64,000 nucleotides of DNA, taken from contig NC_092640.1 in NCBI RefSeq assembly GCF_039555335.1, positions 36,512,784-36,576,783 on the forward strand, read 5' to 3'. Under the pieces are notes generated by a model. That model made no database searches. It had not been told where the DNA came from and saw only the letters and a list, made by a program, of their open reading frames with translations. Positions 1 through 64,000 of this stretch are shown piece after piece. The position numbers and the translations under genes were made by a program. Each line of letters begins with the position of its first letter. Position 1 is the first letter of the stretch. Source of the DNA: Amphiura filiformis (lineage: Eukaryota > Echinodermata > Ophiuroidea > Amphilepidida > Amphiuridae).

Positions 1-93
1 GAGATGACTACCATGCAGTGCTAAATACTTTGGCCGGGTGTAGTGACTAGTAGGTGTGGGTTGTGACGGGTAACCCTATGTTATTCCACCAAT

Positions 94-885
94 ATGAGGG
101 TCGGAATTGTCGTGAGTACCATCACCACAGTTTTGTGGTTGATGACTTGTTATCGTGATTCAAAACCCATCCCTTTTGCTGCACAACAAAATGAATCAGT
201 GCAAATGAAACATGTCTATGTACTGAACCAATGTAATATAAAGAACGCATACGGTCCAACTATGGAGATAATAGATTTATCAGCTTTTGTATTCATTATT
301 GACTTCTATGACTATATCAACATTACCATATCTCAATTCCAAACAAATACATACTTGTGTAAACTTGAACATGTTTATGAAAGCTTTGTATGGTACCATG
401 ACATCCCAAGTAAGATCATGTTTATATTTAGATTCTTCCCAGTAAATCTGAAATTACTGCTTGGTAAAAACAAAAACCAAACAAGTGGTAAAGGGAAGAT
501 GAAAATTCTGATGTATCTATGTTTATTATATATCATGCAGGCCGGGGATACTGAGCTAAATCCAGGGCCAGAGTTCCCATGTAAGATCTGCCAAAATGAA
601 TGTGACTGGAGTAGGTATGCAGTCCAATGTGATTCATGTGATCACTGGTATCATGCAGAGTGTATGAACATGGATACAATTGTTTACCATGCCTTGGAGG
701 ATAGCAATATAACATGGATATGTTGTGACTGTGGTATGCCGAATTTTGCTAGCTCGCTTTTTAGTTCAAGCGCTCAACCATCTTGTCAAACAGCTTCAGT
801 TCACTGGCATCACTTAGTACTGAAGATGAAACTGGCTTATTATCACCAGTCGCAGCATCATCCCCAATACAAAAATCTTATGTAG
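94..885 (+). pseudogene. 5' part of the retrotransposon ORF: leader, 2A-like peptide and PHD finger
   Basis: Residues 1-135 form a leader without a recognised domain. Residues 136-159 are a hydrophobic stretch ending in the 2A-like motif (541-570). Residues about 161-210 are a PHD-type zinc finger with the series C-x2-C, C-x2-C, H-x2-C and C-x2-C (CKIC, CDSC, HWYHAEC, CCDC). After about position 780 the frame looks wrong: a Ser/Thr-rich continuation is open in the next frame (about 790-930), so the residues up to the stop at 883-885 are probably not native. In related elements this region is fused to endonuclease-RT. PHD fingers bind histone tails, so a role in chromatin targeting is plausible, but that is inference. 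Confidence 0.8.
541..570 (+). other. 2A-like ribosome-skipping motif in a retrotransposon
   Basis: The ten codons read A-G-D-T-E-L-N-P-G-P, which matches the conserved D-x-E-x-N-P-G-P signature of 2A peptides. It is preceded by a hydrophobic helix-like stretch (LMYLCLLYIMQ), as in functional 2As. 2A peptides make the ribosome skip the Gly-Pro bond, releasing the upstream product and continuing with Pro as the first residue of the next. Here the PHD finger starts two residues after that Pro. 2A-like sequences are known in APE-type non-LTR retrotransposons of trypanosomes and several marine invertebrates. Skipping activity of this copy is inferred. Confidence 0.88.
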
Positions 886-897
886 AAACGCATACAG

Positions 898-1600
898 GTG
901 AAAGAAGGGAAAAATGGTCTCAAAACCAAAAATAAGAACATCCGCAAAACTAGCCAAGTGAAGGTTATGGTACTGAATTTCCAGAGTGTCAATAACAAAA
1001 TTGCTGAACTCGCCATCTGTCTTGACAACCACAAACCAGACGTGCTTATCGGTACTGAATCGTGGCTGTCGCCTGGGGTCAGCAACAGTGAGATATTTCC
1101 TCCCGACTATTCAGTCATCAGGAAGGATAGACCACCAAACGAGAAAGGCCAAAGCCATGGTGGTATCTTCATTGCTGTAAAAAATGACCTCATTGTGTCA
1201 CATCGCGACTGACCTTGACACAGAATGTGAGATCCTTTGGATCCAGCTTGAGTTAGTGAATACAAAAAACATCCTGATCGGAGCCTTTTATAGGCCACCC
1301 GATTCTGGGCCTGATGTTTTAGATCTGTTACAGCAATCTTTGTCCAAAATTGACCTTTCTAAAGGTCCTCAAATTTGGCTGGCAGGTGACTTTAACCTTT
1401 CCCACATTGACTGGGACAGCCAGTCCACTTTATCCAAATGCCCAAAACCAGGGCTGTGTCGACAGCTCATAGAAATCTCCAATGATTTCGGATTTGAACA
1501 GATGGTGAAATACCCTACCAGAGGGGACAACATTTTAGATTTACTTTTCACAACTAACCCATCTCTTGTTGTGAAAAGCATCACAGTGCTGCCGGAATGA
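898..1600 (+). pseudogene. APE-type endonuclease domain of the 2A retrotransposon (frameshifted)
   Basis: Two overlapping frames carry the domain: 898-1212 (NFQSVNNKIAEL, PDVLIGTESWL, SHGGIFIAVK) and 1184-1600 (ILIGAFYRPPDS, WLAGDFNLSHIDW, NILDLLFTT). These are the usual endonuclease blocks of APE-type non-LTR elements, including the catalytic Asn and Glu (N-x-Q-S and T-E-S-W-L) and the GDFN block. The frame shift near 1205 and a second near 1600 break it. The expected SDH block lies at the junction with the RT frame (MSDHDGIPL at 1597). Confidence 0.85.
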
Positions 1601-3740
1601 GCGATCATGATGGGATTCCTCTGATCAATATTGACACCAAACCAAAAATCAACAAATCTAAACCTAGAAAGGTTTTTCAATTTTTTAAGGCAGACTGGTC
1701 AAACATCAAACAGGATTTGACTGAAATCAGTTCTGACTTTTCAGATATCATACCCGATCTTGTGTCAGCTGATGAGCTCTGGGTGGATTTTAAGAACAGA
1801 ATTCAAGAGACCATGGAAAAGAATATTCCATCACGTGTTGTTTCAAGTGGTAAAAAAATACCCTGGGTTGACTATGAAGTCAAACGTGCCCTGAGACATA
1901 AACAGAATGCCTATAATAAAGCAAGGGCAACTGATTCTTCTGAGCACTGGGAGATATTTAAATCTCTTAGAAAACATGTCAATCGTCTCACCAGAAGTAA
2001 ATACAGGAGATACATCAGAGATGTTTGCGCTGAATCCAACAAAAAATTCTGGTCTCTGATAAAAAGTTTGAAAAATGATAGTTTTGGCATTCCTACTTTA
2101 AAATCCGTAGTAGGCTGTAACATCACTGAAAACAAAGAGAAAGCTGAAGTGATGAATGATCAATTCCAGTCAGTATTCACACAGGAGAATATGAACAATG
2201 TACCTAGCATCACCTCAACTCAATTCCCTCCCATGCCTGACATTGACATTAGTACCGACGGTGTGACAAAGCTTTTGCTTGACCTTGACATGACCAAAGC
2301 GACTGGACCGGACGAAATACCTGCGCGTATCTTGAAGATGGGAGCGGCGGAAATCGCACCAGCACTCACAACCATCTTCAGACGCTCTCTTGAAACAGGC
2401 ATTCTGCCTGATGATTGGAGATGTGCGAATATATCTCCAATCTTCAAGAAAGGGGACCGCACGACACCTGCAAACTATAGACCGGTTTCCCTTACGTCTA
2501 TAAGCTGCAAGGTTATGGAACATGTTATTTTTTCAAGTATCATGCGCCATCTTAACCAATTTAATATCTTGACCGACCAGCAACACGGCTTTCGCCAAAA
2601 TAGATCGCGAGAGTCCCAGCTTATACTGACAATACACGACTTTGCCCTGTCCCTCGACAGTAAGCAACAGACTGATGTTATCATCATGGACTTTAGCAAA
2701 GCCTTTGATGTTGTACCACACAATAGGCTTATGCTGAAGCTTGACCACTATACGCGGACCTATCCACGCTTGGATCTCCGACTTCCTAATGCGAAGAAAG
2801 CAGAGGGTTGTCATTGGGGTGAGAACTCGGACTGGGTACATGTCCAATCAGGCGTATCAGGGCACTGTACTTGGTCCTTTACTTTTCCTTTTATACATAA
2901 ATGACCTACCAGACAACATCACCTCCACGTTCGACTATTCGCGACGACTGTGTTATTTACCGACTATTACGAACGACTTTGACGCTGATTTAACTCCAGA
3001 CAGACCTTGACCGGTTGTCCGAGTGGGAGGAAAAATGGCAAATGAAATTCAATCCAGATAAATGTTTTGTACTCAAAATGACTCATTCTCACAATCCTAA
3101 GACCCACACATACTCACTTGCAAATACTATCCTCCAGGAAACAAATTCTCACACATACCTTGGCGCCGAGATCGCCAACGACTTAAAATGGAACAAACAC
3201 ATCAATAACATTGCAGCAAAGGGAAATAGGGCTCTGGGTTTTGTCAAAAGAAATTTACGCTCATGTACAGAGGACATCAAACAACTAGCATACCAGTCTC
3301 TAGTTAGACCATCCCTGGAGTACAGCTCATCAGTATGGGACCCTTATACTGCTGAAAAAATCTACCAACTAGAAGCAGTACAGAGAAGGGCCATACGTTT
3401 CGTCAAGAATAACTATGACAAGAGAGCTAGCGTAACTGAAATGTTAAAGAACTCAAACTGGTCGTCACTACAGCAAAGGCGCAAGATAGCAAGACTGTCA
3501 ACTTTCCAGAAAGCATACCAGGGTTACCTGTCCATCCCTATCCGAACACTGCTACGCCCGGTCACACGTACAACGCGTCGCTCACACAGCAAAGCTTTTA
3601 TTGAAGTACAGACAACCAAAGACTGTTACAAGCATTCTTTTCTGCCTAGAACTCTGAAGGAGTGGAACAGTTTACCAGAGGAGATAGTTAACATAGAAGA
3701 CCCTAAACAATTCAAGACGCAAGTCATTAATTACCAGTAG
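1597..3740 (+). pseudogene. Reverse transcriptase and C-terminal region of the 2A retrotransposon (frameshifted)
   Basis: Frame 1597-2904 carries the linker and RT fingers/palm: ATGPDEIPARIL, SPIFKKGDR, YRPVSLTSISCKVME, the QQHGFR block, and motif A (IIMDFSKAFD). Frame 2741-3010 continues with QGTVLGPLLFLLYINDL (motif B). Frame 3015-3740 carries the thumb (SEWEEKWQMKFNPDKC, LGAEI, YSSSVWDPY) and the end-of-ORF block typical of CR1/L2-like elements (EWNSLPEEIV). The catalytic FADD box near 2938-2950 is disrupted by a missing base. The ORF ends at 3740, about 60 bases before the AAG tail. Confidence 0.88.
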
Positions 3741-3803
3741 CTCAACATTTATGCGCACACCACAACCCGGTTCGTCTTCCCCACCAGGGGTGTTGAACTG
3801 TAC

Positions 3804-3827
3804 AAAAAGAAGAAGAAGAAGAAGAAG
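3804..3827 (+). repeat. (AAG)n 3' tail of the retrotransposon
   Basis: A short AAG run follows the 3' untranslated region of the retrotransposon directly. CR1/L2-type elements end in short microsatellite-like repeats used in target-primed reverse transcription, so this probably marks the insertion boundary. Confidence 0.7.
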
Positions 3828-3828
3828 T

Positions 3829-4028
3829 TGTGGAGTTACAGTCAAAAATGAGGGAAAACCAATATTTGATCAATAAATCAATAACTACTTGCCTTGAGTT
3901 GCTGAATTTTCAATGCAGTAGTTGTAGTCCTTGCCCCTATAATGTAGGCCTACATCTTACTTATCACCAATGCGCTATAATTTTTGAGAAATATGCAAAA
4001 ATAGGCCAGGGGTGTAGTACCCCCTTAA
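3829..4028. mobile_element. Half of a TTAA-flanked MITE (same family as 33398-33760)
   Basis: The right half matches the complete copy at 33398-33760: a CCTTGCCCCTATAA segment, a TTTTTGAGAAA(A/T)ATGCAAAA segment, and the terminus GGTGTAGTACCCCC followed by TTAA. The left half is absent; the retrotransposon tail sits at the break, so the retrotransposon probably inserted into this MITE. Confidence 0.65.
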
Positions 4029-4258
4029 TGATATCATGCAGAAAAAAAAGGACATTTTATCTCAAAAGCCATGCTCTGTGGCGGATTAGGACAACTTCCA
4101 ATTTTGAAATGTGAGTGGTGAATTTTTTGCCCTTATTTTTTGCACCACGAAATAGTGAAAAAAGTCAACAGTCATCGATATATGCCGACAAAAGTTTTGA
4201 AATCTACAGATGGCCATGTGTTTTGAACTCGCCACCCTTAGCGTTACATCACAAGTAT
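4029..4258. other. No gene seen
   Basis: AT-rich sequence with short chance ORFs on both strands and no domain, splice-site pair or repeat match that I could support. Confidence 0.4.
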
Positions 4259-4260
4259 TA

Positions 4261-4375
4261 CCGTACTGACGCGAGTATAGTCCCACCTTCGAGTAAAGTC
4301 CCACCCCAAATTTTCAAAAATTTCAGCAATTAGAAAAAAAAATAATAAAATTCTAGGATCATTCATGGTTGACCT

Positions 4376-4406
<31 letters not shown>

Positions 4407-4716
4407 CAAGATGTTTTGTATTTTTAATATGAAAATTGATAATTTGTATTCATGTCATACTCTATTAATGATTTCAAAATGCATTCAAATTCAATGCATT
4501 TTGAAATCATTAATAGAAATTTTTTTTTATTTTTTAGGTCAACCATGAATGATCCTAGCATTTAGTTAGGTCTAGGTCCTGGGACACTCCAAAGCCGAAA
4601 AAATAAATACTGGTAACTTAAACTTTTTTTTTTTTAAATTCGAGTATAGTCCCACCCCCCAATTTTGAAAAATGTTCACCCAAAAACGGGGTGGGACTAT
4701 ACTCGCGTCAGTACGG
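4261..4716. mobile_element. 456-bp MITE with TA target duplication and nested hairpin
   Basis: The termini are near-perfect inverted repeats of about 27 bp beginning CCGTACTGACGCGAGTATAG, flanked by TA on both sides (4259-4260 and 4717-4718), as in Tc1/mariner-type insertions. A second copy of the CGAGTATAGTCCCACC segment occurs inside. A nested inverted repeat lies within (4352-4380 against 4530-4559), with a 28-base poly-A run at 4376-4403 and a central hairpin with 25-bp arms (4461-4485 and 4493-4517). No transposase is encoded. Confidence 0.85.
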
Positions 4717-4718
4717 TA

Positions 4719-5560
4719 TTAATTTTTACACCAATCAAGTTTCAAATTAGAATATCTCCACAACTATCAACCCTAAACTAGCAAAAGTATACATTTTTGG
4801 AAAACTGAAGGCAAAAGCAATTTAAATATACATTTCAACTCAATGTACAGGGTGACCTTGAAGTTATACAGTATAATAAATATATAATAAATCCAAATAA
4901 AAAATGGGTCACTTAATGCATTGCTTATTACTAACTTGCAGTTATAAACTGAAAGTAAACAACATTGATTTGGTTAGAGGTTAGGGTGAGCCTACTGACT
5001 TTGGAAGAAAAAAAAAATCACAGCTGTTTGGTAATCTCGGAATACAGTGATGGTGTCCCAAAATATGTTCAATTTTTTTTACAATTCAACATATTTTGAA
5101 CTGAAACATTTTACCCCTTGGAACCCATACAGAAAAAGTAAGTCCATATTTAGATTCCTCATCAAATTTCCTCTCAGAAAATGTAAACTTTGACTACATG
5201 ATAAGTAATTAAAAATTTACAGCAACTTTTAGATTTTCAAGACATCCGCATTGCTTACTACAGTGTTTAATATGAAAACGGGTAGTTTTGTACATAAGTT
5301 TGCATTTAGACTAAACCAATCATATAGAGTTCGAAATGATTAAAAACAATTAGCAGAATTAATATTAATAATCTTTCAAAAGAGCTCTTAACTATGTCTG
5401 TAGCCCATATGGATGCAAAGATATGATCAGTTGATTCAAAGCACACACACAAAATCTTTATTTCCCATTGACTTTGCACATACCGCCACCGCCTCAACCA
5501 CCACCACCTCAACAACCACCTCGGCCGCTCTGAACTCAAACAACTGTAACTCAACTATCT
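4719..5560. other. No gene seen; short (CCACCA)-rich tract
   Basis: AT-rich intergenic sequence. A CCACC/CAACCACC-rich tract lies at about 5484-5525. No supported coding exon. Confidence 0.4.
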
Positions 5561-5562
5561 TA

Positions 5563-5812
5563 TAGTAAGAATTCCAATTGAATGAACGCAGCTTTCAACA
5601 GCTGTACTCGACCCAACCGCGATTGTATATCGCGTATTTCAAACTACAACGCGAACGCACGACCTTGGATACAATGCTAACCAATCACGAGTGCATTGGC
5701 ATGGTTCCGCGTTACTCACGCACAGTCGCACACGCTGGCGTACATCGCACAGTGTACGCAAATGTTCGTCACGCTATTAAAAGCTGCGTTCATTCAATTG
5801 GAATTCCCACTA
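5563..5812. mobile_element. 250-bp MITE with 41-bp inverted termini
   Basis: The outer 41 bp are inverted repeats with few mismatches (TAGT(AA/GG)GAATTCCAATTG...), flanked by TA at 5561-5562 and 5813-5814. The interior is GC-rich relative to its surroundings (many CGCAC and GCGTAC words). Open reading on the plus strand across it has no recognisable domain. Confidence 0.82.
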
Positions 5813-5814
5813 TA

Positions 5815-7244
5815 GCTCAGAGTGAGCTGATAAACAATTCTCCTATGGAGGTCTGTTAGGGCACTCATTTAGCCACAAAATGACACCAAGCACACTACAA
5901 TACCTTTTGTTTTAGCAGAGATATAACAATTTGAACGAGTCTCGATTTGGAAAAGTGTAACAAAACCACCACCATTTTTGGGTGGCGAGTTCGAAACGCA
6001 TTGGGGCATGGCCAGCTAGAAAGCCTTTTATTTGATAGGTATCGGTACCAAATTTATTTTGCCAAGTATTGCAGGGACGCCTGGAATGGCGCTTGAAGTA
6101 GGCCGAAATCACACGTTATCCTATGGGACGCTGATTTAGTGTTGCGCTCCGCAATGCAAAACAATGTTCATGTGTTATACCGTCATGCCTTCCGAATTCT
6201 GCAGCTTTGCAATGTTTACATTATACATTCGACGGACACTGTGCGTGAAATTGGAACCATGCTAAGGTTAAACTTCACATGTAATAATACACAAATTTAA
6301 CACTACCTGTATCTGTAGAGTTAACACTTTAATTCAACGACATAAAGGCACATTTCTCCGTTAAAATGATATTTTTATCACGCCCATTCCCTTCGACAAA
6401 ATCTTCGCAATCATTAGACTTGAGTTTCTAAATCACATTTATTCAATAATGTATTATATTAACGTAAATTTGAAATAAATTTCATGTTTTTGCAATTTTA
6501 GGAACTTTTGTTTACATTTGATATTATTTTCAGCATATTTACATCTATTGTATTTATAAAATTAAAGAGAACATTATTATTTTTAATGAAAAAAATTATT
6601 TTTTAGTAGAAACACAACACATGTAGCGCCATCTAGCGATGATGTTCACTATTTACATTTTTCACCGGGTGGTGGACCACACAAAAGTTAGTGAAATCCT
6701 CAAAAGTTATGTAAACATTAAACTCACGATTTTGTTTATGCTGGCAGCCTCGTGAAAAACAGAAATATATTATCGGTATGTCAAAAGGTAGTTAGATCAT
6801 GAGATGCTTGGGGTGAAATGCAAAGAAAAAGAGAGAGAGAGAAGAAAAAAACTTTAAAGAATTCTAGCAGTTCAGGTTTCATTCCCGGATTTCATTACCG
6901 TAGGCCTAAACAAAATGTGAGTGACTTCCAAAAATCATTTCTACGTGTTCTGGGCCCAAGCCACTGGATTGTTAACACAAAACAATGAAACACAATAAAA
7001 AACAAAACAAAAAAAACAAAAAACCAATATAAAAAACACAAAACTAAATAATCCAAAAGTCACAAAATTTCGAGAAATAACACGAAATCTCATAAAGTAG
7101 CTTATTATTACCCAAAATTTTAGGAAATATTCTAAAATAACGCAAAGTGTCTTCAAAAAAAAGGTGGAAATGAAAAATTTCAGAAAATAGTTTAAAAAAA
7201 CCACAAAATATAATAAATAAATTAATGACAAATAACTCGTTTTT
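5815..7244. other. No gene seen
   Basis: AT-rich intergenic sequence with a short GA microsatellite near 6830-6843 and A-rich tracts at 6980-7240. A minus-strand ORF over 6941-7231 is a low-complexity Phe/Leu reading of A-rich DNA and is not supported as a gene. Confidence 0.4.
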
Positions 7245-7246
7245 TA

Positions 7247-8166
7247 CACTCTTAGAAAAAAAATTGCGGCCATTTTATAGAACCTTTTTTGTCAAGTTCC
7301 GTAGGCCCCTACAGCACCTTAAACAATGTTTGAGTTAGGCCTATATAAAGAAGAACATTCTATAAAGAACCTTAAATTTAAATAGGCCTATTCTATTTCA
7401 TTAAAGCAATATTATAACATTATCATACAAAATAGATTAGCAATTCTTTGACATAAAATGTTAGTTTTTACTGTCAGATATATCCCCTTTTATTTTTTTT
7501 TTTTTTTAACTACGGCAAAGCAAAGAAAATTGGAATTTACTACCAGCGCGTATGTCGCCAATACGTACCACTCCTTCGGTCATGTTATGGTACGACCCTT
7601 TGTTGTGTAGATCACCGTCCCACACGCCGTGTACGTAGTGTGTGTTATGAACATCGGGTGTGCGTTCGACTAATAATTCCATCGTAATAATAAGACGCCG
7701 GTTCCGGCGCTTTATTCAAAATCTCGGATTTTGACAAAACTACAGCACCTAGAGTCTTGATTTTTGCAGGGTATATTGGTTTAATAAAGTACAATATAAT
7801 CGTGTAAAAAATGAATTTTAAAAAATCAGTGAGGGCGTCCTCAACAGCAAATGTTATAATATGGCTTTAATACGGAAACTCATCAAGTAAATAAGAAAAA
7901 TGAAAAGGAGTAAACTTTTTTTTTTTTTTTTTTTTTTCTATAAAAATCATTGTCATTTCGGTTTTACAAAGAACCCCATTGGTCATGCTGGTGCGCGTGC
8001 ATACATTATTATTTTATTTTATTTACTTTGTGATGACGGAAAGTCCCTCCTTTTAAATATTTAAGGTTCTTTATAGAAGGTTCTTTATAGAACCTTTCAA
8101 CCTTATCATTGGTGCTGTAATCGGGACTAAAAAGGTTCTAAATTGCATTCTTTTCTTCTAAGAGTG
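7247..8166. mobile_element. 920-bp inverted-repeat DNA transposon relic
   Basis: The ends are inverted repeats (CACTCTTAGAA at the left, TTCTAAGAGTG at the right) flanked by TA at 7245-7246 and 8167-8168. Subterminal AAGGTTCTTTATAGAACC words form additional small palindromes near 8065-8095. The middle carries a dispersed repeat also found at 13092-13536. No transposase ORF is present. Confidence 0.75.
7402..7868. repeat. Dispersed repeat, copy 1 (pair with 13092-13536)
   Basis: About 450 bp align in the same orientation with 13092-13536. Shared landmarks include GGAATTTA(C/A)TACCAGCGC, a CCGTGTACGTA segment, TTCAAAATCTCGGATTTT, GACAAAACTACAGCACCTA and AATCGTGTAAAAA. Here the repeat lies inside the 920-bp inverted-repeat element; at 13 kb the CACTCTTAG termini are missing. 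Confidence 0.8.
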
Positions 8167-8363
8167 TAGGCCTACTGTAGTTTGCTTTATCGATCCAGTG
8201 ACGGGCCTTTCATCGACACTGATACCGGGCACTGATATCAGCAGTAGATCTAGGCCTAGGCCTACTCCTTATTTTAGAAAAATACAGAACTAATTTTTTG
8301 AGATTCAAAAAATATTTTCCTGTTTTGCCAAATTTGGTAGGATTGCTGAGGTTGCGAAGGAAT

Positions 8364-8534
8364 TCATGTGTCGTCGGCAGTGTCCATCATAGACTTCTTT
8401 GATGCTGTCGTTGTTATCAACTCAAATAAGGTAGTTTTGGCAGACGGTGTCCACGTACATACAGAACGATTGGTTCCTGCATTGAGATCTATTCTCAGCT
8501 GATTGGTGCTTTCATTTTCCCATTGATGGATATC
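8364..8534 (-). CDS. Candidate terminal coding exon of an unidentified gene
   Basis: On the minus strand a strong acceptor (pyrimidine tract ending TCTATTTCCAG) is followed by 56 open codons and a TGA stop. The predicted piece begins DIHQWENEST and is hydrophilic and mixed in composition. It reads only in phase 0, so it does not continue the LIM gene upstream, which ends by itself at 12580. No family was recognised. The single exon is open by more than chance would usually give, but the evidence is weak. Confidence 0.3.
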   Translation of the reverse strand, partial: DIHQWENESTNQLRIDLNAGTNRSVCTWTPSAKTTLFELITTTASKKSMMDTADDT

Positions 8535-8894
8535 CTGGAAATAGATGACAGAGACAGCCATGTCGACAAAAGTAAAAAATCTAGAATATGAAGCAGAATT
8601 TGCTAAATTTGTCGTTCGCATTGTAGAAAGTGGTGAAATGTGTGTGCGAAGAACTGAGATAATCCATTCAAAATGCTGTGTATCCAGAATCAAACTTGTC
8701 AGCAGATATTGGTGCTTTGTTGAAAAATATCCTAGTGTAAAATGCAAAATGCAGGTTGCTCACAGTAGAAATTACAAATACAATGAAATACCATATAAGC
8801 ACACATGAACTAATGTTTATATTTCTACTCCTTAGAGAAGTAGATTTTAGCAGTTTTCTTAAGCAAAATTGGATATTTTAATGCGGGCAGCTCA

Positions 8895-9222
8895 TAATTT
8901 GTCTATGGTATTGCTAATTATGTTAAAAGTGTCTAATTTGTCTTCCCCTTATATCAAAACATAGTTAAATACATATTTGTAGTCATGTATCTACTAAAAA
9001 TATACTATTAAAAGCAAAATGACGTCATTATGGCGGCTATTTTGAATTTTTGGCGACTGAACTTGTACAGGGTACAGATAATCATCTCAAAAGTGTCAAA
9101 TTTGTGTTCCTCAACCCCAAAAACATATAAAAAGACACATTGAAGCTATGTAGGCCCCTATCTACTAAAATATGCCACAAACAAGCAAAAATATGTTATT
9201 TTGGCAGCCATTTTGAATTTTT
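8895..9222. repeat. Two diverged tandem units of about 170 bp
   Basis: The segments 8895-9052 and 9065-9222 share the order AAAAGTGTC(T/A)AATTTGT, TATCTACTAAAA, and GGC(G/A)GC(T/C)ATTTTGAATTTTTG. Both end with the same CATTTTGAATTTTTG-like motif. No coding content. Confidence 0.6.
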
Positions 9223-9643
9223 GAATAGTAGGGAGGTCAAACGTCATCGGAGGTCAAAAATTTTGACGGATTTGTGTTCTACGCTCAATTTGGCCATAGA
9301 AACAACTCGTTTTAAATCAGTTTTATAAAAAAGGTTCACATTCGCCCAACCCTAATATCATAGACGAGTTAATTTAAGTAATGGGTGCACCTAGACAAAA
9401 TTGGAAAACCAATGCTTTTGCTTGCTAGTGACTCTAAACACCTTCCTAAACTTTTAATATGAAGAGCTTTGTTGCAAAACCCTCACATACTTTTTGACTT
9501 TTTGAGAAAAACAGCTAAATTGTGCAAGTATTAGGCCTACTTGTTCGATTTGATTCAATTTGGGTTTGGATTAAGTTTTGATGAATAGAAACTAAAAGAA
9601 TAGGCTTGGTACAATTTGCAAGCCTTCCTATTTAGTTTATATT

Positions 9644-10145
9644 CCTCTGGTCATAAGGATTCAGAAAATGTATAGCCTAGTTTTACATTTATCTAGGATG
9701 TATCGTTCTTGAGTTATTACCAAAAAGGTCTAAGGTCAACCGTTGACCTGTGAAAGGTCAAAATTTTAAACTTGCTCCCGAATTGGATGAAAATGGTGTC
9801 AAAATCTTCGTTTTAATAAATGAATATTTAGGATGTTTCAATACCTAGATTTCGCATCAAGATAGGTCAATGACCATAGAAGCCCATTGACCTTGACATG
9901 TTTTGGTGCGTACATAACCGGTAGGTAATGAAACATCCTACATATTGCTATCTAGCATTATTTAAGATCATTTATTAATACGAAGATTTTGAAACCATGT
10001 TTATCAAAATCGGAGCAAGTTTAAAATTTGGACCCTTTAGAGGTCAACGGTTGATCTTTGAAATTTTTGGTAATAACTCAAGAACGGTAGGCCCTACGTC
10101 CTAGATAGGTAAAACTATACATTTCCTGAATCCTTATGACCAGAG
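9644..10145. repeat. 500-bp imperfect foldback (inverted repeat)
   Basis: The arms (about 9644-9860 and 9915-10145) are inverted copies starting CTCTGGTCATAAGGATTCAG and passing through TTCTTGAGTTATTACCAAAAA and TCAACCGTTGACCT. The loop is about 50 bp. A hAT-type MITE begins two bases beyond the right end. A similar foldback with related words (TAACTCAAGAA, AATCCTTATGA) lies at 20606-21316. Confidence 0.8.
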
Positions 10146-10146
10146 C

Positions 10147-10535
10147 CAGAGGATGATTTAAGCACTTCCCACCACATCACTGTGTTGACTTGCGGTTAGC
10201 ACAGCTGTGTGAGTGAACATGACACCACTGCTCGCACATTGCATTGACGGGCATGGTTAAATTTGAATTTGGACTGACATATTTACAATAAAAAAGAATT
10301 CAAAATGCTAGTCGATTTCACATTTTATGTTACCTACATACAGAAGGTGTGAATTATCCTTTATGCATACATCACTTTTGTTCTGAAATCGACCAAGTAA
10401 TAATGACACACGCACAATTCTTAAACAACATCTTTTGCACAGAATTCAATGGGATTTGAAAAGTAAAGTGGCAGTTGAAACTCTAGTGATAACACGTTTG
10501 CAGTGCATGATGGGGCTTCCTTAAATCATCCTCTG
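10147..10535. mobile_element. 389-bp hAT-type MITE, copy 1
   Basis: The inverted termini CAGAGGATGATTTAAG/CTTAAATCATCCTCTG are flanked by 7-8 bp direct repeats (CCAGAGC). CAG-initial termini and 8-bp duplications are hallmarks of hAT transposons. The whole element occurs again in opposite orientation at 53585-53972 with nearly the same length (388 bp). Confidence 0.9.
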
Positions 10536-10623
10536 GGCCAGAGCTCACCTTTGTTTCATAACCATTAAGGTAGGCCTATATAGGACATTTTTTGTTTTTG
10601 CTATAGCCCCGAATGAAATGTAT

Positions 10624-10855
10624 CATATAGGCTGTGAACTCTCAAGCATTGGCCGTGAGTCTCACGCATTGGGTCACTTTCTGACAGTCTCACGCCAAGG
10701 TAGTATAATCTCACACCTAGGTAGTAAATCTCACGCAAAATGCTGGAAAATGATTAAAATCTCACGTATCGTCCACCCCCTCGATTCTCGATGGGTCAAA
10801 ATGAACATTGCGGCTCTGTCTCACGCCAAGCAATTTCAAAAAGTTGACAGCCCTG
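10624..10855. mobile_element. 232-bp hAT-like MITE inside copy A
   Basis: The insert interrupts the left arm of the inverted-repeat element and is flanked by AATGTAT direct repeats (10617-10623 and 10856-10862). Its ends resemble each other (GGCTGTGAACT at the left, AGTTGACAGCC at the right). The interior repeats TCTCACGC-type words six or more times. The uninterrupted arm at 36 kb shows the empty site. Confidence 0.65.
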
Positions 10856-10980
10856 AATGTATTTAATTATGTTTGTACTCACTCAGGTAGCATTGTGTGT
10901 GAATCTTACATCCGAACTAATAGGCCTAAGTGCTATTCTTTTTTATGGGCATTTTTGTGTCTAAAATGGCCCGAAATAAT

Positions 10981-11482
10981 TGGTGGTGCAATAATTATGT
11001 GTACCCCGGGGTGGTGAATTATAGGGGGGGGGGGGAGGGGGGGCAAAGATTTTTGGCAGGCCAAAGGGGGGGGCAAGCATTTTTGGCAGGTCAAAGGGGG
11101 GTCAAGCGATTTTGACAGGTCGAAAGGAGGGGGGGGGCAAGCAAATTTTGCCACAGATATTTTGGGCAATGTTTCTATATTACGCCCTAAAAAGGCGTAG
11201 GAAAACATTAGGATTACATTCAAATATGCAAAATTTCCTGCTCGCTGCGCTCGCATTATATGATAAGACAATTTAAGATTTTAAATTCGGGTTCTCCAAA
11301 ATCTAGCATGTGTAAGGGGGGGGCAAAGATTTTTTGGCACGTCAAAAGGGGGGGAAGGTTTTTGGCACGTCGAAAGGGGGGCAAAGATTTTTGGCACGGC
11401 CAAAGGGGGGCAAGCGATTTTTGGCAGACCATTTTGAGAATTCACCACCCCGGGGGTACACATAATTATTGCACCACCCCTA
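10981..11482. repeat. Inverted-repeat block with G-rich 25-bp tandem units
   Basis: Outer inverted repeats of about 38 bp (GTGCAATAATTATGTGTACC at the left and its complement at 11439-11480) enclose seven to eight imperfect units of the type GGGGGGCAAAGATTTTTGGC. The units lie at 11020-11140 and 11316-11430, separated by a unique segment. No gene. Confidence 0.75.
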
Positions 11483-11695
11483 ATCGTCACCCTCATAGAC
11501 TTTACATGTAAAATAAAAAGGCTCATAAAAATTTAATAGCATCTAGTTCGGATGTAAAATTCACACAAAATGCTTTTTGAGTGATTACAAAGATAAAAAT
11601 ACTTTTCATGCGGGGACTATGTGGAATTTTTTAAATGTATACCTTGTACAATGAAATTTCACAATAAAATGTCCATTGGAAACAAAGGTGAGAGA

Positions 11696-12010
11696 ATACA
11701 GTAATGTTTTCGACACAATTTGATGAAGTTTGAAATTCGACCTCATGTAAAGTTCAATGACCTTTCCCCCACGCATGGGGCAATATTTTATTTTGAGAAC
11801 AACAACATTTGTGTACCAGGGACTATAAGGATTACGAAGAAATATGATCGAAAAATTAAGCAACTGGGTGCATGGCAAAGCCACCTGGTGACTGGACTAA
11901 TATATATTGTTTTCAACCAACATGTCATTTTCAGTTTTATTGTGTGTTTTGTGCGTCTATTGTGTGATTTATTGAGTCCCGTGTCTGTTCTTTTCAATCG
12001 TGCAATCACG
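11696..12010. other. No gene seen
   Basis: Mixed unique sequence between the inverted-repeat element and the minisatellite. The overlapping short ORFs on both strands have no recognised domain. Confidence 0.35.
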
Positions 12011-12454
12011 ACGTCAATTTGCATATTCATGACATGACGTGATCAATTTGCATATTCATAAGATAACGTGATCAATTTGCATGTTCATGAGGTGACGTCA
12101 TTTATTGCATATTCATGAGGTGACGTCATTAATTCCATATTCATGAGGTAATGTCACAATTTGCACGATGAGGTGACGTCACCAATTTGCAAATTCATGA
12201 GGTGACGTCATCAATTTGCATATTAATGAGGTGACGTCAATAATGTGCATATTCATGAGGTGACGTCATCAATTTGCATACCATGAGGTGACATCATTAA
12301 TTCGCATATTCATGAGGTGACTCCATCAATTTGTATATTCGTGAGGTAACGTCATCAATTTGCATATTCATAAGGTGACGTCATTAATTTACATATTCAT
12401 GAGATGACGTCATCAATTTGCATACTCATGAGGTTACTTCATTAATTTACATAG
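12011..12454. repeat. About 29-bp minisatellite (15 units) with octamer and CRE motifs
   Basis: About fifteen tandem units follow the pattern ATTTGCATATTCATGAGGTGACGTCA plus 2-3 linker bases. Most units contain an ATTTGCAT octamer (POU/Oct site) and a TGACGTCA palindrome (CREB/ATF site) at a fixed spacing of roughly two helical turns. Units vary by point changes and small deletions, so this is an old array. It lies 130-570 bp downstream of the LIM gene stop codon, on the 3' side of that minus-strand gene. Confidence 0.9.
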
Positions 12455-12455
12455 T

Positions 12456-12510
12456 AGTTGTAGTAGTAGTGGGCCTAGTAGTAGTAGTAGTAGTCGTAGT
12501 AGTCGTAGTC

Positions 12511-12560
<50 letters not shown>
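12456..12560. repeat. (AGT/ACT)n microsatellite
   Basis: An almost uninterrupted AGT trinucleotide run on the plus strand. It is just downstream of the LIM gene stop on the minus strand, so it would read as (ACT)n in that gene's 3' untranslated region. The long poly-Thr minus-strand ORF over it is an artefact of the repeat. Confidence 0.9.
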
Positions 12561-12561
<1 letters not shown>

Positions 12562-12579
12562 TATTTCCGCTTGGTCCTT

Positions 12580-12590
12580 TTAACTGCAAT
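12580..12590 (-). CDS. LIM gene exon 4 (last zinc ligand and stop)
   Basis: A strong acceptor (CTTCTCTTTTCAG) is followed by eleven coding bases giving Asp-Cys-Ser-stop in the phase left by exon 3. This supplies the final C-x2-C pair of the LIM domain. Confidence 0.72.
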
Positions 12591-12684
12591 CTGAAAAGAG
12601 AAGATGAAGGAAAATAAGTTGTAAAGATAAAATGTACTCATGATCCCAGACAAAATACAGAACTAATATTTGTGTTTTTTTTCC

Positions 12685-12726
<42 letters not shown>

Positions 12727-15191
12727 CATTTTGATGTATAGCTAAATCCCAATGTTACAGTTAGTTTTTGCAATTTTGAGGGAAAATTGGTGGTGGCGGT
12801 CATGGTGGCAGTGGTGGTGGCGGCGGCAGTGGTATCTTGTGGTGTAAACTAGACCATCAATTTATTATTGAATTTGATTTGACGAGCTTTTACCTACCTG
12901 GGCAAGATAACTGCATACCATCGAAACAAAATCCGTGATTTCGGAGCTTTATCTTGCAGAAACTACACTTGAAGCATTTTCTGTGCCAAACCTAGCGAAA
13001 TTTAAAAAAAAAAGTTATAAAATGCACTAATTCCGGGTATCCATTCATCTTTTATATAATACGAAATTGGCAACTTCTTCGAAATTAAATTAAAGCCATG
13101 TTGTAACATTTTCATAAAACAAGATTAGTATTTCTTTTAATTCAAATGTTTGCTTTTACAGTCAGATATGACCCCTTTTAATTTTGAGCCGGATAATTTA
13201 GGTAAAACAAAGAAAACTGGAATTTAATACCAGCGCAGATGTCGCCAATGCGTTACTCCGGGCCTTTGATGTGTGTGTACCATCCCACACACCGTGTACG
13301 TACTGTACGTGTTGTGAACATCGTGACACGCGTTCGACTAATATTTCCATCTTAATAATAAAACGACGGTTCCTGCGTTTTATTCAAAATCTCGGATTTT
13401 TGACAAAACTACAGCACCTAAAGTCTTGATTTATTTTTGCAGGGCATGTTAGCTTGATGAAGTACATTACAATCGTGTAAAAACAGAATTTTGAAAAATA
13501 TTGAGAGCGTCCTCCTTAGCAAATGCTACAATTTTGCGTGCTTCAAAACGGCTCAATCTTAATTCTTAACTTCGACCTAACAGAGAATGAAATATATTTT
13601 CAATAATGCTGTTTAGTTAGAAAGATAGGGTGTATGCAAAGCCGCGGAGATATGAGAATTAGACTACATAAAATATATAAAAGAACGCATTAAATGCAAT
13701 TAACATTTTGTTGCTGTTCCTGGCGCCAAAAGCTTATTGCTGACATTTAAATTAGGCGCCATTAAAAACCCTATCAGAAACCGGATATCTAAGTTACCTC
13801 TTCTGACATGTCTGATACTTTCATAAAATTCTTTCCCGCCTTCACTTTTCGGAAGCAAACTGGACAGCATCCTTTTCCCCATGCTTCTTCGTCATTAGTC
13901 TGGTTTCTGAAGTACAATCGATTTAAACACATCGAAAAAGTAATTATCCCCCTTATATGACCATTATTCCAGAACGGTTGATCGTATGTCAAATTTTAGA
14001 AATGCATTCGAATAAAATTTATTACCTCACATTATGACGCTCATTTGCTGTAATGAGACCTATATAATACAATATTGATGTTACAGCGTTCATTTAAATG
14101 AAAGTAACACAAGACGGCCCCCATGGGAAATTGCCCAAAGTTGCCAAAAATTGTCAAAATAGTGTAAAGTTAAGTTGCTTAAAACGTTCTCAAAATCGGG
14201 TAAAGTTACTCAAAACTTTAACAAAATTGCATAACATTTTCGCAAAATGTCACAAAGTTGCTCAACATGCTCAAAGTTAAGTTGCTTAACATTTTTTCAA
14301 AATTGCCCCAAGTTGCTGAAAACACACTCAAAAGTTTCAAAATTACTCGAAAGTGAGCAACCCTGCGTACAACTGCGTAAAGTTAGCGCGGATTGTACGT
14401 TGCCGAATATCGCTCAATGTGGACAGGCAATGTGAGGCAGTTTTGTGCAATTATAACATTATATTAAAATGTTGTGAGACATATTAGACAATTCAGTCAA
14501 CTTTTTGGGCAATTTTCTATGTATCATGGGGCCTCCAAGTTTAGAAACTCTCAGCAAATCATATTGATCCTGTTGATTTGTTTTCTGTATCCACTGAAGG
14601 AAGTCCGTTCCGCTCTCATTGGATTATTCTTAGTGTTTCATGCATTTGGAGGGGCGGTGTTCAAACATGTGATAATCACGAGTGAACAAAACAGGAGAGG
14701 GACATTTCGGGATACTTTTTAAGCCAAACATTACATGGAATCAAAATATTTTTCATAGGGGGCCTACTGTTTTACGCGGCTGGCATTTTTGAACTGAAAC
14801 TGAGTTGAAATATATCGGTTGAAGTTTCATATAATTAAATTATTTTACATACGTGTAATGTTTGAAATTAAATTTCAGAAGAAAAAAACAACAACAATTA
14901 CATGTACCTAATTTTCTTCTTATCAGTAACACCAGGCTCATCAACAATTGGTATCATCGTTGGTGAGGGTGGCCTGGGCCTAACATCTTCGGAGATATCA
15001 CTGTAACCCATCTCTTGAACCCCTGGCAATTTGTGACCATAAACTTGGACTCTTTCTTCTGGCGATTTGAAGTTGGATTCTTCATCAGTGTCTCCATCTC
15101 TGTTAGGAATATCTTCAATTGAGGCTCGACTTATTGCACCTTTGGAGTACAAAGTTTCAAGTTGTGCAAGAGCAATGTCTGTTGTAGACAT
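12580..15191 (-). CDS. Four-exon gene for a small protein with one C-terminal LIM domain
   Basis: Exons (minus strand): 15191-14908, 13906-13798, 12991-12898 and 12590-12580. Each has GT donors and AG acceptors, and the phases agree (2, 0, 1). The product is about 165 residues. Residues 1-100 are acidic and disordered-looking with a Pro/Ser patch (RPRPPSPT). The LIM domain spans residues 109-164 with the full set C109-x2-C112-x21-H134-x2-C137-x2-C140-x2-C143-x17-C161-x2-C164. The last ligand is coded in the final mini-exon, right before the stop. LIM domains are double zinc fingers for protein-protein binding, often with actin or nuclear partners. I could not name the orthologue. The unbroken zinc-ligand spacing across three splice junctions strongly supports the model. 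A donor-like site at 17882 on the same strand could belong to a 5' untranslated exon. Confidence 0.82.
12688..12727. repeat. (ATT)n microsatellite
   Basis: About thirteen ATT/TTA units in the last intron of the LIM gene. A short GGTGGC-rich tract follows at 12790-12830. Confidence 0.9.
12898..12991 (-). CDS. LIM gene exon 3 (core of the LIM domain)
   Basis: The acceptor TTTCGCTAG and donor CAG|GTAGGT bound 94 bases encoding VWHRKCFKCSFCKIKL and the rest of the second finger up to Cys-Pro. The W-H-x2-C-F-x-C signature is diagnostic of LIM. Confidence 0.85.
13092..13536. repeat. Dispersed repeat, copy 2 (pair with 7402-7868)
   Basis: Same orientation and order of landmarks as copy 1, lying in intron 2 of the LIM gene. 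It lacks the CACTCTTAG termini that frame copy 1. It is probably a transposon interior or a partial copy. Confidence 0.8.
13798..13906 (-). CDS. LIM gene exon 2 (first zinc ligands)
   Basis: The acceptor TGTACTTCAG and donor GAG|GTAACT bound 109 bases. Only the frame that takes two bases from exon 1 is open. It encodes the C-P-V-C pair that starts the LIM domain. Confidence 0.8.
14098..14440. repeat. Cryptically repetitive AAAGTTGC/CAAAATTG sequence
   Basis: Irregularly spaced AAAGTTGCC, AAAATTGCC and AAGTTGCT words recur more than ten times within 340 bases (intron 1 of the LIM gene). No clean period and no coding signal. Confidence 0.5.
14908..15191 (-). CDS. LIM gene exon 1 (start codon, disordered N-terminus)
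   Basis: ATG at 15191-15189 is followed by 94 codons plus two bases and the donor AG|GTACAT. An acceptor-like AATTAG lies 9 bases before the ATG, suggesting a spliced 5' leader. The encoded part begins MSTTDIALAQLE and is rich in Asp, Glu, Ser and Pro. Confidence 0.78.
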
Positions 15192-15517
15192 GGTGATGTG
15201 CTAATTATATGAGAACAAATAAATATTGGAAGCTATAAACGTGTAATTATATATTGGAAGTTATGTGGACATAACTTTCCAAACGAATATGTTAGGGATG
15301 AAAGTATATTATTTCAGCTTATTTCGGCCATTCCTTGACCATCATAACTATTAACTGCAAAGGCAGGTCGAGAACTGAGGGCGAGAAACTAACTGACAAA
15401 TTCAGGTGTTTCTCCGGGATCAATTCTTGGGCATCAGAGACATGTTCATCATCTTCTTACATTTACATCACACCGGAATTTCTGAATCTATCCATTATCA
15501 TGATTATCTACGCTGAC

Positions 15518-15884
15518 CAGCGCTCGAAATAAGGCGCGTCCTTGCGTCAAATACCCGTGGAAGTAGGCCCGGACCCGCAAATTTCATACGCTACGGGCAA
15601 AGAGCAGAAAATCCAAGTTTTGTTGTTCCACTGGAAAATCTGGTTCACATAATAGGTCCAGCTCCCTGAGTACACTTTCATTTTAGTTTCCCATCAAGGT
15701 TTCAAGCCGGTTTTTCAATTTTCTACAATCTAGACATATCGTGATCGCCGTAGCTAATTCTCTCTCTTGAAATTTCAAAGGCATGGTTCCGGCGTCGGAC
15801 CCTTGAAAATTGGTGAGGACCCTTGAAATTTCAAAGGCAAGGGTTCAGAGGGCCCTTGGATTTTTCTTCCTATTTCGAGGCCTG
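15518..15884. mobile_element. 367-bp hAT-type MITE with perfect 8-bp duplication
   Basis: The termini CAGCGCTCGAAATAAGG and CCTATTTCGAGGCCTG are inverted repeats with few differences. Perfect ACGCTGAC direct repeats flank them (15510-15517 and 15885-15892). Inside, GGACCCTTGAAA and GAAATTTCAAAGGCA words recur. No transposase. Confidence 0.88.
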
Positions 15885-15892
15885 ACGCTGAC

Positions 15893-16896
15893 GATGTAAC
15901 GCTAATGACTTTCATTAAGCTCAAACCGCTGCTTCTTTTCTTAACATCGCACTAAGCCACCTGATGGAATGTGCGAAGTGTGCAAAACGACCACGATCGC
16001 AAATAAGAGAGATGTTCCTAGTAGTTATCCAAACCTGATTTTGGACAGTGTAAGGGTTCAGCTCACTTGAAATTACTGTCAGTAAAGACTAGCTGTAGTG
16101 GAGTTAGTCTTGGGCTGTTTCACCGAGCTGCGACTTATAGCTACATATCTCAAAGGGAAACAACTGCCTGCAACTGCCTTCTCCCACAACATATAATATG
16201 CAACACAGCAAGCTCTGCCTTCTTTGACTATAATATTTCTGACTACAATCTTCGAAATAAGTCTTGGAACGCTTTCGTGTAAAAACCGTAATGTTGAGAA
16301 CTGCCAATGTCTTCAGCGGTTTCCCACTGTGCTCCAAAATTGATTGATGGGGAGAGGGGAGGGGTAGGTCATTGTTGTAGATGTCAAGTTTGTTCCCAAA
16401 CGCAAGATACGCCATTTCCATGATCATAAGAAATTCTGCACGGAATTTCGGCAGAGTGTGCCAAGCGTTCCAAGTACTTAAATAGTTGTAGCTAAGCGCC
16501 ATGGTGCACTTTTGTTAAAAAATCACGAGAGTTTCCATACATGGCGGATTTTAAGACGTGGAGCCATTTTGGATTTGAAGTCAAGAAAGGTCATACAGGG
16601 AAAAAATGAAAATGGTCCAATCCGTTGAGGCACACCAAATAACTCGTTTGATCGCAAGGATTATAAAAGTGTAAAATTTGTGCTCATTACGACCTATCGT
16701 TATGGCTTAATCCTACAAAAACCTCATTTTTAGGTAAAATGTCACGTTTTTGGTAACAAGAGTAAACATTTGAACTTTGAATATATACAAGGAAAATCAA
16801 ACTTTAAATTCTGCCACAAAATAATACCGATTCCATTCGATCAGGGGATACTTTTTAGTGGATGTAGAACATTAGATGTAACAAATCTCCTTTATT
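15893..16896. other. No gene supported
   Basis: A minus-strand ORF at 16104-16502 (132 codons, beginning MALSYNYLST) is open but has no recognised domain or splice context. Its length is within what chance would give in a window of this size. Confidence 0.35.
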
Positions 16897-17110
16897 TAAT
16901 CTATTCCCATACTATTTCCAGTAATGTTTTTAAACATTACTGGAAATAGTATGGGAATAGTTAAAACTTCTAACGAATGTTTAGGCCTAATGATGTAAAA
17001 TCGATATCATGTTTCTACCAAACATTCGACGTAACATGTTATCGATTTTACGTCATTAAACTTTCGTTAGAAGTCAACCATTACTGAAATCCAATGGGAA
17101 TAGATTAATG
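16897..17110. repeat. Composite inverted repeat with a 60-bp near-perfect palindrome
   Basis: 16901-16960 is a palindrome with 29-bp arms and a 2-base centre (CTATTCCCATACTATTTCCA...). A second pair of arms lies at 16965-17013 and 17033-17076 (TTCTAACGAA and its complement). The outer ends (TAATCTATTCCCAT and ATGGGAATAGATTA) pair again. It looks like a small foldback transposon whose left end has been duplicated in inverted form. Confidence 0.8.
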
Positions 17111-17364
17111 AAGACATGTTAATCGAATATTCCTTTAAATGGCCACTTTCACCCATACCCCTAATTAAAACCAAATCACATTTTCATACCTGTTCTGAAG
17201 TCTTGTTTTCTCTGCTCGAATGTTGTATGGTTCTCTGAACACAAAATAGCAGATGAATGTGGTATCATTCGTTGAATATTGCGCAGGAAAATTCAATAAT
17301 GCGAACAGTCCATAATGCAAAGCGATTTTATTGGAGTCACGTGATTCAGTTAAAATCTTTGATT

Positions 17365-17370
17365 ATTTCT

Positions 17371-17436
<66 letters not shown>

Positions 17437-17457
17437 ATTATTATTATTATAATTATA

Positions 17458-17519
<62 letters not shown>

Positions 17520-17545
17520 AATTATAATTATTATCATTATTATTA
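17365..17545. repeat. (GTT)n followed by (ATT)n microsatellite
   Basis: About 24 GTT units (17367-17436) run into about 30 ATT/TTA units with a few interruptions. The long Val/Ile, Cys/Tyr and Thr ORFs across it are repeat artefacts. Confidence 0.95.
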
Positions 17546-17632
17546 AAGCAATTCTATGCTTTTTGATGAACGAAGCAATTCTATGCTTTGATGAACGAAG
17601 CAATTCTATGCTTTTTTATGAACGAAGTTGAA
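17546..17632. repeat. Three tandem units of 28-30 bp
   Basis: The unit GCAATTCTATGCTTT plus TTTATGAACGAA repeats three times directly after the trinucleotide tract. Confidence 0.85.
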
Positions 17633-18485
17633 TTTCCATTATGTTTATTCAACGATTTAGATATACAAAATTGTAAACTTGCTGGATTCATCTTCACGAC
17701 CACCATCGAAATAACAAAATTGAATAAAAAAAAATCTTCACATAGAGTAAATATTGATTCGTTAAAAGAGGTAACATTATTTATTTTGGCCATTGAAATA
17801 TCGGCGCGATGGATTATGGGAGCCACTTCTAACTTCGATTGTTTATTTCCGAATCGGATGCATTGATATTGTAAACTTACCTAAGGAACTTTGAAAAAAC
17901 AAAGCATGGTGTGCCTGAGTCTGTTGACATCAGTAAAATGATCATTAAACCTTGTCGCCTTCCACATGAATGAATTCTATCTAAGGCTGAGGATTGAGTT
18001 CGAAAACGCATCGTTATTTCATGCTGTGCGTGTAAACAATTATATTACTAAGCCAGCACCGTCAAAGTTGAACTTCGATTGACAAAAAAAAGTCGGACTA
18101 AATGTGTATTATAGGTTTTGGATAGATGTTCCAGAGTTAAAAAGACATTCGGTAATTTTATGCCACAATCTATGTTGGCAAATAATTAAAGAAATGACTT
18201 TTGTGATTTTTGAGCTAAGATTAATTATTTTACAAATTTAGGTAGTGAAAAGATTTGAATCATTACATGCACACCATTTGGAATTGGGGAGGAAAATAAC
18301 AAGTGAAATTCTTTTCATCTAGGTGGGCAGCTCCATTATGTTGCTCACGCAGTTGAAAAGATCCCAAGTCCTATTTACCTACCTGTCGTACGCAGTCAAA
18401 GGCTTTGGAGTAATGAAAGAAACTAAGATACAAAAAAAGAAATGGTATTTTGAACTATTTTCCCCTATTATCAGGATAGAAAGAG

Positions 18486-18680
18486 CTTATCTTCACAATG
18501 CGCGCGCGTAGCGTCGAAAAAATTGTATTTTACACTATTTTGGCCCATGATCGGGCTGAATTTTTGGTACAAAAGGGCTCCTTGCCCTTTTCATTTCTTT
18601 GCCCTCCTGATTTTCTCTTTCATATTTTGTCAGAGGGCCCTTTTTCTTTCATTTTTGTCCGGGGACTCTACGCTACTGTT
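18486..18680. mobile_element. Fragment of the GTAGCGTAGCC (hAT-like) repeat family
   Basis: The segment ends CTACGCTACTG and contains CACTATTTTGGCCCATGATC, GGGCTCCTTGCCC and TTTCATTTTTGTC. The same order, on the opposite strand, occurs at 56824-57219 and 47655-47880. The left end is missing. Confidence 0.7.
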
Positions 18681-18889
18681 GATTAGACTTGTTGTTCTGT
18701 GATTTGACCACTCCTTCAACTTGCCTCTCTTTGGAAGTGAAATGAATACTGCCTTGCACCAATATCTAGCCCACTCTTCTTGATTCCACATCTTGAAACA
18801 TACCTGCTACATGGTGTGGATACCTGACATGGATATCTGACAGGTGAATTCAAGCGTTGTGGATACTATTCACTTTTCACTAGAGGACG

Positions 18890-19000
18890 GCTCATCTTCT
18901 CTTCTCTGCTGACTGTCCGCTGCAAGTCGGGCGTGTACTTTTAAAAAGTTACACGCCCGACAGCAAAAGAACACGCCATTGGCGTCCGGGCGTGTGTAAA
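18890..19000. repeat. Short inverted repeat around AGTCGGGCGTGTA
   Basis: GTCGGGCGTGTAC and GTTACACGCCCGAC form a hairpin with a short loop, and a third GGGCGTGTGTAAAAGTCG copy follows. No gene. Confidence 0.55.
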
Positions 19001-19374
19001 AGTCGAGCCCTGATTATGTTGTCACTTTCACACCGTTTGGTATGCAGTCAAAGGTCTTGAAGTAATGCAAAGAGTTAGGCTCTGCCTACTTATAATATCT
19101 AAATTTTGTAATCTTCAGTAGATAGCAGGCGGTTACTAATTTGAGTCTGCATTATACTTAAACTTGATTAACTTTTAATGGTCAAAATATGTTGAGATAG
19201 GCTAAAGATTATGTAAAACAATCCTTTTAAAATGTTTGCACCCTTCAGATTCCAAGTGAAGGAATGCATATTGTCCTGGGAATGATTAGACTTATATTTA
19301 CTGGATGGACATGAAGACTAGAACTACAGCTATGTTATGTTGATATTTAAAATTTAAATGCTAATACCTGTTTA

Positions 19375-20189
19375 TGTGATGCGATTAGGCAAAATCAGTC
19401 GGAGCTCGGAAATATTGATATTGAGATATAGGCAAACAAAGGAACTATTTCTTTTGTTTCTTGCTGTTTTGGAAACTCTTTGCTCATATGTGAGTGGACG
19501 TGGCGAATCAGCCGTAAACTCGGCAAATTGTATTCTGAGTTAAAGTGTAAAATGTATGTGGAGGTCGTATTCATAGGTGTATCAATTCGTTGCGACAAGT
19601 ATCTTATCAAACGCTGTTTAAATCAATCAATAATACTACTGCTGAAGAGGATAATAAGCTTCAACCTATTTCTATAGAATAGTTCTTGTCTTTGTTTGCT
19701 TTGGCTAAATCCTATTCAAGTGGTAGATAACAAAGCATTGTATTTTGTCTAGGTATGTATCCGGGGTATGTATAATCAACAATGAACAATGAGAGGATAT
19801 TTCTGAACCTCGTTGACTTGAGGATGATTTGAAATGACCGCCAATTATGACTGTTGGATATTTATTACCAGAAATGTAGAAAAAGAGACACATGTAGAAC
19901 CGATAACAAATACAATTTTGTCGAAGGAACAGAGTTCAACAAATCATAACCCCGCTTTTGGATATCGTTTGAAGTCAAATGATATACCATTTTAAAGCTT
20001 ATGGTATATATTTTCTAAACACGAAATAAAACAAAATTGACCTGGGCCGACTTTACGGCTGATTCGCCGCGTCCAGTCACATATCTTTGGAACTGGGGTT
20101 TTCTGTAAAATCCAGCTTTGGAAATCCTATAAGAAACTGAAGATTTAATATTTCCCGAGTTCCGACTGATTTTGTTAGATCGCATCACA
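19375..20189. mobile_element. 815-bp inverted-repeat element, longer relative of 25494-25731
   Basis: The ends TGTGATGCGATTAGGCAAAA and CCGACTGATTTTGTTAGATC are the same terminal repeats as in the 238-bp MITE at 25494-25731. A subterminal GAATCAGCCGTAAA/TTTACGGCTGATTC pair also folds. The interior holds unique DNA with no transposase. Confidence 0.7.
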
Positions 20190-20406
20190 TTTACAATAAA
20201 GTGTCACTGGAGCTGAAATAGATAACTGAATGAGTACGATGCGGGTAAGGACAAACTGCATTATAATCATATTTTGTTAATCTTGTTATTTGGCTGGTTG
20301 TAAAGAATTTCGACTTAATGGAGTTACACAAATTACATGGCTGAGTAAGAGAAACATAATTATATTCGAAAATTAGATGTAGACCATAAGATATTTTAAT
20401 ATCTTA

Positions 20407-20481
20407 AAATTAGAAGAACATACATTGTTGATATTTCGTGAATAATTCACGAAATATCAACAATGTATGTTCTTCTAATTT
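20407..20481. repeat. 75-bp perfect palindrome
   Basis: The arms AAATTAGAAGAACATACATT... pair perfectly over 37 bp around a single central base (20444). Such a palindrome can extrude as a cruciform and is normally unstable. Confidence 0.92.
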
Positions 20482-20605
20482 CAGCTTTATTTGGTAGAAC
20501 TTAAGCTAAGAAGAGAATACCTTCATTTATAATACATGTAGCCTATATTTAATAATAATAAGTCAATTTAATCCGATTTGCATGCGTTCATCTCCCAAAT
20601 GCTAA

Positions 20606-21316
20606 CACAAAAACATATCGAAAGTTCCCAAAAATGCAAGCAGTGGAACAGTGCCTAATTTGCATAAATCCAAATTGGGCACTTATGCATTGCTGTCGTC
20701 ATATTAAAGTATTCAGAAAGTATAGTTTGACCCATCTCCGATTTACATTTATTGAGTCACAAGGGAAAGTACAAATGTCAAAATTTGGACCCCCACAGGG
20801 GAACAAAAAATGAAAAATTCTCTGATTTTGAAAAAAAAAAGGTACTTAATAAAAAGAATAGTTTACCATATCTCAGGTGGTTTATTACCTTGGTAACATG
20901 GCAAAGAAGATCAAATTCCATTGAGCCGTGTTGACTTTTTTGATGTTATACCTATGTAACAAAACATACAAAACAATGCAACTTTTATCGTTTTCATTTA
21001 TTTTTGCCAAAGAAATAATTTGAGACCAGTTGGATTAAAATTGGAGCATCATTTTGTAAACGCCTGTGGGCCTCAAAAATTGATCTTTGACGCTTTTGCC
21101 TATAACTCAAGAAATATATATTATTTCGGAGACTGGTCAAACAATATCCTTTCTTAATCCTTATGATGAAAGCAATTATATACATTGGTATGGTTAACAA
21201 ATTTTGACCAATTGTGAAATTTCACCCATGCATAAGCAGCCATTTTAGATTTATGCAAATTAGGCATTGTTCCACTACTAGGATTTTTGGTATTTTTTGA
21301 TGTGTTATTAAATATG
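20606..21316. repeat. 700-bp imperfect foldback
   Basis: The arms at 20606-20700 and 21225-21316 are inverted copies (GTGGAACA(G/A)TGCCTAATTTG, CATAAATC). Pairing continues weakly inward (GTTTGACC, TCTCCG). It shares motifs such as TAACTCAAGAA and AATCCTTATGA with the foldback at 9644-10145, so both probably belong to one old family. Confidence 0.65.
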
Positions 21317-21896
21317 CTTTTCTGATATGAACACGATGAATGGTGCAATTAGTGGTGTGTTAACCCCTTATTTTTCTTAATTTGACTAGCCTATAAATCA
21401 TTTAAACCTTTTAGATTTAGTGATAGGTGTTTACATATTTTGAACTCATTTTCCAAATGCAAATTAATACGTGTTTGTTGTTTCCATGTACAGTGTTACA
21501 AAGCGTCCAGGCCTTAAATGTCTTTCTACGCGTAAACGTAAGGCACACTTTTCAACATTAAGGGAACAAAAATTGAAATTGTCCTGGTTTTCATCATGTA
21601 TAGTTTAAATTAAGAAAATGTAAAATGATATAAAGTAATACTTAAAGTTTCAAACTCTTTCAGCAAATTTTTGTATTGAAGGTTTGGAACGAATAATTTG
21701 ATTTTTTTTAATTGTATGACCCATTTTTCAAAATTATATACCACATGGCCTCTTTTTTCAAAATGTTATACCCAATGATCCTTTTTTCATTTTAGCCAAT
21801 AAACCCCTTTTTAAGCAACACATTCGTATACAGAAAGCCCCCAATTCCCGAGAGGAGAATAAAATTTCGAGTAATCGTTTAGAGATCGATGAACAT

Positions 21897-22015
21897 TCAG
21901 ACGCAAGCTGGAACCACCTTCTTAACCACTGGGATAGAAACACGTGAAATCAAAGACATTTCCATTGTCGTCTGTATTGGTACAAGTGCATCACAATCTG
22001 GTCCGCAGCGTTGAT
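21897..22015 (-). CDS. Candidate terminal exon of the secreted protein
   Basis: The acceptor GTATCTTTCAAACAG precedes 119 bases that are open only in the phase left by the upstream exons, ending in TGA. The encoded tail starts DQRCGPDCDALVP and ends in A-C-V. The phase match and new Cys pair favour it, but no polyadenylation signal was seen downstream. Confidence 0.55.
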
Positions 22016-25000
22016 CTGTTTGAAAGATACATGCAATAAGTATAAATATAATTATACAGATACCATATTAAAAACATGTGCGTATGCCTTTATTGTTTTA
22101 AGTTTTTCGAATAATAGCATTAGACATGTTAGACCACATGGCGAATGCCCAATACATCCAACAGACAGGACGAGCTATAACAGGAATCTCATCTACGTGA
22201 TACTCTACGATGCCAACTTAATTTTAGGCCTTTTTTGAGAAAAAAATGTATAGCTTCAATACATTCAAAATTTTCAAATGATGGATGTGTGTTCCTCCCA
22301 GCTAAATACACTTTAAGTACATATCATTAGATTTATAAAGTTTACCTCGAGGACTGTTTTATATTTTTGATAATTAAAATTATCAAAAATATAAAAATAT
22401 CAATTTTAATATTTTACCATAAAATTTGTATAGCATGGCAAATTACAAAAATCAAAATTATTTCAGAAGGATACCGGTATTGAGTTCTGAATTTGTATGT
22501 GGGGTATCTCAGAATGTGCCTGGGTATATTTGGAAGTTAAACTGAAAAATTAGTGCGAAAGTGATTTGAAACTAAGGCTGTAGCACTTTTCAAAATTCTG
22601 GATATCAGTATTTTTTCAACAATTTGTCTATGAAATACCGGGTGAAATGAAACAAGAATGTGTTTATTGTGCTATATTCACAATTACAAAGAAAGAAGGA
22701 GACTGTCTTACTTGGTTTAAACACTTACCATTTACGGTCTGGCAATACTGAAAAGTATAAATTATTAATAATGTCATTAAAATATGTTTAAGGGTTACAG
22801 ATTGTTATTATCGTCCTTTTAAATAAAAACCAAAACAAACTTTGTCATTTGAAATACTTCAATCAATCAGAATATGCCTGGGTATATTGAAAAGTTTAAC
22901 TGAAAAGATAGTGCGAAAGTGATTTGTAGCTAGGGCTGTAGCACTCTTAAAAAATCTGGATATCAGTATTTTTCCAACACTTTGTTTATGAAATACCGGG
23001 TGAAATGAAACAAGAATGTGTGTTTATTGTGGTATATTCACAAAGAAAGAAAGAGAATGTGTTACTTGGTTTAAACACTTACCATTTGTAACGTCAGGCA
23101 ATACTGAAAAGTATAAATTATTAATGTGTCATTAAAATATGTTTAAGGGATTTAGATTATTATTATCGTCCTTTTAAATAAAAACCAAAAAACTTTGTCA
23201 TTTAAAATACTTAAATCAATACTGAAAGATAACATTTGCTGATCGTATTTGGCAGCTAATTTCCACTTAAATGTATATTCGCATCGCAAATAATAATAAT
23301 AATAACAGCACTTAATATAGCGCTTTTCCAACCTGATCAAAGCACTTTACAAAGATACAAAATATATACAAAAAACATATTATACCAGAAAGGGGCTCAA
23401 AAAACAGCAACAATCAGTACAAGCGAGTTTTTAGGTTACTCTTGAAACTATCTACAGTGGGGGAAATGTTTAAAGGAATGTTGTTCCACAGTTTGGGTCC
23501 CTGTACACTGAAAGACCTATCACCAATTAATCTGTTGCTCCTGGGGACAACTAGACGAGTTGCGTCTAACGCCGAGCGTAAACCCTCTCTGGTTGGGATA
23601 TATAGATCGTCAAACAATCCGACAGGTAGATTTGCAAAATCAAAATTATTTCAGAAGGATATGGAGTTCTGAATTTGTATGTGGGGTATCTCAGAATACG
23701 TCTGGGTATATTTGAAAGTTAAACTGAAAAAGTAGTGCAAAATTGATTTGTAGCTAAGGTTGTACCACTCTTCATAAATCTGGATATCAGTATTTTTCCA
23801 ACAATTTGTCTATGAAATACCGGGTGAAATGAAACAAGAATGTTTCTTTATTGTGGTAAATTCACAAAGAAAGAAGGAGACTGTGTTACTTGGTTTAAAC
23901 ACTTACCATTGGCACGGTCAGGCAATACTGAAAAGTATAAATTATTAATGTGTCATTAAAATATGTTTAAGGGATTTAGATTATTATTATCGTCCTTTTA
24001 AATAAAAACCAAAAAACTTTGTCATTTAAAATACTTCAATCAATCCGGGACGTATTCTATGCATCATTCAATAACTAATATATTTGGGATTGTACATAAT
24101 GACAACATATGCCTCTAAACACTTAACATATTGTCGATGAACTCTGTGGTCCGAGACACATCTTATAAACAATTTAACAAAATTCAAGGACGCAACTACG
24201 TATTGGCGCAATCTCCTAGTTAACCCATATATAACCATCGCAACACGAATTTCGTACCGTGTGCAGATGGGTGCAATTAGCAGTAAGTGCAGTAAGTTCC
24301 TTGTCCATAGGAATTTCAAGCTGGCTTGTTTTTTCACGAGAACTGAAATTGGCACTGCGAGGGTCGAACTCGCACCGTCAATTCTGTATAGACCCTGGTT
24401 CATGACACGTTGATACAGATTGATCTAACTTGACCTATAATATAATGTTTTCAGAATATTGCATCATATACAAAGATCTAGTTTAGAAAATGAATTCATG
24501 ATGGTGAAATGAAGACATAAACTCTGGACTTTAAACATTAATTTTGATAACTAGAATCCCGTAACAGTCCCAACCCAACATTTTAATGTGGAAGTCGTTG
24601 TTTAATGTATTTTATTTACAATAGTATGCTCGTTCATCTATTTTGACCCCAGAAGCACACGGTATACCTTAGTTAACATAGACGATACTAAAACCGAGCA
24701 ATTTTTATTATTATATATCTAAGAATTCCAGGATTTAAAAGAGTTAATGAAAGATAACATTTTCTGATCGTATTTGGCAGCTAATTTCCCCTTAAAATGT
24801 ATATTCGCTTCGCAAATTGCAAAATCAAAATTATTTCAGAAGGATATGCAGTTCTGAATTTGTATATGGGGTATCAGAATATGCCTGGGCATATTGGAAA
24901 GTTAAACTGAAAAAGTAGTGCAAAAGTAATTTGTAGCTAGGGTTGTACCACTCTTCAAAAATATGGATATCAGTATTTTTCCAACAATTTGTCTATGAAT

Positions 25001-28000
25001 CCCGGGTGAAATGAAACAAGAATGTTTGTTTATTGTGGCAAATTCACAAAGAAAGAAGGAGACTCTGTTACTTGGCTTAAACACTTACCATTGGCACGGT
25101 CAGGCGATACTGAAAAGTATAAATTATTAATGTGACATTAAAATATGTTTAAGGGATTTAGATTATTATAGTCGTCCTTTTAAATAAAAACCAAAAAACT
25201 TTGTCATATAAAATACTTCAATCAATCCGGGACGTATTCTATGCATCATTGGATAAATAATATATTTGGGATTGTACATGATGACAACATATTCGTCTGA
25301 ACACTAACATATTTTGATGGACTCTGCGGCCCGAGACACATCTTATAAATCATTCGTGTAATACGTTATTTACCTTGCCTTGTACAATACATTAGTTCTA
25401 CCTTATTTAAACTACTGTAATATAACTTATAAACAATTTAACACAATTCAGGGACGCAACTTCATATTGGCGCAGTCTCCTAGTTAACCCATATGTGATG
25501 CGATCAAGCAAAATCAGTCGGAACTCGGAAATTTTAAATTTTCAGTTTCAAGCATTTGCAAAGCTACATTTTGCAGAAAACCCCATTAAAATTGAACAAC
25601 CAGTTCCAAAGATATTACCAATAACAGAGTTTCCAAAACAACAGGAAACAAACGGAAATATTACCTTTGTTTGGCTATATCTCAAAATCAATATTTCCGA
25701 GTTCCGACTGATTTTGCTTGATCGCATCACATATACCATCGCAACACGAATTTCGTACCGTGTGCAGATGGGTGCAATTAGTAGTAAGTGCAGTAAGTTC
25801 CTTGTCCATAGGAATTTCAAAGCAAAGAATTCCAGGATTTTAAAAGAGTTACTGAAAGACAACATTTGGCAGCTAAATTCCCCTTAAAATGTATATTCGC
25901 ATCTCAAATTTCAAAAATAACAATTATTTTAGAAGGATATAGCGTTGGAAATATGGAGTTCTGAATTTGTATGTGGGGTATCTCAGAATATGCCTGGGTA
26001 TATTGGAAAGTTAAGCTGCAAAAGTAGCGCGAAAGTGATTTGTAGCTAGGGCTGTAGCACTCTTCAGTATTTTTTTTAAAAGAGTTACTGAAAGATAACA
26101 TTTTCCGATCGTATTTGGCAGTTTCAAAAATCAAAATTATTTTAGAAGGATATGGAGTTCTGAATTTGTATGTGGGGGTATCTCAGAATATGCCTAGATA
26201 TATTGGAAAGTTAAACTGAAAAAGTAGCTAGGGCTACTTCTTTATTTCATAAAGAAAGAAGGAGACTGTGTTAGGGATCAAATCAAAACTCGACCGCCGG
26301 TTGCCCGCCGGTTCCGGGCAGTTCCGTCCGGTTCTAAATTATACACAGTAATGAGGTCAGTCGTCACACCCTGGTTCATATGGCCGGTTGGTATCATCGA
26401 GTGAGTGAGTGGAGTGATTTCAAGTGGTTTCTTTTCAAATTTAGTACAATAGGAATAATTGATTTTCCTTCTCGGAGTTCTTCTCAATCAATGTGGCTAC
26501 TTTTAGTATTTTATTTTGATAAAATATAAGCAGAGACTTGTTCTGTTTATTTCTAATTATTTTACATCGTGACAGGTTCGACAAGACATATTTAAAAGTT
26601 TCATTTCCGAGGGGGATAATCGCGATCTCGGAATTCTGCATGTTTTAAAACGCAAGGGTAATACATTTTTCATAAACTGTGCTTATAATCGAAAGAAAGA
26701 AAATAAGAAAAGTAGATGAGTCAATCAATATCACTTCAACTAATGATTTTTTGCGATTTATGCACGCATCATGTCTTCTGGAGGCAGATTTGAACTTATG
26801 AGCTTTCATGAAATCGCCCTATAGTACTAGTAGTATATAAATAATAAGTGTTCATCACCAATACATGCCTATGTGATTCACAAAATAATAAATTCACAAC
26901 TTCTAAATTACTTAACCTATAGAAATCATTAAAACTCTGTTCTGAACTGAAATTAACTGATCTAAACAATGGTGATATATTCAAGCAATTTTAACCATAA
27001 ACAAGAAATCATTTTCAAAATAATTTGCTTTGGTAACAAGTCAATAGACACACGACTAAGAAAAATCGATCGCCGTGTAGTACTTTCAAGTCTGCGCTAT
27101 TGTAACCGTGAATTGTCAAGTATGCGCGATTGTGATCGCGAAATAGACATATCGACATTTTGTTAATCTCCCCGGTTATGTGCTTAAACCAACCGGCGGT
27201 TGCTACTCATGCATTCTTGAATATTCATATACCAATGACCTCTGCCAACCGGACGGAACCGCCCGGAACCGGCGGGCAACCGGCGGTCGAGTTTTGATTT
27301 GATCCCTTACCTGGTTTAAACACTTACCATTTGTACGATCAGGCAATACTGAAAAGTATAACTTATTAATATTTCATTAAAATATGTTTAAGGGATTCAG
27401 ATTGTTACTATCGTCCTTTTAAATAAAACCAAAAAACTTTGTCATTTGAAATACTTCAATCAATCAGAATATGCATGGGTATATTGAAAAGTTAAACTGA
27501 AAAGGTAGTGCGAAAGTGTAGCTAGGGCTGTAGCACTCTTCAAAAATCTGGATATCAGTATTTTTTACAACAATTTGTCTATGAAAATAATACCGGGTGA
27601 AATGAAACAAGAATGTTTGTTTATTGTGGTAAATTCACAAAGAAAGAAGGAGACTGTGTTACTTGGTTTAAACACGTACCATTTGTATGCCGCTTACGGT
27701 CAGCCAAAACTGAAAAATATAAATTATTAATGCGTGATTAGAATGTGTTTAAGGGTCTCAGATTGTTATTATTGTCCTTAAAAAAGCAAAAAAATTAGTT
27801 GTCATTTGAAATCCTTCAATCAATCATAGGACGTAATCTATGTATCATTGAATAAATAATATATTTGGAATTGATATAGTGCGTAATGACAACATATGCC
27901 TCTGCACACTTTAAATACTGTGGCACGAGACACACAGTGTAAACCATTTAACAACATTTAAGGCTAGTTGACCCACATATAAGCATCGCAAAATTTCGTA

Positions 28001-31000
28001 CCGCGTGCAGATGGGTGCAATTAGCAGTAAGTGCAGTAAGGACCTTGTCCATAGGAATTTCAAGCTGGCTCGATTTTTCACGAGAACTGAAATTGACACT
28101 GCGGAGGCTCGGACTCGCAGCGTCAATTCTGTATAGACCTTGATTCGTGACACGTCGACGTGTCAAGAACCAAGGGCTATACAGATTCAGCTAACTTGAC
28201 CGATAATATATTGTTTTCAGAATCTTGCATCCTATACAAAGCTTTAGTTTAGAAGATGAATTCATGATGGTGAAATGAAGAAACAAAACAATGATTTTAA
28301 TAGCTGGAATCCCGTAACAGTCCCGTCCTCAACATTTTAATGTAGAAGTCGTTGTTTAACGTATTTTAATAGCGATATTATGCACGTTGGCATTATTTTG
28401 ACCCCATTAGCAGAAGCAAAATATAATGCATCCTACAGTCTGTCCACTTAGAAGTACAAAGTAAATAGACCTCGGAAACTGCAGGTATATGAGAATAATA
28501 TTCTTCAGTGCAATGCGCCTAACTACTGCTTTGGCGCGCCAACTGCTGCGCGATTTGTACTTGCCGAGCGCACCACGCTCTCTACGCGTCGTGTTTTTTA
28601 AAACACGCAGTGCATGTGACGCAAAGCATCGATCACAGGTGCCACAAATTTGGTTTGTACTTCTATGTGGACAGACTATATTTGAATCTATAATTTTGTT
28701 TAAACATTACGATATTATTTGACATATTTTCTTTACCATTTTATTTGGGTCTTCTACAATTATACATGTAGCTATACCCTTTCTTCACTTTCAATAATAC
28801 TCTGATCCACGGTTGTGATATTTTTTCTAAATTTTCTAACAAATCATTATATAATGTTCAATTCTAGACCTGGATAATACCAATAGCTATTGAATCGTGG
28901 TAAAATTTATTCTATAAACTGTATATTTTGTGCACATTGAGGGTGCTATTTACATATCCCACCTGAAAATTGTAAAATTATGCAGTCGGGGCTGGTGGGT
29001 ATACTGCATTGAAAGTTTATAATGCAATATTTTAAGCGGCCTTTGTCTTCCCAATTGGGTATTTACAACATCAGTTTGGTGCGGATGGACCCCAGTAATG
29101 GCTCGTTGGACTCGTCTAATCATGTATGTGCGACAATCAAGCCCAAATACTGATTTTCAAATAGGCATTTAAAATTTTGGAAAATACATTTTCTTTTTTT
29201 TATTTCAGGATATTCAGGATTTTGAATACTTAGACTTGTGCCCAGGTCTATGAATTTTGGGGCAGAAAATGGAAGGAAACATGCCAAATTGCATGTTGTT
29301 GGTACATTTCCCCCAAATTACAAAAACATCAAAATGTAATTTTTATTGCTAGATAGTACTAATTACAGGATTAAGATTTGGCAAAACAGGATAATATTTT
29401 TTAATCCCAACAGCGACCTTAATACATAATGTAGGTATTGGTGTTTGCCTGCATGGGACGGCGTGGGTGTGAATAAGCATGTATTTAGGTGTAAATAACT
29501 TATATAGAAAAGATAAGGTTTGTTTCAGTGTTTTTGCCCAAAAAATGCCACACCGCACGAGACTTAGGCTTACATATACATATATTTAAAATCTTACGTC
29601 GGCAGTTGTATCCATCCATACCATAAAAGCAAACTTGGTCGTCCGGACATGGGTCGCTCGAACAAGGGTTGTCACCTGAAATAGGAACACAGTCACTTGT
29701 TTAACGGAATATTTTCACTTCCATCAACTGACATAAAATCCACAAACCCCGTGAGCTCGCAATTGGTGTTGATATAGCGCATTTGTAACACTAGCATTGG
29801 GCTCAAAGGGCGTATGAAAATGATAAAGAGTGATAGAAAGTTAATCAGATACAGTGTAGATCCAATCTTTTCCCGCCTAATCTCCCAAACTGAAGTCTTC
29901 CATAATGTCACAATTCTAGCCCGGTAGGCCCTATTTCGTTTAAACCGCCCAAATATCGATGTAAAAAAGTCTTCTAGGTTTTCAGATAAAAACCGACAGA
30001 CATTTATTGAATGTAAACCACTGTTGTCAAAATAAATAAATAAATGTGGCAAACATGTGGCCCCTACCCGCAGATGTTCCTTTTGCAATGTTGTTGCTTT
30101 CTTAACAAAAGAAACCCAAAAGTCATAACTTTAAACGAGGGATTGATCATAAACATCTCATTTTTTCACTGGAACCTTCCGTTTTTAGTTATATTGCAAA
30201 TCAGGTAATTAGCACAAAAATGCTCAAATGTTGTCCAAATTGTATCTGCCTTGGTAACAAAAATGAGGTAAATTTAACTACTAAAATTGAATATAAGTTT
30301 AGATTTTGTCCATTGGACACTTTTAAGTTATATGTAAATTAGCTAATTAGCATAATAATGTTAAAATGTTGTCCAAAGTGCATCTTTATTTTTTTCATTG
30401 GACCCTTCCGTTTTGAATGTACTGCCGTTTCTCAGGGCTCAGAGTTGGTACACTGATAGTTCTTGAGCATCATATGTTTATAATGAGCGCCATTTGTTAC
30501 GATATATTATGAGCTCCAGGGCTCCAAATAACAAAGGGACGGCTGTTTCCCAGCCTGCACAAATAACATGCGTGTAAAACGTATTTGTATGCAAATTCGA
30601 AAAATAATACCAATTTCTTTTCTGAATAACATTAACCATAATACCGTTAATTATTATTCCTGAACTAAGTGTGTACTTTCAACGAACTACAGCTAGGTTC
30701 AAAATGCAATAAAATGGAGTTATATGCCCTTACAAAATGTATATATTTCATGTAGATATTCAATTACGGCAGAAAAGAATATTTTGCCATAATGATGTTT
30801 TTATGTAACTGTATGTATTTTTTACGATATTTGTTTTATAAACATGCTTTGTATATTGTACCTTGCAATGTTAATTTTCTCATTCCGTGTTATATGATTA
30901 TATTTTGCATTACATGCTTAATTGTTCTCTTTTCGTATTGTGTTTTATGATACTATACTGCGCCAAATAAGTATCCTTACACTCGGAAATATGATCATAA

Positions 31001-34000
31001 TTTCACAACTGAACCATATTGGGTTTTTTTTAATGCGCTATCTAATCCTGCACATTATGACACCACATTGAATCTAATGTGACTTCAAGAAGTAAAGTTA
31101 CAAGCAACTGAATAAGGTCCAGTTTTAAAAGTGACAAATTTACCTATACAAGGCGAAAAAAGTTTCCAACAAGCGCAACAAAGAGACAACACAGTTTCTT
31201 CAATGAAGCTTTATTTAAGCAGTTTTATTTCACTTTTACTCCTCTGTACTTTTCACAACTTTCATTTTATTTGTCAGCTCTTTTGTTTCAGTTTTCTTTT
31301 GTTCCTTTTGTTTTAAATTAAAGCACGCACAAATAAGCTATTCTCAAACCAGATGTCTAGTCCCCGGAGTTTTGAATAGGCCTACTGGTCACTTTTAAAA
31401 CTGGACCTTCGTCTAATCAAATGCTTGTAACATTGCTTCTTGAAGTCACATTGGATTCAATGGGGTGTCATAATGTACCAGATTAGATAGTGCATCTATT
31501 AAAAAAACAAATTTACCTCAATATGGTTCAGTTTTGAAATTGTGATTAAATAATATTATTATTTATCACGAAATAATGAGAACGGTTAAAAATAATGTCT
31601 CAAAAACTGGAGGGGAACCCACCGACCCCGCCAAATGCCAACACGCAGCCTGATATTAGGCATTGAGGCAAAAGTAACTAAACATTCCATTAACCAACGT
31701 GCAGTGTATTTTTTCACTAAAAGAGCCCCTGTTTTCATACAAAAATTATTCCATAATCACTAAAAAAATCATAATTTCGTCACCTGTATCGAACTTGGAA
31801 GATACACATAAAAGTGGAATAAGAGTAAGGAACGAGGAAAAAATATACACCAGAAAGAAATGGATACACCAGAACGTGTTGCGTTTATAGGTTTGCGCAA
31901 AGCATTCGATACCGTCGATCACGACATATTGCATAAACTTAAAAAGTTTGGTGCTTTTTCCTCTGCACGTGATTCAATTCATATTTATCATGTCGTACCC
32001 GGAGAGTGTGTTTTAAAGATTCTATGTCAAGCTCACGCCCTGTTTCAACAGGTGTACCGCATGGCAGTTTACTGAATTCATTGTTTTTCCATATAGTTAT
32101 CAACAATATAAACAAAATCATTTCCAATGATCAAATCTCTACGTATGCTGACGACACAAAACTCCAGCGGTAAGGATCCCCCCCCCCCCCAAAAGCAATG
32201 TCTGCTAAATTGTCTTCTGACCTTAATTCAACAATGAAATGGTTGAATGTTAATCAATTGTTTTCGAACACTGATAAGACAAATGCTGTGTTGATTGGAA
32301 TTGTGTGTAAGATATTAGGAATATTTTGAACGATTTTCCTCTGGTATTATATCGTGAATTTCAAAAAATTATTTGATATCAGAAAGACATGCTTCGTATT
32401 CAGAATGCAATTCCATACGTCTGAGGTGCTCTCATGTCCCACAAAAAATACTGTCGAAACGCCATAAACGCTCATTCTAGATCCCTTAATAGACTGTATT
32501 TCTATTGTGCCCTGGCGACTTTATGCTCATTCTGTGGGAGCAGATGATTGTGAGTTGTTTCTGGATCTCAACCCTCGATTCGATAATTGCGATATATCGA
32601 GGGCTTAGAGCCAGAACCATTACGTCCAAAAATTACATTCTGAGAAAAACGAGTTTGAAAGTTTGATCACAGCTAAAAATCAGAAAATCGAGCATAAACA
32701 ATAATCTTCCAGATATTTGTTACCAGTACTGTTTCAAAGTTGATGCTAGGATCTCATACTTTTGATCCCTGGGTGGGTCACAAAATGGCAGAAATTGGAC
32801 ATAGCCAGTTCTGGCATAAAATTATAGTAAGACTAATAGTGACAAACTGGACATAACAGGCATCGGTTCTTTCAGCTGTCATCTACTATTTTTCTGTTTT
32901 GTTTTACAAAAGTGTTGCTATGAATTGATTATTATTATTACCTATCACATGCCATTTTAGTACAAAGGATGCAACATATCACACTGGACATAACCAATTT
33001 TGGCTGGGCAAAAATTGCGTTAAACTGGACATAGCCAGTTTTGGCACAAAGTATAAAGACCGCTTTTGGACATAAACACTATTGACATTGCTATGGCGCC
33101 CTCTTTTCTTCACTATTGGACTTAGTCACTCATACCAAAAAAAGAGTATCCATAAACATACATAATAGTGGACTTAACTCATTTTGGCCAAAAGTGGACA
33201 TATGTGGTTCTGGCTCTAAGCCCTATTATCGTGGTATTGTCGTTTTAAAGGTGACAGTTCCAAACTTGATGCTCTTCATAAATGCTGTGCAAGAGTGATT
33301 TTGAGCGGGAATAACTTAACTTCATCCGATGTTATGTTCTTTTTGTTCAGAATTCTTGGTTTGGGAACGACTAGACTTGACTATTTTAAAGCATTAAGGT
33401 GGTACTACACCTCTTGATAGATTTGTGACTATTTTTGCATTTTTCTCAAAAAATAATAACACACTGGTAGCAAAAGTTATGTATTATAGGGGTACTATCC
33501 AGTTACTATACACTTGAATGTCAGTGATTGTTGACAATCGCTAGGTTATTTATGATATGAAAAGGGGTACCGCTAGAGTGTACCTCATTTCTTAACACAT
33601 AATAATATGAACCACTTGTCTTGAATCACTGAAATTTCAGTGAAGTAATATTGATTCCTTGCCCCTATAATTATACATAACTTTTGTTACCAGTGTGTAG
33701 TTATTTTTTGAGAAAAATGCAAAATTAGTCACACAATTTATCAGGAGGTGTAGTATCACCTTAATGGTATATAAATTTCTTAATGACCTCGCGCCACATT
33801 ATCTTTCAAAAATGTTTAATCATGTATGTTCAATAGGGTGGGCGAAAAACACTTTTTTTCTCGGATCGACTTGGAACTCTCGAGAATTTTACTAGGGTAC
33901 ATACTACTAGTGTGCCAAAATAACAGCGGGATCGGAGCATGTAGGCATTGAGATGACATCATGGCCAATATTAAACAATTTGGGTAGCTTGTTTAGACCG

Positions 34001-35476
34001 TCCAAAACATCACTATATAGCAAGCAGTCTCCAATTGGTTACCATTATTTTATGCTAAAGACATGAATTTACTTAAATATTGATGATATTTGAGTTAAGG
34101 GGTAGGGGTAGCATTGTGGGGTATTTTCCCAGTTCTACTGAGTCCAATTTCACAACCTTGGTCTTGTTGGGTAGATATGAACTGCAAAAGTACAAAAAAT
34201 ACATGAGATATTAATTTAGAACAACTCTGACTTGACCATGGGTTAAAGGGACATGTGACGCCTGATTTGTAGTAATTTTCAAGGCTGTGTGACCTTTTGA
34301 CCTCTGATCAAAACATGGACAGCCTAAAATCATATATCGTTTATTTTTGGCAATGCTGCAGTTCATATCTATGCAACAATACCACATCTCGGAAATTTGA
34401 CTGAGTAGAACTGGGTAAATATTCCATAATACTACCCATACCCTTAATATAGCAACTCAAATATCATTAATATTTAACTTACATACGTGTTTTTAGGAAA
34501 AATAATGGTAACCAATTGGAGACTGCTTGCTATTTGGTGATGTTCTAGAGGGTTCAAACAAACTACACAAAGTGTTTGATATTGGTTAGGATGACATCTG
34601 AGTGCCTACTTTTCCCAGATTGTTTCTACTGATTTATCTATATCATGTATATACAGTTATACAATAAGAATAACAAAAAAACTTTTATTTCAGCTCCATA
34701 CTAGTATGTACCCCAGTAAAATTCTCCGGGAGTTCCAAGTCAATCCGAGAAAAAAAGTGATTTCGCCTCACCCTAATGTACAACTCATAATGTTAACACA
34801 AGATAAGCATCTGCTGTTCAGTTGGCTTTGCCACTTTCAGATAATGAAACCAGCAAATGCCGACACTTCAACAAATATTGTTAACTTTAAGTGGCATGAA
34901 GGTTATTAAAACTGTCTTTGGAATGTATTATTATAATTTTGCAGGCCAGAAAGACGCATCTCAGTGCAGTGTTTGACCAAATTGAGTTCTGACCGAAGGC
35001 CTCAATTCAGAGTTGCGGCTTTATGGCTAACTGCAAATGGCTATATTGAGGCTAAGTAGAATTGTGCTATACTTGTATATAATATGAAGTTTGATTGGGT
35101 TAAAGTTTTTGATTTGAAGAATCTGTAGGTGCTGTTGATTATGTTGGTACCAAAATCTCAAATTAGCCAAAAGTGAGTTAATGCTTTCTGTTTCTGAACC
35201 CTCTACTTATGAATGGATGTTCTTTTAAAACGGCTATGAGTTTTAACAATTAATTGTTAATTATATAAATATATTATAATGTTTTATAACATTTTCCATG
35301 TATTTTGCATGGACAGTGATTCGGTTGAATCGGGCTACCCTGGGTGAACATGTTGTAAATAAATAAATAAATAAACTAATAAATATATTATTGGTCTTAC
35401 CTGATGCCAGTGGTGAAGCAAATACGGTTTGTGCCATGAAGGCAAAGAGGGTCGCGATGATAATAAGCTTATTCAT
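21897..35476 (-). CDS. Secreted small cysteine-containing protein with EGF-like segment and candidate alternative micro-exons
   Basis: Minus-strand exons: 35476-35401 (signal peptide), 29675-29598 (EGF-like), then optional micro-exons between 27709 and 22729, then 22015-21897 (terminal). Every core junction is phase 1 with GT-AG sites. Without micro-exons the product is about 90 residues; each 21-base micro-exon would add seven. Residues 1-20 are a classic signal peptide (MNKLIIIATLFAFMAQTVFA). The EGF-like part has four Cys (NPC, DPC, QVC, YNC) and G-Y. The tail adds RCGPDC and a Cys near the C-terminus. It is probably exported. The EGF resemblance is partial because the usual C-x-C step is not seen. 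I recognise no named family. A TATA box precedes it. The terminal exon is less certain than the first two. Confidence 0.65.
22729..22747 (-). other. Candidate micro-exon copy 1 (19 bases, frame-breaking)
   Basis: Flanked on the minus strand by ATACTTTTCAG and GTAAGTGTTT like its sister copies, but two bases shorter, so inclusion would shift the frame. Confidence 0.4.
23083..23103 (-). other. Candidate micro-exon copy 2 (21 bases)
   Basis: Acceptor ATACTTTTCAG, donor ATG|GTAAGT. Read in phase 1 it encodes L-P-D-V-T-N between the split codons. Confidence 0.45.
23288..23632 (-). mobile_element. 5'-truncated L2-like non-LTR retrotransposon end
   Basis: The minus-strand ORF at 23617-23414 encodes the end block of L2/CR1-type polymerases (SALDATRLVVPRSNR, DRSFSVQGPKLWNNIPL, FKSNLKTRLY). 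It is followed by a 3' region with TGTAAAGTGCTTTGATCAGG and GCGCTATATTAAGTGC, and a TTATTATTATTATT tail. It interrupts one repeat unit of the array. Confidence 0.83.
23907..23927 (-). other. Candidate micro-exon copy 3 (21 bases)
   Basis: Acceptor ATACTTTTCAG, donor ATG|GTAAGT. In phase 1 it encodes L-P-D-R-A-N. Confidence 0.45.
24330..24400 (-). repeat. tRNA-like B-box segment, probable SINE remnant
   Basis: The minus strand reads GGTGCGAGTTCGACCCTCGC, close to a tRNA B box (GGTTCGANNCC). A diverged copy is at 28085-28150. No cloverleaf can be completed, so it is not a tRNA gene. Confidence 0.35.
25089..25109 (-). other. Candidate micro-exon copy 4 (21 bases)
   Basis: Same splice sites as copy 3. 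One base differs, giving S-P-D-R-A-N in phase 1. Confidence 0.45.
25494..25731. mobile_element. 238-bp MITE with 40-bp inverted termini
   Basis: The termini TGTGATGCGATCAAGCAAAA and its complement continue into AGTCGGAACTCGGAAAT. TA flanks both ends (25492-25493 and 25732-25733). The paralogous repeat unit near 24230 has the uninterrupted CCCATATATAACCATCGC, which is an empty site. Confidence 0.9.
26274..27306. mobile_element. 1033-bp PIF/Harbinger-like nonautonomous transposon
   Basis: Inverted termini of about 65 bp with few mismatches start GGGATCAAATCAAAACTCGA and continue with CCGCCGGTTGCCCGCCGGTT-type GC-rich sequence. TTA flanks both ends (26271-26273 and 27307-27309). A TTA/TAA 3-bp duplication with G-rich ends fits PIF/Harbinger. 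The interior is AT-rich without a transposase. Sister repeat units show the empty site (GACTGTGTTACTTGGTTT). Confidence 0.86.
27328..27348 (-). other. Candidate micro-exon copy 5 (21 bases)
   Basis: Same splice sites. In phase 1 it encodes L-P-D-R-T-N. It lies 22 bases from a 1-kb transposon inserted into this repeat unit. Confidence 0.45.
27680..27709 (-). other. Candidate micro-exon copy 6 (30 bases)
   Basis: Acceptor ATATTTTTCAG, donor ATG|GTACGT. Nine bases longer than the others, keeping the frame. In phase 1 it encodes L-A-D-R-K-R-H-T-N. Confidence 0.4.
28437..28677. mobile_element. 240-bp MITE with 27-bp inverted termini
   Basis: AGTCTGTCCACTTAGAAGTA at the left pairs with TACTTCTATGTGGACAGACT at the right. 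The interior is GC-rich (GGCGCGCCAACTGC, TACGCGTCG), unlike the AT-rich surroundings. Confidence 0.75.
28680..29590. other. Intron sequence, nothing specific seen
   Basis: AT-rich. A minus-strand ORF at 29349-29558 has no recognised domain. Confidence 0.35.
29598..29675 (-). CDS. EGF-like exon
   Basis: The acceptor CCTATTTCAG and donor GAC|GTAAGA bound 78 bases, phase 1 on both sides. The reading is GDNPCSSDPCPDDQVC followed by FYGMDGYNCR. The N-P-C...P-C...C...G-Y-x-C pattern is typical of EGF-like modules. It joins in frame with the signal exon. Confidence 0.72.
30170..30410. repeat. Two diverged tandem units of about 150 bp
   Basis: The segments near 30171 and 30322 share CTTCCGTTTT, AATTAGC(A/T)AATTAGCA-like words and AAATGTTGTCCAAA(T/G)TG. 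No coding signal. Confidence 0.5.
30958..31550. mobile_element. Inverted-repeat element of the CTGCGCCAAA family (longer copy)
   Basis: The left arm (30958-31130) and the inverted right arm (31390-31545) share ACATTATGACACC, TTGAATC(T/C)AATGTGACTT and AACTGAACCATATTG. The left terminus ACTGCGCCAAATAAGTATCC matches the compact copy at 45633-45884. The right terminus is degraded. Confidence 0.7.
32601..33223. mobile_element. 623-bp inverted-repeat element within the RT relic
   Basis: Ends GGGCTTAGAGCCAGAACCA and TGGTTCTGGCTCTAAGCCC. The interior repeats TGGACATA(G/A)CCA(G/A)TTTTGGC words four times. No clear target duplication was seen. Confidence 0.65.
33398..33760. mobile_element. 363-bp MITE with TTAA target duplication
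   Basis: Termini GGTGGTACTACACCTCTTGA and its near-complement, flanked by TTAA at 33394-33397 and 33761-33764. TTAA is typical of piggyBac and Kolobok superfamilies. Removing it restores continuity of the flanking RT relic reading (YFKAL then VYKFLNDL). Partial copies lie at 3829-4028 and 45345-45428. Confidence 0.9.
33836..34773. mobile_element. 938-bp inverted-repeat element with TA duplication
   Basis: Arms of about 75 bp at each end (GGGTGGGCGAAAAACACTTT at the left; the right end is its near-complement, with TCTCCGGGAGTTCC). Further inward pairing occurs (CAATTGGTTACCATTATT, AGCAAGCAGTCTCC against GGAGACTGCTTGCT). TA lies on both sides. No transposase ORF. Confidence 0.82.
35401..35476 (-). 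CDS. Signal-peptide exon
   Basis: ATG at 35476-35474, 25 codons plus one base, then the donor CAG|GTAAGA. The hydrophobic core IIIATLFAFMA is followed by a small-residue cleavage region (VFA-SP). A TATA box lies 68-73 bases upstream of the ATG. Confidence 0.83.
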
Positions 35477-35477
35477 G

Positions 35478-35532
35478 GTTACGGCTTCGAATCAGTGTGG
35501 CTCCGAATCTTTCTTGTTACGGCTTCGAATCA
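35478..35532 (-). repeat. Direct repeat in the 5' leader of the secreted-protein gene
   Basis: A 17-base word (TGATTCGAAGCCGTAAC on the minus strand) occurs twice, 38 bases apart, each time preceded by GGAGCCA. It spans the predicted transcription start and leader. Confidence 0.7.
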
Positions 35533-35543
35533 CAATGGCTCCC

Positions 35544-35549
35544 TTTATA
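35544..35549 (-). promoter_or_regulatory. TATA box of the secreted-protein gene
   Basis: TATAAA (minus strand, in AGTATAAAGGGAG) lies 68-73 bases upstream of the start codon, so transcription would begin near 35515. Confidence 0.65.
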
Positions 35550-35799
35550 CTGGATTTTCTCTCTTAACTGAAATACCGCCGGATAGCAAATGGTAACAAT
35601 TCTTTTACTATTGCAGTTCGTGGCACGTACGTACGCATATCAGTTACACGGCAAAAATATACGGCAGCTTATTTGATATCTTAAATACTGCAGAAACATA
35701 ATTAAAAATGCTATATTTTATAAATACCACGACGAAGATTTACAGAGTTACAAATATTATATCACATTAGGCATTTTATTTGATTGGCAAAATGAGATA

Positions 35800-36015
35800 A
35801 TAAATACTGCTCATTTCTCTTGAACCTATTATTTCTAAACTCCTGGAAAAGACCATCCACAGAACATTCTTCACTCCTTGTAGGAAAGCAACTGGGTCAC
35901 GGAGAGATAATTTGGATTTCTTCCGAACAACAGATGCTCTTTTCGAGCTAGCTAAGGCGTTTGACAAGGTGCCCCAGGCACAACGCTTGTCAAATGGAAT
36001 ACTTTGGTTACTTTA
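35800..36015 (+). pseudogene. Short reverse transcriptase fragment
   Basis: The plus strand reads SLEPIISKLLEKTIH, then a gap, then ELAKAFDKVPQAQRLSNGI. This is the region around motif A of a non-LTR reverse transcriptase, with deletions and frame changes. Orientation is opposite to the host gene whose promoter lies just upstream. Confidence 0.6.
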
Positions 36016-36146
36016 TCCTCAATATCTAAGCAGGCTGTGTGTGTGGGTACTTCCCCGGTACACTGGGGGAGGTTTATGTGTTTCCTTCTGTTTCTGATAA
36101 TTTTTTTTAAAATCGCTCCATTTGGGGAAACATTTTTGATCTCAAC

Positions 36147-36530
36147 CAGTCACCTTTGTTTCCATTGGACATTTTATTGTGAAATTTCATTGTACAAGGA
36201 CTACATTAAAAAAAAATTTCACATAGCCCCCGAATGAAAAGTATTTAATTATCTTGTAATCACTCAAAGAGCATTTTGTGTGAATTTTACATCTGAACTA
36301 GGTGCTATTTAATTTTTATGAGCCTTTTTTTATTTTACAAGTCTATGGGGGTGACGATTAGAAATGGACGGCAATATTGAAAACCCTCATTTTGGGCCAT
36401 TTTAGACACTAAAAAAAAGAATAGCATTTAGTTTGGATGTAAAATTCACACACAATGCTACCTGAGTGAGTACAATCATAATTAAATACATTTCATTTGG
36501 GGGCTATAGCAAAAACAAAAAATGTCCTAT
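36147..36530. mobile_element. Compact inverted-repeat element (copy B, same family as 10545-11695)
   Basis: The arms (about 36147-36320 and 36415-36530) contain ATAGCCCCCGAATGAAA and GTGTGAATTTTACATC in inverted order around a central CCCTCATTTTGGGCCATTTT segment. It lacks the insertions of copy A. Confidence 0.75.
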
Positions 36531-36934
36531 ACACCTATCCGACTTCGCCATTACTGCGGTGTCCCCGATGTAAAACTGCGGTGTCCCAAGGTCGGGGGTT
36601 CCATCCATTATTTATTGTGTGCTATACAGAATTGTACCCGGAATTGTACACAACAGTGATATTCAATACACAATCATGAGTATTGAATTACGAATTAAAT
36701 CTCCCGCTCTGGTACATCTGTGTTGCCGTCAATAGAGGGCCAAATACAGTAAACGCTTCTCGGATTGGTGTATACCTTAATGGTTATGGAACAAAGATGC
36801 AGTGCCGTATTTCTTTTTGACATGTGAGATGGCGGTCGTCAAGAGGTTGGCTCACTTTTTGCTATTGCGAAATGGTCACAGTACAGCTATAATGTAGTAC
36901 GATATTTCGCTCTAGTTTCTCTTTTATTTAACAC

Positions 36935-37160
36935 AACTGGGGGGGGTGAAACTTAACCTTTTGGCATTTCAAGATATGAAAAGGACTCAAGATATGAATA
37001 TTGACCTAGGTCTTATGAGGAGTGTCATCCCGATGAGGAAATTATTTTCATTTACTTTTTTCTCTTTATTGTCACTACTTGTGTGTGTGTGTGTGGGGGG
37101 GGGGAGGGACGACGTCATAACTCTTTGACATTTCGAGATATGAAAAGGAACCAAAATATG
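36935..37160. repeat. Duplicated GATATGAAAAGGA segment with G-runs
   Basis: A G-run followed by TTTGACATTTC(A/G)AGATATGAAAAGGA and ATATGAATATTG occurs at 36940-37005 and 37095-37168. A (GT)n run precedes the second G-run. Confidence 0.6.
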
Positions 37161-38478
37161 AATATTGTTAAAATTTTAATCCTTAATTTATCTTGTAATG
37201 ATTTCTTTTCTGAAAATTGAAATTAAGGGCGCACAGCCATACTTTTTGGTGGTGTGAAGTATCATTAATTACAGTGTCTGTTGTTCTACATGTTGTGCAT
37301 GTACAGCCTGTCTCAAAAAAAAATTGTGCAAGTGAAAAGCGCCCTCTTTGGCAATTACAAAATACCATTGTGACATGATGCTTCAGTACAGCAACGTCAA
37401 GGGCAGAGTCTAAGCTCTACAATACCGTTTGTTCTGTTCAATTTGCTCTTTTTAATCTCGAGATATGTTTAGTTAACAACTAAAGGGTAAAATCACAATT
37501 GTCCAACTGGGGACAGTGTCTTTGAAAAGAGCGGTATTGTATTCAATCAGCGAGTGTACACATACACGGGTGATGAGTGCGGCCTGATTATAGTGCAGAG
37601 CAATACACTAAAAATAGTGTAAACCCATTTATATGGTAAATAATCTGGTACATCACTACTTCTACAGCGAATAGTATGAATGATGCTAGATATGGCTTGC
37701 CACCTTTCCGTTCCGGTTTTTTTTTTAAATTTTTTTTTTAGAGGCGTGGGAAGAGATCCGTTTTTAGAAGGCAGGAGGAAAACCTGCGAGGACGAGCATG
37801 GGCCGGCAACCAAACTCACATGTGGCAACGTGGGAAATTGGACCGGGCTGTAGTAGTGAGAAGCGAGTCAGTACAATGACAACTATACTATATCACTCAC
37901 CGTTGCTCACTGTAATTATTACCGGCGTTCACTCTAATCATTACCGGGGTGGTAAATGGCTGCATGATGCGCACTTCCAACCTTTGCTTTGCTCTCCTTA
38001 CCTAACCCCTCTTTCTCCCTGCATGCCCTTGCCTTTCTCCCGCATGCTGCTTACCCTTTGATTTACTTTGATTTGCTATTCTTACTATACTTAAGGTTCC
38101 AATTATGGCAATTCCATCAGTCCTCCTGTTCCTAATCGCCTCTCTGTAGTTACCAACCCCCACGTTCTCGAAGATTGCATGTCAATCGCGGACCACCTGT
38201 TACGGCTTTGCCTTGCGGCATAGTTAACAGACGGGGGCTCTGGGGGCAATAGCCTATGGCCTGAAAGGCTGCTGGAGCAATCTGGAAGGCTATAGAATAT
38301 TGCTTACGGGAAGGAAAACCCGAACAAGCCCATAGGGGCCCTTACGTGTATATTTAAGGCAAGTGGCTGGTGGCCCGCCCCTATGTAAGTAATGCAACAA
38401 CTCACCCGACTGGGAAGTCATTGGCCGTGTACCCAGTATGTAAAGCAGGTCAATACTCTTAAAGAGTAATCTCCTATC

Positions 38479-39198
38479 ATGAAAGTCGACACCCCCCCGT
38501 TAAGGCCCCTAGTCCCGGTGGCTGCTCGTCGGCAACAGAGTGGCAGGGGTGCTAAGAATCCGCCGGATGTTTGGTTGCCATCTCCACAGGTACAAATAGA
38601 GGAAGAAACAAGGAAGACAACCAGGATCAGCGTAAGTAGCCGGAAGTCGACAAAATACCAAAATGTGACAAAAGCCACAGCTGAGCAGGCCTCAAATACA
38701 AGGGGCCGCACTGTGACAAATAAGCCAATAGTGACAAAACAGCCAACTCTAACAAAGACTGCTGTACAGGAACCTACAAAGAAAAGGAGCTCCAGTGGTA
38801 TTAATATAGGAACCTGGAATGTCAGGACGCTTAGGACGGAAGGTCATTGGGAAATCCTCCTTGATGAAGTAAGAAGATTTGGTCTTGACATCCTTGGACT
38901 CTGCGAAACACATCTGACAGAATCCGAGACACTCATCAACAAAGATGAATACACCATCCTTCTAGCAGGTAGGAAAGATGGCATTGGAAGAGAAGGTGTT
39001 GGGCTTCTAATATCACAGCCACTTCTTGAAAGTTCAAAACGAAGGATGGAATACTCAACATCATTAATGTTTACGCCGCCACCACTACGCACAGTGATGA
39101 AGAGAGTGATGAATTTTATGATGGGCTACAACATCACCTTCAGAAAGTCAATAAGAAGGAGAAACTTATTCTTATGGGGGATTTCAATGCCAAAATAG
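38479..39198 (+). pseudogene. RTE-like ORF, first part: basic N-terminus and endonuclease start
   Basis: 239 codons. Residues about 1-105 are basic and low-complexity (Thr/Lys/Arg-rich). From residue 110 the endonuclease begins (INIGTWNVRTL). The reading goes out of frame near residue 185 (after LLISQPLLESS), with the true continuation in the next frame. Confidence 0.8.
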
Positions 39199-41024
39199 GC
39201 TCTGACAGTAAAGCTTGGACCCCCGCAATGGGCAAGTATGGTATTGGTAAGATCAACAGCAGAGGGGAGAAACTGTTGGAATTCTGCATGCTCCACAAGT
39301 TGACAGTTTGTAACACCCACTTCCAGCATAAAGCATGTGGGAAATACAAAAATATGACTGACTTTGTCATAACTCAACAGGAGAACCTAAGTACCATCCA
39401 GAATTGCCGATCATACTGCTCAGCTGATGTGGGCTCAGATCACAATCTAGTGATCGCTAAAGTGGTGTCAGCACCAGTCAGAACCAAACGCCTGAAAACA
39501 ACTCCAAAAAGCTATGACGTCAGTAGACTTACCAACCCCCTGATTGCAGAAGAGTTCAGAGCCAAGATTGGTGGCACTTTTGAACCCCTGCTTCAACTGG
39601 AGGATACTGATGTAGAAGACCTATGGACGAAGTTCAGAGACACCACAAACAAAATTACTGAAGAATCAGTTGGTATTTGGAGGGCTCGCCAAGTGAAGGG
39701 ATTGCCTGAAGAAGTCAGGAAAATGTGCCACTTGAGAAGAAAAGCCAGAGTCTTGATGTTAAACAACCCTTCAGCTCTAAACAAGAACTGTTATCGGAAG
39801 CTGAACAAAGGGGTCAAATATCAAGTGAAGCAGTGGAAAAGAAAACTTCTTGAAAAAGACGTTCAAGAAATGGAAGAAGCCCATGCAAAGAACATAAGCC
39901 ATGATCTCTTCAAGAAAGTCACAAAACTAGCAGGTGATAAAACCAAAGTTCAAACTGCAGCCAAAGACAAACATGGTTCACTGAAAACAGCCCCAGAGGA
40001 AGTAATGAAGTGCTGGGAGGAATACTTCAGTAAACATCTGAATACAGAATTCCCCAGAGACTGTAATATACTTAACTCCATCCCGGAGCCTGTTAACCCC
40101 GCTTCAGCAAGTTTGCCCTTTTCAATAGGTGAAGTTGAAGAGGCCATCAAGAACCTCATTGCAAAAATGTATGAGCAAACCAAATGCTCAGTCGTGGTAA
40201 ATGGAAAGATCGTCGATTGGTTTGAAGTCCTAGTTGGTGTTAGACAGGGATGTCTTCTCTCACCATGCCTCTTCAATCTATATCTGGAGTTTGTCATGAA
40301 GGACATCCAAAATCTTGGCTCCGGTGTGCAGATGGGTGACATGTGCATTAACAACATCCGATATGCAGATGACACCACACTCATTGATATGGACTTTGAG
40401 AACCTGCAAATCTCCACGAAGGAATTGGAAAAAGCATACAGCAGCTGGGGAATGAAAATTAACCCAACAAAATGCAAGATCATGTCTGACGATCCAAGAG
40501 ATATCATGCTGAACCAAATGCCCATTGACAAAGTAAATAACTTTGTCTTTCTGGGTAGTAGTGTGCCCTCAGTTGAAGAGGATATTAAACGTCGCACAAA
40601 GTTGGCAGCATGGGCATTTGGTAGATTGAAAAATACCATCTGCTCTAACCATGACATCACCAGATCGCTGAAAGTAAGGATCTACCAGTCGCACATCCTC
40701 CCTATTGCCACCTATGGGTCAGAATCCTGGGCGTTACATGGATCTGATCGACACAGATTGGATGTTTTTGAAATGCGATGCCTTAGGGCAATGCTTGGAG
40801 TTTCACTACTTGACAAAATCCGCAACAATTCCATCAGACAGAGTCTCAACATCACTATCTCCATCAATGATGTTATCTGCCGGAGACGTTTGAAATGGGC
40901 TGGGCATATCTTCAGAATGCCTCTACATCGGCTTCCCTACCAAGCCTACATTAATGACTTCAGCAAGAAAAGACCACCAGGTCGTCCACCAACCACTATC
41001 ACCAAATCGTATCGTACATTTTAA
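39174..41024 (+). pseudogene. RTE-like ORF, second part: endonuclease end and deleted reverse transcriptase
   Basis: 616 codons. MGDFNAKIGSD and SDHNLVIA close the endonuclease. Residues about 100-320 are the linker. Near residue 328 the RT fingers and motif A are missing. Residues 340-420 carry VRQGCLLSP and YADD; the C-terminus has the GHIFRMP block. The catalytic Asp pair is intact but the enzyme cannot be functional without motif A. Confidence 0.85.
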
Positions 41025-41039
41025 TTAACATCATCCAAA

Positions 41040-41585
41040 TAATGTAGCTAAAAAAAACCTTTATGCTGTCTTCAAAATGCTTCTCCTCCTACATGTTACA
41101 GCCTACAATTATGTAAGTTGCACATAATTATGTATCGCCTATATCCAGTGCCCATAGGGTGTAAACAGAATTTTTATTTTCATTTTTTGAACCAGCTACA
41201 TGTCGATGAAAGTACACTCCAGGTTCACTGATATCAAATTAATGGTATCATGTTTTATAAAATGTTTATTATAATTTTGTTAGTTATATATTAAAATATG
41301 AATCTTTTTAAGTGACTTATTATTATTTTTATTAGCTGCAGCTCCATGAAAGTACCAACATGGTTTATTAATGTCTCGTTAACGGTATTACAGACTTGAT
41401 ATGTAATATAATGGAATATTTTTTCGCAAAATTCCACGACTGGTCTGGAAGGGGTCTGCATAAACCGCATGGGCTACATATTAATTGGGGCGTGTCGGAA
41501 GATGGTGTAAAATAATTGTTTGATAGAAATTTTCTTTTCATGAGGTTACATTATGGTGCTCATAATGCAGTGAATTGACCTAAAA
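41040..41585. other. No gene seen
   Basis: AT-rich. Two diverged copies of a GCTACATG(T)CGATGAAAGTAC / GCTCCATGAAAGTACCAACA segment occur near 41200 and 41340. No coding exon. Confidence 0.4.
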
Positions 41586-41589
41586 TGGC

Positions 41590-41945
41590 GGGTTTTGGAG
41601 GGCTGATTTGAGTTTTGTTCCCCGGAATTACGAGGTGGTGGGTCTTTGGGAGCTGACGGCGTACCGGAAAAAGGGGTCTTTTGGAGCTGCGAACCGGGCT
41701 GCGAACAAGTAAAATGGGGTCTTTTGGAGCTGCGAACAGTCAGATTCAAGGGTCTGTCTTGGCATCTTGGTTGAAAATCGCCTAAAAAAACAGATATATG
41801 AGGAATGAGAAATTTTTGGGTCTTTTAGAGCTGAAATGATCAAAATCAAGGGTCTTTCGGAGCTCTATTTTGGTCAACTTATATGGGGTTTTTCGGAGCT
41901 GCGAAATCCAAAAAGGGGGGTCTTTCTGGGGGAACATACCCATGG
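41590..41945. repeat. Interspersed GGGTCTTTTGGAGCTG repeats
   Basis: Seven or eight imperfect copies of GGGTCTTT(T/C)GGAGCTGCGAA are spaced 30-70 bases apart, ending before a run of C at 41964. Minus-strand ORFs across them only mirror the repeat. Confidence 0.75.
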
Positions 41946-42155
41946 TCATTTGTGTTGAGTACCCCCCCCCCCCTGCAACATTGTGTGCTGTTATTATCAA
42001 ATTTTATAGTAAGTTGTTTGAGGTGATATTTCCGAAACTTCGTCAGCAATTGGCATTCGTCACAGCTGAATTACACTTTCAATATACCAATTTTTTAGAA
42101 AATGGGAGGAGCTTAGAAAACGTGATACGTACTCGGAAAATTTGAAGGCCACCTA

Positions 42156-42416
42156 CAATCAAGTGCAAATTTGCTGGGACACTTTCATAGTTCAATGACC
42201 CTCCCCGTACCCCTTATTCAATGTTGTATACCAAACGCCTCATTTTTTAAATGGCCTATATTTTTACTCCAACATTGGTTGGTGGGGAGGGAGGATTCGA
42301 AATAGGTTGGAAACTATACAAATAAAATATCACATGGTGAACTTCATATGACCGGTTTTATTGAACAGAGGGCGCGAAATATGAACAAGTGTCCCAGGGA
42401 AATTTGCACTTGATTG
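42156..42416. mobile_element. 261-bp MITE, composite left copy
   Basis: Inverted termini CAATCAAGTGCAAATTTGCT and its complement with a GGGACACTT extension, flanked by TA. Nearly identical, in the same orientation, to 44003-44265. Confidence 0.92.
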
Positions 42417-42839
42417 TATTGAAGAAGACAAAAAATAATCTATTACTTTCAGTAAAATTACCATAACTCGCAAACGCGTTGCTCGATTGACATGATTTTT
42501 CACTAATTTAAAACAAATAACATTGCGCATTTTTTGGTTACTTTAATTGTCATTTTTTGTCAAACTAAATATTTTTAGGTATCAAAACGCTGTAATATAT
42601 GCATTATTTAAGGCATATTTGACACATGATTGCTATTATAAGCGCATTATCTCAAAATTCACTTTTAAAACAATTTAAAACTAATCAAAATTAAATCATA
42701 TTGGAAATACAATCAAGTACAATCACTGAGTACAATCAGTTAAAAATACCTACTGAAATAACAAAAAAAATCATAAAACAAAACAATTGTTTCCCTTTAG
42801 TTTATTGGTAAATGTAAATGTAAATTGGCAACATAAAGG

Positions 42840-42932
42840 AAAAAAGAAAAAAGAAAAAAAAGAAAGAAAGAAAGAAAGAAAGAAAAAGAAAGAAAGAAAA
42901 AAAAGAAAAAAGAAAGAAAGAAAGAAAGAAAA
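42840..42932. repeat. (GAAA)n microsatellite
   Basis: Polypurine run of GAAA/AAAG units. Adjoins a tRNA-like SINE head, for which it may be the tail on the minus strand. Confidence 0.9.
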
Positions 42933-42939
42933 TAGCATT

Positions 42940-43012
42940 ACATGGATTCGAACTCGAGATCTCGGGGGCGAGAAGCAAGGCCAGTAACTATATGCCACCG
43001 GGAGACTGATGA
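42940..43012 (-). repeat. tRNA-derived SINE head
   Basis: On the minus strand GGTGGCATATAGTTACTGG resembles an A box and GAGTTCGAATCC a B box, spaced as in tRNA genes. It is followed by a TTTC-rich tail. The stems do not close perfectly, so it is a SINE or tRNA pseudogene. Confidence 0.55.
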
Positions 43013-43352
43013 CAATTCCACTCGATTTCAGCGTATTTAATCATATCATTGTAATTCTACTGTATTGTGTTATCGAGCTTCGATCCAATGAAATCATTCA
43101 TTAAAACTCATGTTTTGGTCGTATTCAGCATTTATCTAATGTATATTTTTAATATACACGGTCACATTATACATACCTTCCTAACTTTGATATGTTTATT
43201 GGTAATTATTCCTCCATTTAAGCCAAATGAGCACGGTCTACCATAATGTTAAATAAATATATATTACTTTTTAAGTTATATTATTCTGGTAGACCGTTAT
43301 TGCGTCATTAATTCTTGTTATCCTTGTTATTAATAAATTCGCATGAATAACA

Positions 43353-43430
43353 ACAGCTCAACCATGGTGTAGTGGTTTGCTTACTGCCTTCTGATCATGA
43401 GGGCTACGGTTCGAAGCTCATTATCGCCGA
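43353..43430 (+). repeat. tRNA-derived SINE head
   Basis: TGGTGTAGTGGTTTGC (A-box region), TTCTGATCATGAG (anticodon-loop-like) and GGTTCGAAGCTC (B box) are spaced as in a tRNA. Acceptor stem pairing is not convincing, so a functional tRNA is unlikely. Confidence 0.55.
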
Positions 43431-44002
43431 TATGTTTACTTTTAAATCCTGCTCTTTATCTCTTTTTTATTTTTGAATACCAATAATAAGCACATTTAAA
43501 ATGTGTAATTGTATATAATTGTATATACACTTTTTGGCATGGTATTGTTACGTTGAATTAGCGTGTCTGTGATGGGTAGATGAAGGCCTATATTAAAGAG
43601 TTTAACGTGCATTCCGATAATAGCATTTGAAATAGGGTAATGAGTTTGAAAGATCAATGATGAGACAAACATCATGATTATGTTCTATTTATTTCTATAT
43701 TTTCTTAATTTCTTATTTGGTTTGCTTTTATTATGTTTGTAGATTCTTCCAAAGGAGAATTTATATGTCCACTGTAATATAAGCAATCAATGTGTCAAAT
43801 ATTCCTTGAAAAATGCATGCATTGCAGGGTTTGATATTCAAAAAAATGTTTATTTTAATACATTTTTAAACAATTGGCTAATCATGTAATGCATAATGAA
43901 ATTATCTTGACATCACTGAAAAAATTGTGAAAATCGAGCAACGCGTTCGAGAGTTATGGCGATTTTATTGATATTAATAGATTATTTTTCGCATCCCCTA
44001 TA

Positions 44003-44265
44003 CAATCAAGTGCAAATTTGCTGGGACACTTTCATAGTTCAATGACCCTCCCCGTACCCCTTATTCAATGTTGTATACCAAACGCCTCATTTTTTAAATG
44101 GCCTATATTTTTACTCCAACATTGGTTGGTGGGGGAGGGAGGGGATTCGAAATAGGTTGGAAACTATACAAATAAAATATCACATGGTGAACTTCATATG
44201 ACCGGTTTTATTGAACAGAGGGCGCGAAATATGAACAAGTGTCCCAGGAAATTTGCACTTGATTG
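44003..44265. mobile_element. 263-bp MITE, composite right copy
   Basis: Nearly identical to 42156-42416 apart from a few small indels (e.g. GGTGGGGGAGGGAGGGGATT against GGTGGGGAGGGAGGATT). TA on both sides. The low divergence implies recent movement or a recent duplication. Confidence 0.92.
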
Positions 44266-44269
44266 TAGA

Positions 44270-45000
44270 TTCAAATGGTCTAAACTTACGGTACAAAAAC
44301 AATTGCGCGGATTCCTGGTTGTCCAATGAACTCACGATGTTCTTTGTGTACAATAATTTCAGGCGGTGGTGGATGCGACATCGCCATTTTTGACGTCGCC
44401 ATTGGATTAACACGTAATCATGAAATCTTCAAAAACAATTCTAAATGTGTTATGTGGTGTCAAAACAAAATTATGTTATTCTAAAACCGTTGGGGTTCGA
44501 CAAAGTACCCCACTGTAAGTATGTTGTTTTTCGATTTATAACTGCTAACCGTATAATTTGAATGGGCCTCGTACGTCACGTGTCGCGTGACCTATACCGC
44601 CTGAATAATTTATAACATTTGACCCCCGGGGGCATTCAAACTTTCTGAGTACGTACCACCTTTAAAGCGGCAGGTAAAAATCTGGAAAATATCAAGTTTA
44701 ACTGCACTTGGAACCATCATGATGACAAGTGATACAAGTTTGAGTACATTTTGTGGTCACCTTGAGATAAATACTACCCATAGAAATGATTAGCCAGTGA
44801 TTAGCCAGTGTCAAGGGTTAGCAACTTTGTGGTGGATATGTGCCATCAGCTAGTTATTGTAACTACATAAACCAGACACACATTCCATTTGGGGCGCACA
44901 ACGATCTAGCCCTTTAAGAGAAATATTTTTAAATGCTAATCAGAATGCAAAACGAATAAAATATTAAAAACATTATTTGTGAACTATACAAATGTCTATA
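44270..45000. other. No gene seen
   Basis: Unique-looking sequence with a GC-richer patch (44560-44640). No supported exon on either strand. Confidence 0.35.
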
Positions 45001-45007
45001 TAGTGCT

Positions 45008-45340
45008 CAGTGGCGTAGTCAGGATTTTGGAACCGAGGGGCACAACTTGTAAATTTAGCCGACGGAAGTTGTGACTTGTTGACCCAAAAAATGTGTTGCA
45101 TGGTTTGAAAAAGTGAAGAGCAAAAAGGATATTAAGCGGTATCAACATAAAAACCCAAAATTTTCATGCAAAATTCAATTTCAATCACAATATTTCATCA
45201 TTTTTTTTTACAATTCCCCCCTTTTTTCTGTCACCCATAGTCTATTGTTAACCCATTTTTTTTCACCAACGCCTTCCGTCTAACGACGGCCATGAACCGA
45301 CCTGCCCCCTGCCCACCTCCCCACTGATATGGTATATACG
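45008..45340. mobile_element. Partial hAT-like repeat (CAGTGGCGTAGTCAGG)
   Basis: Begins CAGTGGCGTAGTCAGGATTT, the left terminus of the GTGGCGTAGCC family, and contains GAGGGGCACAACTTG and C-rich CCCCTGCCCACC. The right terminus is not found. Confidence 0.55.
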
Positions 45341-45344
45341 ACAC

Positions 45345-45428
45345 TGGTTACGTATATTATAGGGGCAAGGAATCCAATTACTTCACTGAAAATATCAAAC
45401 CCCTTGATAAATTTGTGACTCATTTAGT
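45345..45428. mobile_element. Fragment of the TTAA MITE family
   Basis: TATTATAGGGGCAAGGAATC...TACTTCACTGAAA...CCTTGATAAATTTGTGACT matches parts of 33398-33760, in a shortened arrangement. Confidence 0.5.
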
Positions 45429-45632
45429 GGGTCTCCGATAACCCCGTTGACGAAAAAAAAATATATAAAAAACGATTAAAACTGGTTCATTCTTATAAAA
45501 GTTGCTAACAAATAATACATAAACCTTTCATACATTATAAGCCCCCTGGCAAAGTTGACCAGCTGATTTGCTCCCATGAATTTTCGTTAACAGATTGCGA
45601 GCAGAGTGAGCGAGAATTTCCACATTAAATAT

Positions 45633-45884
45633 GCTGCGCCAAAAAAGGTATCCTTACACTTATCCAAAATAATCACAATTTCTCAACTAAACCATATTGG
45701 ATATTTTTTTATAATTATGCACTATCTAATCCGGCACATTATGACACCCCATTGAATCCAATGTGACTTCCAGAAGCAATTACAAGCAATTGATTAGACG
45801 AAAGTCCAGTCCAGTTAAAAAAAATTTATTCCAGTTGCGAAATTGTGATTATTTTTCCAAGTGTAAGGATACTTTTGGCGCAGT
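45633..45884. mobile_element. 252-bp MITE of the CTGCGCCAAA family
   Basis: The ends GCTGCGCCAAAAAAGGTATCC and TACTTTTGGCGCAGT are inverted repeats with AAGTGTAAGGAT inside each; TA follows the right end. The interior matches 30958-31550. Confidence 0.8.
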
Positions 45885-46575
45885 ATAATACTATTATCGT
45901 AATAATCAAGGTTTACAAATTACAAGTCTTATACAGACCGCGAAGCCTATTTCGCCCACGAGTGCCCTAAAATTGGGGGAGGAAGAGTCGTTTGCTAGAG
46001 TTTTTTCGTAAACTATAAGTGTTTGACTGATTACCACAAGCAATACCTTTTTTACATGGGATTTTCAGACTCCGTCAGGGAATGGTAATTTGTCAGGTTG
46101 AAATAGCATAGAAGTGTTCGAACTATTTTTGGCCGGGATTATAGGACTAAATTTCATACTCATCTCAAGTGGCGGTCACTTGGTTTAGGAATGTTCTCTC
46201 TATTGTTACTGGTTATTAAATAGTCACCACCAAAAGATATGAGCTGTAAATCAACAATCTATACTACCTCAAGAAAGATTATCGCCCTTCAACAATAGGA
46301 TTCTCCTCAGGTTTTGCCTTAAAACGAAGCCGTGTTAGTAATATCTACAGCAAACATAACGGTCATCATGGATACAACAAAACTTAAAGGCATACACCCG
46401 ATCTTTACATGTGATATTGTGAAAAGGCCTAGTCTACTCTAGTACCTAGAGTAAATGATAATCATAACAATAATGATAATGAGATTAAATAATGATATCG
46501 GAGTTGTACGAAATGGTTTTTAAAAAATGGTGATAAACTCCGTGCTAAAGTGGCAAGGCAGACAGAAAATAGCAC

Positions 46576-46870
46576 TTAACGCACGAAAACAGGTCCAATC
46601 AGAAATAAATTAGAGATAATAATAATAAAAAGGAAATTTGGCAATGAACAATTAGTCAGAAATTGTTTAAAATTAGATTTGAAAGATGTCATGGAGGGAC
46701 TCAATTTGATTGATTGAGGAAGTGAATTCCATAGTAGAGCACCTTGAATTACAATGATATTATTAGCAAGTTCAGTTTGGGTTAAATTAACATAGATGTT
46801 ATTAGCTTGTCTTGTGAGGTGATCGTGACTATATTCGTTTGTAGTGAACAAGTTATTTAGACACTAAAAT
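46576..46870 (-). pseudogene. 3' fragment of a non-LTR reverse transcriptase
   Basis: The 91-codon minus-strand ORF encodes HDHLTRQANNIYV, VIQGALLWNSLPQSIK and SFKSNFKQFL, the usual end block of non-LTR polymerases (G-x2-LWN-x-LP...FK). The rest of the element is missing. Confidence 0.75.
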
Positions 46871-46980
46871 CTGGTAAATTGTGGAGGGCATAAACACGTT
46901 TTTTAAACGGCGATCTGTATTATTTCAACTTCATTTGATTTTAGAACATGACTAACATGCCTTCACACCTCAATGTTGCT

Positions 46981-47306
46981 TTATTGTAGTGATATCTTAA
47001 TGATAGTTAGACTTTCCTTCATATGTTCATTATCCTTGACTGCCTCTAAAATATTGTAAATGGACGGTGCATTTTCAACGTTGTCTCCACGTTCAATTCG
47101 AACGTGTAAAATCTTCAAATTGACGGGTGTACGATCACGGTGTTTGGAAATCGCAATCTCTCTAATATATTGCGTAATATGCGAGTCCGCCCCGGGAGTC
47201 CGCATGGGGAAAACGCACGGGGAACTTGTCCCTTCACACACAAGGCGGACATGCACCAACGGTACATTTTTCTTTTCTTTACCTCGTGTTATATCTACTT
47301 CACCTT
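46981..47306 (-). CDS. Candidate terminal coding exon of an unidentified gene
   Basis: A strong acceptor (CGTATATTATTTCAG) is followed by 107 open codons and a TAA that overlaps an AATAAA signal (CAATAAAGC). The product is hydrophilic and balanced (EVDITRGKEKKNVPLVHVRL near the start, MKESLTIIKISLQ at the end) and, unlike its surroundings, GC-rich in places. It needs phase 1 at entry, which matches the exit phase of the exon at 52496-52599 on the same strand. If joined, the intronless glycosyltransferase gene lies in the intron between them. No family recognised. Confidence 0.45.
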
Positions 47307-47654
47307 CTGAAATAATATACGGAAGAAAATCACCTCTGTTGAGATTATTTCAATATTACCAATAAAAAAAGTAAACTTCCTTGACTCGGACACTTTTTTG
47401 AAGATACATTCCGTGGTGAGATGTCTCGGACTCACTTGATTTTTTTGTGTACTTAGCTGTGACATGTGCCACCTAATTACGCCATCATGGTACTTTCCTG
47501 GCAGTCACGAGAAAAACGTGGTTGGCGGACTTGCCCCGAAGCGGACACTCCCCGCTCTCTCCTACTTTTCAACACTTCCAGGTTGGACAATATTTTGTCG
47601 CTTCGATTAATTCAAAAATGGAAATTTTTTCTTCAGCTGTCAGAGACTGTGCAA

Positions 47655-48467
47655 CAGTAGCGTGGCCAAGGGGCAGGAAAGTGAGTGCCCCTTGACAACA
47701 AATTAAAGAGAAAAGTACCCCTCATGACAAAAAATGAAAGGGAAAATCGGTAAGGCAAAGGAAAAGAAAAGGGTCACGGAGCCCGTTTCCCACCAAAATT
47801 CACCCCGATCATGGACCAAAATATTTTAAAATCACAAATTTTGGCCCGCTACTCGTGCGCATTGTCCCTATAGGTTAAATACCACTAATTATGTATCACA
47901 CGGGTTTCAATGTGAAAATGGCTAATTTCGGGTGGAATTTTCTCATATTCAGAACTCTCACAGTTAAATGCCAAATGATCAAAAACTCAACAAAGGTTGA
48001 CCTGAGACTTTTCTTGTTTTAACGTACTGAGCCGTAAACACCTTAGAATGGCAGTGCGCCCTCGAAGCTGAAAGTTACAATATGGTAGGGCGAATATCTG
48101 GTAAAAACTGAAGCCGTGAGTATGAGTTTTGATACTATTACAACAAAAATGTCATATAATGAGAGAAAATATACCATTTTGAAGCATCAAACCCTAAAAG
48201 GTACTTTTTTGGCTTTATAACTTGATCAATTTCAGCGTTTTTAATGCAGTCTTTTCAGAATGCCATGCAAACAAACAGTTACTCGTCGTTTTTTCATGTA
48301 TCGCCCAGGCCTAGTATTAGTGGTATGTAACCAAAAGAGCTCTTTTTGGAAGCTTGACTATTTTACAATACATGTACAGTCGATATGATGCAACCGGGAA
48401 ATATTTTTTGTCTTTGCCCCAGAAATGTTTGTTTTATCCCCTCCCCCAGCTGGCTACACCCCTCATA
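47655..48467. mobile_element. hAT-like repeat of the GTAGCG family, larger copy
   Basis: Starts CAGTAGCGTGGCCAAGGGGC and ends AGCTGGCTACACCCCT. The first 200 bases match 56824-57060 (AAAAAATGAAAG, GGCAAAGGAAAAGAAA, GATCATGG(A/G)CCAAAAT). The interior is longer than in the sister copy. Target duplication is not clear. Confidence 0.6.
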
Positions 48468-48503
48468 TTAAACCGAGCCCTTAACAAAACAGAACCTGCA
48501 TTT

Positions 48504-50546
48504 TTACTTGGTATGATGACAGCTTTCATTCGCATTCAAATATATGTTCCATAATTTCTTCAAGGAATCATCAGAGAACCCGTGCAGCGTCCAAACTTGC
48601 TCGCGTAACTGACAAACGCCAACCCCAATGTCTTCCTGCTGCGTTGGTTTTGTGTGATAATTCATGAAACCATCGTGGTGTATTGGCTTTACCCCAATCT
48701 TCTTTGCCAGAATGCCTTGATACACATCATCATTATTTATAAACGGCACAGAATAACTCGCATTGAACAAAGCTGGAATGACGTCACCAGAAATGACGTA
48801 ACCTCCACCAGTTTGGAATGGTGGGAAAAATTTTCCTCGATAATCTTTTTCTGAGACGTAAAATTTGGACAGCTTGTCTCTTATTACTACACCAAGATTT
48901 ATACATCCCAAATATAATTTTTCTTTTGGAATTCGAAAAGTGTCGTTAATGTAAACTTTGGTAATCATGGTGCCATTAATGTAAGTTTTTGGAATTATTG
49001 ACCTCCTATCATGATCACCACTTTTGGAGTCAATGTTATCCTGTTTCAAGGTGTTGTAATCAAAGCTCAAATGCGCAACAATAACATCAATATTGACAAA
49101 CACATCATCGTCTCCTTTATACATGAACTTTGCATTCTGACAATGTTCAGTCACCCATTTCAATCCGCCGATTACTTTCAGCGTTAAATGTAAATGGGAT
49201 TCCAAAAAGTCAAAAATTATCATATCGTTGTACATTTGAGCTTCATCTTGTACATCTATATTCGTTTGATTGCTTTGCGATAAACCAAGTACAAAAAGAA
49301 GTCGTACGCGTTTGTTTTGAATGATCTTCTCTTTTCCATATGTTTCGCGTATGACCCGACGACGGGTAAAGTGCTCCGGCTTAGAGCTGATCAACAGAAG
49401 CAAGAAGACCTGATCTGGTAGGTCAAGACTTTGACAAGCATCCTTGGGATTTTTTACATAATTTGTCATACTTGCAAACAATCCTATGTTAGAAATGTTT
49501 GATGGTAGAACTGCACTCAAATTGGGATCTAAGCATTCTTGTTGGAATTGTTTCGGCATATCTAAAGTTGAATTGTATCTATGAATATCAGATAAAAATT
49601 GAGGCGAGTGAAACCCATTTGTGAGTGTCTGATATTTTGCTGAGCAGATATCAATAGACTGTGGAAAATTGGTAATGATCGATTCATCTTGCCATATGGA
49701 CCAATTACCATCCCTTGCGACAACCCCTACAAAAACATCCAAAAGTGGAAGAATTGTATATTTCCGAGCAATAAACTTATCATGTAAATCTTTGGCAGCT
49801 CCAAATGAAAACACAAACCCACTTTCCATGGTACATATCGTTGGAAGCACAGACATAGGATAATCACCATACGATACGAACCACGGGCTGTTGATCTGTC
49901 GAACTGGTTTCAAACCCTCTCTGATGTAGCCAATCCAAAACTTGTCTAACAAAGTGGTCTTTAGTAATACAGATTGGAGGTTTTGTTGCAGCAATGGGAG
50001 ATTGATGTAGAATTCATCCGAAGCAGTAACTACTACAAGATTGGAGAGATGGCAATGATGGTCAACAATCCAGTGAACTCCAAGGAGTACTTTCAAGACA
50101 TCACTCTTGCGATCAACATCTTTAAAATCGCCTATAAGAATATCCCTGTGTTTTTTAAATTCTTCTGCAACATGATGTTCAAGTTTAAGATCTCCCTTTT
50201 CAATTATAAACAAAAGAGCAATGTGAGCATTTAACGTGCTGTTTGATAGTGTCAAATCTTTACCCCACGTTTCCCGTATAGCCGCACGTTGGCGAAAGCG
50301 ACCCCACTTAGACAACACAAGGATTACAGTATCTGTTCCTGAATTTAGACATGATCGTAATTGCAGATATTTAGATGGTACCATTTTGATCACATTGTCT
50401 CCATTCTCCAATTTGCTTTTTAATTCATCGGTTACATCTAACGTAGAGAAATACGCATCAATATGGCTCAAAAGTTTAACAAGAACGACGATGTAGAGTA
50501 GTACGCCCACTCCTACCATCCTCTTCGTATTCCTTGTAACTGCCAT
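48504..50546 (-). CDS. Tandem two-domain GT31 glycosyltransferase (beta-1,3-galactosyl/GlcNAc-transferase-like), intronless
   Basis: 680 residues, type II Golgi topology: short basic N-terminus (TRNTKR), transmembrane anchor at 10-26, lumenal stem, then two GT31-like domains. Domain 1 (about 70-330) has RAAIRETWG (87-95) but S-D-E at 176-178 where the metal-binding DxD should be, and LDVFVG (269-274) for the usual E-D-V-x-x-G. Domain 2 (about 378-640) has RRRVIRETYG (395-404), KGDDDVFVN (477-485), GGGYVISGD (580-588) and NNDDVYQGILA (604-614), the full catalytic set. Single-domain GT31 enzymes are 310-420 residues, so this is a duplication or fusion. Domain 1 is probably a catalytically silent partner. 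These enzymes add Gal or GlcNAc in beta-1,3 linkage to glycans; the exact donor cannot be read. N-x-S/T sites are present (102, 325, 350). The single exon suggests an expansion of the intronless beta3GalT type. Confidence 0.9.
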   Translation of the reverse strand: MAVTRNTKRMVGVGVLLYIVVLVKLLSHIDAYFSTLDVTDELKSKLENGDNVIKMVPSKYLQLRSCLNSGTDTVILVLSKWGRFRQRAAIRETWGKDLTLSNSTLNAHIALLFIIEKGDLKLEHHVAEEFKKHRDILIGDFKDVDRKSDVLKVLLGVHWIVDHHCHLSNLVVVTASDEFYINLPLLQQNLQSVLLKTTLLDKFWIGYIREGLKPVRQINSPWFVSYGDYPMSVLPTICTMESGFVFSFGAAKDLHDKFIARKYTILPLLDVFVGVVARDGNWSIWQDESIITNFPQSIDICSAKYQTLTNGFHSPQFLSDIHRYNSTLDMPKQFQQECLDPNLSAVLPSNISNIGLFASMTNYVKNPKDACQSLDLPDQVFLLLLISSKPEHFTRRRVIRETYGKEKIIQNKRVRLLFVLGLSQSNQTNIDVQDEAQMYNDMIIFDFLESHLHLTLKVIGGLKWVTEHCQNAKFMYKGDDDVFVNIDVIVAHLSFDYNTLKQDNIDSKSGDHDRRSIIPKTYINGTMITKVYINDTFRIPKEKLYLGCINLGVVIRDKLSKFYVSEKDYRGKFFPPFQTGGGYVISGDVIPALFNASYSVPFINNDDVYQGILAKKIGVKPIHHDGFMNYHTKPTQQEDIGVGVCQLREQVWTLHGFSDDSLKKLWNIYLNANESCHHTK

Positions 50547-50559
50547 GATAGCTCATGAG

Positions 50560-52495
50560 TTTGACGTCATTATCGAAAAAAAAGAAGAAAATAATGTTTT
50601 ATATGCGAATAAAGACGAACTGCCTAGTGAAATTCTCCACGGTGGTCTGGTAATGCACACTAAGGATCGAGCTTGTATCGCATGCACACAAAACAGAGGT
50701 TCGCCTACAAGACATACCCATTAGACACAATAGATGAAGAGATATGTTGATGCGCTTCATCACCATCTATCTGCATAGAAAGGAAATCAAACAAATAATT
50801 TAACAGTCATTGTCGCTAAGAAGGTACCATATTTGTATGCAAGCGCGTCAATGATACCCTAGTAAACACCAAAAGAGGAGCTAGCTGTTTTCCGTGTGTG
50901 GGAATTTCTAGTGTATATATTTCTGTGTATAATATTTGCCAAATGCCAAATATGGGCATTATGATGAATATTTATGAATATTGCATGCTACCTGTAGGGA
51001 AAACAGCAGGGTGGTGGTCAAATTTGGCTAGAATATACCTTATGGTCGATACTATATAACTATCGAGTGAGTTAGATATTTTTTTATGAATGAACTGTAG
51101 TTTGAATGAAATGCTTGATTGAAATTACATCAGGTACCTGTGTCGGTTTTTAAGTTTTTTTTTGCATATTCAAATCAATATTAATTAATTGGGATATTTT
51201 GGCCTAAATACATTTGTTTAGCAAGATACGGCTTTTGAAAGGAATGGATACGTGCAATTGGTCTATACTCTTGAGTGTGTGATTATTATACTATTCACCA
51301 CACACTCCAGCTTTTACTAAACATGTCAATAATCACACAACATGTCAATAATATTATTGTTTATTCATTGATCATGATGTTAAGATAGCAATATGCATGT
51401 AAAAACACAATAATAACAGTTTTCTTACAAGCAAGAAATAATAGAGTTTTAATGTAACGTAAATAATAACTAATTTGCTCTTCACCTTCCAACACTTATC
51501 AAACAAACGTACCTTTCATGCTTGGCGTCCCTGGAGTGGTATGAATGTTGAAATTAAATCGAAAACATGATTTTACCACTAATTGTACTCACCATTTACT
51601 CGTCTTTCACTGTGTTTAAAGTCTCGGAATAGTTTAGACAATATAACAAATATTGTTGATTTTTTTATTTAAAGAATTAGTTACCTTATTACGAGTCAAA
51701 AGATTTCCAAATTTGTAATGTGCAATTTCTTCCGTGGCAATAGTTTTGTTCCAATCCTTGTATGTGTCATTACAATGCTGCAAAATTCCTGTACACATAG
51801 TGTATATATTTCGTTCCAGTTCACAGGTATTTCTACTTTACACGGGTCATGAATTTCATAATATACAATTAAAGTTTAAATTTTACTCATAATGCTGAAA
51901 TAATTAGTAATAACTGGCCTGGCACGTTTCTGCTCATTGTTAGCCGATATAAGAAGGTAAAGTGAAAATAACCCCACTAGCTAATTTGACCGTTTAAACT
52001 AAAGTTCTATTGGGAACTTAATGCCTGAATATGTCATTATCATGTCAAAATTACTCAGTTGAGCTGATAAACACATAAAATATGGGTAGCAGAGACATGT
52101 GTAAGCATTACAAATATACCAAACGATCTGGTTTGAAACAAACAAAGAAAGAAACAAACAAGCAAATAAACAAAAACACCAATTACCGTCATATTTTAAG
52201 ATCGCGCATTATGTTTTTTAATTAATAGTAATTCCACAATTATCTGTAATACTAATTTCTATAATTAAAAGAAAATTATGATTTTTAAAAATTTCTATGG
52301 TATTTTGTAATTGTTCCCTTTTAGTTCGGCATTATTGCGTTTATCAAATATTTATGATATTTACAGAATATAGCTCTTTAAAATAATGTTAATTTAAAAT
52401 TCCACAATAATATCATATTGGATGAAAACCTCTGTATTAACAATTTAAACCATTTGTAAATAATAAAAAAAAAATAAAATAAAACCAAGGCTTAC
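50560..52495. other. Intergenic, no gene seen
   Basis: AT-rich, many short ORFs, no splice pairs or domains that I could support. The region just upstream of 50546 would hold the glycosyltransferase promoter; no TATA box stands out. Confidence 0.35.
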
Positions 52496-52599
52496 GAGCT
52501 AAGACCTGCTCTGAGGCAGGACCAGGAAAATGCGCTGTAAGCCTAGGCTCAGCAACGATGAATTTTAAGTCTGCGGGATGAAGCTGTCGATCAAAACAT
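52496..52599 (-). CDS. Candidate internal coding exon of an unidentified gene
   Basis: Acceptor TATTACATGCAG and donor CTC|GTAAGC bound 104 bases open in one useful frame (phase 2 in, 1 out): CFDRQLHPADLKFIVAE then PRLTAHFPGPASEQVLA. The composition is protein-like. It could join the terminal exon at 46981-47306 (matching phase) around the glycosyltransferase gene. Upstream exons not found. No family recognised. Confidence 0.4.
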
Positions 52600-52967
52600 C
52601 TGCATGTAATATATGCTACTGGACAAGACAATCAAGCAAGTACCAGCTCACAACTTCCTTTACGATAATGGGTTACTTCAATGCATTCCACAATGAACAC
52701 TACTACACATTCCCCACCCACGATTACACGAACGATAATAGAAAAGGAACTTGATATAGCAAGTGTGAGTTTCTGTAAGAAAAGAAAAATCAGATCACAA
52801 CGTTACCATCTTGTTTTAAGACCCAACTTGACTACATCCATGTACGCGGGAAGGGGAGAAATATCATTCTTAATTATTGTTACAAGTATAACTCATTCGC
52901 AAGCATTGAGTTGGTCACAAATCCAATTGTCTGTTTTATAGGTTTCATTATTCATTCTCATAAAAAT

Positions 52968-53086
52968 AGATTTGCATTTTAAAGTAGTTTAGTATTGCAT
53001 TTTAAAGTATTTTAGTATTGCATTTTAAAGTTTGCATTTTAAAGTATTGCATTTTAGTATTGCATTTTAGTATTGCATTTTAAAGT
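52968..53086. repeat. Tandem TATTGCATTTTAAAG units
   Basis: About seven imperfect copies of TTGCATTTTA(AAGTATT) with variable spacing. Confidence 0.85.
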
Positions 53087-53273
53087 TTTCCATAGGGTAG
53101 ACGAGATATTGTTGGTCGAAGCAGCAAAAAATTATCTTAATCAATATATTATTGAAAAATAAAACTTTGATGATTTGCAACAGTTCATTCTACAAATCAA
53201 ATACTTTGAAAACGTGCATGGTTTATTGTTGTTAATGAGTTATGTACGTTCTACAAGAGTGTTGTTGTTTCAG

Positions 53274-53433
53274 CCCTCTTTACAACATAACTCATGAACC
53301 ACAGGACCTACAAAAGTATATTTGTGATATTTTAATTCTTCTACAGGCTCACAATGAAATAAATAATGACATTTTTGCCAAAGCTCACTACCATTTACAA
53401 GATGCTGTGAACTACCAATTCGCAACAGTTTAA
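53274..53433 (+). CDS. Candidate terminal exon, plus strand
   Basis: A strong acceptor (GTGTTGTTGTTTCAG) precedes 52 codons ending TAA, reading PLYNITHEPQDLQKYICD and then a helical HNEINNDIFAKAHYHLQDAV. Phase 2 at entry. No upstream partner exon with matching phase was found (a possible start exon near 52693-52764 ends in phase 0). No family recognised. Confidence 0.3.
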
Positions 53434-53584
53434 AATAGCTGCTAACCTTATAGTACGGTATGCATGGACGGTTTAAGGATAAAAACAACAAAAGCAGATT
53501 GAAATCCAAAGCATTTCATTTCATTCGTAATCCTGGTTTTGCTGGTGAACTTTTATTGTTTAGACCTGAGACACGTGATCAAGG

Positions 53585-53972
53585 CAGAGGATGATTTAAG
53601 GAAGCCCCATCATGCACTGTAAAAGTGTTATCACTAGAGTTTCAACTGCCACTTTACTTTTCAAATCCCATGGAATTCTGTGCAAAAGATGTTGTTTTAG
53701 AATTGCGTGTGTGTCATTATTACTTGGTCGATTTCAGATTAAAAGTGATGTATGCACAAAGGATGATTCACACCTTCAGTAGATAACATAAAATGTGAAA
53801 TCGACCAACATTTTGAATGTGTTTTTATTCTAAATATATCAGTCCAAATTCAAATTTAACCATGCATGTCTATATGCAGTGGGCAAGCAGTGGTGTCATG
53901 TTCACTCACACAGCTGTGCTAACCGCAAGTTGACCCCAGTGGATTGCTGGGTAGTGCTTAAATCATCCTCTG
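53585..53972. mobile_element. 388-bp hAT-type MITE, copy 2 (opposite orientation to 10147-10535)
   Basis: CAGAGGATGATTTAAGGAAG at the left and CTTAAATCATCCTCTG at the right, flanked by TGATCAAGG direct repeats (53576-53584 and 53973-53981). Collinear over its length with the reverse complement of copy 1. Confidence 0.93.
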
Positions 53973-53984
53973 TGATCAAGGTAA

Positions 53985-55140
53985 TACTATAATTTTTCTG
54001 CTTGTTTGTTTCTAATGAATATTTTCACGTTATTCGTTCTTACTGTTATGTACGTGGTTGCTGAACTTAAAAGACGAATAATTATTTAACATACGATCAT
54101 ATTAACAAGGTGTTTCAGGACACAATTAGTAGAATTTATGTAAATGGCAAGTGCTAACAATAAGTAAGCTTATTGTTATGTGTGTAAAATAAATTATATA
54201 GTGACCGAAAGTTTGAGCAAACCGGCCTACAGTTTCTAGATACATATAGTGCATTACTTTTAATTGCATTTTCTTGTTGTGGGTATGTGCTATACATTTA
54301 GTATGTCAACCTCATTAAAAACAAAACAAGAATTTACTCAACGAATCAGCTTTCACACTCCCCCAAGTGGTACTAAAATGTCAATCTAAGGGTCTAGCAT
54401 ACGCACTATATATTATACACTACACGGCGCGTTGATAAATAAAGGCTAGATGGTCAGGGGAAATAGGGGGAGGGGGACTTTGTTGAGGACTTCACAAGGA
54501 CTCTCGATACATACAGAGCTGAGCATTGAATAATAAGCCTATGAGAAAACTGTTCGTCAATACTAAACGTGTAACTACATGTAACCAGGCACTATTTTTA
54601 AGCTTTTTCATTTTGTCTACTTATGCGTGGATTTTTCTGGAAAGATAATGGCAATTTCTTTCCTGTAAGTGACCCGTGACGAATAGTGGAATTTCTGAAA
54701 AGTATTCATACATGTACTGTACTATCACGGATTTTGCATACACATATATACGAATAATTACCTAATGCAACAGGTGTATTTACTTGAAGCAATATATAGC
54801 GGGGGGATAGAAAAATACATGAACTATTTACTTTTTTAGAAGAATAAGTCTCCCTGCTATTTTATTATATTTATTTGCTTGTCTGTTGTGCTTCTTTGCA
54901 ATCTTTTGAGATGTAGGGAAAAGTGTATACAGAATACGTGATAGAGTTATACAATATATGAATACTTGTCGGATTTAAATTTCTTTAGCACACAACATGA
55001 AAGATAGGCAGGATTCGAATCTGAGAGTCGAACCCTTTGGTCAAATAGGGTGGAATGAAAAAAAAAATAGATATGATTTCTGGCCAATTTCACGCGAAAA
55101 TAATAACAACATAACAACAACAAGCAAGCAAATAAGAAAC
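53985..55140. other. No gene seen
   Basis: AT-rich. At 55005-55035 a GGATTCGAATCTGAGAGTCG segment resembles a tRNA B box on the minus strand; a SINE remnant is possible. Confidence 0.35.
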
Positions 55141-55141
55141 A

Positions 55142-55198
55142 TGTTTGTTTGTTTGTTTGTTTGTTTGTTTGTTTGTTTGTTTGTTTGTTTGTTTGTTT
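55142..55198. repeat. (GTTT)n microsatellite
   Basis: About fourteen GTTT units. Confidence 0.95.
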
Positions 55199-55587
55199 AC
55201 CCAGGTTGATCCGTGAGGGACACATGCTCATCCATGGGAAATCCATGGACTCGTACAATCAAAATGCACAAGCCTGGATAGCCAGTGTAGCCTGAGGCTA
55301 ATAAGATGCATACTGGCCCAGATAGCTGTTATAAACAAAGCAAGAAATGGAAGAATATAGCAAGGAAAAGGAGAAAGGAGAGAAGGTCACTCCCAAACAC
55401 AATTGTCCAATACCGGTATTACTCTTAGCCCTTACTTCGTGAGAAAGGAAATCTACTCCGTGGACTAAGAAAAACGTTTACTAAAAGAGTTTCTGTCGTG
55501 CATGTAAAGAAATATTTCTCAATAATACATATACTTAATGTAAACTTCCTTATTTTTTGACAGTATAGATAATATCTGAATATAGCC

Positions 55588-55744
55588 ATGGCCAACAGAC
55601 GATTTCCTAGGGAGGCTATCAATCTTCAAGATCGTAGTACTAGTGATAGACACCAGCTGACTTCGACGAATGAGGCGTTTGATCCTGAAGAGCAAACGAC
55701 CTACCTGACGCCTCAGCAGAACACTGGTGCCTCGACTGATCAAG
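55588..55744 (+). CDS. Exon 1 of the TSP1 membrane protein
   Basis: ATG (gccATGgcc context) and 52 codons plus one base, donor CAAG|GTGATT. Starts MANRRFPREAINLQD. Confidence 0.65.
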
Positions 55745-58700
55745 GTGATTGAACAATGTTTAATTACGAAAGTTGAGCACAAATCATGTTTCAGGGAATG
55801 TGGTATTTAACACGATAACTCTGCTTCAGTGTGGAATATGTTACTGACTGATCTTCATAGATACCACGGCATGTACAACCAAACCATGTTTGACAAACAC
55901 AAAGGCCGCTGCCAAGTGTAGTCCGACGAAAAGGACCTGTTTTTTGGTTACCAACTATAATACTTATCATGCACTGCTCAAGAAAGATTGACCGCGAAAT
56001 TCCACTAACCGCCCCACCCGATTTTTTTTGGGCGGAGCGGTCACTGGACTTTCGCGATTTGTCTTTCTTACGCCATATGAGATAGTGGTCATAGTCTGAG
56101 CTGAACATAGTCTGGTAAATAAGAAAAAAAAAGGTCCTACTCCTTGGACTAGCCAATGATGCGACCTCAACTGAAGAAATGAAAACCATGGAAATAACTA
56201 GGTTACTTCATGCGACAATTAGGAAATCAGACAAATGATCGGGTCCTTGTATTTAATATTATTTATTTTTTACCAAACCGACGTCCCACATAATACGCGA
56301 GAGTACAAAAATTATAACTAAACCTTCAAAATCAATGCAACGTATGACACAGGCGAAGCCTAGCTTCTTGCACATTTGTATCAGAGTAATATGTCACTTT
56401 TTAAAATATCATACATACAATACATAAAAAAAGTTATAGCCCTCTCTGAACTAGTACATAGACATACAACTCGTACCTTATCAACATTTTATTACAAAAT
56501 AATGTATGTTATTCCTCTTAATGGGTCTTTTAATATACATGTAAAATTTACAAAGATGATGATTATCATAATTACAGTATATTATTACATAACGTTGTTT
56601 TAATCAACTAAAGGCCTGATTAAAAGTATGGTATAAAGATATAATATAATATTCAGTTATAAAGTAATCTCGAGAAGGGCCATTACCACTAATCAAAATG
56701 TCCCACACTGCTGGTTCGATTATAAAAACAGTGGTGCTTGTCTGGTTCCAATATAGTCGCCTTCAGGCAATAAGAAAGGAACTGTCTTGATTAACCCATT
56801 CCTAGATTGTCAGTAGCTGCTCACAGTAGCGTACCCATGGGGGGGGGGGGGGGGTATAGATGGTACCATCTACAACCTCCCTGAAATAAAATGAAAGAAA
56901 AAAGTGCCTCGCTGACAAAAAATGAAAGAGGAAATCTGGAAGGCAAAGGAAAAGAAAGGGGTAAGGAGCCCCTTTTCCACCAAAGTTCAACCCTGATCAT
57001 GGGCCAAAATAGTGTAAAATACAACATTTTGCCCGCTGCACGCGCATATTGTCATAGTAAAGCTCTTTTCATCCCATAATAATTTTTTGTGCGCACATCA
57101 TCTCTCTTAAAAAACAAAACCGTATATGTATTGTATGATGCAACTGCCATTTTTTTCGTCTGTGCCCTCGAAATTGTATTTGCCCCCCCCCCCGACTAAG
57201 AAAGCTGGCTACGCCCCTGGCTGCTCAAAATATTTATGTTACCTACACTTTATATAGTATATCACTGTCCTTTTTAGTATTAGATTATTCTTTGTTTTCT
57301 ACTAACAGATCATAATGTATATGCCTTTGTTTTATAATTATACAACAGATCATGAAGCTGCGTCAAGATACAACGAGTATACATCTTTAGGACCTCGTGA
57401 TTCTGAAAGCACACGTTCTTATACGTTACCTATATCTAGTCCTCCAAACACGAGCGGTACGTAAGACAAAAATAAATAAAACTAAACGAATGTGTTTTTA
57501 CAAATACCGGTATTTCAGTTATTTGACAATTTCTTTGCACAATTATCAAATATTTATTAATATAGCTTCTTCCCCCTGCCAATCATATAATTGAATCACT
57601 ACCTCCTTCCGAGTACAGTATGCTTCAACTATATTTATAAATACGTATACGCACATGACCACCTCCGCGCTGCCATAACAGCTTGTAGACAGTAAGTCTC
57701 GAAGTGACCTTCTACACAACGGGTGGTCTTCATGTACATTTGAATGCAAAGGTGCGAGGCAGTAAACAACACGAGACTACTGTGCAGCAAAACTTGGTTC
57801 AAGTTTTGTTCAACTTTGTGATTATATTGTAAACATTTACGTCGATAAATATTTTATAAATATTTTTCACCTTTTCGCTTCCAATTGATGTAAAAAAACC
57901 CTACACTCATTCACACTATACAGTGACGGAACTGAATCATAAAGCACCTGGTCGGTGCTCTTATGAGGGGTAATTTTAAACAATGGGTCATTTCGTCGGT
58001 CGCAACACATAGTGGCGTACGTGAAGGACAAAATACGTTTCCGATCAAAACGTTTTTGAAGGATATGGTACTAGTAACGGAGTCAATACTCCTCCACGGT
58101 TATCTCTCAGTGGCCCGATTCGATTTGTAATTGAAGTTTATGGTTCAAACTATTAAACTGTATCTTTAATAGTTAACAAGGAATAAATATTATATGATAA
58201 TAGCTAGCTCTAAACCTATACGCCACTATGTGAAACGGAAAATTTTGAAAATCACTCTACGCCACTATGTGTTGCGACCGACGATTTGAAGTGGTATTTT
58301 AATTTATGTTAATTAATTTATGTCAATTTAGTGAAAAAAATTAAAATCCTCTGCCTTTGTTTTGAGATTTTTGACGATACGCATTAGAGTTCATTTTACA
58401 CGGTACACACTTGATGTGCGAAATAAGCCAAAAAGTGTCCCAACTCGTCAATTAAGTAAATCGGGAATAGCGTTTAAACCTAAAACAAGGAAAGACACCA
58501 AGTAAAATTTCTGTTAGCCAAGATATTACTGATTCTACTGCATAACATTTATGCCATGACCCCTTTTATTTTTGCCTGAAAAACAAAAATGCTAATATTA
58601 TTGCTAATCATGAAGGTCGATTTGCAAGCAAGCTTGATATACGTGGAAACGACAAAAGTGGCCCAACTCGTTTAAGGGACGGTTTATATAAACTCAACCC

Positions 58701-61700
58701 AGAAAGTATCGAAACGATTATAGATGGTCAGATATATCGGGAACTGAAATATATAGCAAAAACTTATTTAATGTATATTAAGCGCAGCTTTCTTCTGCGC
58801 ATTTTGATACCTCTTTTGTTGCTCTACGATACCATTTGGTTGAGTTATGGGCGCTTGAGTGGCTTCAAGTTGGATTTTGACAGTTTTTAATGTTTATAAA
58901 GCACAGCTTTCTCCTGCGCATTTTGATACGTCTTTTGTTGCTGTACGATATCATTTGGTCGAGTTATGGGCGCTTGAGTGGCTTCAAGTCGGATTTTGAA
59001 AGTTGCACTGAGCTTTTTTAAGCCAAATAGCGAATGTTATGTTATAAATTGACAATCAGATGCCTGTTTAGAATGTGACAATGCGCTATCAGATCACGGC
59101 CAAGTTACAGCAAGAAGGTAAACAATTATGTAGGCGCAAACCTGTCAGCAGTCTCTACAAGGCGCGAATTCGGTGCGGCCAATGTCGTGTCATAAAGATA
59201 TCAAGAGAGAGGGAGAGAGAGACACATAGACAGACATAGACGAGAGAAGGTAGACTGTCAGGCATAGTTTTGTTTGTTTTCTGAAATATTTGTTTTCCTT
59301 ACTTTAGCTGCTCAAAATGAGGTTAACCCGAAACCAACAAGAGTGAATATGAACCCTTCATACGACTACATAAAGGAATCAGGTAAGTGTAAACGATATC
59401 TGTGGTATTACATAGAGAAAGTGATGTATATCAATTTTTGGAATAGATTTAGGCTGTATGTCAAGGCCACTGGCTTTTTCAAAATCTCGGTTTTGTTTTC
59501 TAATCAGGTTAATAAGACTAGAAAACTGGAGAAACAATGTGCAGCCGGACTGTTTTGAATAGAGTTAGGCTATCCATTACCTGATTACGTCAATTTTAAT
59601 CGTGGACGTGCTCGCATTTAATGTGAAAAGTGCACGTTTGGCAATTCATTATTAAAAAGATATGTGGGTAAGTATTTAGGCCTACACCATGAGTTAAATA
59701 CTTCAGTGCTCTGCATTATTTACGGATTATTTCAACGTGCATATCATACTGTAGCCATACCTAGTACCTGACTGTTTCCTTTGCTCGCGAATATAGACCT
59801 GCTAAATTATTCAAAGACATATTTTGTATGCATAATCAAAACACCTACGGTCAGATTATTAAAATGGTAAACTTAGAAGAAAGATTTTGATAACAGCTTC
59901 CATTGAGAGTTTAACTACGACAATGGGAAATCAGGTGGCCGGCAAAACAAAACTAAAAACAATTTAAATTTGAAAGGACACATGTTATCACAATCAATAA
60001 CCTTTATAAAGGTAATAAATTTAGACCATAGAACGAACGATCCAGAACGGCAATGACAATTAAAATGGCAGCACAATTTGTTGGATCTATGTATTGAAAG
60101 TGACAATTAAACCACCTGTTCGTATCTTATCTGATGTATTGTTCTGTAGAATCCGTCTTGTAGTAGGCTTACAGTGATTTGATGCCGAGTAGGCAAAGGT
60201 CTGTATTTCCTCAAAAACCTTTGCCAAAAGTCGCACGACGATCATTGACAAAGTGGTATTGTCATGTCATCTGATATTGATTATAATTATTGCATTTCAT
60301 TAATACTATTATATAATTTTGCTGTCATTTTATTTCTTTAGAGAAAAAAAGCAACGGAAACAGATGCACTTTTACATGCAATCGATATGCTGTGATTATA
60401 TTGATTATAATCGCAATTGTTATTTTTGGCATTCTCGCTGTAGCCATCTATGCTGCAGCAGCCGTTGCAACTACGTCAACTATTGTGATTCAAAATGAGC
60501 GGAAAGACACGGGTAAGCACGAGTCTGTCTAATGCGGTGATTTGAAAGAAAGAGAGTAGGAATCGCGTTTCCTTAGTGGCGTAGCGTTATATTATGTTTG
60601 TATTTTTTAGTGGACGAGTTTGGCTTATTGCTTTTTTATTTTAATCCTTGTTGTTAAAAATAGGGGGCTAAGTCGATGCTAATTTGGTAGGGTAATGTTA
60701 TAATTTTGTTAATGTTATTTGATTCTTATAGAACATATATCAGTGACTATATATTTCAGTTCCAAGCTATAGTAAAGGTGATCTTGTCCTTACCCCTCGG
60801 TCGAAGGTCATACGGCCAATTTTAATTCATTTCTTGTCTTTTTTCTACTTCCCACGACTGTGTGGTGTCAGTTGGGTGCCCATAACCATACGGGGAACTG
60901 GTTCTTTGGCGGTTAAGTACATAACCACCATTGACCACAAACGAGTTAGGCCTGTAAAATATCACTTGGTCACTTTTAATGTTACGCATATAAATACCGC
61001 AATAGCAAAATCAAAGCTATTGCCTTTCACCGCAGCGCAGCAAAAAAACACACCAACCAAACAAACAAACAAACAAAAAAAACAACAACAAAGAAATATG
61101 CCATTGTGACAAGGTTATTTCCAGCGGGATTTCCAGTGGCGTAGCATTAAGTTGATGGGTAGCTTCCCTGAAAGAGGTCTTGCCCCCTCCCCTTGATACC
61201 CACATGGAATACTGTCAACCATGATTGTTAAGATCAAATGTTGCCCCCTTGAAATTTAGCTTACCCGCAATTGCCGCCCTTTCCCTATGACAAATTAATG
61301 GCTACGCTACTGGTTATTTCCATCGTTATATACTTATTAGTAAACTGGACGGCATGGGGACCATTCAGTCAATGTGATGTTACGTGTGGGACAGGTACGG
61401 TTATTAGAGAGCGCAGCTGTCAAGATCCAGATAAGTCGGGTGATGCATGCATCGGTACTGACATTGAAATGGCTTCATGTTTGATAGAAATCTGTGGGGC
61501 AACATCTTCATTGGGTAAATATTTTTTGTTTTCTAAAAATGTAAAATTAGCGCAATTGATGATGTTACTTGTAGCTCAAGTAATATTATGGTGTATTGAT
61601 TCGTATTATCACAATTATTACACTTGTTGGAAAGTTTCAAAAGAACGCTCTGATAAACAGTCCAGGGGAGCCAAATACAATCCGCATATCTACATTTAAC

Positions 61701-64000
61701 GCGGGTGATGGAACGCGGTTTAAAATTCCCGCTAAAGCTACATCATTTCATATTTTAGGTGGGACCCAGGTATAAAGCTGCCATTGAGGTATAGGAATGC
61801 TTGGAATTGGATTCGTCAATACATTGTTCTGGGACTGATAATGGTTTTGATCTATTTAAAATATTTTCTTCACAGATAGTGATTCCGACGATTCCCCAAT
61901 TTCAGTGAGCACCAAATCAAGTCCCGTGACTGGAAATATACCAACAGGTCAGCTACATTTATGATCCTATTCAATCAGATATAACTGTAATTAAAGATAG
62001 CATGAATGAAAGCAAACAAGTTACTTACTTTAATTAGGTAAGCATTAAAACGAAAGTTGGTAGGTATTAGGAAATTCAGATAGACGATATTTAAAAATAT
62101 GAATTTTTTAATTCAAAGCTGACAAATCCAATGATTCACTAACTTCAGCGATCACCCGCGATGTGCCTGGAAATATCCCAACAGGCCAGTTATTTTAATT
62201 AAATTCATTGTTGTTCAAGCAAGTCACTTGGGTTCATTTGAGGTCATTTGACAAAATAATATGTTAATTCTTCACAAACTTGCCTTTTTTGAACTAAAAA
62301 TGCAGCTGGGACATATTTTATGCACCACGTATTGACTAATCTACTTGTTTTGTTTATTGTTATGTATTTTTTTTAATTGTTTTTGGAAAATCTGTAAAAT
62401 AAGCACAGATGACACCACGTTAGACCATGGTTATTTGATGCTCTATTCGATTGAATTATCGCACCGGTTCAAACATCTCTAGTTGGATTGTACCGATGAC
62501 TCTTTATATAAGCGAGGTTTTAAACCATCGCTGCCTATTTCTAAAACACTTTATTTACAGGTGCCGTTTCCGGTGATACCAAAACTTCTGTGATCACAAA
62601 ACCAAGTCCTGTAACTAGCAATATTCCTACAGTTCAGTTACAACAGACTGAAAAAGAATTAAAGTATCAGTTATTTTTACCCCTGTGTATTCTAAACTAA
62701 GACAGCTATGTCACAATTAGAACAAGTAGCCAATAGCTGAATATTAAGCTCAGATTTAAGAACTCATTCGTTGAAATCGGTCAAAAAATACAGACACGGT
62801 GATTCAAATTCCTAGTAAGAAAGATGCAAATTCAAAGATTTAATGCCACTTAGATTTACACAGAAAGCTGTCTCGCTTTTTGTCGATTAGAACATTATGT
62901 AACTTTTGATTTCGTTCCTTCCTTGGGTTTTCAATCATCGTTTCTTTAATTCTCAACTCATGAGGTCTTAAATAAGAGGTAAAGGGTACGTGTATATATT
63001 TGCTACTGGTTTTAATTTTGATATATTTGTCTTTGCTCAGCATATAGACGAATCCATCGAACCAAGTGATGGTCAGGATTCAGTCAGCCATTACTGGGAC
63101 CCGTCTGCACCAAACTGGTCCTGTTACTGCACAATTGGGTGGATTAAATCCGCTTAAAATCGATGTTGAATTGTATTTTGCTGTACACTTTCATCTTTCT
63201 TTTGTCTACGTGTAACACGGGTGATGGAATGCAGTTTAATATCCCCGCCAAGGCCACATCATTTCACATTTTAGGTGGAATAGCCCTAAGGGGGGGGTCA
63301 GCTATTGCTGCCATTGAGGTGTAGGAATGCGTGATAAACTGATCCTTAATTTTTTTCTGTGTTTATGTATGATCCTACTCAATCAAGATAAATTTATGTT
63401 TTTCAAAATACCATAAATTTTGATGTAAAATTAGTCAGAAAGAGGTAGGTAAGTATAAGCATTTGTATAAGAATAAGCTTGGTCACATCAGTGCAAACTA
63501 GGTTTGATGTAAAATATTATTTTATATTTTAGGAAAATTATAGATTGATTTTCACGGGATACTTACTGATTTCATATTACTTAGTGAAATGAGTGCCTTT
63601 TACCGGAGCAAATCCAAAAACAACAAGTCATGTCATATTGATAGTGAATTGGTTATTTCCCTTATTTTATAATATTAGTATACTGGACGGCATGGGGACC
63701 ATTCAGTCAATGTGATGTTACGTGTGGGGAAGGTACGGTTATTAGAGAGCGCAGCTGTCAAGATCCAGATAAGTCGGAAGATTTATGCATCGGTACTGAC
63801 ATTGAAATGGCTTCATGTTTGATAGAAATCTGTGAGGCAACATCTTCATCAGGTAAATAGTTTCTATTTGCTAAACGTGCCCCCAATCGATTTGAATATT
63901 TAGAAGATCCCATAAGGAAAAATTGCCGAAAAACGGCTTGTGCCCACCAATCAGACCCACCCACCCACCCACCAATATGATGACTCACGCTACGCCACTG
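55588..64000 (+). CDS. Type II membrane protein with thrombospondin-1 repeats and Ser/Thr-rich linkers (runs off the window)
   Basis: Exons: 55588-55744, 57349-57456, 59308-59382, 60342-60512, 61341-61514, 61876-61947, 62119-62184, 62561-62632 and 63679-63852. All junctions are phase 1 and all internal lengths are multiples of three. Residues 1-125 are cytoplasmic-type (no signal peptide), with Tyr motifs (YNEYTSL, YDYI). A transmembrane helix follows (YAVIILIIIAIVIFGILAVA), preceded by basic residues, so N-in/C-out. The ectodomain begins with a TSP1 domain (WTAWGPFSQCDVTCGTG, six Cys), three 22-24-residue linkers (S-x-x-P-V-T-x-N-I-P-T type), and a second TSP1. TSP1 domains bind glycosaminoglycans and matrix, and WxxW is a C-mannosylation site. 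An acceptor-like TTTTTTGACAG at 55562 suggests a 5' leader intron. The 62119 exon has a GC donor and the 62561 exon has TT instead of GT. No named orthologue. Confidence 0.8.
56824..57219. mobile_element. 396-bp hAT-type element with perfect 8-bp duplication
   Basis: CAGTAGCGTACCCATGGGGG at the left and GCTGGCTACGCCCCTG at the right, flanked by GCTGCTCA (56816-56823 and 57220-57227). Lies in intron 1 of the TSP1 gene. Confidence 0.88.
57349..57456 (+). CDS. Exon 2 of the TSP1 membrane protein
   Basis: Acceptor ATTATACAACAG, donor AGCG|GTACGT; 108 bases. Ser/Thr/Tyr-rich cytoplasmic part (RYNEYTSLGPRDSEST). Confidence 0.68.
57994..58283. mobile_element. 290-bp inverted-repeat MITE
   Basis: CGTCGGTCGCAACACATAGT at the left and its exact complement at the right (26-bp termini). 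A third copy of TACGCCACTATGTG lies just inside the right end. ATTT lies on both sides. Intron 2 of the TSP1 gene. Confidence 0.85.
58774..59008. repeat. Two tandem units of 119 bp
   Basis: The unit AGC(G/A)CAGCTTTCT(T/C)CTGCGC through GGGCGCTTGAGTGGCTTCAA repeats once with about 90% identity. Confidence 0.88.
59308..59382 (+). CDS. Exon 3 of the TSP1 membrane protein
   Basis: Acceptor CTTACTTTAG, donor TCAG|GTAAGT; 75 bases. Reads AAQNEVNPKPTRVNMN then PSYDYIKES. Confidence 0.7.
60342..60512 (+). CDS. Exon 4 of the TSP1 membrane protein (transmembrane)
   Basis: Acceptor TTATTTCTTTAG, donor ACGG|GTAAGC; 171 bases. Carries a Lys/Arg/Cys-containing juxtamembrane stretch and an about 25-residue Ile/Val/Ala helix. 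Confidence 0.78.
61122..61312. mobile_element. 191-bp hAT-type MITE just upstream of a TSP1 exon
   Basis: Perfect 8-bp duplications GTTATTTC (61114-61121 and 61313-61320) flank CAGCGGG...GCTACGCTACTG; inner GTGGCGTAGCATTAA and TTAATGGCTACGCTAC are inverted. It ends 28 bases before exon 5. The sister copy of this intron (63652-63659) has one uninterrupted GTTATTTC. Confidence 0.9.
61341..61514 (+). CDS. Exon 5: thrombospondin type-1 domain 1
   Basis: Acceptor ATACTTATTAG, donor TTGG|GTAAAT; 174 bases. W-x2-W-G, CDVTCGTG, R-E-R-S-C and three further Cys fit TSP1. About 96% identical to the exon at 63679-63852. Confidence 0.88.
61698..61800. repeat. Intronic segment duplicated at 63213-63337
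   Basis: CGGGTGATGGAA(C/T)GC(G/A)GTTTAA, CCCGC(T/C)AA(A/G)GC and ACATCATTTCA(T/C)ATTTTAGGTGG recur in order at 63213-63337, showing that the duplication of the TSP1 gene included introns. Confidence 0.8.
61876..61947 (+). CDS. Exon 6: Ser/Thr/Pro-rich linker 1
   Basis: Acceptor TTTTCTTCACAG, donor ACAG|GTCAGC; 72 bases, class 1-1. Reads DSDSDDSPISVST then KSSPVTGNIPT. Confidence 0.65.
62119..62184 (+). CDS. Exon 7: linker 2, GC donor
   Basis: 66 bases, class 1-1, similar to linker 1 (ends V-P-G-N-I-P-T). The donor is ACAG|GCCAGT; GC-AG introns are rare but functional. The acceptor (AATTCAAAG) is weak, so it may be a decayed exon. Confidence 0.45.
62561..62632 (+). CDS. Exon 8: linker 3, altered donor
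   Basis: Acceptor TTTATTTACAG is good; 72 bases similar to linker 1 (TKTSVITKPSPVTSNIPT). The donor position reads ACAG|TTCAGT, so the standard site is lost. A GT one base upstream (ACA|GTTCAG) could be used and would shift the phase to 0. Confidence 0.45.
63033..63160 (+). CDS. Possible alternative terminal exon of the TSP1 gene
   Basis: After the acceptor TTTGTCTTTGCTCAG (ends 63039), a phase-0 reading is open for 38 codons to a TAA (HIDESIEPSDGQDSVSHYW...). It would join only the shifted donor of exon 8. Chance openness is possible. Confidence 0.22.
63213..63337. repeat. Second copy of the duplicated intronic segment
   Basis: See 61698-61800; carries an extra G-run insertion near 63288. 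Confidence 0.8.
63679..63852 (+). CDS. Exon 9: thrombospondin type-1 domain 2
   Basis: Acceptor TATAATATTAG, donor TCAG|GTAAAT; 174 bases. Same domain as exon 5 with few changes (CGEG for CGTG, SEDLC for SGDAC). The gene continues beyond the window. Confidence 0.87.
63990..64000. mobile_element. End of another GTGGCGTAGCC-family element cut by the window edge
   Basis: The window ends in GCTACGCCACTG, the right terminus of this hAT-like family. Confidence 0.45.

Follow-up and report, generated by a model that had tools for sequence, protein, structure and literature searches.

The question raised by this locus is whether six short segments in a predicted intron, each lying between a splice-like acceptor and donor, are micro-exons of a small secreted protein of Amphiura filiformis or passive copies of one stretch of intron DNA. 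All positions refer to the window, the whole stretch of 64,000 nucleotides that was analyzed. The original prediction proposed that the segments form a diversifying cassette and kept passive copying, or chance, as a fallback. The fallback fits better: descent explains the lengths and peptides, no significant sign of selection was seen, and one copy breaks the frame. The passive reading, in which tandem duplication carried along one pair of sites, arisen by chance or dormant, to give the six candidate micro-exons, is given a probability of about two in three. The features of the locus are listed in Table 1.

Table 1. Positions of the predicted exons, the repeat array and the candidate micro-exons (array and units from blastn self-comparison and a repeat finder).
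Feature	Position	Strand	Remarks
Predicted first coding exon	35401..35476	-	MNKLIIIATLFAFMAQTVFASPLAS..; ends in phase 1 (G/GT); from sequence and translation
Predicted second exon	29598..29675	-	78 nt, phase 1 to phase 1; GDNPCSSDPCPDDQVCFYGMDGYNCR with join
Predicted last exon, reading a	21897..22015	-	acceptor 22015; QRCGPDCDALVPIQTTMEMSLISRVSIPVVKKVVPACV, then TGA (stop included)
Last exon, competing reading b	21922..21971	-	acceptor 21971, other frame; DNGNVFDFTCFYPSG, then stop (included)
Imperfect tandem repeat array	22411..28412		inside predicted second intron
Array unit A	~22411-22868		
Array unit B	~22867-23220		
Array unit C	~23632-24657		
Array unit D	~24784-25349		related pieces up to 25820
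Partial array unit	~25825-26066		without candidate exon
Array unit E	~26075-26228 and 27307-27465		split by insert
Array unit F	~27464-28412		
Insert in unit E, mobile-element-like	26270..27310		~1 kb; 64-nt terminal inverted repeats (97% complementary), TTA on both sides
Candidate micro-exon, copy F	27680..27709	-	30 nt, donor GTACGT
Candidate micro-exon, copy E	27328..27348	-	21 nt
Candidate micro-exon, copy D	25089..25109	-	21 nt
Candidate micro-exon, copy C	23907..23927	-	21 nt
Candidate micro-exon, copy B	23083..23103	-	21 nt
Candidate micro-exon, copy A	22729..22747	-	19 nt, frame-breaking; TGA at junction with either last-exon reading

Candidate sites and repeat array

Both strands of the whole window were scanned for TTTTCAG followed after 6-45 nt by GTA[ACG]GT. 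Six pairs were found, all on the minus strand, with spacings of 30, 21, 21, 21, 21 and 19 nt, and none elsewhere on either strand. The coordinates given in the original prediction for six pairs 19-30 nt apart on the strand of the host gene are therefore right, as are its peptides LPDRAN, SPDRAN, LPDVTN, LPDRTN and LADRKRHTN when the copies are translated in phase 1. Five copies have a complete GTAAGT donor. TTTTCAG, the acceptor core, is unchanged in every copy, even in F, whose left flank is the most diverged. The acceptor reads TACTTTTCAG in five copies and TATTTTTCAG in the 30-nt copy F, with a pyrimidine tract of CTTTTCAG preceded by A/T-rich sequence.

The self-comparison, which covered 21.5-30.5 kb, and the repeat finder place all six pairs in an imperfect tandem array, as had been claimed, although the intron that holds it is itself predicted. 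Identity between units is 79-93% in alignments of at least 350 bases. The candidate exon lies at the same place in each unit that has it, and the partial unit stops short of it; the copies share a common origin. Breakpoints are identical at the A/B (22867) and E/F (27464) junctions, so that this pair of units was probably itself copied; the stretches 22707-23220 and 27306-27824 are 87% identical. Since the six sites are drifted copies of one founding site, they count as one observation. The repeat itself is beyond chance; the single founding pair is not clearly so.

Predicted host gene

The predicted first exon reads MNKLIIIATLFAFMAQTVFASPLAS, which was judged by eye to be signal-peptide-like, and its donor (TCAG/GTAAGA) scores 7.3 bits. 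The second exon reads DNPCSSDPCPDDQVCFYGMDGYNCR, is rich in cysteine and fits the first in phase 1; its acceptor scores 5.1 bits and its donor (CGAC/GTAAGA) 1.5 bits. For the last exon two readings compete, with acceptors of 1.4 bits (reading a) and -0.4 bits (reading b). Of phase-1 openings with at least three cysteines among their first 40 residues and an acceptor scoring 1 bit or more, the stretch from 14000 to 35300 has only four, two of them at 29675 and 22015.

No Pfam family matched either joined protein at E values up to 1, and a match to the EGF family was likewise absent. Against PDB, reading a gave 18 sequences with insignificant E values (0.4 to 8.5), mostly the start of prostaglandin synthases, a region that carries an EGF-like module; reading b gave 9, also insignificant (E 0.95 to 7.5), including coagulation factor X and Notch. 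Codon usage was rejected as arbiter between the last-exon readings for its low power: it scored reading a at 6.1 and reading b at 0.7, but preferred the wrong frame of the second exon (5.2 versus 1.5), with a table trained on a single glycosyltransferase ORF of 682 codons. The flanking exons had been called confirmed; with no Pfam match and two competing last exons they are plausible predictions only, and so is the gene that they would form.

Length and reading frame

Relative to the common 21-nt form, two length events suffice to account for all six candidate exons, +9 in copy F and -2 in copy A; the first is in frame, the second is not. A hand tally over the rest of the aligned unit gave 14 length events, of which 3 are divisible by three; the junction of the insert in unit E, a gap of 103 columns in that unit, the unit ends and ragged ends were excluded. 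It had been argued that five of the six spacings are divisible by three. The count is right, but as an argument for coding it comes down to two length changes, the rest being descent: one 21-nt site copied in tandem would give both the divisible spacings and the related peptides. The agreement of the copies in length and motif is thus for the most part shared ancestry.

The exon at 29675-29598 ends in phase 1 and the acceptors at 22015 and 21971 are both entered in phase 1, so that inclusion of 21 nt would keep the frame whichever last exon is used. Included singly, every copy but A leaves the frame open with either reading, and under reading a copies F to B also stay open in series. Copy A joined to either last exon gives TGA at once and the protein ends; all six in series also stop there. 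The claim that single or serial inclusion keeps the frame therefore holds for five copies (in series, for reading a) and fails for the 19-nt copy.

Splice-site strength and expected numbers

Sites were scored with general splice-site tables, using a long-tract and a short-tract acceptor model. Under the long-tract model the acceptors of the copies score -0.8 to 0.7 bits, compared with 5.1 bits for the exon at 29675; under the short-tract model five score 3.3 bits and one 4.3 bits. The donor scores 5.7 bits, and 3.4 bits in copy F with its GTACGT. Of the strong acceptor and strong donor that had been described, the donor is indeed good; the acceptor is so only in part, its tract being short and set behind A/T-rich sequence.

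With thresholds at the weakest copies, a spacing of 9-36 nt and the long-tract model, the window holds 28 pairs on the minus strand and 11 on the plus strand. The 28 comprise the six array copies, one pair nested in copy A and 21 pairs elsewhere. Forty random 64-kb strands of the same dinucleotide make-up gave an average of 16.2 pairs (range 9-28), which puts the minus count at the top of the random range, or at 22 when the array is counted once. Under the short-tract model five of the six copies and a minus-strand pair at 44681 reach the total of a typical copy, and no plus-strand pair does; 60 random strands averaged 1.57 pairs, and 49 of them had at least one as good as a typical copy.

Of 200 random 64-kb sequences, 29.5% held the exact motif pair on one strand or the other, with a mean of 0.335 per sequence. 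Scaled from 128 kb to the gene strand of the 7.6-kb intron, the expectation is ~0.02, a figure that speaks for a real site, tempered by the post hoc choice of the motif. The unit has three invariant AG..GT pairs with a spacing of 9-36 nt on the gene strand, sharing one AG, and four on the other strand. This count stands in as the opposite-strand control for a plus-strand mirror pair, ATTATTT[CT]AG..GTAT[GA]TG, which was found at five places and dropped, its donors scoring below zero.

Tests for selection

Changes were counted by maximum parsimony; the shortest trees of the six copies need 113 changes, and the first of 18 tied rooted orders was used. Only columns that have letters in at least five copies entered the count. 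The candidate exon shows 10 changes in 21 columns and the other columns 88 in 311 (Fisher p 0.08, towards more change). The splice signals, taken as 10 acceptor and 6 donor bases, show 2 changes in 16 columns, a protection that is not significant against the same 88 in 311 (p 0.25); both tests treat changes as columns. The comparison of micro-exon with intron substitution between copies, which the original prediction had named, thus finds the exon not better conserved. Among 328 windows of 21 columns, 31 match or exceed the exon in changes, six of these being the exon window itself and its nearest neighbours. Among the 20-column windows listed, the one over the exon core varies most, leaving aside the ragged alignment end, and it lies between less variable edges.

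Of 9 exon substitutions, leaving out one change beside the deletion in copy A, 4 are silent when read in phase 1 and 2 when read in phase 0. Over 115 open window-phase combinations of the unit, each with five changes or more, the silent fraction averages 0.23 and 25 combinations reach 0.4 (P 0.13), the exon and background counts being made in not quite the same way. The excess in phase 1 is a weak hint of coding constraint. The candidate exon shows no significant sign of either protection or acceleration, and no constraint was detectable; selection may escape tests based on six related copies.

RNA structure and relatives elsewhere

The whole window gave no Rfam match at gathering thresholds, and folding around each of the six copies was no better than that of shuffles (z 0.20, -0.35, -1.16, 0.43, 0.36 and 0.73). 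An 8-base stem brackets the candidate exon, formed by TTAAACAT in the preceding intron and GTGTTTAA, which overlaps the end of the donor. Five copies show it in their predicted fold, the sequence would allow it in every copy, and F carries one strengthening change. As evidence for an exon-looping stem it was set aside: stems of this kind number 3 in unit B, where 50 mononucleotide shuffles average 5.6. An exact pattern scan gave no match in viral contigs, a pattern scan of bacterial and archaeal genomes gave 67 matches but no relative, and the neighbouring glycosyltransferase ORF gave one pattern match and no relative in viral contigs; none of these are animal genomes, and absence from them says nothing.

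Interpretation

On the favoured account, a stretch of the predicted second intron, with a core of ~0.35 kb and longer flanks in some copies, was duplicated repeatedly in tandem. It carried one AG..GTAAGT pair ~21 nt apart, which had arisen by chance or was a dormant micro-exon, and drift followed in the copies. Normal splicing would join 29598 to ~22015 (or 21971); we infer that the copies are skipped, with at most occasional inclusion as noise.

Several observations were counted against passive copying: GTAAGT in five of six copies, TTTTCAG in six of six, a raw minus count of 28 at the random maximum, the scaled expectation of ~0.02, and 4 of 9 changes silent in phase 1.

A serious rival, if a somewhat unlikely one, is a real ancestral micro-exon: the unit would have grown around one functional 21-nt phase-1 exon, of which one or a few copies are still spliced while the others decay. 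Splicing would then add a short insertion, for example LLPDRxN, behind the Cys-rich exon. Such an origin would fit the phase-1 boundaries on either side, five open copies, five complete donors and the slight silent excess in phase 1. Exon and signals are nevertheless not significantly conserved among the copies, the pyrimidine tract is short, the -2 copy brings a stop, and the donor of the 30-nt copy is weakened. It is distinctly unlikely that the flanking exons do not form one gene, for example with the exon at 22015 belonging elsewhere or the gene having decayed, so that the array would lie in no working intron. The conflicting frames in the last exon and the lack of a Pfam match for either product point that way, while the good sites and matching phase of the first two predicted exons, and the scarcity of Cys-rich phase-1 openings, argue for a single gene. 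This alternative is compatible with passive copying, and the odds of the two overlap.

The diversifying cassette, in which copies are alternatively or serially included as a variable linker in a small secreted protein, is possible but very improbable, with little in its favour beyond the open frames. Its frame logic holds for five copies, which stay open in series with reading a; the further evidence offered for it follows from descent. A variable exon core with less variable edges would suit it, and excerpts on schistosome micro-exon genes offer a precedent, but the extra change falls short of significance (p 0.08; 31 of 328 windows have as much). Inclusion of all six copies would truncate the protein at the stop of copy A, beside the last exon, and the host gene is itself only predicted. 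Marginally less probable again is a more specific form, in which a tandem array of five micro-exons that keep the frame, with splice signals preserved and a core that changes fast, inserts one or several variable linkers of 7 to 10 residues. The linkers would stand between the Cys-rich module and the C-terminus of the small secreted protein.

The most likely reading of the locus is ordinary tandem duplication of intron sequence. Its main value is as a caution: a duplicated splice-like pair can mimic an exon array, and agreement in frame that copies owe to descent is no evidence of coding. If the copies are used in RNA, the locus would show a micro-exon array arising from tandemly duplicated intron DNA; if the linkers are real, it would be a diversifying system like that of the micro-exon genes (MEGs), arisen in an animal other than a schistosome through tandem duplication within an intron.

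Comparison with known systems

Among the literature matches listed, the nearest parallel is provided by the schistosome MEGs. Excerpts of PMC10526429 and PMC5825161 describe long introns and short exons mostly divisible by three, and alternative splicing proposed to create variation. In the excerpt of PMC5825161, short symmetric exons (6-36 bp) make up ~80% of the coding region, and MEG-26 has an internal duplication in which the pattern of exon lengths is repeated. The reference list of PMC10526429 includes a paper of 1988 whose title names tandemly repeated exons encoding 81-base repeats. The likeness here lies in a predicted secreted protein, long introns, and short exons mostly divisible by three. 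The difference is that the short segments are copies of one site and only candidate exons, whereas the predicted exons measure 76, 78 and ~119 (or 50) nt, so that short symmetric exons of 6-36 bp do not make up most of the coding region. Titles and abstract openings among the matches listed name no array of near-identical micro-exons made by intron duplication, which is not a claim of absence.

Working human tandem duplicated exons are, in the excerpt of PMC9741552, mostly ancient, with mostly conservative substitutions. Tandem duplicated exons, mutually exclusive ones included, resemble the present locus in having neighbouring homologous exon-like segments in one intron. They differ from it in that constraint is undetected here and one copy is frame-breaking: five of six copies keep the frame, the 19-nt copy gives TGA, and exon and sites (10/21 and 2/16) are not significantly better conserved than the intron (88/311).

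Tandemly duplicated intron sequence with cryptic splice-like pairs is a known kind of non-coding duplication. The present array differs from it in having a pair whose donor side is rather well formed, whose strand is right and whose phase is open, and resembles it in its unequal non-coding copies, its mobile-element-like insert, and splice-like pairs at about the number expected by chance.

Sequence arms and last exon

Each of the six units of the imperfect tandem repeat array, which lies in the predicted second intron of a predicted minus-strand gene, retains a pair of complementary 8-base arms around its candidate micro-exon, a splice-site-like AG..GT pair. The 5' arm is TTAAACAT or TTAAACAC, and its partner, GTGTTTAA, overlaps the end of the donor; in unit B the arms stand on both sides of 23083-23103. 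Judged from sequence, pairing of the arms would loop out the candidate exon. Stems of this kind were not more numerous than in shuffled sequences. In the predicted last exon (21897-22015), two open readings overlap in different frames and both can be entered in phase 1; this double reading reflects either an alternative acceptor or one reading open by chance.

Other features of the window

Further features are listed in the table. The uninterrupted galactosyltransferase-like frame perhaps encodes two glycosyltransferase domains. The first non-LTR remnants contain GDTELNPGP, which we take to be a 2A-like motif, followed by a zinc-finger-like stretch.

Additional features of the window
Feature	Position	Strand	Details
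Non-LTR retrotransposon remnants	67-3740		reverse transcriptase match in 1558-2904
Tandem array	12014-12453		about 15 copies of 29-nt unit TCAATTTGCATATTCATGAGGTGACGTCA
Second non-LTR element	38470-41024		endonuclease and reverse transcriptase matches, frame 39030-41024
Open frame, 682 aa	48504-50552	minus	Galactosyl_T match, E 5.5e-58, three stretches
Open frame, thrombospondin type 1 domain	61253-61699		E 7.6e-12

Inserts with inverted ends

A small insert (25491-25736) has inverted ends of 51 nt beginning GTGATGCGATCAAG, with related copies at 19370-19479 and 20094-20197. Another, of about 1 kb (26270-27310), lies within unit E and has 64 nt terminal inverted repeats (97% complementary), GGGATC as its first bases and TTA on each flank. 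It looks like a non-autonomous DNA transposon, presumably resembling PIF/Harbinger.
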